Shown one piece after another: positions 1-33,996 of a stretch of DNA of 33,996 bases. Below the pieces are notes generated by a model. That model had not been told where the DNA came from and made no database searches. It worked only from the letters and a program-made list of their open reading frames with translations. Both the position numbers and the translations under genes were made by a program. The stretch lies in NCBI GenBank assembly GCA_025360645.1, contig JANYBT010000015.1:1-33996 (forward strand). Reading direction: 5' to 3'. The stretch comes from Acidobacteriaceae bacterium. Its GTDB lineage: Bacteria; Acidobacteriota; Terriglobia; Terriglobales; Acidobacteriaceae. Numbering within the stretch: the stretch's first letter is position 1; every line of letters begins with the position of its first letter.

Positions 1-279
1 CGCCAGGTAATTGTAGGCGGTCTGGGCATTCGCCTGGGCCTGCATTGCGACTGCATCGGTAGTATGGATTACACCGTCATTCACGATTCCTGGAGGAAAT
101 CCGGTGATGGAGGTCCCGGGGTAGAGTCCCAGATCTCCGTAGAGGACTGTCGCTCCGGTGTTGGTTGCGGTGGAGCCAGCCAGCACTGCAAATGTGCTCG
201 CGGTGCCAAGGACGCCGGCGGCATGGGCGTTGATTGCGAAGAAGAAGAGAAACAGGAGACTCAATCGGACCAGTTTCAT
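1..279 (-). CDS. DUF3494 ice-binding-like secreted protein, N-terminal part (runs off left edge)
   Basis: The frame is open from an ATG at 279 down to base 1, giving 93 codons and no stop, so the C-terminus lies outside the window. Residues 1-20 look like a Sec signal peptide: MKLVRL, then a run of Leu/Phe, ending in a NAHA-type cleavage site. The mature start reads LGTASTFAVLAGST, then TGATVLYGDLGLYPG, TGFPPG, and a DAVAMQAQANAQTAYNYLA helix. This order is the N-terminal signature of the DUF3494 ice-binding-protein family, whose members form a secreted beta-solenoid, bind ice in characterised cases, and serve as adhesins or unknown surface proteins in many soil bacteria. A purine-rich GAGAGG lies about 8 bases upstream of the ATG. 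Family membership is confident; real ice binding cannot be judged because the solenoid is not in view. Confidence 0.8.
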   Translation of the reverse strand, partial: MKLVRLSLLFLFFFAINAHAAGVLGTASTFAVLAGSTATNTGATVLYGDLGLYPGTSITGFPPGIVNDGVIHTTDAVAMQAQANAQTAYNYLA

Positions 280-567
280 ATACAACCTCTCTGCCGTCGT
301 TCCATTCGAGAGTCGTGCTTGTAACCGCTGGAAGGATGGCCCAATGGCGACTACGTGAGGCCAGTATGTTGTCGCTGTAAAGGCAACGCTGGTCAAAAGT
401 GCTCAGGTAGGGAAAGAAGAGTTCGACTAAGACATGTTTTGTACAATCCCAGCGCCAAGTGAGACAAAATCTTGACACATTTGGCGCTGTCCTCGGATTT
501 CAACCAGTGCGTTCCGAGTCTTAACAATCGGGGTACCCCTCGATAAGGGCGAAGCCTTTGTCAAGGC
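280..567. other. intergenic region with a 9-bp inverted repeat
   Basis: No convincing gene is present. The region separates the start of the DUF3494 gene from the end of the deacetylase gene, both on the minus strand, so any promoter for the secreted protein should be here. The only clear structure is a perfect inverted repeat, CAGCGCCAA at 450-458 and TTGGCGCTG at 481-489, separated by 22 bases. It could be an operator or a loose hairpin; it has no following T-run. A TTGACA hexamer at 472-477 on the plus strand has no matching -10 box and no plus-strand gene follows it. Confidence 0.4.
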
Positions 568-1557
568 TTACCGTCCCCATACCTCCCGCGCCGCCAGCAC
601 CGTATTGCAGTGAATCGCGATGGTGTCTTCCAGTTTCTGCGCGTAGCCGCCGGCGAAAGTGACCATCACCGGGATCTCGCGGGCGCGGGCCACTCGGAAC
701 ACCAGCTCGTCGCGCCGCTTCAGGCCTTCGATAGTGAGTGACAGTCCGCCCAACTTGTCGTCGCGGTAGGGGTCGGCGCCCGCCACGTAGCACAGCAGGT
801 CAGGCTGGAACTGGCGCAAGCCCGAACTCAGCGCGTTGTCCAGCCAGGCCAGGTAGTCGTCGTCGCCGGTCTCGTCGGGCAGGTCCACATCAATCGACGA
901 TGGCGGCTTCCACGCCGGATAGTTGTTCTCCTGGTGCAGCGAAATTGTGAACACTTCGCCGGCATGGGCATTGCGGAACTTGGCCGGCTGGGCGCCGAGC
1001 GTAACCGGCGCGGCCGAGGGCAACGCTTCTCCGGGAATGCGCATGCCCGCAAAAATCGCCGCTGTGCCGTTGCCCTGGTGCACGTCACAATCGAGTGTCA
1101 TCGCCGTCGAAATCTTTTCGTCGCGCTGCATGCGCCGGATGGCGATGGCCACATCGTGGATCATGCAAAAGCCCTCGCCGTGGTCGGGGAAGGCGTGGTG
1201 AAATCCGCCGCCGATGCTGAAGGCGACGCGTTCATTCAACGCATAGTCCGCCGCCAGCATGGAGCCGCCCGCCGCCAGCCAGAACGCGCGCACCAGTTCC
1301 GGTGAGTAGGGCACTTCCATCTCCAGCTCTTCGCGCGCAGAGAGCGTTCCGGTCTTGAGTTTGTGAACGTACTGCGGGGTGTGTACCAGCAGCACGTCCT
1401 GGTCGCTGGCCGGACGCGGCTCCACAAAGTCGCCCGCCTCGGCGATGCCCGTTTCCAGCAAGCGGTCGTGGATGCGCCGGTATTTTTCTGAAGGGAATAC
1501 GTGGGAGCCGATGGGCAGGTAGTAGTCGTCGCTATAAATCAGCTTGAAGGGCAGCAT
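568..1557 (-). CDS. class IV histone-deacetylase-family (HDAC11-like) metal-dependent deacetylase
   Basis: The 329-residue protein belongs to the arginase/deacetylase fold family, whose members remove acetyl groups from lysines or small amines using zinc. Visible active-site elements are the His pair H120-H121 in GGGFHHA, the metal ligands D158 and H160 in DCDVHQGNGT, the third ligand D262 in GADPYRDD, and the catalytic Tyr Y305 in FAGGY. The SLHQENNYP string after the metal site is typical of the class IV (HDAC11-like) branch rather than AcuC. About 25 extra residues (roughly 172-200) sit between the metal-binding loop and that string. It lies 49 bp downstream of hspR on the same strand and is probably co-transcribed with it. 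The ATG has only a distant GGAG, so translation may be weak or coupled. The substrate is unknown. Confidence 0.85.
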   Translation of the reverse strand: MLPFKLIYSDDYYLPIGSHVFPSEKYRRIHDRLLETGIAEAGDFVEPRPASDQDVLLVHTPQYVHKLKTGTLSAREELEMEVPYSPELVRAFWLAAGGSMLAADYALNERVAFSIGGGFHHAFPDHGEGFCMIHDVAIAIRRMQRDEKISTAMTLDCDVHQGNGTAAIFAGMRIPGEALPSAAPVTLGAQPAKFRNAHAGEVFTISLHQENNYPAWKPPSSIDVDLPDETGDDDYLAWLDNALSSGLRQFQPDLLCYVAGADPYRDDKLGGLSLTIEGLKRRDELVFRVARAREIPVMVTFAGGYAQKLEDTIAIHCNTVLAAREVWGR

Positions 1558-1606
1558 GGCGTCGAGATCGCTCCGCAGCTTACGGAAAACTCACCATCAT
1601 ACGCCC

Positions 1607-2002
1607 CTATTTCTTCCTGGTTGAAGCGGGCAGGGGCACGGTGCGGCGAATCGGCACCATAGCGCCTTTCGACGGGTCGGCGGCGGCGGCCGCGCGCAGC
1701 AGCACTTCTTCCTGGATGTACTTCACGAAGTCTTGCGTCTGGCGCTGCATTTCTTCCATGCGCTCACGCATTTGCAGGATGATCGCAATGCCGCTGATGT
1801 TCACGCCCAGGTCGCGCGCCAGCGACAGAATGAACTCCAGCCGCAACAGATCTTCGTCGGTATAAAGGCGCGTGTTCCCCTCAGTGCGCGATGGTTTCAG
1901 CAACCCTTCGCGCTCATAAAGCCGCAGCGTCTGCGGATGAATCTCATACATTTCGGCGACCGCCGAGATCATGTACGCGCCTTTGGATTTACGTTTGGTC
2001 AT
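1607..2002 (-). CDS. hspR: MerR-family heat-shock repressor HspR
   Basis: The 131-residue protein has a winged-helix MerR DNA-binding domain at its N-terminus (AVAEMYEIHPQTLRLYERE, then GLLKPSRTEGNTRLY), followed by DEDLLRLEFILSLARDLGVN and a dimerisation helix IILQMRERMEEMQ. The HPQTLR-YER and TEGNTRLY strings are diagnostic of HspR, which represses dnaK-type chaperone genes by binding HAIR inverted repeats, with DnaK as co-repressor in studied actinobacteria. No sensor cysteines are visible. A matching HAIR-like site lies over the dnaK promoter at 8352-8372. The ATG at 2002 has a weak ribosome site; an in-frame ATG at 1972, just before ISAVAEM, has AAAGG seven bases upstream and is an alternative start. 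The C-terminal tail is basic and Ala/Pro-rich. It heads an apparent two-gene operon with the deacetylase. Confidence 0.88.
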   Translation of the reverse strand: MTKRKSKGAYMISAVAEMYEIHPQTLRLYEREGLLKPSRTEGNTRLYTDEDLLRLEFILSLARDLGVNISGIAIILQMRERMEEMQRQTQDFVKYIQEEVLLRAAAAADPSKGAMVPIRRTVPLPASTRKK

Positions 2003-2080
2003 TCCAAGTCAGCTTGCTACACTTTTGCGTCAGCTCAGGACAGACCATTCTACATCGGGCAGAAACTGAGACCGCAGACT

Positions 2081-2096
2081 CGATGCCGAAGCATCG
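2081..2096 (-). promoter_or_regulatory. UUCG-capped hairpin in the predicted hspR leader
   Basis: Read on the minus strand the sequence is CGATGC-TTCG-GCATCG, a perfect 6-bp stem closed by C-G around a UUCG tetraloop, which is an exceptionally stable RNA loop. It lies between the predicted hspR promoter and the ATG, about 80 bases before the start codon. It has no T-run on either side, so it is not an ordinary terminator. A role in message stability or leader folding is inference. Confidence 0.4.
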
Positions 2097-2121
2097 GCAG
2101 CCGCCACCTTCCCGCGCGCCG

Positions 2122-2150
2122 ATTGTACAAAAACCTTGACATCTTCCCAA
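2122..2150 (-). promoter_or_regulatory. predicted sigma-70 promoter of hspR
   Basis: On the minus strand TTGGGA (2150 to 2145) is followed after exactly 17 bases by TACAAT (2127 to 2122). The -35 matches 4 of 6 and the -10 matches 5 of 6 consensus positions. The predicted start near 2115 gives a leader of about 113 bases. No HAIR-like repeat overlaps it, so there is no sign of HspR autoregulation here. Confidence 0.45.
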
Positions 2151-2447
2151 AAATAGCTTAACTGGTAGTTATTAAAATGCTCTCAGATCACGCGACGGCC
2201 GGAAATCGCCCTGGGATGCGTTCTCGTGGCCTAGGAGACTCCAGGGGTATCAAAGGCCCACCTCGACCCCTACTATCGATTGTAGGTACCCTAGCGGCCC
2301 CACAATGGGCATCCTGCGTGAGACCCATGCCCGGTATTCGAGGCTGGACGGACGATTCCTTGGCCATTCCGGACGGAAAGTTTGCTAAGTACTTGATTTC
2401 ATTGGGATATTCTGGTTTGCCCCGGTTGGCACGACTTCGAGCCCCGT

Positions 2448-3848
2448 TCAAGCAGCGGATTGCGTGCTCCCTTCGGGCGGAACCCACCCCTCGGGTTTCA
2501 GCAGTCGGTTGATTCCATAAGCCACCACCCCGGCGCCGATCAAGATCATGCCGAAGGCAAACGAGCTCATGCCGAGCACCGACTCGTGCTCACCGCGGAC
2601 CACCGCGAATCCCAGCAGCAGGACGGGTGCAATGCCAATCGCCACCGCGCCGAACATTCCGCCCGGAACGCGGAACGGCCGCCCCAGCTCGGGCTCGCGA
2701 ATGCGCAGGAAGATCAGCGCGAGAAATTCCAGCGACAGGCTTGCGCCATAGAGCAGGATGTCGATCGTCACCAGGCGTTCGAAGCCGAGGCCCAGGCACA
2801 GCGCCCAGCAAAATGCGAGCACTACGATGGCGACCCACGGCGCGCGCGTCCGGGGGTGGACCTTGCCAAAGACGCTGGGCAACATGCCGTCTTGCGCCAT
2901 GGCGAGGGGAAGCCGCGAGTAGCTCATCACCAACGCATTGAACATGCCGAAGGCGCTAACCATGCCGCCCAGCACCAGCCCAACGCGAAGCAGCGGGCCG
3001 CCAACCATTCCCGCAATGTCTGACCAGGAGCCGGTCTCCCAGGCGCTGGCGTGTAAGCCGGTCATCCACATGGCGGCGACGGGGACGATGTAGGTCAGCG
3101 ACACGATCACCACCGCCACCAGCATGGCGCGCGGATAAGTCCTCTGCGGCCGCTCGACCTCGGTGGCGATGGTGGAGGCGTTGTCCCATCCCATGTAGTT
3201 CCACATGGCGATGAGCACGCCGCCCAGAATGTCCACGGTGGAAGTGGTCGGCCGGGTGACGGCATGGACCAGCGCACCGTACTTGAACGGCGCCAGCAAC
3301 ACGATGAGCAAGAAGGGCGAGGACAGCGCGAAAAAAAGCCACAGCGAGGTGGTCGAAACCACTCGCACCCCGGCGATGTTCATCAACGCGCACACCGCCA
3401 CCACCACCACTCCCACCACGATGCCGCGATGGTTCTCCGCAAACCAGGGAAACATGCGAGTGAGGTAGGTGACAAAGAGCGTGGGATAAATCGCCATATC
3501 GAAAATGCTGGCGACCAGCGACAGCCAGGCCTCTTGAAATCCCCAAAAGTTGCCCATGGCGCGGCGCACCCAGGCGTAGTAGCCGCCCTCAAAGGGCAGC
3601 GCGCTGGAGAGTTCGCCAATCATGAACGCAGTGGGCAACGCCCATAGCACCGGCGTCAGCAGCAGGATGAGGATGGCTTTGCCGTAGCCTGCGCCGTGCA
3701 CAATGTCTTCGGTGCCATAGGTTCCGCCCGACACCATAAAAAACGTGGCGGCGACCAGCGGCCAAAGCGTAAGGCGAACGAATTGTTTGCGGGGAACCGC
3801 AGCGAGAGGAGACTGCGGAGTCTGGGTGGGGACGCTAGCTGTTGCCAA
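2448..3848 (-). CDS. APC-superfamily amino acid/polyamine permease
   Basis: The 466-residue integral membrane protein has about 12 hydrophobic segments, the arrangement of the amino acid-polyamine-organocation family, which moves amino acids or amines by proton or sodium coupling or by exchange. The first helix begins near residue 28 and carries MVSGGTYGTEDIVHGAGYG, an APC helix-1 unwound motif. The string FEGGYYAWVRRAMG after helix 2 and the MWNYMGWDNASTIATEVE segment of helix 6 are characteristic of the family. RPFRVPGG occurs in the loop before the last helices. The substrate cannot be read from the sequence. The start is a TTG at 3848: an in-frame stop lies two codons upstream and no Met occurs until the first helix. 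Its AGGAGG ribosome site is strong but unusually far away, at 12 bases. Confidence 0.85.
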   Translation of the reverse strand: MATASVPTQTPQSPLAAVPRKQFVRLTLWPLVAATFFMVSGGTYGTEDIVHGAGYGKAILILLLTPVLWALPTAFMIGELSSALPFEGGYYAWVRRAMGNFWGFQEAWLSLVASIFDMAIYPTLFVTYLTRMFPWFAENHRGIVVGVVVVAVCALMNIAGVRVVSTTSLWLFFALSSPFLLIVLLAPFKYGALVHAVTRPTTSTVDILGGVLIAMWNYMGWDNASTIATEVERPQRTYPRAMLVAVVIVSLTYIVPVAAMWMTGLHASAWETGSWSDIAGMVGGPLLRVGLVLGGMVSAFGMFNALVMSYSRLPLAMAQDGMLPSVFGKVHPRTRAPWVAIVVLAFCWALCLGLGFERLVTIDILLYGASLSLEFLALIFLRIREPELGRPFRVPGGMFGAVAIGIAPVLLLGFAVVRGEHESVLGMSSFAFGMILIGAGVVAYGINRLLKPEGWVPPEGSTQSAA

Positions 3849-4208
3849 TTTCTATGTGTTCCTCCTCAAGGCGACTCACTCTCACCACTCCGTCTCCCTT
3901 GACTTGCTGCGGAGCTTCCGGTTGGAACAACGATTTCCGGACATGTCGGCGAGGTTAGTTCGCAGTTGTGAGAATACGGGAAAATGACGGTGGCGCGAAG
4001 ATTTTTTTATGAAAGTCCAAGTTTTTTTGGCGGCGGGAATAGGAACGGGACCGCGGGTGAGGAGAATGAAGGCGAGCGCTCGGGGAAAGGCGCGGACCAC
4101 CGGGGGGCGCAGGGTAAGCACAGGGTTAATCGCAACCGCGGACAGTGGGCTGCCGCTGGGGATCGGCTGGAATACAACCGAGAAAAAAGATCTGCGGGAA
4201 TTTAGGGC
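3849..4208. other. divergent intergenic region between permease and cupin genes
   Basis: This stretch lies between a leftward permease gene and a rightward cupin gene and should hold both control regions. The AGGAGG ribosome site of the permease is at 3863-3868 (read on the minus strand). Two homopolymer runs (T7 near 4003-4009 and T7 near 4022-4028) stand out in otherwise GC-rich DNA. Long open frames here lack family motifs and I do not regard them as genes. Confidence 0.35.
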
Positions 4209-4237
4209 TTGGCGGCCTGGGCAGGGCCGTATAAAAT
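4209..4237 (+). promoter_or_regulatory. predicted sigma-70 promoter of the cupin gene
   Basis: TTGGCG at 4209-4214 is followed after 17 bases by TAAAAT at 4232-4237, within the AT-rich string TATAAAATTCG. The -35 matches 4 of 6 and the -10 matches 5 of 6 positions. The leader would be about 36 bases and contains the AAAGGA ribosome site at 4267-4272. Confidence 0.4.
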
Positions 4238-4279
4238 TCGAATGTCCGGCTCGATTCCGGTCAAAGAAAGGAACTCGTG

Positions 4280-4738
4280 ATGAGAAAAATCCTTTTGGCG
4301 CTATGCGCCCTCTGCATGCTCCTGTCGGCGCAAACCGGCGTGAAGCAAAACATCTTTGCTGCCGACCAAATTAAATACGGTGCGCCGCCGCCGTTCATCG
4401 CCGCCGGCGCGCAAGTCGCGGTGCTGGAGGGCGATCCGTCGGCGAGTTCCGGCGACTTTACCATCCGGCTGAAAATGCCCGACGGCTACAAGATCTCTCC
4501 GCATTGGCATCCCAAGCGCGAGAATGTGACCGTGATTTCCGGCAACTTCAAGGTGGGGATGGGAGACAAGTTCGATGAAAGCAAAATGACGAGCTTCGCT
4601 CCCGGCAGTTTCGCCTACCTCGACCCGGAGATGCATCACTATGCCATGGCATCCGGGGATGCGGTAGTGCAGGTGCATGGCATGTCGCCCCTGCAATTCA
4701 ACTATGTGAATCCGGCAGATGATCCCAGCAAGAAGTAG
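4280..4738 (+). CDS. secreted small cupin-domain protein
   Basis: The 152-residue protein starts with a signal peptide (MRKILLALCALCMLLSAQTG). The rest is a single cupin barrel. The first cupin motif is visible as PHWHPKRENVTVISG, with two His and a Glu as likely metal ligands, and the second as DPEMHHYAMASGDAVVQVHG, with further His. It is a probable extracytoplasmic metal-binding protein; no substrate is evident. A GTG directly upstream at 4277 is also in frame, but AAAGGA lies 7 bases from the ATG, the better spacing. The gene converges on dnaJ with only 15 bases between the stops. Confidence 0.75.
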   Translation: MRKILLALCALCMLLSAQTGVKQNIFAADQIKYGAPPPFIAAGAQVAVLEGDPSASSGDFTIRLKMPDGYKISPHWHPKRENVTVISGNFKVGMGDKFDESKMTSFAPGSFAYLDPEMHHYAMASGDAVVQVHGMSPLQFNYVNPADDPSKK

Positions 4739-4753
4739 GGGCGGAGGGGGAGC

Positions 4754-5971
4754 CTAGACTTCCTTCCACAACTCTTCGCGCGGGTCTTCGGGGTTTAACT
4801 GGGCCAGTTCGCGCAGCAGTTCTTTGGTGCGCTCGTCGCGCGGCTTGGGGACGGTAATTTTTACTTCTACAATCTCGTCACCTCGCGCGCCGTCTTTGGT
4901 TGCGGACGGTACGCCCTTTTCGCGCAGGCGCAGTTTCTGTCCCGACTGCGTGCCCGGCGGAATCTTGAGCAGGGCGCGGCCGTCTACGGTGGGGACTTCA
5001 ATCTTCGCGCCCAGCGCCGCTTCGGTGGTGCTTACCGGGACGGTCAAAGTGATGTCGTCGCCATCGCGGCGGAAAATTGGGTGCTCGCCGGTGCGGATGA
5101 TGACGTAGAGGTCGCCGGTGCCGCCGCCAGCAGTTCCAGCGTTGCCTCGGCCCGCCAAGCGAATGCGCTGGCCATCGCGAGTGCCCGCCTTGATGCGGAT
5201 TTCCAGCGGTTCGGTTCGCGACACCGTACCCTCTCCGTGACAACTGGGACAGGTGGAAATGCTGTGGCCGGTGCCATGACAGCGCGGACAGGTGGTGTTG
5301 AATTTCATGCGGCCGCCGGTTTGTTCGACCGTGCCTTTGCCGTTGCATTGCGGGCAGACGCCGGGCGCCTGCAGCTGGCCTTTGCCATGGCAGGTGGCGC
5401 AGGTGTCGCGGCGCGCGATGTCGAGCTTCATCACACCGCCCCGGATCGCGGTCCAGAAGGGCACGTTGACCTGGTACTCCACGTCGGAGCCAGGTTCGGA
5501 GTGTCCCTCGGGCTGGGGGCCGCCCCCGCCGCTGAACATACTGGAAAAAATGTCGCGAAAGCCGCCGCTGGAAGTTTTTTGCTTGCGTGCGCCGTCCACC
5601 AAATCGGAAAAATCGAAGCCGCCAAAATCAAAGTGAACGCCTTGCGCGCCGCCGCTGGTGGGGCCGGGCGTGCCGCCAGGAAATCCGCCAGTGGCGCTGC
5701 CGCCGCCGCGCGCGTAAGCCTCGGCTGTAGCGGGGTCAATGTTGTCGGAATAGAAGCCGACCTGGTCGTAAATCTTGCGCTTCTTGGGCTCGCTGAGAAC
5801 GTCGTTGGCTTCAGAGATTTCTTTGAATTTCTCTTCTGCCTTCTTGTCGCCGGGATTGACGTCGGGATGGTATTTGCGCGCGAGTTTGCGGAAAGCCTTG
5901 CGGATCTCTTCCGCCGAGGCAGTCTTCTTTATGCCCAGCAGTCCGTAATAGTCTTTGGTTGGAGTAGCCAT
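4754..5971 (-). CDS. dnaJ: molecular chaperone DnaJ (Hsp40)
   Basis: The 405-residue co-chaperone delivers unfolded clients to DnaK and stimulates its ATPase. The J domain is at residues 7-72 with the essential HPD at 35-37. A long Gly/Phe-rich linker (about 87-165) follows. Four zinc-finger repeats are then present: [24 protein letters not shown] and CPSCHGEG. The C-terminal substrate-binding beta domains follow, so this is a full type I DnaJ, slightly longer than the usual 375-380 because of the linker. It is downstream of dnaK on the same strand with a 59-residue ORF between. No strong ribosome site precedes the ATG at 5971, which fits translation from an operon message. No grpE is in the window. 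Confidence 0.95.
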
Positions 5972-6019
5972 GGTTTCGCGCGCGGCAAACCGAATTCCAC
6001 GGTAACAGAAGCGGGGATG

Positions 6020-6199
6020 CTAATTCACGATTTCGCGCGCCTGTTCGTCTAGCAATATGGCAAACGAATCGTAGGGTGCCTGGTCCATCACCACCGGGAT
6101 GCGCTGCATGCCGGTCGGCGATGGAGCGTAGCAATACCAGCGCCCCTCTTCGGGGACGAAGTTCACGAAAAACGCTTGGCCGTGCAGTTCAAAGTTCAA
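6020..6199 (-). CDS. 59-residue conserved-looking protein between dnaK and dnaJ (TTG start)
   Basis: An open frame of 59 codons starts with TTG at 6199, four bases after a GAGGAG ribosome site, and stops at 6020, 48 bases before dnaJ. The product begins NFELHGQAFFVNFVPEEGRW and continues through YCYAPSPTGMQRIPVVMDQ to end DEQAREIVN. Its alternating polar/hydrophobic strands and FxVxFVPEEGRWYCY-like edge look like a real small folded domain rather than random translation. I do not recognise a named family. Its place inside the dnaK-dnaJ operon suggests co-expression under heat shock. No other frame in the dnaK-dnaJ gap has comparable signals. Confidence 0.6.
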   Translation of the reverse strand: MNFELHGQAFFVNFVPEEGRWYCYAPSPTGMQRIPVVMDQAPYDSFAILLDEQAREIVN

Positions 6200-6252
6200 T
6201 TGGCTCCTCAGTTCTTCGTTTCGCGTGATTGTGTGATGCTGCCGATAAAATG

Positions 6253-6282
6253 CAAGATCGCTCGCTTCGCTCGGGATGACAA
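6253..6282 (-). repeat. short interspersed repeat (TGTCATCCCGAGCGAAGCGA type)
   Basis: Read on the minus strand the core is TGTCATCCCGAGCGAAGCGA followed by GCGATCTTGC. This is the widely scattered short intergenic repeat whose translation in one frame reads CHPE(A/R)K/S-R. A related, more degenerate copy occurs at 8688-8712 in the same orientation. It lies in the dnaK to small-ORF gap. Confidence 0.6.
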
Positions 6283-6287
6283 GTGTG

Positions 6288-6345
6288 AAAAAAGAATGAC
6301 GGCTGCGGGCGCCCGCTTCGAACGCCTTCTTCGAGTGCCCGCAGC
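6288..6345 (-). terminator. possible attenuator or terminator between dnaK and the downstream genes
   Basis: On the minus strand, six bases beyond the dnaK stop codon, GCTGCGGGC (6345 to 6337) pairs perfectly with GCCCGCAGC (6310 to 6302) across a 26-base loop, and a run of six T (6293 to 6288) follows eight bases later. The stem-to-T distance and the loop are too long for a strong intrinsic terminator. Partial attenuation, giving more dnaK than dnaJ message, is a reasonable inference. Confidence 0.3.
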
Positions 6346-6350
6346 ACGCA

Positions 6351-8279
<1,929 letters not shown>

Positions 8280-8342
8280 GTAGAGTCTCCTGAAAACTAT
8301 AAGTGCTTGCGAATGAGTGTATTAACCGTAGCAACAGAGCTG

Positions 8343-8371
8343 ATAATAATACTTGAGTGAGTTGCTGTCAA
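8343..8371 (-). promoter_or_regulatory. dnaK promoter, near-consensus sigma-70
   Basis: On the minus strand a perfect TTGACA (8371 to 8366) is followed after exactly 17 bases by TATTAT (8348 to 8343), which differs from consensus at one position. The predicted start near 8336 gives a leader of about 57 bases ending in AGGAGA-N6-ATG. Such a strong housekeeping promoter fits negative control by a repressor rather than control by an alternative sigma factor. Confidence 0.75.
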
Positions 8372-8372
8372 G
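8352..8372. promoter_or_regulatory. HspR-type (HAIR-like) operator over the dnaK promoter
   Basis: The HAIR consensus known from Streptomyces and other HspR systems is CTTGAGT-N7-ACTCAAG. Read on the minus strand the window has CTTGACA-N7-ACTCAAG: the spacing is exact, the second half-site is perfect, and the first half differs at its last two bases. These two changes are the ones that make the half-site double as the TTGACA -35 box. The site covers the -35 and most of the spacer, ideal for blocking RNA polymerase. Confidence 0.7.
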
Positions 8373-8430
8373 TTTTAGATGCAGGGGTGATGAGGAGGGA
8401 TTCTGGGAATTTTGCGTCAGGAGAGATCGC

Positions 8431-8598
8431 TCAGGAAAGGTCAGTGAGGATCTTCTGGAGGGTGGGTTTGTGCTTTTCCGGCTTGCGGGTCTTTTCCTTG
8501 ACGACTTGGCCGGCCTTGGGGGCGCCGATGCGCTCGCGCGCCAAGGCCTTGACGGCGGTGACGGCTCGGAAGGGCTTGGGTTTTTTCTTCTTGGTCAT
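8431..8598 (-). CDS. small lysine-rich basic protein, 55 residues
   Basis: The predicted product starts MTKKKKPKPFRAVTAVKALA, continues with RERIGAPKAGQVVKEKTRKP and ends KPTLQKILTDLS. About a quarter of the residues are Lys or Arg, spread as in small nucleic-acid-binding proteins, and there is no hydrophobic core. I do not recognise a named family. The frame remains open upstream to about 8775, but that extension translates the interspersed repeat at 8688-8712 and is not protein-like, so I chose the internal ATG at 8598. The ribosome site is weak. It ends 58 bases upstream of the dnaK operator on the same strand. Confidence 0.5.
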   Translation of the reverse strand: MTKKKKPKPFRAVTAVKALARERIGAPKAGQVVKEKTRKPEKHKPTLQKILTDLS

Positions 8599-8959
8599 TC
8601 GGCTAATTCCAGAGTGTAGCGCGAATCGATGCGGTTCGAGAAGCAAGGCTGACCACAGAGGACGCGGAGGACGCAGAGGACAGCGGGCCCTTCGCTTCGC
8701 TTCAGGGTGACAAACCTCTGTGGGCTCAAGGTGACAGACTTGTGGGCTCGCGATAGCGGGCAAAGGCGTAACCACAGGGGGACACGGGGTTACACAGGGT
8801 TACACAGGGTGATCCAGATGCAAGGCGACGTCCTGGCTACTGGGCGGGTAGGGTCTCGGGTTGAGCTGGGTGATGCGCGGCCCCGATGTCTAAGCCCGAA
8901 CACTCTGTGGCAGTGTGTCATAATTCCAAGTGGCGGACGATGCCGCCGGAGCCTCCCCT
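8599..8959. repeat. intergenic region with short interspersed and simple repeats
   Basis: No gene is supported. The region contains GACCACAGAGGACGCGGAGG and its continuation (8651-8681), a purine-rich near-repeat of GACGC(A/G)GAG units. A degenerate copy of the interspersed TGTCATCCCGAGCG-type repeat is at 8688-8712 on the minus strand. At 8771-8809, ACCACAGGGGGACACGGG is followed by two copies of GTTACACAGG. These short elements typically fill spacers in acidobacterial genomes. Some of the DNA just before 8960 must carry the promoter of the following gene, but no clear boxes are seen. Confidence 0.5.
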
Positions 8960-9235
8960 ATGGATGAGCGCGAGTTTTTCGACGAGAAGGCCGACAAGAA
9001 GCCCGCCCACCTCAGTTGTCCGCATTGTCAACAGGCTGGAGAGTACGAAATCAACTGGCTGGTGCGGACCAAGAAGAAGTCGTTGCCCGGGCGAGCGGAT
9101 GACCGGGACCGAGCCCGCTTCGCGAAGGCCAAGTCGTACATGCTGCGCCGCGACGACATGCTGATGTGCAAGAACCTGCGCTGCCGGAAGCGGTTTGAAA
9201 TCTCGGGAGTGCAGTCGGTGGCGTTTTTCGACTAG
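8960..9235 (+). CDS. 91-residue zinc-ribbon-like protein of unknown function
   Basis: The product begins MDEREFFDEKADKKPAHLS, then CPHC at residues 20-23, a basic central stretch (VRTKKKSLPGRADDRDRARF), then MCKNLRCRKRFEISG with a second Cys pair spaced C-x4-C, ending VQSVAFFD. The two Cys pairs suggest a small zinc-bound ribbon, as in nucleic-acid-binding or regulatory proteins; no family name is recognised. A GTG at 8930 would add ten residues, but only the ATG at 8960 has a ribosome site (GGAG eight bases upstream). It precedes the first etf pair by 144 bases on the same strand and may be transcribed separately. Confidence 0.6.
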   Translation: MDEREFFDEKADKKPAHLSCPHCQQAGEYEINWLVRTKKKSLPGRADDRDRARFAKAKSYMLRRDDMLMCKNLRCRKRFEISGVQSVAFFD

Positions 9236-9379
9236 CAATCCCAGGTCAACGTTTTTTGTGATTGCAATGCAACGAAGTGTGGTTCAGGTCGCGCCGCATT
9301 GTCCATCTCTCTCTTCCGTAATTTATACTCATGAGTTTGCCCCGAGTGCGGCAAGCCCGCAGGAAACAGGAGCCATCCC

Positions 9380-10150
9380 TTGAAGATTCTGGTTTGCATC
9401 AAGCAAGTGCCACAGAAAGACGCGCCTCTTAAGCTGAACGAAACTGGCACCTGGATTCGCGAAGACGTATCGTACGAGATCAACGAGCCGGACGCTTATG
9501 CGCTGGAAGAAGCGCTGCGGCAGAAGGAAAAACACGGCGGCGAAGTGGTGGCCATCACGTCGGGACCGGCGCGGTCGCAGCAAGTGCTGCGCGAGGCGCT
9601 GGCCAAGGGCGCGGACCGGGCCATTCACCTGGAAGACAATGCGTTTGTGGGGTTCGACGCCTACAACACGGCGCGAGCGTTTGCCGCCGCTATCAAAGAC
9701 GAACAATTTGATCTCATCTTTACCGGACTGCAGTCGGACGACTACGGTTACGCGCAGACGGGCGTGATTCTGGCGGAATTGCTGGGCCATCCGCACGCGA
9801 CCATCATCATGCAGATCGAGAAGAGCGACAGTGGCATCCGGGTGAAGCGCGAACTGGAAGCGGGATACTTTCAGTTTGTGGACATGCCATTGCCGGCGGT
9901 GCTGACCATTCAGTCGGGCATCAGCAAGCTGCGCTACGCAACCTTGATTGGCATTAAGCAGGCCAAGAACAAGCCGCTGCGCAAGGTCGCGCTGGCCGAA
10001 GTGCAGTCGGCGCTCAGCGACAACCTGCAGAAGATCGAGCGGCTGTATGTGCCGCAGAAGACCAAGAAGACCGAGATCATCGACGGTTCCCCGAACGAAA
10101 TTGCCAAGAAACTGGTGGAGCGGCTGCGCAACGAAGTGCGGGTGCTGTAG
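9380..10150 (+). CDS. etfB: electron transfer flavoprotein beta subunit (ETF system 1)
   Basis: The 256-residue protein is the beta half of an ETF, which takes electrons from acyl-CoA and related dehydrogenases. It begins MKILVCIKQVPQKDAPLKL and has the NEPDAYALEEALR segment and the family signature region around LPAVLTIQSGISKLRYATLIGIKQAKNKPL. The start is TTG at 9380, supported by AGGAG seven bases upstream; no ATG is available nearby. A TATACT hexamer at 9324-9329 could be a -10 box but has no clear -35 partner. It is followed 68 bases later by etfA, and ETF-QO is encoded 2 kb downstream, so this looks like the classical ETF to ETF-QO electron route. It is only distantly similar to the second EtfB at 25345. 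Confidence 0.93.
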   Translation: MKILVCIKQVPQKDAPLKLNETGTWIREDVSYEINEPDAYALEEALRQKEKHGGEVVAITSGPARSQQVLREALAKGADRAIHLEDNAFVGFDAYNTARAFAAAIKDEQFDLIFTGLQSDDYGYAQTGVILAELLGHPHATIIMQIEKSDSGIRVKRELEAGYFQFVDMPLPAVLTIQSGISKLRYATLIGIKQAKNKPLRKVALAEVQSALSDNLQKIERLYVPQKTKKTEIIDGSPNEIAKKLVERLRNEVRVL

Positions 10151-10218
10151 CGGAGCTGCGACACGACGGGCGTCAAGATTCGCGAAACGAACTTATATTT
10201 GGGAATTGAGAACTCATC

Positions 10219-11211
10219 ATGAAAATTCTTGTAGTCGTTGAGCAGCGCGAAGGCAAACTAAACCGGGTTTCATGGGAGACCATTGCGGCTGGACAGGCTC
10301 TGGCAGCGGACACGGGTGGAACATTGGAAGCGGCGGTGGTGGGGGCCGGCGTTAGTGGCTATGCGGCCGAAATTGCCGCCAAGAAGCTGGCGAAGGTTTA
10401 TGCGATCGAATCGGCGGGACTGGAGCCTTACACTCCGGACGCGTTTGTGCACGCGCTGAAGGGGTTCATCGCGACCAACCAGCCGGCGCTGGTAATGATG
10501 CCGCACACCTACCAGGTGCGCGATTTCGTGCCCAAGCTGGCGACGGCGGCGGGCAGTACGTGCATCAGCGACTGCATTGGCTACAAGAAAGATGGCGACA
10601 AGCTGTTGTTTACGCGGCAGATGTTTCAGGGCAAGCTGGCGGCGGACGTCAGCTTCACTGGGGCAGGGCCGTGGTTCGTGACTTTTCAGAATGGCGCGTT
10701 CCGTGGAGATAAGGCCGAGGCGGGCGCGGCAGCAGCGCCGGTCGAAGTAGTGAATGTGGAAATTCCCGCCGGAGTGGTGCGCAACCAGCCGCACGAAGTG
10801 TTCAAAGAGGCGAAGCAGGCGGTCGATTTGACCCAGGCCGAAATTATTGTGGCGGTGGGACGCGGCATCAAGGAAGAGAAGAACATCGCCATCGCCAAGG
10901 CATTGGCCGAAGCGCTGGGCGGGGATTTAGCGGCGTCGCGTCCGATCTGCGACAACGGATGGCTGCCTATGGACCGGCAGATTGGGTCGTCGGGACAGAC
11001 GGTGGCGCCGAAGCTGTATTTGGCGCTGGGCATCAGCGGAGCGATTCAGCACATAGTGGGGATGAAGGGGGCGCGGACCATCATCGCGGTGAATAAAGAT
11101 GCGGAGGCTCCGATTTTTGAGATTGCGGATTATGCGGTGGTGGGAAATTTGTTTGATATCGTGCCGCCGCTGATCGAGGAAGTGAAGAAGGCGAAGGCGG
11201 CAAACTCATAG
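10219..11211 (+). CDS. etfA: electron transfer flavoprotein alpha subunit (ETF system 1)
   Basis: The 330-residue alpha subunit binds the FAD that passes electrons to a quinone reductase. The N-terminal domain begins MKILVVVEQREGKLNRVSWE. The C-terminal FAD domain is well conserved: IIVAVGRGIKEEKNIAIAKA, then SRPICDNGWLPMDRQIGSSG, then the signature PKLYLALGISGAIQHIVGMK and IIAVNKDAEAPIFEIADYAV. The length is typical. It follows etfB on the same strand, and its ATG at 10219 is preceded by only a weak purine stretch. Immediately after the stop begins a long non-coding repeat region, so the etfBA unit probably ends here. Confidence 0.95.
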   Translation: MKILVVVEQREGKLNRVSWETIAAGQALAADTGGTLEAAVVGAGVSGYAAEIAAKKLAKVYAIESAGLEPYTPDAFVHALKGFIATNQPALVMMPHTYQVRDFVPKLATAAGSTCISDCIGYKKDGDKLLFTRQMFQGKLAADVSFTGAGPWFVTFQNGAFRGDKAEAGAAAAPVEVVNVEIPAGVVRNQPHEVFKEAKQAVDLTQAEIIVAVGRGIKEEKNIAIAKALAEALGGDLAASRPICDNGWLPMDRQIGSSGQTVAPKLYLALGISGAIQHIVGMKGARTIIAVNKDAEAPIFEIADYAVVGNLFDIVPPLIEEVKKAKAANS

Positions 11212-11216
11212 GGGCA

Positions 11217-11344
11217 AGTTTCTAGTTTCCAGTTTCGAGTTTCGAGTAAACGCAAAACTCATAGTTTCGAGTTTCTGGTTTCAAGTTTCAGGTAAACGCA
11301 GCAGAAGGCTGAGAGTTTCGAGTTTCTCGTTTCTTGTAGAGGCA
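11217..11344 (+). repeat. AGTTTCGAGTTTC repeat cluster upstream of the four-helix-bundle gene
   Basis: Three units each begin with AGTTTCGAGTTTC (near 11230, 11262 and 11314) and end with TAAACGCA or TAGAGGCA. The last unit, 11314-11344, is 31 bases long and recurs at 11738-11768, on the other side of the adjacent gene, with 26 of 31 positions identical and no gap. Confidence 0.75.
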
Positions 11345-11365
11345 ACAAAGAAGGGCTCCGCGCGC

Positions 11366-11734
11366 ATGAGCCACAGCTATAAAGATCTGATCGTTTGGCG
11401 CAAGGCTAAGGAACTCGCGGTTGAGGTGTACCGGATAACGGAACAGTTCCCGAGGTCCGAGATCTACGGCCTGACGTCGCAAATGCGTCGCGCATCAGTA
11501 TCCGTGGTTTCGAACATCGCCGAGGGACAGGGCAGGCTCACGAAAGGCGAGTTTCGGCAGTTTCTCGGGCAGTCTCGTGGCTCCTTGCTCGAGATGGAAA
11601 CGCAACTAGCCATCGTGGCGGACCTGCACTACGTGGGTCCGGACAAGTTTTCTGGGCTAGACAGTCGGACGTTAGAAGTGGGACGGCTTTTGAACGGTTT
11701 ATTGGAGTCGTTGCGTCCTTCCTCGGCAAGCTGA
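11366..11734 (+). CDS. four-helix-bundle (S23 / 23S rRNA intervening-sequence type) protein
   Basis: The 122-residue all-helical protein matches the family first seen in rRNA intervening sequences and now found throughout diverse bacterial genomes. Its diagnostic strings are YKDLIVWRKAKELAVEVYRI near the start, FPRSEIYGLTSQMRRASVSV, SNIAEGQGRLTKGEFRQFL, and SRGSLLEMETQLAIVADL. The cellular role is unknown; in related genes it behaves like a mobile passenger. No good ribosome site precedes the ATG. The gene is set between 31-bp direct repeats and its last codons are echoed several times downstream, which suggests a mobilised or duplicated cassette inserted between etfA and the ETF-QO gene. Confidence 0.9.
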   Translation: MSHSYKDLIVWRKAKELAVEVYRITEQFPRSEIYGLTSQMRRASVSVVSNIAEGQGRLTKGEFRQFLGQSRGSLLEMETQLAIVADLHYVGPDKFSGLDSRTLEVGRLLNGLLESLRPSSAS

Positions 11735-11737
11735 ACT

Positions 11738-11768
11738 AGTTTCAAGTTTCTAGGTTCGAGTAGAGGCA
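11738..11768 (+). repeat. downstream copy of the 31-bp direct repeat flanking the S23 gene
   Basis: This element starts AGTTTCAAGTTTCTAGG and ends GTAGAGGCA. It matches the element at 11314-11344 at 26 of 31 positions without gaps. It begins three bases after the S23 stop codon, so the two copies bracket the gene closely: 21 bases before the start and 3 after the stop. Confidence 0.75.
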
Positions 11769-12151
11769 TCAGCAAATTGATAATTTCGAGTTTAGAGTTC
11801 GGATGCGCCCTTCGGCGGCAAGCTAAGCCCGCGGGAATGGAAACCTGAAACTCGAAACTTCTTATACTGGTGTTGCGCCGTCGCTCGGCAAGCTAAACTG
11901 GGCTGACTACGCGACTGGAAACTCGAAACTTCTTAAACTGGCTTTGCGCCCTTCCTCGACAAGCGAAACTGGCTGAACGCGTGACTGGAAACTTGAAACT
12001 CGAAACTCGAAACTTCTTACGCGACCCGCATCTGCAAGCAGCTTGGTGTACCAGACCCGCTTCGCTAATCCTTTCAACCCGTTTATCATAATGAGTTCGC
12101 TTTCATCCGTGTGTCTTTTATCTGTGTGTGACGTTGCAGCCAGGTCTTCTT
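11769..12151. repeat. tandem repeat array with degenerate copies of the S23 gene 3' end
   Basis: Two full units (11839-11916, 78 bases; 11917-11986, 70 bases) and a partial third (11987-12025) each start GGAAAC...GAAACTCGAAACTTCTTA. The full units continue with a segment like TTGCGCCCTTCCTCGGCAAG then C(T/G)(A/G)AACTGG. That second segment matches the 3' end of the S23 gene (11710-11738); a further copy is at 11804-11826. The GAAACTCGAAAC motif is the reverse complement of the GTTTCGAGTTTC motif on the left of the gene. From 12026 to 12151 I see no repeat and no gene; the promoter of the next gene should be there. Confidence 0.65.
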
Positions 12152-13867
12152 ATGCTGATCTTTCGTAAACCTCTCGCAAATGTGGAACGGCCGGAGATGC
12201 CGGCAGATGTGGTGATCGTTGGCGGCGGGCCTGCCGGGATGGCTTGCGCGCTGCGGCTGTCGCAGCTCATTGATGCGCACAATGCCACGCATCCGGATTC
12301 GCCGCTCAGCAAAGAAAACATCTACGTTCTGGAAAAGTCGCGCGAGGTGGGACAGCATTGCCTTTCCGGGGCGCTGCTCGATCCGCGATCCATGCGCGAG
12401 TTGCTGCCGGGATTTGAAAACGAAGCGCCCATTGAGGCCCAGGTCGATCGAGAAGCGGTTTACTACCTCACCCAGAAAGGCAAGTTCAAGTTGCCAGTGA
12501 CGCCTCCGCCGCTGCGCGACCATGGCAATTACGTCATCTCGCTCAACCGTTTTGTGAAGTGGCTGGGCGGCAAGGTGGAGGAGACGGGCATTACGGTCTT
12601 TACCGGGTTTGCGGGATCGGAGCTATTGTTTGATGGCGACCGCGTGACCGGAGTGCGCACCGACGACAAGGGCGTGGACAAAGAAGGCCAGCCGAAATCG
12701 AATTTCGAGCCCGGATACGACCTCAAGGCCAAAGTGGTGATTCTGGCGGAAGGGGGGCGCGGCTCGCTCACCAAGCAGCTCATCGCGAAGTTTGATTTGA
12801 TGAAGGGCCGCAACCCGCAGACGTACGGCGTCGGGATAAAGGAATTGTGGGAGGTCCCTTCCGGCCGCATCGCACCGGGTCAGGTGATGTACACGATGGG
12901 CTGGCCGCTGACCACCAAGGAATATGGCGGCGCGTGGATTTACGGCGGCAAAGACAACGTGGTTTCGCTGGGCTTCGTCACCGGCCTGGATTATCCCGAC
13001 CCGCGGCTGGATCCGCAGCGGGTGCTGCAGGAATTCAAGAAGCATCCGTTCATTGCCAGCTTGCTGGAGGGTGGCAAGATGATTCGCTATGGCGCGAAGT
13101 CGCTGCCCTATGGCGGATGGTGGGCCATACCGCCCGTGTCCGGCAATGGGTGGATGATCCTGGGCGACTCGGCGGGGTTCCTGAATTCGGCGCGGCTGAA
13201 AGGCATTCACCTGGCCATCAAGAGCGGGATGCTGGCGGCGGAAACGGGGTTCGAGGCGTTGGTGAAGGATGACGCGTCGGCCGCAAGTCTCAGCTCGTTC
13301 CAGAAGCGGGTGGAGTCAAGCTGGATCAAGGACGAGTTGTGGAAAGTGCGCAACATGCATCAGGGCTTCGAGGGAGGATTCTATGCTGGCATGTTCCACA
13401 CCGGCCTGCAAATGGTCACCGGCGGACGCGGGGTGCGCAATCGGTATCCCGGAAAGGCGGGACACGAGCACATGCGGCCGCTGTCGCAATTGCCCCCCAA
13501 CGGCGGCGCGGAAGCGCATCTGCTGGGCCCCTTCAAGGGAGACGGCAAGCTCACATTCGACAAGCTGACTGACCTGTATCATTCGGGCACGAAGCACGAA
13601 GAGGACCAACCCTCGCATCTGGTGATTGACGATACTGACATCTGCAACACGCGCTGCGTGAAGGAATTTGGCAGCCCGTGCCAGAATTTTTGTCCGGCGA
13701 ATGTGTACGAGATGCTGGATGACGCCGAGCAGCCTCACGGCAAGCGCATCAGCCTGAACCCTTCGAACTGCGTGCACTGCAAGACCTGCGACATCGCCGA
13801 CCCCTATCAGATCATTACGTGGGTGCCGCCGGAGGGTGGAGGCGGGCCGAATTACGATGGGATGTAA
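12152..13867 (+). CDS. electron transfer flavoprotein-ubiquinone oxidoreductase (ETF-QO)
   Basis: The 571-residue monotopic membrane flavoprotein passes electrons from reduced ETF to quinone. It has an N-terminal FAD-binding motif VVIVGGGPAGMACALRLS (residues 20-37), the HCLSGALLDPRSM segment, the GWPLTTKEYGGAWIYGG region, and GDSAGFLNSARLKGIHLAIKSG, all characteristic of ETF-QO. The C-terminal domain carries the single [4Fe-4S] ligands in FCPANVYE and NCVHCKTCDI and ends QIITWVPPEGGGGPNYDGM, nearly invariant in the family. A GTG at 12128 would add eight residues; the ATG at 12152 fits better with the conserved start. It pairs functionally with EtfBA of system 1, upstream, and differs from the membrane protein serving system 2. 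Confidence 0.95.
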   Translation: MLIFRKPLANVERPEMPADVVIVGGGPAGMACALRLSQLIDAHNATHPDSPLSKENIYVLEKSREVGQHCLSGALLDPRSMRELLPGFENEAPIEAQVDREAVYYLTQKGKFKLPVTPPPLRDHGNYVISLNRFVKWLGGKVEETGITVFTGFAGSELLFDGDRVTGVRTDDKGVDKEGQPKSNFEPGYDLKAKVVILAEGGRGSLTKQLIAKFDLMKGRNPQTYGVGIKELWEVPSGRIAPGQVMYTMGWPLTTKEYGGAWIYGGKDNVVSLGFVTGLDYPDPRLDPQRVLQEFKKHPFIASLLEGGKMIRYGAKSLPYGGWWAIPPVSGNGWMILGDSAGFLNSARLKGIHLAIKSGMLAAETGFEALVKDDASAASLSSFQKRVESSWIKDELWKVRNMHQGFEGGFYAGMFHTGLQMVTGGRGVRNRYPGKAGHEHMRPLSQLPPNGGAEAHLLGPFKGDGKLTFDKLTDLYHSGTKHEEDQPSHLVIDDTDICNTRCVKEFGSPCQNFCPANVYEMLDDAEQPHGKRISLNPSNCVHCKTCDIADPYQIITWVPPEGGGGPNYDGM

Positions 13868-13884
13868 GGGGTTGTGAATGGGTT

Positions 13885-14292
13885 CTAGCGTGCCCAGTTC
13901 TCAACGTTCAATCCGCGCACCCGCCGGAATTCTTTTTCATTGTTGGTGACCAGGGTCAACCCCTGCGCCAGAGCGTGAGCGGCGATCCAGAGGTCATTGT
14001 TGCCAATCATCGCGCCCTTTGCCGCCAGGTCAGCGCGGAGAGCGCCGTAGGTTTCGCCAGCCTTTTCCGGTAACGGCAGCGCGGGCAGCAAGAGTAGGAG
14101 CTCCCGTAGCTTCTCCAGCGTGGCGGAAGAGTGCTTGCTATGTGCCGCGCCAAAGAACAGCTCGCCGTAGGTGATCACCGACAACGCGGCTTCGCCGGGA
14201 CGCAGAGTCTGGAAGCGGCGCAAGACTGCCTCCGGTTTCTTTTGCCGGATGTAAATGCAGATGTTGGTGTCGAGCAGAAATCGGGCTTCCAT
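13885..14292 (-). CDS. vapC: VapC-family PIN-domain toxin
   Basis: The 135-residue PIN-domain ribonuclease is the toxin of a type II toxin-antitoxin pair. The acidic metal-binding residues are visible as D8 in FLLDTN, E44 in ITYGELFFGA and D100 in GNNDLWIAAHA. The fourth position is VTNNEKEF, with Asn rather than Asp, as in many functional VapC proteins. RNA targets of VapC are usually specific tRNA or rRNA sites; none can be predicted here. The start codon overlaps the stop of vapB by one base (TAATG), so translation is coupled. It ends convergently 17 bases from the end of the ETF-QO gene. Confidence 0.9.
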   Translation of the reverse strand: MEARFLLDTNICIYIRQKKPEAVLRRFQTLRPGEAALSVITYGELFFGAAHSKHSSATLEKLRELLLLLPALPLPEKAGETYGALRADLAAKGAMIGNNDLWIAAHALAQGLTLVTNNEKEFRRVRGLNVENWAR

Positions 14293-14534
14293 TACAGCCC
14301 CTTGCGCTTTTGCGGCAGAGTGTCTCGGCGAACCCTTTTGCGACGGGTGTCGGCGAGGTCTTCCGCCAGGCTCGCCAAGAGGTCAAAAGCCCGTTCCATG
14401 GTTCTGGGTTTGTCGCGAAGGACGACCTCATCCCCGCGCCGAAACACATCGATCTCCGCGCTGTTGAATCGAAACTCTTTGGGCAGGCGGACCGCCTGGC
14501 TGTTTCCAGATTGAAACACCTTTGCCACTCCCAT
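14292..14534 (-). CDS. vapB: VapB-family antitoxin (AbrB/MazE-type DNA-binding fold)
   Basis: The 80-residue antitoxin has the swapped-hairpin AbrB DNA-binding domain typical of VapB: MGVAKVFQSGNSQAVRLPKE, then FRFNSAEIDVFRRGDEVVLR. The C-terminal half (ERAFDLLASLAEDLADTRRK) should wrap around the toxin. Two adjacent ATGs occur at 14537 and 14534; the second is chosen because GGAGG is one base from the first and four from the second. The gene is directly upstream of vapC with a one-base overlap. The promoter region holds a symmetric operator at 14554-14574, 19 bases before the start, so the complex probably represses its own transcription. Confidence 0.88.
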   Translation of the reverse strand: MGVAKVFQSGNSQAVRLPKEFRFNSAEIDVFRRGDEVVLRDKPRTMERAFDLLASLAEDLADTRRKRVRRDTLPQKRKGL

Positions 14535-14553
14535 CATCCCTCCCTGTGTCGGC

Positions 14554-14574
14554 GTATATACATCGAGTATATAC
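14554..14574. promoter_or_regulatory. predicted VapB(C) operator: paired GTATATAC palindromes
   Basis: Two copies of the self-complementary octamer GTATATAC lie at 14554-14561 and 14567-14574, separated by five bases, so the whole site is symmetric. It overlaps candidate -10 boxes for vapB on the minus strand (TATATA or TATACT), with TTGCGG 16 or 18 bases upstream. It is just upstream of the antitoxin start, the usual place for autoregulation. Confidence 0.6.
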
Positions 14575-14684
14575 GGTGATGGGCCCAGGCCGCAAACGAA
14601 GTTCTCCATAGGGTGGCGCTCCACACCGGGGTACTTTACGAGGACTTCTGCATCAAACAATGAGATTGTCTGGAAAGGGCACTC

Positions 14685-15089
14685 ATGACAGAAAAGATCA
14701 AGAAGACCGATGCGGAGTGGAGATCGAAGCTGACGCCGGAGCAGTACAAGGTGGCGCGCGAGGCGGGTACCGAGATGGCGTTCAGCGGCAAGTATTGGAA
14801 CACCAAGGATGCCGGCACCTACACCTGCGTGTGTTGCGGTGAGCCGTTGTTCACCTCTGACAGCAAGTTCGATTCGGGGTGCGGCTGGCCCAGTTTCTAT
14901 GCGCCGCTGGATAAGGCGAAGGTGGACGAACACACGGATCGTGCCTTTGGCATGGAGCGGGTGGAAACGCGTTGCGCCAAATGCGACGCTCACCTCGGGC
15001 ATGTGTTTCCCGATGGGCCTCGACCGACGGGGCTGCGGTATTGCATCAACTCGGCGTCGCTGGAGTTCAAGCCGGGGGAGAAGGAGTAG
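14685..15089 (+). CDS. msrB: peptide-methionine (R)-S-oxide reductase MsrB
   Basis: The 134-residue enzyme reduces methionine-R-sulfoxide in proteins, repairing oxidative damage. The catalytic Cys is C120 in RYCINSASL. The structural zinc is held by C48 and C51 (CVCC) and C97 and C100 (CAKC). The conserved [14 protein letters not shown] segment includes C66, a possible resolving cysteine. GHVFPDGP is also typical. It is a stand-alone MsrB without fused MsrA and has no signal peptide, so it is cytoplasmic. AAGGG lies five bases before the ATG. It is divergent from vapBC with about 150 bases between. Confidence 0.95.
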
Positions 15090-15118
15090 AGCGGTGGACA
15101 GATGTCCCGAATAGGCGA

Positions 15119-15142
15119 GGTAATTTGGTAATTAGGTAATTT
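15119..15142 (+). repeat. three tandem 8-bp units (GGTAATTW)
   Basis: GGTAATTT, GGTAATTA and GGTAATTT follow each other directly in the short spacer between msrB and the ABC-F gene. It is an AT-rich simple repeat with no evident function. Confidence 0.6.
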
Positions 15143-15203
15143 AAAAACGGGTCGCTCTGTGGTTGGACCGAGTGCTCTTCGCTCTACGCTCTTGGCTCTT
15201 CGT

Positions 15204-17120
15204 CTAGGCTTCCAACGATGCGGTGACTTCTCCCCACTCTTCCATCCACTGCTCCAAATCTTTACGGTGGCCGGCTAGTCGATCGGTCTGCCGCTGGGTT
15301 TCTTCCGCGCTGACGAAGGATTGCAAGGCGGTTTCGCACTGCGCGATGGCCGCTTCCACCCGGGCTATCTCTTCTTCCAGTTCCACGGCGCGCTCTTCCA
15401 TCTGCTTGCGCTTGATGGGGTTCAGCCGCTTCGATTTATTCTCGGCCGAAAGCACGGGCTGATTGCCATTCGAAGGCAGCTCGCGTGCTGCTATCACCGG
15501 GGTTTCGGGAAGGGCGGCTCCCTGCTTGCGCCGCTGGTAGTCTTCGTAGTTGCCGGCGTAGTCTTCGACCTTGCCGCCGCCGATCTCAAACACGCGCGTG
15601 GCCAGCTTGTCGATGAAGTAGCGGTCGTGGGAAACGAACGCCACCGTCCCGGTGTACTTCATCAGCGCTTCGAGTAGGACGTCCTTGGCGCGCATATCGA
15701 GGTGGTTGGTGGGTTCATCGAGCAGCAGAAAATTGGCGGGATGCAGGAGCATGCGCAACAGGGCATAGCGGTTGCGTTCGCCGCCTGACAGGACGCCGAT
15801 GCGCTTGAACACGTCGTCGCCGGAAAACAGGAAACATCCCAGCAGGCTGCGCAACTCAGTTTGCGAGGAGCCGGGCGAAAGTTCGCCAAGGTTTTCTAGA
15901 ATGCGCGCCTCGGGGTCGAGTTCTTTGTACTGGTCTTGCGCAAAGTAGTCCGCCTGGACGTTGTGGCCCGGCTTAATCTCTCCTCGGGTCGCTGGTTCGG
16001 CCGCGCTCAACAGTTTGATGAGAGTGGATTTTCCCGCGCCATTCACTCCGACCAGAGCAACCCGGTCGCCGCGCTCGATGATGAAATTCACATCGCGGAA
16101 GACTTCATGAGTGCCATAGCTCTTGGCGAGATGGACCGCTTCCACCACGATGCGTCCGCTGGGCTTGGGTTGGGGAAAGGAAAAGTGGACGGTCTTTTCC
16201 TCCTGCGGAATCTCGATGCGCTCGATCTTCTCCAGCTCCTTGATCCGGCTCTGGACTTGCTTGGCCTTGGTGGCCTGGTAGCGGAAGCGGTTGATGAAGA
16301 GTTCCAGTTGCTCAATCCGGTCGCGCTGCGATTTATAGGCGGCTTCGAGTTGCTCCAGACGCTGGGTCTTGGACAGCAGATACTTGGAATAGTTTCCTGC
16401 GTACAAATGCAGCTTCTTGTTCCAGACTTCGGCCACGCGGGTGACCGTCATGTCGAGAAAAAAGCGGTCGTGCGAGATCAGCACATAGGCGAAGGGATAG
16501 CGGCCCAGATACTCTTCCAGCCAGTTGCGGGCTTCGAGGTCAAGGTGGTTGGTGGGTTCGTCGAGCAGCAGGAGGTTGGGCTGCTGCAAAAGCAGCTTAG
16601 CGAGGGCGATGCGCATCTGCCATCCGCCGGAGAATTCGTCGGTGAGCCTGTGCCAATCGTCTTTGGGGAAGCCCAGGCCGTTGAGGACGCTTCCCACCTG
16701 GGCTTCGATGGCGTATCCGTCGCGAGTGCGAAACTCGTGCTCCAAGCGCTGATAGCGGTTGGCGACGGTTTGGTATTCCGGGCCGGCGTCGTCGCATTCG
16801 CCCATCTGGCGAGTGAGGGCTTCCATTTCCCTCTCGATGGCGTGCAGTTCGGTGAAGACGGCCATGCACTCGGCAAAGACGGTGCGGCCGGAGAGCGCGA
16901 GCCCGTCCTGAGGCAGATATCCGGCAGAGATGCCCTTGGCAGTAATGATGTTGCCGTAGTCAAGCGTCTCGGTGCCGGCGAGAATCTTCATCAGCGTAGA
17001 TTTGCCGGTACCATTGGCGCCCACCAGCCCGATGCGGTCCTGGGGGGTAATCAGCCAATCGGCTTGGTCGAAGAGCAGTTTGTGGCCGTAGCGCTTGCCA
17101 GCGCCTGAGAGTTGGATCAT
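15204..17120 (-). CDS. ABC-F family ATPase (ribosome-associated, YdiF/Uup-like)
   Basis: The 638-residue protein has two ABC ATPase domains on one chain and no membrane segment, the ABC-F design. The first domain has Walker A GANGTGKST (near residue 34), signature FSGGWQMRIALAKLLL, and Walker B LLLLDEPTNHLD. A linker rich in Arg, Lys and Gln (about 245-305, the P-site tRNA-interaction motif region) follows. The second domain has GVNGAGKST, LSGGERNRYALLRMLL and LLLDEPTNHLD. The C-terminus from about 550 is a charged coiled coil (QMEERAVELEEEIARVEAAI), as in Uup/YdiF types. Such proteins act on ribosomes in translation quality control or antibiotic protection; which applies here cannot be told. 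It sits alone between msrB and the NUDIX gene. Confidence 0.92.
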   Translation of the reverse strand: MIQLSGAGKRYGHKLLFDQADWLITPQDRIGLVGANGTGKSTLMKILAGTETLDYGNIITAKGISAGYLPQDGLALSGRTVFAECMAVFTELHAIEREMEALTRQMGECDDAGPEYQTVANRYQRLEHEFRTRDGYAIEAQVGSVLNGLGFPKDDWHRLTDEFSGGWQMRIALAKLLLQQPNLLLLDEPTNHLDLEARNWLEEYLGRYPFAYVLISHDRFFLDMTVTRVAEVWNKKLHLYAGNYSKYLLSKTQRLEQLEAAYKSQRDRIEQLELFINRFRYQATKAKQVQSRIKELEKIERIEIPQEEKTVHFSFPQPKPSGRIVVEAVHLAKSYGTHEVFRDVNFIIERGDRVALVGVNGAGKSTLIKLLSAAEPATRGEIKPGHNVQADYFAQDQYKELDPEARILENLGELSPGSSQTELRSLLGCFLFSGDDVFKRIGVLSGGERNRYALLRMLLHPANFLLLDEPTNHLDMRAKDVLLEALMKYTGTVAFVSHDRYFIDKLATRVFEIGGGKVEDYAGNYEDYQRRKQGAALPETPVIAARELPSNGNQPVLSAENKSKRLNPIKRKQMEERAVELEEEIARVEAAIAQCETALQSFVSAEETQRQTDRLAGHRKDLEQWMEEWGEVTASLEA

Positions 17121-17170
17121 GGGCTGCTTTTATCGTCTCATGAAGGCAGGGGAGGCGGGAGGCGAGAGCG

Positions 17171-17656
17171 TTAGCGGGCGACGGCGATGCGGGGTGCGCT
17201 GATTCTGTCCAGTGCACGATCCACCACAGCCTGCATCTCGCGGGCGTATTTCACTTCGCGACCCGTGGCCAGAATGCGCTTGGCCTGCTCGGGAGAAAAC
17301 CAGGTGGGATTGCGCAGGGTCTCGTCGGGCCGCTGCATGTCCAGCACTTCCATCAGGAAAGCCTTGACCACGAATTCCTGCACGCCGCCCTCCTGCCAGA
17401 ACACGCCCTTGGAATGGAGGTAGAGATGGAAGTGCCGCGGTTCGATGGCCCCGATCGCGCCGGCTTCTTCACGGGCTTCGCGTTCGGCGGCCTGAGCGTG
17501 GGACAAGTGCGACGCGGGAGCGCCTTTGGGAAAGGTCCACTTGCCGCCGCCATTGGTGTTGACCAGCAGAAACTCGGCTGCATTCCGGTTGCCGCGATAG
17601 CACACTGCCGCTACCTGCAAGGGCAGAGCGATTTGTGTGATCCGCGGCGATGCCAT
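17171..17656 (-). CDS. NUDIX hydrolase
   Basis: The 161-residue protein is a NUDIX hydrolase with a beta-strand start (ITQIALPLQVAAVCYRG), FLLVNTNGGGKWTFPKG, and the NUDIX helix ending REAREEAGA. Compared with the box G-x5-E-x7-REUxEExGU, the metal-binding REAREE core is intact, but the first Glu is Leu. The layout resembles diphosphoinositol-polyphosphate/Ap4A-type members; the substrate is uncertain. The frame is open up to an ATG at 17704, but a promoter-like TTGCGC-N16-TATTCT at 17720-17693 would place the transcript start near 17686, so I chose ATG 17656, which has GAGGA nine bases upstream and keeps the whole domain. ATG 17683 is a further option. Confidence 0.8.
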   Translation of the reverse strand: MASPRITQIALPLQVAAVCYRGNRNAAEFLLVNTNGGGKWTFPKGAPASHLSHAQAAEREAREEAGAIGAIEPRHFHLYLHSKGVFWQEGGVQEFVVKAFLMEVLDMQRPDETLRNPTWFSPEQAKRILATGREVKYAREMQAVVDRALDRISAPRIAVAR

Positions 17657-17692
17657 AGAGCGCAATCCTCGACCTTGCTCCATCCTAAATTG

Positions 17693-17720
17693 AGAATATT
17701 TCATTCCTGTGAAAGCGCAA
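17693..17720 (-). promoter_or_regulatory. predicted promoter of the NUDIX gene
   Basis: On the minus strand TTGCGC (17720 to 17715) is followed after 16 bases by TATTCT (17698 to 17693). The -35 matches 4 of 6 and the -10 5 of 6 positions. It lies inside the upstream part of the open frame, which argues for the shorter start at 17656. Confidence 0.35.
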
Positions 17721-17859
17721 TGAAAAAATACGCGGGATGTTGACCGGGCAGGGACGGGGCAGGGGACGAGCCGAGTCTGCGTTCAAGGTCTCCACTGTTT
17801 TGCGGGGTGGGGCGAGAGGGAGAACTGGCGACGAGTGCAGTTGTAAATCACTTCGCGTT

Positions 17860-17889
17860 GTGACGCTTGTCACCGAGAAATGTTTCTCG
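17860..17889. promoter_or_regulatory. two adjoining palindromes upstream of the small membrane-protein gene
   Basis: GTGAC-GCTT-GTCAC (17860-17873) is followed without a gap by CGAGAAA-TG-TTTCTCG (17874-17889). Both are perfect inverted repeats with short centres, so they could be operator half-sites or two stacked small hairpins. They lie 77 bases before the ATG of the next plus-strand gene, in a 262-base spacer that otherwise contains no gene. Confidence 0.4.
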
Positions 17890-17966
17890 CTCCGTTTAAC
17901 GTTTTGGAGTGCGGGGATGCGGCAAAGACTTTGCGTCAGATCAAAGTTGGTGAGGCAGGAAATCTC

Positions 17967-18353
17967 ATGAGCATGAATGACTGGTCAAGATCAAGCGTAG
18001 TTTACGGACGAAAACTTTTTCATTCCGGAATGGATGGAGCTCGCGCGGGGCGGGAGTCGTTTCTGCAGGGCGAACCGATCGAACCGTATCTGAGCGAGTC
18101 ATTGCGGAATGCGGTGGTGCCGGCGGCGATTGCAGCGTTGATCGGATTTTTGGGAAGTTGTTCGGAGAGCCGGCAACGGTCGGCAGCGAAGGCGCTCGGG
18201 TATGGAGTGCTGGGCGGGGCCATCGGGTTTGGCGCAGGAATGGCGTGGGAGAGTCGTCGTCTGAGCGCGAGCGTGGCCTCTGGCGCGATGAAGAGTATCG
18301 GCAAAGTGCGCGATGAGCATTGGCTGGAAAAGAACCCGATCGACTACGCCTAG
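17967..18353 (+). CDS. small glycine-rich membrane-associated protein, unknown function
   Basis: The 128-residue product has a polar N-terminus (MSMNDWSRSSVVYGRKLFHS), a hydrophobic segment at about 48-64 (NAVVPAAIAALIGFLGS), and a second, glycine-zipper-like segment at about 77-94 (LGYGVLGGAIGFGAGMAW), then a basic tail ending EKNPIDYA. Two short helices of this kind suggest membrane insertion or association; no named family is recognised. AGGAAA lies four bases before the ATG at 17967. The frame is open back to 17880, but that start has no ribosome site. It ends 72 bases before the AdhE-type gene on the same strand and could be the first gene of the lipid operon. Confidence 0.6.
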   Translation: MSMNDWSRSSVVYGRKLFHSGMDGARAGRESFLQGEPIEPYLSESLRNAVVPAAIAALIGFLGSCSESRQRSAAKALGYGVLGGAIGFGAGMAWESRRLSASVASGAMKSIGKVRDEHWLEKNPIDYA

Positions 18354-18425
18354 AAAATAGGAAATGAGAACAGGGAATTTGGATTCGTGAATCAGGGGCC
18401 CAATGATGGGCAAGTGAGGCTGGCA

Positions 18426-21158
18426 ATGATCAGTGAAAAAATGGACGAGCGGGCGCGAACTGGGCGCGAAAAAGAAAATGGTCAATCTGGCGAGGCGCCG
18501 GCAAAACGGCAGGAGTCCAGCCGCGCCGTAACCGAGAAGGCTGCCGGCCTGAGTGCGGAAAGGATTGCGTATCTGGAGGGACTGGTGCGGCAGGCCCGGA
18601 CTGCGGCTGCCGTGTTCACGCAATACACGCAGGAGGACGTGGACCGGATCGTCAAAGCGATGGTGCTGGCGGGATTGGCAAACGCCGAACATCTGGCCCG
18701 CCTGGCGATCGAGGAAACCAAGATTGGGGTGCTGGAAGACAAGGTCATCAAGAACATGGTGGCGACGGAGTTTGTTTACAACTACGTCAAGGACAAACGA
18801 ACGGTGGGCACGATTCATGAGTATCCGGAACGCGGGATCGTGGAAGTGGCGGCACCGATCGGAGTCATCTTCTCGCTCACCCCGATTACCAACCCCACCT
18901 CTACCGTGCTCTTCAAGTGCATCATGGCCATCAAGACGCGGAACGCAGTTATTTTCAGTCCGCACCCCAGCGCTTGGCGCTGTTGCTGGGAGGCGGTGAA
19001 GATCATGGCGGAGACGGCGGTGAAGCACGGTGCGCCGGAAGGCGTTTTCACCTGTTTGGAATCGCACACCCTGGAAGACAACGCGTACGTGATGCGGCAC
19101 AAGGATGTTGGCCTGATTGACGCAACCGGTGGCCCGGGAGCGGTGAAAGCCGCCTACAGTTCCGGCAAGCCGGCATTGGGAGTTGGAGCGGGCAATACAC
19201 CGGTCTATCTGGAAAAGACCGCGGACCTGGATATGGCGGTCGTGGACATCATCGTCTCCAAGACGTTTGACAACGGAACCATCTGCGCTTCCGAGCAAAC
19301 CGTGGTGATCGACGATGAGATTTATGACTTGGTGCTGGAGAAGTTTGCCGGATTGGGAGCCCACATCTGCAGTGCGAAGGAGACCGAGCTTCTGGGTCGC
19401 ACCGTGATCGACCCCAAGACCGGGTCCATGTCGCCTATGGCGGTCGGCCAGAAGGCCACCGACATCGCCCGCATGGTGGGAATTTCGGTGAAGCCGAATA
19501 CCAAACTCCTGATTGCGCCGATTCAGGGCGTAGGTCGCGAACATCCGCTGTCAGTGGAGAAGCTGTTTCCAGTGCTCGGGGTGTATCGCGCGCGGTCTGT
19601 TGCTGAGGCGCTGAAGGTGTGCATCGACGTCAATCATTTGGGCGGCCTGGGACATACGGCGGTGATTTTCTCGCGCAACGACGACGTGATCCAAAAGTTT
19701 GGGGAGGCGATGAACGCGGGACGGATCATTGTGAATTCGCCGGGTTCCATTGGAGCGCTGGGAGGGGTTTACAACGACATGGTGCCGACGTTCTCCTTCG
19801 GATGCGGGACCGGCGGCGGCAACAGCACGATGGACAACGTCAATATTTATCACTACCTGAACATCAAGCGCCTGGCCCGGAGGACCCCACCGCAAATGTG
19901 GTTCCGCGTTCCCAATCAAATCTACTTCAACCGCAATGCGGTGGAGAATATTCGCCAGTTTCCCTCGCGCTCCACCATCATCGTCACCAATCCGTCGATG
20001 GAACAATTCGGCCATGTCGATACCGTGCGACGCTACCTTCCCGCCGGGACGCAGGTGCATGTGGAAGTGATTCCCGATGCGGAGCCCGAGGCCAAGGTGG
20101 TGATGAAGGGAGTGGAGACGCTCAATTTTTACAAGGCGGATCAGATTATCGCCCTGGGCGGCGGTTCAGTGATTGATGCGGCCAAGGTGATGCGACTGAA
20201 GTACGAATCGCCGGAGGCGGACTTGGAGGAGTTGGCGGCGCCGTTCCTGGATTTGCGCAAGCGAGTGATTCAGTTCCCCACCGTAAAGACCAATCGGGCG
20301 CGGTTGATCGCCATTGCCACGACCAGCGGCACGGGCAGCGAGGTCACGCCGTTTGCGGTGCTGTTCGACAAGGAACATGGGCGCAAAGTGACGTTGGCCG
20401 ACTACTCGCTGAGTCCCGATGTGGCGATTGTGGACCCGCAGTTCGTGATGTCAATGCCCAAGGGGCTGACCGCGGATACTGGCATCGACGCCTTGACCCA
20501 TGCCCTGGAGGCGGCGGTCTCAGTGTTCGCTTCGCCCTATACCGATGCCAACGCGCTGCAGGCCATTCCGCTGATCTTCAAATACTTGCCCATCGCCTAT
20601 GAACATCCGCGCGACGAAGCAGCGCGGACCATGATGCACAATGCCTCGTGTCTGGCGGCGATGGCGTTTTCCAACGCGGCAGTGGGAGTGAACCACGCGC
20701 TGGCGCATTCCTTTGGAGCCCGCTTCCACGTCGCCCACGGCCGGGCCAACGCACTGATGTTGCCGCACGTCATCCGCTATAACGCGTCGGTGCCGACCAA
20801 GTTCATGCCTTCCCCGAACCAGGTGGCGTACGTTGCGGACAAGAAGTATGCCGCGATGGCGGATGGGCTGGGTCTGGGCGGTAGGACCACGGAAGAGAAA
20901 GTGAACCATCTGGTGGAGGCGATCGAACAATTGCTGGATCGCCTGGCGGTGCCGCGGTCGATCGCGGAGCTGGGAATTTCCAAGGAAGAATTCGAGCGGG
21001 CGATGCCGGATTTGGTCAAGCTGGCCTTTGAAGATCCTTCCTGGCGGTCGAACCCCCGCATGCCGTTGATGAGCGAGTTGGTGGAGCTGTTCTGGAAGGC
21101 GTACGAGGGCCGAGGCGTGGCGAGCCGGGCTGGAGTTGAACCGCGATTAACGGCATAA
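18426..21158 (+). CDS. adhE: AdhE-type bifunctional acyl-CoA reductase / iron-dependent alcohol dehydrogenase
   Basis: The 910-residue two-domain enzyme reduces an acyl-CoA to the aldehyde and then the alcohol. After a charged 45-residue N-terminal extension, the CoA-acylating aldehyde dehydrogenase domain has APIGVIFSLTPITNPTSTV, GVGAGNTPVYLEKTADLD and the catalytic Cys C287 in FDNGTICASEQ. The iron alcohol dehydrogenase domain has the NAD loop ALGGGSVIDAAKVM, ATTSGTGSEVTPFAV, and metal ligands in GIDALTHALEA, NHALAHSFG and VAHGRANAL. The length is near that of E. coli AdhE (891). An in-frame GTG at 18387 would add 13 residues; the ATG at 18426 is preferred for its GAGG six bases upstream. 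In fermenters AdhE makes ethanol; beside a wax-ester synthase it may instead make longer alcohols, which is inference. Confidence 0.93.
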   Translation: MISEKMDERARTGREKENGQSGEAPAKRQESSRAVTEKAAGLSAERIAYLEGLVRQARTAAAVFTQYTQEDVDRIVKAMVLAGLANAEHLARLAIEETKIGVLEDKVIKNMVATEFVYNYVKDKRTVGTIHEYPERGIVEVAAPIGVIFSLTPITNPTSTVLFKCIMAIKTRNAVIFSPHPSAWRCCWEAVKIMAETAVKHGAPEGVFTCLESHTLEDNAYVMRHKDVGLIDATGGPGAVKAAYSSGKPALGVGAGNTPVYLEKTADLDMAVVDIIVSKTFDNGTICASEQTVVIDDEIYDLVLEKFAGLGAHICSAKETELLGRTVIDPKTGSMSPMAVGQKATDIARMVGISVKPNTKLLIAPIQGVGREHPLSVEKLFPVLGVYRARSVAEALKVCIDVNHLGGLGHTAVIFSRNDDVIQKFGEAMNAGRIIVNSPGSIGALGGVYNDMVPTFSFGCGTGGGNSTMDNVNIYHYLNIKRLARRTPPQMWFRVPNQIYFNRNAVENIRQFPSRSTIIVTNPSMEQFGHVDTVRRYLPAGTQVHVEVIPDAEPEAKVVMKGVETLNFYKADQIIALGGGSVIDAAKVMRLKYESPEADLEELAAPFLDLRKRVIQFPTVKTNRARLIAIATTSGTGSEVTPFAVLFDKEHGRKVTLADYSLSPDVAIVDPQFVMSMPKGLTADTGIDALTHALEAAVSVFASPYTDANALQAIPLIFKYLPIAYEHPRDEAARTMMHNASCLAAMAFSNAAVGVNHALAHSFGARFHVAHGRANALMLPHVIRYNASVPTKFMPSPNQVAYVADKKYAAMADGLGLGGRTTEEKVNHLVEAIEQLLDRLAVPRSIAELGISKEEFERAMPDLVKLAFEDPSWRSNPRMPLMSELVELFWKAYEGRGVASRAGVEPRLTA

Positions 21159-21174
21159 GGGAAGGGTGGTGGGT

Positions 21175-21450
21175 ATGGCGACGAGCGCAGGGTGGCAGAC
21201 AACGGACGCAGAGGTTGGGGCTCCGTCCTGGCAAGCGGCCCGGGAGAAAGTGGAACGGGCGGAGGGCGAAGTGGTTGTGGATTGTTCGGCGGTAGGCCGA
21301 ATCGATCCCAAAGCGCTCCGAGCGCTGGAGGATTTGGCCGACGTGGCGGATATCAAAGGCGTCAAGGTGGCGTTGCGGGGCGTCAGCATTGAGATGTACA
21401 AAGTGCTCAAGCTGGTGAAGCTGGGGTCGCGATTTTCCTTTCTGCCTTGA
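21175..21450 (+). CDS. STAS-domain protein lacking the usual phospho-acceptor serine
   Basis: The 91-residue protein has the fold pattern of STAS domains (anti-sigma antagonists and MlaB-like adaptors): VERAEGEVVVDCSAVGRID, then PKALRALEDLADVADIKGVK, then VALRGVSIEMYKVLKLVKLG and RFSFLP. In regulatory antagonists such as SpoIIAA the loop after the third strand reads D-S-S-G-L with a phosphorylated Ser; here it reads D-P-K-A-L, so phospho-switching by a partner kinase is unlikely. It begins 16 bases after adhE and ends 21 bases before the acyltransferase gene. An adaptor role in the lipid pathway or a lipid transporter is inference. Two GTGs just upstream (21166, 21169) are alternative starts. 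Confidence 0.75.
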   Translation: MATSAGWQTTDAEVGAPSWQAAREKVERAEGEVVVDCSAVGRIDPKALRALEDLADVADIKGVKVALRGVSIEMYKVLKLVKLGSRFSFLP

Positions 21451-21471
21451 GAAGAGAGGCGAGTGAGAGCA

Positions 21472-23082
21472 ATGAAAACAACCGACATGCCGAACCATCA
21501 GAATGGTGACCGCCTTTCCTGGGGCGACACGGTATTTCTGCATCTGGAGCGCGACGGCATGCCGCTGCACATTGCCGGGACCAGTGTGCTTGAGGGTGTG
21601 ATTTCGCTAGAGGAGTTCCGCGCCTTCATCGAGTCCAAGCTGCCGGTGCTGACCCGGTATCGCCAGCGCGTGGAGGCGGCTCCCTTCAATCTCTGTCCTC
21701 CGACCTGGGAATACGATCCTGAGTTTGACCTCCGCAACCACGTTTCCGAGATCACGCTCAAGCGGGGAACGGATACAGAATTCAAGGCGGTGGTGGGAAA
21801 GCTTCTGAGCAAAACCATGGACCGGACGCGGCCGCTCTGGGACTTTACGCTGGTGAGCGGATTGAAAGGCAACCACACTGGCCTTATTTTTCGCGTGCAT
21901 CACTGCCTGGCCGACGGAATTGCGGCGGTGGGAGCGATGAACGTGATCATGACTGCGACGCCCGAGGTGCAGCCCCTTCCCAAGCCAACCCGAAGAGCCG
22001 CTGCGCCCCCTCCGAAAGACCCGTTGACTTCGCTGTTCGACAGCTTGATCGGTGCTTATTCAAACTTGGTGCAACGGGCTTTGGCCGCACAGTCAGACTT
22101 GCTGGATTTCACGGAGCGGATGGCGGCCGGAGGGGGAGAATTGCCGACTGCGGAGTTTGCCCGGTTGCTTCCGGAACTCACCGCTCCCACCGCAGACCTG
22201 TGCTTCAACGTGAACTGCCAAGGACCGCTGAAGGTGGCATGGGTCGAGCTGCCTCTGGAGGACTTGAAAGACATTCGCAAGGCATGCGGAACCACGGTGA
22301 ATGATGTGCTGCTGGCACTGGTGACTTCGACCATTCAGCGCTATGTAGAACTGCGCGGAGACTCAATCAAGGGCCGGCTGTTCCGCATGATGGTTCCGGT
22401 GAATACACGGGGCGCGGATAGCCCGGACGAACTGGGAAACCGTATCTCTCTGGTCCCGGTGACAGTGCCGCTCGACATTCGCAATCCGCGGAAGCTTTTG
22501 GCCGCGGTGCATGAGAGAACGGAGTTCCTGAAACGCGGACACGTTGCCGAGTTGGTGAGCCTGGCGGGCGGGTTGGTATCGTTCGTCGCGACCCCGCTGC
22601 AGGCGATGGCGGGGCCGATCGCCGGCCAGCTCCCGATTACTCCCTTCAACCTGGTGTGCACCAGCGTGCCTGGACCGCAATTTTCGCTGTATCTGCTGGG
22701 TCACAAGATGCTGCGCTGGTATCCCTATGTGCCGATTGGCGGGCGGATGGCGCTGAACTGCGCCATTCTGACCTACAACGGCACCACGTATTTTGGATTC
22801 AGCGGCGACGTGCATGCTGCGCCAGACCTGCAGAAATTGGAAGGGCTGTTGAAATTGAGCTTTGAAGAATTGAAAAAAGCCGCTGGCGTGCAGGCGCCGC
22901 GAAAGAAAGCCGCGCGGTCGAAAGCAAAAGCGGCGCCGGTGGTGAGGATCGCGCCGGCAAAGACTCTGCGCCCGACTGCTCCCACTCAGGTGCGGCTGAA
23001 AGTTGTCCAAAAGGCAGAGTCGGAGCGAGTGCAAGAGCCGACAGTAGAGCAAGGGAATTTGCCAGAGCAGCTCATCGCTTGA
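21472..23082 (+). CDS. WS/DGAT-family acyltransferase (wax ester synthase / diacylglycerol acyltransferase)
   Basis: The 536-residue enzyme transfers an acyl group from acyl-CoA to a long-chain alcohol (wax ester) or a diacylglycerol. The catalytic motif HHxxxDG is present as HHCLADG at residues 143-149. Other family strings are LSWGDTVFLHLERDGMPLHI at the start, DRTRPLWDFTLVSGL before the motif, GTTVNDVLLALVTSTIQRY, and NLVCTSVPGPQFSLYLLGHK near the C-terminus. From about 470 a Lys/Ala/Pro-rich, probably disordered tail of some 65 residues follows (PRKKAARSKAKAAPVVRI), not part of the canonical domain. The ATG at 21472 is weakly preceded by GAGAG; GTG 21463 is an alternative start. It sits in the operon after adhE and STAS, so alcohol and ester formation are genetically linked. 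Confidence 0.92.
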   Translation: MKTTDMPNHQNGDRLSWGDTVFLHLERDGMPLHIAGTSVLEGVISLEEFRAFIESKLPVLTRYRQRVEAAPFNLCPPTWEYDPEFDLRNHVSEITLKRGTDTEFKAVVGKLLSKTMDRTRPLWDFTLVSGLKGNHTGLIFRVHHCLADGIAAVGAMNVIMTATPEVQPLPKPTRRAAAPPPKDPLTSLFDSLIGAYSNLVQRALAAQSDLLDFTERMAAGGGELPTAEFARLLPELTAPTADLCFNVNCQGPLKVAWVELPLEDLKDIRKACGTTVNDVLLALVTSTIQRYVELRGDSIKGRLFRMMVPVNTRGADSPDELGNRISLVPVTVPLDIRNPRKLLAAVHERTEFLKRGHVAELVSLAGGLVSFVATPLQAMAGPIAGQLPITPFNLVCTSVPGPQFSLYLLGHKMLRWYPYVPIGGRMALNCAILTYNGTTYFGFSGDVHAAPDLQKLEGLLKLSFEELKKAAGVQAPRKKAARSKAKAAPVVRIAPAKTLRPTAPTQVRLKVVQKAESERVQEPTVEQGNLPEQLIA

Positions 23083-23120
23083 CGATTGGAACGGAAATTT
23101 GTTCCTGGAGAGGCAATACG

Positions 23121-23213
23121 GTGGAAGTAACAGCGGTTCGCGTTCTACGAAATGGCGGAACCAAGCTTGAGATCGCACTCAGGTCCAATTCCTTCGGAGA
23201 TGGCGAGGCATGA
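23121..23213 (+). CDS. possible 30-residue peptide, translationally coupled to the next gene
   Basis: In the only sizeable gap of the operon, a GTG at 23121 is preceded by GGAGAGG with seven-base spacing. The frame runs 30 codons (starting MEVTAVRVLRNGGTKLEIAL) to a TGA at 23211-23213 that overlaps the ATG of the Fe-S oxidoreductase gene (ATGA). The ribosome site and the four-base overlap are what one expects of a translated leader or small protein. There is no homology signal that I can recognise, and a chance ORF of this length is possible. Confidence 0.4.
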   Translation: MEVTAVRVLRNGGTKLEIALRSNSFGDGEA

Positions 23214-25348
23214 TGGTGCGTTCCATTCTGGAACCGGCACAAGCGAACTACTGGCTGATGCAGGGGCAAACCCTGTTCCTGATCCTGCACATTCTGGGTG
23301 TCGCCTGTTTTTCCTACATTGTGGCGAAGCGGATGACCCCGCTGCTGCGGGGCCAGACGGATGCTCGCTGGGATCGGCCCTGGACCCGTCTGGGAATGGT
23401 TGGGAAATTCTGGCTGGGGCAATGGAAGCAACCGCGTTATCGTGGCGCGGGGACGCTTCATCTTTTGATTTTTGCCGGCTTCCTTTTACTGGCGACCCGC
23501 GCTTTCACAGTGCTCATTCAGGGCGTCTCGGTGAATTTCGTCATGCCGGGCCTGTCGGGAGAAGCGGGGCATGTTTACGGCATCATCACGGACTACGCCG
23601 CGACCGCGGTCTTTCTTTGCATGGTAATCGCCATGATTCGCCGGCTGGTCTTCCGGCCCGCGCGCTATGAGGTGCCACCCCAGTACGGCCAGGCCCGCAC
23701 TGCGGATGCCATCTTCCTATTAGCGCTGATTGCGGTCTTGATGGCGGCCGACGGCTTGCTGGAAGCCAGCAAGGCGGCATTCCAGACACAGCAAGGGCAG
23801 CCGGCGGAATTTCTAGCCGTCCTGTCGCTGGCGTGGATGTTGAAGGGCGCCCTGCTGTCCACTTCCTTGCCGCTGCTGCAGAATCTCCACCTCGGCTCTT
23901 ACGTTCTGCATGAAGTGACATTCTTCTTTTTGCTGTGCTATCGGCCCTTTGGGATTCAGTTTCATGTGGAAACGTCGCTGTTTTCGGTGTACTTCGCGAA
24001 GCTGGACCGAGGAACCCTCAAGCCGGTTCGCTGGGGCGTGAGCGAGGAACATTTGGATGAAGTGAAATCCTTTGGAGTCAAGAAGTTCGAGGACTTCACC
24101 TGGAAGCACATGCTGGACTTTTATTCCTGCGCCGACTGCGGGCGATGCTCGGACAACTGCCCGGCCAATGCGGTGGGAAGGCCATTGTCGCCGAGGTTTC
24201 TCACTCGAAAGGCAAGAGAATACAGTTTCCAGCACTACCCCGTGCTAGGCCGCGCCGACCAGGGGCCGAACTTGATCGGCAGCATTTATTCCGAAGATGA
24301 AATCTGGTCGTGCACCACTTGTGGAGCGTGCGAGGAAGAGTGCCCGCTGCTGATCGAATACATCGACAAGATTGTGGACTTGCGGCGCGGCATGATCGAC
24401 GACGGGAACGTGCCGCAATCGCTGCAAAAGCCCCTGAAAGCGCTCGAGAGCCGTGGCAATGCCTACGGCAAGATGGAGAAGAAAAGGGCGGACTGGGTCA
24501 AACCGAAAGAGTTTCAACTTGCCTGCAACGTCCCGGTGCTGGAGGGCGAGCAGCGCGCCGACACTTTGTATTTCGTGGACAGCATCACCTCCTACGACGA
24601 CCGCATGCAGGCAATCGGGCGGGCCACCGCGAAGATCCTCGACCACATCGGAGAGAATTTCGGAATTCTGGGTGCGGCAGAAAAAGATAGCGGGCATGAA
24701 GTACGGCGGTTCGGCGAAGAGACTCTGTTCCAGTCCTTGCGAGACCACAACGTGGAGGCCATTCAAGCCACTGGAGTCAAGCGGATCGTCACTTCGGACC
24801 CGCACGCCTACAACGCGCTGAAACACGACTACAAAAATATGCCGCAGGTGGAGCACATCAGTCAGGTGATTGCCCGCGAAGTGAAGTCCGGCAAGATCCA
24901 GTTCCGACCGGTGGAGGACAAAAACAACGTTTACACCTACCACGATCCCTGCTATTTGGGGCGGCACAACCAGATCTATGACGATCCGCGCGATGTGCTC
25001 GATGCGATCCCGGGCTTGAAGAGAGTCGAGATGGATCGTTCTCGAGACCGGTCTTTCTGTTGCGGAGGCGGCGGGCTGATGCTGTTCTACGAACCCAAAG
25101 AAGATCAACGAATGGGCGTGAAGCGGGTGCAGATGGCGGCGGAGGCTGGAGCCAATGTGCTGGTCACTGCCTGCCCCTTCTGCATGGTGAATATGGAAGA
25201 CGCGATCAAGGTCGCGGGCCTGGAAGGAAAAATGACCGCCATTGATTTAGCGGAATTGGCGGAGCAACAACTGGTGCGGAAAGCTCCGGCTGCTGTGGAA
25301 GCGGCGGAAGTTGCCGGAATGCAACCAGAATTCGCCGCAGGGAGATGA
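23210..25348 (+). CDS. membrane Fe-S oxidoreductase, EtfAB:menaquinone-oxidoreductase (EMO)-type, HdrD-like
   Basis: The 712-residue protein joins a NarI-like membrane part (about 1-260; several helices with His residues able to hold haem b, e.g. LILHILG, LHEVTFFFLL) to a cytoplasmic Fe-S part. Two ferredoxin-type motifs are seen: CADCGRCSDNCP at 307-317 and CTTCGACEEECP at 368-379. The C-terminal CCG domain is complete (C581, C617-C618, C655, C658), the noncubane cluster motif of heterodisulfide-reductase-type proteins. The preceding CCG repeat has lost all its cysteines (S458, D493-S494, D530, A533). Known relatives carry electrons from EtfAB to menaquinone. Its ATGA overlap with etfB strongly supports that role here. 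ATG 23213 is an alternative start. Confidence 0.88.
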   Translation: MMVRSILEPAQANYWLMQGQTLFLILHILGVACFSYIVAKRMTPLLRGQTDARWDRPWTRLGMVGKFWLGQWKQPRYRGAGTLHLLIFAGFLLLATRAFTVLIQGVSVNFVMPGLSGEAGHVYGIITDYAATAVFLCMVIAMIRRLVFRPARYEVPPQYGQARTADAIFLLALIAVLMAADGLLEASKAAFQTQQGQPAEFLAVLSLAWMLKGALLSTSLPLLQNLHLGSYVLHEVTFFFLLCYRPFGIQFHVETSLFSVYFAKLDRGTLKPVRWGVSEEHLDEVKSFGVKKFEDFTWKHMLDFYSCADCGRCSDNCPANAVGRPLSPRFLTRKAREYSFQHYPVLGRADQGPNLIGSIYSEDEIWSCTTCGACEEECPLLIEYIDKIVDLRRGMIDDGNVPQSLQKPLKALESRGNAYGKMEKKRADWVKPKEFQLACNVPVLEGEQRADTLYFVDSITSYDDRMQAIGRATAKILDHIGENFGILGAAEKDSGHEVRRFGEETLFQSLRDHNVEAIQATGVKRIVTSDPHAYNALKHDYKNMPQVEHISQVIAREVKSGKIQFRPVEDKNNVYTYHDPCYLGRHNQIYDDPRDVLDAIPGLKRVEMDRSRDRSFCCGGGGLMLFYEPKEDQRMGVKRVQMAAEAGANVLVTACPFCMVNMEDAIKVAGLEGKMTAIDLAELAEQQLVRKAPAAVEAAEVAGMQPEFAAGR

Positions 25349-26142
25349 CCGTGGAAATGTTAGTGTGCGTCAGAAGAGTGCCTGACACTTCGGAAAACGA
25401 GATTGCCCTGAACCGTGAGGGCAACGACATTGAGCGGGACGACCTGGTCTATTCCATCAATGAATGGGACAACTACGCAGTGGAAGAGGCGCTGCAGATG
25501 GTCGCAAAAGCCGGCGGCAACGTCACGGTGGTGACGGTGGGCGGTGACGACGACGAGGAAATCCTGCGGCGGGAGATGGCCATGGGCGCAAACCATGGAG
25601 TCCTGCTCTGCGATGAAGCGTTCGACGGATCCGACGGAAAGGGCATCGCCACCATTCTGAAAGCATTCGTGCAGAAGGGTCATTACGACCTGATCTTGAC
25701 CGGAGTCCAGGCGGAGGACGGAGGGGCGCAGGTGGGAGGGATGCTGGCCGCCATGCTGGACTATCCGTTTGCCTCGCTGGTGAATTCCATTGAAGTGCGG
25801 GATGGCAAGACGCTGAAGATCGGACGGGAAATCGAAGGCGGCAACAAAGAGATGAATGAGATTGATCTGCCCTGTGTGCTCTCGATTCAGACCGGCATCA
25901 ACGAACCGCGTTATGTCGGGATGCGGGGCATCCGGCAAGTGGCCTCGCTGCCGGTTCCCACTTACGGTGCTGCGGAGCTGGGAGTGGAGGCGGGCGCGGT
26001 CGGAGCATCTGGCGCGAAAGTGAAGCGGGTGGATTATTTTGCACCTGCGTTAGGCAAGGGCGCGCGCATGCTCGAAGGCAGCCAGGAAGAAATCATCGAC
26101 GAATTGTTGGAATTAGTGAAAGCCAAAGGAGGGTTGAAATAA
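25345..26142 (+). CDS. etfB: electron transfer flavoprotein beta subunit (ETF system 2)
   Basis: The 265-residue beta subunit begins MTVEMLVCVRRVPDTSENEI, has the NEWDNYAVEEALQMV segment, and the signature region LPCVLSIQTGINEPRYVGMR with GIRQVASLPVPTYG. It overlaps the end of the EMO-type gene by four bases and the start of etfA by one, so the three subunits are translated together. It is clearly a different paralogue from the EtfB at 9380. A GTG at 25351 and an ATG at 25357 are alternative starts, closer in register to typical EtfB N-termini (M-L-V-C-V). Its probable partners are the acyl-CoA dehydrogenase downstream as electron donor and the membrane protein upstream as acceptor. Confidence 0.94.
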   Translation: MTVEMLVCVRRVPDTSENEIALNREGNDIERDDLVYSINEWDNYAVEEALQMVAKAGGNVTVVTVGGDDDEEILRREMAMGANHGVLLCDEAFDGSDGKGIATILKAFVQKGHYDLILTGVQAEDGGAQVGGMLAAMLDYPFASLVNSIEVRDGKTLKIGREIEGGNKEMNEIDLPCVLSIQTGINEPRYVGMRGIRQVASLPVPTYGAAELGVEAGAVGASGAKVKRVDYFAPALGKGARMLEGSQEEIIDELLELVKAKGGLK

Positions 26143-27128
26143 TGGCCCGCATCTTCGCATTCATCGAGCACAAGTCTGGTGTAGTGAGTGACACGGCCGG
26201 CGAATTGTTGGCCGCCGCGAAAAAAATCGATCCCAGCGCCACGCCGACCGCCATCGTTGCCGGTTCGGGGCCTGAGCTGGAAGCGGCATGCCAGAGCCTC
26301 TGCGCTTCTTTCCATGAGGTCTGGAAGATTGCCAGTGAAGCGCTTGCCTACCCCAATGCGGAACTCATTCGGAAAGCGTTGGTCGGAGTGTTGCCGCAGG
26401 GCAGCATCGTGTTGGCGGCCCATAACCATTTTGGAATCGATCTGGCGCCGGGTTTGTCCATCAAGCTCAATGCCGCCTTCGTTTCCGACGTGGTGAGCAT
26501 TGAGGGACTGGAGGGGACGTGGTTGAAAGTGGTGCGGCAGGAATTCGGCGGACAGGTGAGCGCGCACATGCGCTGCGACCTTTCGCCGGGTGCAGTGATC
26601 GGCGTTCGTCCCGGTGCTTTCCACGCTCTGGAGAATGTCACTTCCAGCGGACAAGTAGTGGACAAGTCTTCGGACGCCGGCACGCTGACGGCAAGTCGGC
26701 GTTACGTGGAGACGGTGGTAGCCGAAGCGGGTGCAGTGGACATCACCAAGCACGACGTGCTGGTTTCCATCGGCCGTGGCATTCAGGAGCAGGAGAATGT
26801 AGCGATCGCTCAGGAATTGGCCGATGTCATGGGAGCGGCGGTGAGCTGTTCGCGGCCTGTGGTGGACGCCAAGTGGATGGAGAAGTCGCGCCAGGTGGGG
26901 ACATCGGGCAAAACCGTGAAGCCGAAAGTGTACCTGGCGTGCGGCATCAGCGGCGCCTTCCAGCATCTGGCCGGAGTGCAAGGGAACGCCTTCCTGGTGG
27001 CCATCAACAAGAACCCCAAGGCGCCAATTTTCCAAGTGGCGGATGTTGGCATTGTCGCCGATCTGCTGGAGTTTTTACCGGAATTAACCAACAAAATCCG
27101 TGAAATGCAAAGCGTTTCCGTGAAATAG
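26142..27128 (+). CDS. etfA: electron transfer flavoprotein alpha subunit (ETF system 2)
   Basis: The 328-residue alpha subunit starts [20 protein letters not shown] at an ATG sharing one base with the etfB stop (TAATG). The C-terminal FAD domain shows [60 protein letters not shown] and [20 protein letters not shown]. The N-terminal half differs substantially from EtfA of system 1, whereas the FAD-binding signature is conserved, as expected of paralogues serving different partners. The acyl-CoA dehydrogenase gene starts 11 bases after its stop, completing a donor-ETF-quinone reductase set. Confidence 0.94.
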
Positions 27129-27139
27129 AGGCTATACAC

Positions 27140-28816
27140 ATGATCACCCAGAAGACTCTGAAACTCAGTCTGAAATCACTTCGCGACTTCGCCAAGAAGC
27201 GCCTGCCCGACGAAACTCTGATCGAACTGGATGCCCGCGATGAATGCCCGCTGGAGATCGTGCGTCACATGTGCGACCCCGACCAGCTAGGGATTCAACT
27301 GCTGTTTATTCCCGAAGAGTTCGGCGGCATGGGCGGAGGCGCCTTCGATGTGTATTGCATCTGCGAAGAAATGGCGCGCATCGATCTGGGCGTGGCCACC
27401 GCGGTGCTGGCTACGTTTCTGGGCAGCGATCCCATTACGGTGGGGGCCACTCAAGAGCAGAAGAAAATCTGGTTGACTCGCATTGCCGAAGAGGGAATTC
27501 TGTTCGCCTACGGGGCCACCGAACCGGAGGCAGGCAGCGACCTGGGCGCACTTCGCACCGTCGCCGAGCCGGTCATGCAGGATGGCCGCGTCACCGGCTA
27601 CAAGATCACCGGGAACAAGCAATGGATCAGCAATGGCGGGATTGCGGATGCTTACACCGTCCTGGCCAGCACACCCGCCGGGCCCAGTTGGTTCATCGTG
27701 GAGAAGGGTGCAAAGGGGTTCAGCCACGATAAGCCCGAGGACAAACACGGGATTCGGCTCAGCAACACGGCTGCCCTCGCATTCGACAACGTCTATGTGG
27801 ACGCGGACCGCCTCATTGGCGGGGTAGAAGGCCAGGGACTCAATCAGGCGCAGGCGGTGTTTGGTTACACCCGGCTGATGGTGGCGGCGTTTGGGCTGGG
27901 AGCGGGTTGGGCCGCGCTGGATCGCGCCATCCCCTATTCCACCAAGCGCATCCAGGCCGGAGCGCCCCTCTCCGAGAAGCAGGGATACACCCATAAGCTG
28001 ATTGTGCCGCACGTGGCCCACCTGGAAGCGTCTCGCGCCTTTATCGAAGAAACCGCGGAGCGAATTGATGCGGGCGAAGGCAGCTTGAACACCGAGGGAG
28101 CCATCGCCAAATACATGGCCACCGAGGCCGGAAATCTGGCTGCCGACGCCAGCATCCAGGCGCTGGGAGGCTACGGTTACACCCACGAGTACATGGTGGA
28201 GAAGATCAGCCGAGACGTTCGCATCACCACTATCTACGAAGGCACCTCGGAAATCATGGAGATGACTATCAGCCGCGACCGCTGGCAGTATCACCTGAAG
28301 ACGCGTGGACAGTACTACCACGAGCAAGCGCGCCAGATGGAAGCGCTGCACGCCCAGCATGCGGACGTGGGTGCGAATGTCGCGGCTCTGGCTCTGCACG
28401 CTTTGGCGGTAATCATGGAAAAAGCGCGGCTGGCCCGTCTGACCCGCTATCAACACATTCTGCTGCGGCTGGGAGAGTGGATCGCGTTCGTCGAGTCCGC
28501 GGCATGCCTGGCGCGGCGGGCGGCGCGGTTGGCGGAAGGACGTCTGCACGAAAAAGCGAGCGGGCGTTTCGACGCGGCCGCACTGGCGGCGCTGAGCCGC
28601 ATCTTCGCCAGAGAAGCTGCGCACAAAGTGGCCGAAGAAGGTCTGCGCTGGATTACGGGAGCCGGTGGCGTGAGCGACGCGGAGCTGCCCGGGTTCGAAG
28701 CCAGCGTCGGAATCGCTACCATTCATCGAGCCCAGGCCGGAATGATTGCCGACATGGACTATGTCGCCGACGTGATTTACAACCGCGTGGCGAAACAAGT
28801 GCGGCCGGCCGCCTAG
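27140..28816 (+). CDS. acyl-CoA dehydrogenase with C-terminal extension
   Basis: The 558-residue flavoenzyme introduces a 2,3-double bond into an acyl thioester and hands electrons to ETF. Family strings are [37 protein letters not shown] (substrate/FAD loop), [13 protein letters not shown], and [20 protein letters not shown]. The catalytic base is Glu 367 in [10 protein letters not shown]. The canonical enzyme ends near residue 385; here about 175 more residues, Ala/Arg-rich and helical, follow, as in longer acyl-CoA dehydrogenases with an extra helical domain. The first 45 residues are also divergent. It lies between etfA2 and the megasynthase gene, so its substrate may be an acyl chain produced or processed in this pathway rather than a general fatty acid; that is inference. 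Confidence 0.92.
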
Positions 28817-28885
28817 AGTTAGTTGGGCCGGCGCCCGGCGGTCCGGGAGCCGGTGGCCTTTTTAGAGAGAAGCAGGAGAGTCATT

Positions 28886-31800
28886 ATGGAAGATACCGCG
28901 TATCGAGCGATTGCGATTGTAGGAGCGGGAGCGGTTCTGCCCGACGCTGCGAACGTTACGGCGTTCTGGGAAAACGTAAAGCATGGCCGTTACAGCATTA
29001 GCGAAGTTACACCCGACCGTTGGAATCCAGATTATTACTACGATGCCGACCACAGTGCCCCGGACAAGACCTATTCCAAGATCGGCGGCTGGGTGCGCGA
29101 GCATGAGTGGAACCCGATCAAGTGGCGAATGCCGATTCCGCCGCGCGTCGCCGATGCCATGGATGGCACGCAAAAATGGGCGATGGCATGCACCCGGGAA
29201 GCGTTGGAGGATTACGGCTACCCCAAACGTCCGCTCAACCTGGATCGCACCGCGGTGATTCTGGGCAACGCCATGGCCGGGGAAAAGCATTACCTTTCGG
29301 CGCTGCGGGTATATTTTCCGGAATACGCTCACGAATTGGAAGAGAGCCCCAGTTTCGCTGTGTTGCCGGAGTCGATGCGGCACGACATCACCCGCGAATT
29401 GCATCAGCGAATGTCGAATCGCCTTTCGGAGATCACGGAAGACAGCATGCCCGGCGAACTTGCCAACTGCATCGCCGGCCGCATCGCCAACGTTTTCAAC
29501 TTCCACGGACCCAATTATGTGGTGGATGCGGCCTGCGCGTCGGCGATGGCTGCCATGAGCGCCGCCATCGAGGGATTGGTGGTAAGGGATTTCGACGTGG
29601 CGGTCACGGGCGGGGTTGACCGCAACATGGGCGCGCCCACTTTTGTGAAGTTCTGCAAGATTGGAGCGCTCTCCGCGACCGGAACCCGGCCCTATGCCGA
29701 AGGGGCGGACGGCTTTGTGATGGGCGAAGGCTCGGCGATCTTTGTGCTGAAGCGTCTGGCGGATGCGGAAAGAGATGACGACAAGATCTATGCCGTACTG
29801 CGTGGCATCGGCGGGGCCAGCGACGGCAGAGGAAAAGGAATCACTGCGCCCAATCCGGTGGGCCAGATATTGGCCATCGAGCGAGGCTGGAAAAATGCCG
29901 GGGTATCGCCCGATAGCGGCACCTTGTTTGAAGGTCACGGCACTTCGACCCGGGTGGGCGACGTGGTGGAAGTGCAGAGTATGGCGCACGTGCTTGACGG
30001 TTTTCATCTGCCGCATGCTTCGGTGGCGCTGGGCTCAGTCAAGTCCAACATCGGGCATCTGAAAGGGGCTGCCGGTGCGGCGGGGCTGCTGAAAGCCGCC
30101 CTCGCCCTGCGGGACAAAGTGCTGCCGCCGAGCGTGCATTGCGAGCACCGCAATCCAGATATCGATTTTGATCATTCCCCGCTCTACGTCAACACCACGC
30201 TGCAACCCTGGACGGTTCCGGAGGGGGGCACGCGGCGGGCCGGCTTGAGTGCCTTTGGCTTTGGCGGGACCAACTTCCACGCGGTAATTGAGGAATACAT
30301 TCCTCACAAACTGACCGGCAATGGCAAGCGTTCGGTCGCGGTCGGCGAAATGCCGAGCCCTGGAGAGGACCACGGCACCATGATTTCCTTAAGCAGTTCC
30401 AAGACTAATTACGATGCATCCACTTTGAAGGCGCCATTGCGCGGCGCATTGGTGATGGGCGCTGGTTCTGCCTCGGCACTGGCCGAGCGACTGCGTACTG
30501 CACGGAAGGCGGCCGAGGCGGGTCAAGCGGCGGCGCCATGCGCACCGGCGGAGTCAGACCTGCGCGCTCCCGAACGCGTGGCCATCGATTATGCGGACGC
30601 CGCCGATCTGAGCGCCAAATTGGCTAATGCGGTGAAGGCGCTGGCCGCCGACCAGGCGCCAGTTTGGAAAGCTCTGCGTGCGCAAGGCATTTTCCGCGGA
30701 CACGGCCCCGCGGCCAAGGTGGCATTCCTCTACACCGGTCAAGGATCGCAGTACGTGAACATGCTGCGTCCCCTTTACACCGCCGAACCGATCGTATCCA
30801 GAATCTTTGCGGAAGCGGACCTGGTGATGACGCCATTGATCGGCAAGCCGCTCACCGAGTTTGTTTTTGTGGACGGGACAGATCCAAAAGCCGTCGCACA
30901 AGCTGACGAAGATCTGCGCCAGACCGCCATTACGCAGCCCGCGGTTCTGGCCATCGATTGGTCTCTTACTCAACTATTGGCGGCCTATGGCATCCAGCCG
31001 GATCTGACCATGGGACACAGTCTGGGTGAATACGGAGCGCTGGTGGCGGTCGGCGCGCTTACCTTTGAGAACGCATTGATCGCGGTCAGCGCTCGCGGCC
31101 GTGGCATGACCAACGTGGCGGTGGAAGACACCGGCAAGATGGCGGCAGTGTTTGCCCCCATGGACGAAATCGAACGAATTTTGAAGTCGGTCAATGGCTA
31201 TGTGGTGATTGCGAACTTCAACAGCGACCACCAGGCGGTGATCGGAGGGGCCAGCAAAGCGGTGGAGCAGGCCATTGAAATTTTCAAGCAAGCGGGCTAT
31301 GAACCGGTGGAGCTCCCGGTCAGCCATGCTTTCCATACCTCGATTGTGGCGCCGGCCAGCGGGCCTCTGCGGTTGGAATTGGAGCGCCTGCATCTGCAGT
31401 CGCCGCGCCTGCCGATCGTGGCCAACGTGGATGGTGAATTTTATCCGATGGGGCCGAACGCGGTGCCCCAGATGTTAGACCTGCTTTCGCGCCAAGTTGC
31501 GTCGCCCGTGCAATTCGTCAAGGGCTTGCGAACTCTCTACGATGCCGGCGCCCGCATCTTCGTGGAAGTGGGGCCCAAGAAGGCGCTGCAAGGATTTGCG
31601 GAAGATGTGCTGGGTAGCCATGGCGACGTGCTCTCGCTATTCACCAATCATCCGAAGGTCGGCGATACTGTGGCCTTCAATCAGGCACTGTGCGGTCTGT
31701 ATGCGGCGGGTCTGGGCCGCGGACACGCCGACGCAACACGGGAAGCGCCGGCGTTTGCGGTTTCCAAACCCATCCTCAGCCCGAAGCCAATGGCCCCGGC

Positions 31801-33996
31801 CCCAATGACACCGGCCTCATTGCCACCGGCAGTGACGAAGTTCTCCTCTGCTGCAACCCGACCAGCGGCTCCGTTGAACGGAGATCGCTACGCCGCGCTC
31901 GGCCATTTGTTCTCCGATTTTTTCGACCAGAGTATGCACATGTACCAGGGCGGGACCGTCGCCACGATGGCTCCGCCGGTGGTGACGGGCGCCGCTTTGG
32001 GCCTGCCTGGGACCGACCACATTTTCGACGACAGCAACGTGGGCCGCATCCTGCGGGGCGATCAGTTTATCGATGTGATCCCGACCCGCTTTCGCAAAGC
32101 CATGCTCGACAAACACATCACACGACTGGTAAAGAACGAGCACGGGGGACCGACGTTTGAGACCATTCACCGTCAAGAGGACGTCATCAAGCTGGCGGCC
32201 CGCGGGGGTGCGTTTGATCTGGAGAAAGAATTTGGCGTATCCGCTGATCGTCTGTCTGCCCTCGACCGGGGGACCCAGTTGGCGATGGCGGCGGGCCTGG
32301 ACGCGTTGCGGGATGCGGGCATCCCCCTGGTTTTGAGCTACAAGACCACCAGCATCGGCACGCAGTTACCGGACCGCTGGAGATTGCCGGATGATATGCG
32401 CGACGATACCGGCGTGATTTTTGGTTCCGCCTTCCCCGGATTTGACTCGTTCGCGAACGAGATGTCGCGCTACTACGCGGACCATGCCCGGCGGGAGCAG
32501 TTGGCGCAAATGGAGAGCGTACGCGCCCGTGGGGCCGAATCGAACGGACACTCCGCCCTGGGGCAAGAGCTGGACCGGCGGATCGCAGATTTGCGCGCCG
32601 CCATCGAGAAAGATCCGTACGTCTTCGACCGGCGCTTCCTGTTTAAAACGCTGGCGATGGGACATTCGCAATTCGCCGAATTTATCGGAGCGCGAGGCCC
32701 CAACACGCAAATCAATTCCGCGTGCGCGACCACCACACAGGCCTTGACTCTGGCCGAGGACTGGATCCGCGCAGGCCGATGCCGCCGCGTGATTATCATA
32801 ACCGCCGACGACGTCACTTCCGACAGTATGCTGGAGTGGATTGGCGCCGGCTTCCTGGCCAGCGGAGCAGCGGCCACCGACGAAGTCGTCGAGGATGCCG
32901 CCATTCCGTTTGACCGTCGCCGCCACGGCATGATCATCGGCATGGGCGCGGCCGCACTGGTGGTGGAAAGCGTCGACGCGGCGCGAGAACGAGGGATTCA
33001 GCCCATCTGCGAAGTGTTGAGTTCGGTGACGGCCAATAGCGCTTTCCACGGCAGCCGCCTCGATGTGCAGCACATTGGTCAAGTGATGGAGACGCTGATC
33101 GCCCAAGCGGAAACGCGCAGCGGCATTTCACGGCAACAGATTGCGCCAGAAACCGTTTTCGTTTCCCACGAAACCTATACTCCGGCGCGGGGCGGAAGCG
33201 CCTCGGCGGAGATTTATGCGCTGCGTCGCGTTTTTGGCGACGACGCCGATCGCATCGTGATCGCTAACACCAAGGGCTTCACCGGGCACGCGATGGCCAC
33301 CGGCATCGAGGATGTGGTTGCGGTCAAAGCGCTGGAGACCGGCTGCGTCCCGCCAGTCGCCAACTTCAAGGAAGTGGATCCGGAGTTGGGTCCGCTGAAC
33401 CTGTCGAAAGGCGGCGCTTATCCCGTCGAATATGCGTTGCACCTGGGGGCAGGCTTTGGTTCCCAGATCAGCATGACGTTGTTGCATCGAGTGATGACGA
33501 AAAACGGCGTTCGGCCCAGTCCGAACGCTCTGGGCTATGCCACGCGCATCGCGGATACGAATGTCTGGAATGCATGGCTAAGCCGGATGGCAGGTCGTCC
33601 AGTCACTACACTGGAAGTCATCCACCGCACTTTACGTGTGCCCGATCAAGGGATGCCGGCGCGGGTTGTCGAAGTCGCGAAGGATTTCCGGCCAGTGCTA
33701 GTTCCCACCATTCAGGCAACGCTGCCGCCACCGGTTCTGGTGGAGGTGGCGAAATCAAGCGCGACAGTTCCACTCGCCCCGCTTCCGCTCGCTCCGATTC
33801 CATTCGTTGCACCGCCGAAGACAGTTGCGGGCGATCCGGTGAAAGCGAGAGTGCTGGCTTTGGTGGCGGAAAAGACCGGATATCCGGTGGACATGCTTGA
33901 TCTGGACTTGGATCTGGAAGCGGATTTAGGAGTCGATACTGTCAAACAAGCGGAGGTCATGGCGACCATTCGCGAGGCGTATGGCATTGCGCGCGA
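28886..33996 (+). CDS. type I PKS / PUFA-synthase-like megasynthase, KS-AT-KS-ACP (runs off right edge)
   Basis: The frame is open for 1703 codons from ATG 28886 (AGGAGAG five bases upstream) to the window end. The first ketosynthase (about 5-470) has C217 in DAACASAM, H351 in EGHGTST and H391 in KSNIGHLKGAAG. The acyltransferase (about 610-925) has GQGSQ, nucleophile S712 in GHSLGEYG and HAFH at 814-817, a malonyl-type motif. A second, divergent ketosynthase (about 1040-1535) keeps C1280 in INSACATTTQ, H1428 in SHETYTP, K1463 and H1468 in TKGFTGHAM. After a Pro/Ala linker an acyl carrier domain begins (about 1650 on) with LEADLGVDTVKQAE, where Thr 1685 stands at the usual phosphopantetheine-Ser position. 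The layout resembles secondary-lipid and heterocyst-glycolipid synthases more than modular antibiotic PKSs. Reductive domains, if any, lie beyond the edge. Confidence 0.92.
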   Translation, partial: MEDTAYRAIAIVGAGAVLPDAANVTAFWENVKHGRYSISEVTPDRWNPDYYYDADHSAPDKTYSKIGGWVREHEWNPIKWRMPIPPRVADAMDGTQKWAMACTREALEDYGYPKRPLNLDRTAVILGNAMAGEKHYLSALRVYFPEYAHELEESPSFAVLPESMRHDITRELHQRMSNRLSEITEDSMPGELANCIAGRIANVFNFHGPNYVVDAACASAMAAMSAAIEGLVVRDFDVAVTGGVDRNMGAPTFVKFCKIGALSATGTRPYAEGADGFVMGEGSAIFVLKRLADAERDDDKIYAVLRGIGGASDGRGKGITAPNPVGQILAIERGWKNAGVSPDSGTLFEGHGTSTRVGDVVEVQSMAHVLDGFHLPHASVALGSVKSNIGHLKGAAGAAGLLKAALALRDKVLPPSVHCEHRNPDIDFDHSPLYVNTTLQPWTVPEGGTRRAGLSAFGFGGTNFHAVIEEYIPHKLTGNGKRSVAVGEMPSPGEDHGTMISLSSSKTNYDASTLKAPLRGALVMGAGSASALAERLRTARKAAEAGQAAAPCAPAESDLRAPERVAIDYADAADLSAKLANAVKALAADQAPVWKALRAQGIFRGHGPAAKVAFLYTGQGSQYVNMLRPLYTAEPIVSRIFAEADLVMTPLIGKPLTEFVFVDGTDPKAVAQADEDLRQTAITQPAVLAIDWSLTQLLAAYGIQPDLTMGHSLGEYGALVAVGALTFENALIAVSARGRGMTNVAVEDTGKMAAVFAPMDEIERILKSVNGYVVIANFNSDHQAVIGGASKAVEQAIEIFKQAGYEPVELPVSHAFHTSIVAPASGPLRLELERLHLQSPRLPIVANVDGEFYPMGPNAVPQMLDLLSRQVASPVQFVKGLRTLYDAGARIFVEVGPKKALQGFAEDVLGSHGDVLSLFTNHPKVGDTVAFNQALCGLYAAGLGRGHADATREAPAFAVSKPILSPKPMAPAPMTPASLPPAVTKFSSAATRPAAPLNGDRYAALGHLFSDFFDQSMHMYQGGTVATMAPPVVTGAALGLPGTDHIFDDSNVGRILRGDQFIDVIPTRFRKAMLDKHITRLVKNEHGGPTFETIHRQEDVIKLAARGGAFDLEKEFGVSADRLSALDRGTQLAMAAGLDALRDAGIPLVLSYKTTSIGTQLPDRWRLPDDMRDDTGVIFGSAFPGFDSFANEMSRYYADHARREQLAQMESVRARGAESNGHSALGQELDRRIADLRAAIEKDPYVFDRRFLFKTLAMGHSQFAEFIGARGPNTQINSACATTTQALTLAEDWIRAGRCRRVIIITADDVTSDSMLEWIGAGFLASGAAATDEVVEDAAIPFDRRRHGMIIGMGAAALVVESVDAARERGIQPICEVLSSVTANSAFHGSRLDVQHIGQVMETLIAQAETRSGISRQQIAPETVFVSHETYTPARGGSASAEIYALRRVFGDDADRIVIANTKGFTGHAMATGIEDVVAVKALETGCVPPVANFKEVDPELGPLNLSKGGAYPVEYALHLGAGFGSQISMTLLHRVMTKNGVRPSPNALGYATRIADTNVWNAWLSRMAGRPVTTLEVIHRTLRVPDQGMPARVVEVAKDFRPVLVPTIQATLPPPVLVEVAKSSATVPLAPLPLAPIPFVAPPKTVAGDPVKARVLALVAEKTGYPVDMLDLDLDLEADLGVDTVKQAEVMATIREAYGIAR

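Follow-up and report, generated by a model that had tools for sequence, protein, structure and literature searches.

Judged by its domain content, the operon described here is that of a Type R secondary-lipid synthase (an iterative type I enzyme, fatty-acid/polyketide-like) with its own malonyl-CoA supply. An acyl-CoA dehydrogenase (ACAD) encoded directly upstream of the synthase, together with EtfBA and an EMO-like protein (ETF:menaquinone oxidoreductase type), probably serves it as an enoyl reductase in trans, and an ester-forming tail is optional. The operon lies in the window, the whole stretch of 33996 bases that was analysed, which is one entire contig.

All the operon genes are on the + strand, and their families were assigned with Pfam and NCBIfam profiles. 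In order, they encode a small conserved protein (17967-18353; 128 aa, C-terminus ...HWLEKNPIDYA), the bifunctional CoA-acylating aldehyde dehydrogenase/Fe-alcohol dehydrogenase AdhE (18387-21158), a stand-alone STAS-domain protein of 91 aa (21175-21450; PF13466, PF01740), a WS/DGAT wax ester/diacylglycerol acyltransferase (21472-23082), the EMO-like membrane Fe-S/CCG protein (23210-25348; PF02754 CCG, Fer4), EtfB2 (ETF beta, 25345-26142; PF01012), EtfA2 (ETF alpha, 26142-27128; PF00766, PF01012), the ACAD (27140-28816; PF00441/02770/02771) and the 5' part of the synthase (28886-33996, with its ATG at 28886). Every gene and family named in the original prediction was confirmed by Pfam and NCBIfam, and its spacings also hold on re-measurement: overlaps of 4 and 1 bases and gaps of 16, 21, 11, 69 and 127 bases. 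The promoter/terminator scan gave counts not above those of shuffled sequence.

Within the window, the synthase comprises KS1 with a C-terminal extension (28904-30319, converted from Pfam ranges to nucleotides), an AT domain with the motif GHSLGE (30725-31615, Pfam), KS2 with Cys-His-His (32183-33742, an approximate range that served as query) and the first ACP (33848-33988, Pfam), the contig end falling inside the ACP repeat. The synthase runs on into C45, another contig of this genome, which shares an exact overlap of 141 bases with the window; this rightward extension adds two ACPs, KR and DH, followed by a one-chain acetyl-CoA carboxylase. The synthase joined from the two contigs is KS-AT-KS-ACP3-KR-DH, of 2860 aa, and thus has the Type R order KS-MAT-(KS/CLF)-ACP(3-6)-KR in a single protein, with DH in addition. 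The carboxylase (C45:3649-9222) is a single open frame aligning to carboxylase residues 1-1854 of 1863, and that of the relative L128 has BC, BCCP, ACC_central and CT in one chain. A PPTase is found downstream in 32 of the 34 bacterial loci having at least 6.5 kb of downstream DNA; C45 was covered as far as base 5083. Against the PfaA profile TIGR02813 (cut-off 1010.1 bits), full-length L128 scores 1015 bits and the partial synthase of the window 637.6 bits.

The second KS, read as a chain-length factor in the 2011 paper on these synthases, has its cysteine in all 82 aligned sequences and both histidines in every sequence with residues there (81 of 82). This conserved Cys-His-His speaks against the chain-length factor reading, and in sequence KS2 looks like an active KS.

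Among full bacterial synthases, the domain scan found KR and DH (PF21089) in 12 of 12 and an NMO/FabK-type or zinc-type reductase domain in none of the 12. Since KR and DH are present but an enoyl reductase (ER) domain is not, the rounds in cis would stop at a trans-2-enoyl thioester, and the missing step would therefore be a reduction. A FabK-type and a FabI-type sequence, one of each, used as queries against the synthases and neighbourhoods of 61 bacterial loci, gave a single weak match (29.3 bits, in L236), the coverage being incomplete in that 14 of the 61 loci have less than 1 kb downstream and 18 of the 61 synthase frames are shorter than 2700 aa. By Pfam the L236 match is an SDR, for which keto- and enoyl-reductase are both possible.

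What does accompany the synthase is the ACAD. After removal of duplicates there were 61 bacterial loci, the window included, and in 58 of them it lies directly upstream on the same strand; the 58 include loci from records titled Acidobacteria, Actinomycetes, Myxococcales, Calditrichaeota, Caldilineales and Bacteroidota. The three loci without it, scored as misses, are L235, an odd chimeric frame (SpoU-KS-AT-KS-ABC) from a genome 74% complete, L236, with only 1.4 kb of upstream DNA, and L237, with three KS domains. The related-locus search kept the best 80 of 82, and 42 of 79 loci were followed, the others being mostly short. The counts leave out L225, L229 and L232 (to judge by length, the contigs of G083, G090 and G098), L238 and L215 (lacking KS1-AT), and L208, L209, L212, L216 and L218 (shorter copies of other rows).

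Of the 51 ACAD-bearing loci whose upstream DNA extends to 4.5 kb or more, 33 have EMO-EtfB-EtfA immediately before the ACAD, and all 33 are acidobacterial, by title or by kinship. EMO-ETF does not adjoin in the other 18, which include G352, of the window's family, and members of other acidobacterial families. Across the compared loci the operon has three layers: a core of ACAD and synthase, usually with carboxylase and PPTase downstream; EMO-EtfBA; and an optional AdhE-STAS-WS/DGAT. The identical gene order recurs in other genomes, which rules out a chance gene neighbourhood. The original prediction was to fail if synthase homologues normally occurred without the other genes; except in a subset of loci they do lack AdhE and WS/DGAT, and in part EMO-ETF, but not the ACAD.

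In the synthase tree, which omits L217, L235, L237, L239, G062, G075 and frames shorter than 700 aa, the ACAD state arose once. The mutual exclusion of ER and ACAD therefore represents few events, and it coincides with the division between bacteria and archaea: what is contrasted goes back to a single event that has been strongly retained. Its archaeal side is seen in the Asgard homologues. Synthase matches occur in 42 of 227 Asgard genomes, 13 of the 42 being left out of the inspection of 28 loci. Of these loci, 23 have a fused FabK-type reductase and two an adjacent FabI-like gene, with three unclassified. No ACAD adjoins in any of the 23 loci with at least 1 kb of upstream DNA, all of which have a carboxyltransferase gene upstream. 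Asgard synthases with carboxylase genes and, mostly, a fused ER bear on whether these archaea make fatty acyl chains; among the matches listed from the open-licence literature, which is weak evidence, there was no report of an Asgard fatty-acid megasynthase. The genome analysed here has a FabI-type gene of its own, on C71, with 43% identity to its Asgard counterpart; its product could work in trans, a counterpoint to the assignment of enoyl reduction to the ACAD.

The proteins of the proposed electron route have the expected features. All three ACAD domains are present, E367 is invariant in 20 aligned sequences, and the YEGT motif, whose glutamate we take to be the catalytic base, is found in 56 of 58 ACADs, the remaining two being short or split frames. 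In the EMO-like protein the Cys clusters, H84 and H252 are invariant across 15 aligned sequences, these two being the only invariant histidines of the membrane part, a pattern that does not confirm two haems b, and it matches PDB 9ojn with 276.6 bits. It has the [4Fe-4S] motifs, CCG domain and adjoining EtfBA genes of an EMO, together with an N-terminal membrane part whose helices were judged from sequence and a low-confidence AlphaFold2 model (mean pLDDT 60), too poor for a fold search. The solved ETFs closest to EtfBA are mixed as to bifurcation. A close EMO (at least 57% identity) occurs in exactly five of 61 genomes (its own and 60 relatives), the same five that hold the synthase; EMO matches in seven other genomes reach at most 37% identity. 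Because another ETF is present in the window along with a canonical ETF-QO, encoded separately at 9380-13867 on the + strand (EtfB1 9380-10150, EtfA1 10219-11211, ETF-QO 12128-13867), EMO-ETF2 need not serve ordinary beta-oxidation. Regarding menaquinone genes, the genome has two PF02621 (VitK2_biosynth) matches, and MenD was looked for there and not found.

In the proposed scheme, the KS, AT, KS2, ACPs, KR and DH of the synthase would leave a trans-2-enoyl thioester in each round. Electrons would pass from menaquinol through EMO and ETF to the ACAD and so to the enoyl thioester, yielding a saturated, or selectively saturated, chain. The potential of menaquinone makes the opposite process, oxidation of acyl-CoA by menaquinone, uphill. 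ACADs normally oxidise. To our knowledge, no earlier megasynthase of the fatty-acid type draws on the quinone pool for enoyl reduction, as opposed to cis enzymes using NAD(P)H or FMNH2. Similarly, among the matches listed from a search of open-licence literature (again weak evidence), none reported a polyketide or fatty-acid synthase served by an ACAD. If the scheme is true, soil acidobacteria tie their lipid synthesis to the respiratory chain, with a possible electron sink. More tentatively, the whole could be a lipid or wax-ester fermentation, in which menaquinol would reduce every enoyl via EMO-ETF-ACAD and AdhE and WS/DGAT would sink further reductant, making acyl synthesis a form of anaerobic respiration; we regard this as possible and somewhat doubtful.

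The original prediction had the ACAD working oxidatively. On that reading it acts on the finished chain, with electrons passing through EtfBA and EMO to menaquinone and with AdhE and WS/DGAT esterifying the product. As a rival reading it is completed here by FabI of FAS II, which would carry out the enoyl reduction in trans. Oxidation is the usual direction of ACADs, the genome does have the FabI-type gene, and EMO carries electrons from ETF to methylmenaquinone during syntrophic growth, as described in PMC8805022. Nevertheless, the DH of the synthase already forms a 2-enoyl, which would make a second enoyl-forming enzyme redundant, and menaquinone would have to oxidise acyl-CoA (around -10 mV, PMC8805022) uphill. 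The lack of an ER in 12 of 12 synthases, and of an adjoining ACAD in those Asgard relatives that have an enoyl reductase of their own, also speak against the oxidative role, and we consider it unlikely. A polyene or polyunsaturated product, with the ACAD acting in one round or on a starter, for example a branched one, would fit the missing cis ER and the likeness to PfaA, L128 narrowly exceeding the cut-off of that profile. It appears distinctly unlikely, the FabK-/FabI-type reductase with the Asgard homologues suggesting a general enoyl reduction.

It is very improbable, finally, that the locus is a loose lipid island in which a catabolic ACAD-ETF-EMO is incidental to the synthase. AdhE, WS/DGAT and a cholesterol-oxidase-like gene do come and go, as such an island might lead one to expect, but the genes are tight or overlapping, the ACAD keeps its place across several phyla and a close EMO is restricted to synthase holders. 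The prediction of a single lipid pathway, with ACAD-ETF-EMO tied to the synthase, is supported by that adjacency (58/61) and by the presence of a close EMO in five of five synthase genomes of the 61.

The inclusion of AdhE and WS/DGAT in a self-contained pathway fares less well. Both are good family members: AdhE scores 1151.8 bits against NF010378 (cut-off 951) and TICASEQ is present in all 13 AdhE sequences compared, the window's included, and WS/DGAT scores 341.9 bits against TIGR02946 (cut-off 309.95) with HHCLADG as its HHxxxDG motif. However, of the 29 loci that have EMO and 9.5 kb of DNA upstream, just 12 show the complete AdhE-STAS-WS/DGAT order, so that AdhE and WS/DGAT form an optional tail; that an alcohol and an ester are made is plausible, but this step is not core. 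The STAS gene is present in 14 of the 29, and a homologue of the 128-aa protein, itself without a Pfam or NCBIfam match, lies somewhere within the DNA fetched for 22. Where present, AdhE and WS/DGAT might convert acyl thioester to alcohol and then ester, perhaps a wax or storage ester; this tail would be available in the present genome and in around 40% of EMO-bearing loci with enough upstream DNA.

Among known systems, the closest in architecture are the Type R synthases of Koribacter, Solibacter, Elusimicrobium and Roseiflexus (Shulse & Allen 2011, PMC3098273). They share the single chain KS-MAT-second KS-ACP(3-6)-KR followed by a PPTase, with the Koribacter carboxylase gene between synthase and PPTase. 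In its section 7, the survey differs in naming the second KS a chain-length factor, where the triad is intact here, and in giving no DH for this type, and its main text has no occurrence of 'dehydrogenase', 'flavoprotein' or 'wax'. It gives the product as not known. PfaABCD likewise has KS-AT-tandem ACP-KR, whereas here no FabK/PfaD-like reductase was found in the loci and two intact-triad KS domains and DH share one chain. For the electron route, the nearest parallel is enoyl-CoA respiration in Syntrophus aciditrophicus, where electrons pass from 8-methylmenaquinol through EMO, ETF and ACAD to an enoyl thioester (PMC8805022); there crotonyl-CoA is reduced in catabolism, unlike the de novo synthase and proposed ACP substrate here. 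In the Euglena wax-ester fermentation (Nakazawa 2018, cited in PMC6334954), ACD1, ETF and rhodoquinone are proposed to reduce enoyls and the chains become wax esters. PMC6334954 also points out that within beta-oxidation the ACAD reaction is regarded as irreversible, and silencing of ACD1 still leaves about 60% of wax esters. The Euglena route is a mitochondrial reverse beta-oxidation using no malonyl-CoA, in contrast to a malonyl-CoA-type synthase with an EMO-type protein. The carboxylase, lastly, as scanned in L128, has the one-chain BC-BCCP-ACC_central-CT layout of SACE_4237 (PMC6491548), but is here found inside a lipid synthase operon, in Acidobacteriota and other phyla.

The window, an entire contig of 33996 bases from a genome of 3.8 Mb and 158 contigs, carries on its + strand from 17967 a small conserved protein, AdhE, STAS, WS/DGAT, an ETF:menaquinone oxidoreductase-type membrane protein (EMO), EtfB, EtfA, an acyl-CoA dehydrogenase (ACAD) and the 5′ part of the megasynthase. 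Domain and family profile matches bear out the gene families of the original prediction, and the same overlaps and gaps between genes were found. The first gene of this run (17967-18353, + strand) encodes 128 residues with no family match and the C-terminal end HWLEKNPIDYA; among 29 EMO-bearing loci, 22 have a homologue somewhere in the DNA retrieved. For the synthase, ATG 28886 is the most likely start, in preference to TTG 28823. The − strand at 568-8279 bears DnaK, DnaJ, MerR-type regulator, amino-acid permease and histone-deacetylase-like genes.

The window edge cuts the synthase within an ACP. Querying this genome with the C-terminal region of a relative's synthase retrieved a second contig, C45, whose first 141 bases are the last 141 of the window; the proposed rightward extension supplies the rest of the synthase and a carboxylase. 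Joined across both contigs, the synthase is one open frame of 2860 residues with KR, DH and three ACPs, the latter being the assembled number since the ACP repeat may be collapsed. Next, by position, comes a one-chain acetyl-CoA carboxylase (C45:3649-9222, with C45 read to base 5083). Such eukaryote-type carboxylases, another of which lies at 9030-14621 of the relative's locus L128, are already described from actinobacteria in excerpts of PMC6491548 and are seen here more widely, in Acidobacteriota as well as other phyla. In the relative G027 the carboxylase is followed by a PPTase and then by a cholesterol-oxidase-like GMC protein (NF058674, 870.7 bits, cut-off 850); at the end of the L128 operon (15198-17045) lies such a gene, above the cut-off.

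Full synthase matches were present in five (G000, G004, G025, G027 and G031) of 61 genomes, namely the window's own and 60 relatives, and matches at E <= 1e-60 in 24 of 396 sampled genomes of the phylum, with up to three candidates scored per genome. A scan of public genomes left 79 loci, most of which bear the title Acidobacteria or Terriglobia; Actinomycetes, Myxococcales, Calditrichaeota, Caldilineales, Bacteroidota, Heimdallarchaeota and others also appear, although titles of metagenome-assembled genomes may be wrong. One record, the 11.85 Mb NZ_LT559118.1 of Nonomuraea gerenzanensis, is labelled a plasmid and is probably a chromosome. Neighbourhoods were annotated for 61 deduplicated bacterial loci, including the window. 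ACAD lies directly upstream of the synthase on the same strand in 58, and EMO, EtfB and EtfA lie upstream of ACAD in 33 of the 51 loci having ACAD and at least 4.5 kb of upstream DNA. EMO is also upstream in G078, where less than 4.5 kb is available. Among loci with 6.5 kb downstream, 28 of 34 have the one-chain carboxylase and 32 of 34 a PPTase.

By domain content, the bacterial synthase has every activity of the fatty-acid cycle except enoyl reduction. Pfam scans of 12 full-length bacterial synthases, drawn from different groups, show KS, AT, ACP, KR and DH in every one (PF21089 in all 12, PF14765 in 11) but in none a reductase domain of the FabK/NMO or zinc type; the PF13561 match, as seen in the L128 synthase, falls within the KR region. 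When every open frame of the 61 loci was searched with one FabK-type and one FabI-type sequence, a single weak match (29.3 bits) came up, to an SDR in L236, one of three bacterial loci lacking ACAD. On these grounds, and by the Asgard comparison below, ACAD is probably the enoyl reductase of the bacterial synthase. The oxidative role originally predicted for it appears unlikely, given a synthase without enoyl reductase and an uphill menaquinone-driven oxidation. The L236 gene (202-1077; PF13561 209 bits, adh_short 171) is weakly FabI-like, lies upstream of a synthase that is acidobacterial but divergent, and may represent a second replacement of the reductase. In L235, from a genome 74% complete, a single open frame (4008-9596) fuses SpoU methylase, KS-AT-KS and an ABC transporter domain, and is possibly a misassembly.

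Asgard genomes offer a comparison, 42 of 227 having a synthase match. Among 28 loci inspected, 23 have an N-terminally fused reductase, best matched in the two tested by FabK (TIGR03151, 131.7 and 107.3 bits, below the cut-off of 453.1), and in two more a FabI-like gene directly follows the synthase (top scores 240.3 and 244.2 bits, both under the cut-off); the other three were left unclassed since the sequence ends or the frame is broken. Upstream DNA of 1 kb or more is present for 23 of the 28, the remaining five having none; in all 23 a carboxyltransferase gene is found there, and in no case does ACAD adjoin the synthase. A biotin carboxylase gene often adjoins too, and a PPTase domain ends the three chains scanned with Pfam (L124, L242, L257). 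One synthase with three unrelated enoyl-reducing solutions is the pattern of non-homologous replacement. A caution is that in a KS1-AT tree the ACAD loci form one clade (55 rows, one change, support 100) and, the contrast being between bacteria and archaea, this is a single switch kept across phyla, not repeated independent ones. The correlation of ACAD and KS1-AT identities (Spearman 0.90 for 55 loci, with non-independent pairs) indicates shared descent, nothing beyond. The archaeal type I fatty-acid-like synthase merits separate study.

The genome has two matches to PF02621 (VitK2_biosynth), a family of the futalosine-route type, and none to MenD. Menaquinol lies at about −75 mV. With the acyl/enoyl couple at about −10 mV, as excerpts of PMC8805022 have it, reduction by menaquinol is downhill and oxidation uphill. 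EMO transfers electrons between ETF and (methyl)menaquinone. The same excerpts, on the authors' experiments, propose that 8-methylmenaquinol drives enoyl-CoA reduction in Syntrophus through EMO, ETF and ACAD. Enoyl-reducing electrons thus probably come from menaquinol, and would pass through EMO, ETF and ACAD to the enoyl thioester of the synthase. The window has a second ETF set (EtfB1, EtfA1 and canonical ETF-QO, 9380-13867), which gives ordinary beta-oxidation a separate route; a 23S rRNA-intervening-sequence-type protein gene (PF05635, 11366-11734) sits between EtfA1 and ETF-QO. Across the 61 genomes, close EMO homologues (57-77% identity to the window's protein) are confined to four synthase-bearing relatives besides the window's genome, those in seven others being distant (37% identity at most). 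Against the menaquinol route, no EMO-ETF lies beside the synthase and ACAD of G352, a member of the window's family. The same arrangement is seen in several further acidobacterial families and at all loci with coverage from outside the acidobacteria; there the donor would be general ETF or something else.

The original prediction of a self-contained lipid pathway stands in part. The constancy of ACAD favours one pathway, but AdhE and WS/DGAT are not core: of the 29 EMO-bearing loci for which 9.5 kb of preceding DNA is available, 12 have AdhE-STAS-WS/DGAT upstream in the window's strand orientation. Anywhere in the fetched DNA, these 29 have AdhE in 13, STAS in 14, WS/DGAT in 17 and cholesterol-oxidase-type GMC genes in 13, a lower bound because downstream coverage varies, some directly beside WS/DGAT. 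Where present, this optional layer would make fatty alcohols, then wax or storage esters, with an AdhE that is NADH-linked and CoA-dependent by family and whose action on long chains is putative. It resembles wax-ester fermentation in Euglena, a process in which enoyl-CoA is reportedly reduced by ACD1, ETF and rhodoquinone (PMC6334954, citing Nakazawa 2018), the share of that route being still open according to excerpts of that paper.

Overall, comparison confirms the observation and partly supports its original interpretation, with direction, substrate and product predicted from sequence. Architecture, carboxylase and the PPTase of the relatives match those of the Type R synthases of Shulse & Allen 2011 (PMC3098273), which already names acidobacterial members and leaves their product open. 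Relative to its main text, the new elements are the constancy of ACAD, the layer of EMO and ETF genes, the DH, a second KS whose triad is intact (Cys in 82 of 82, each His in 81 of 82, with one gap) and the Asgard counterparts.
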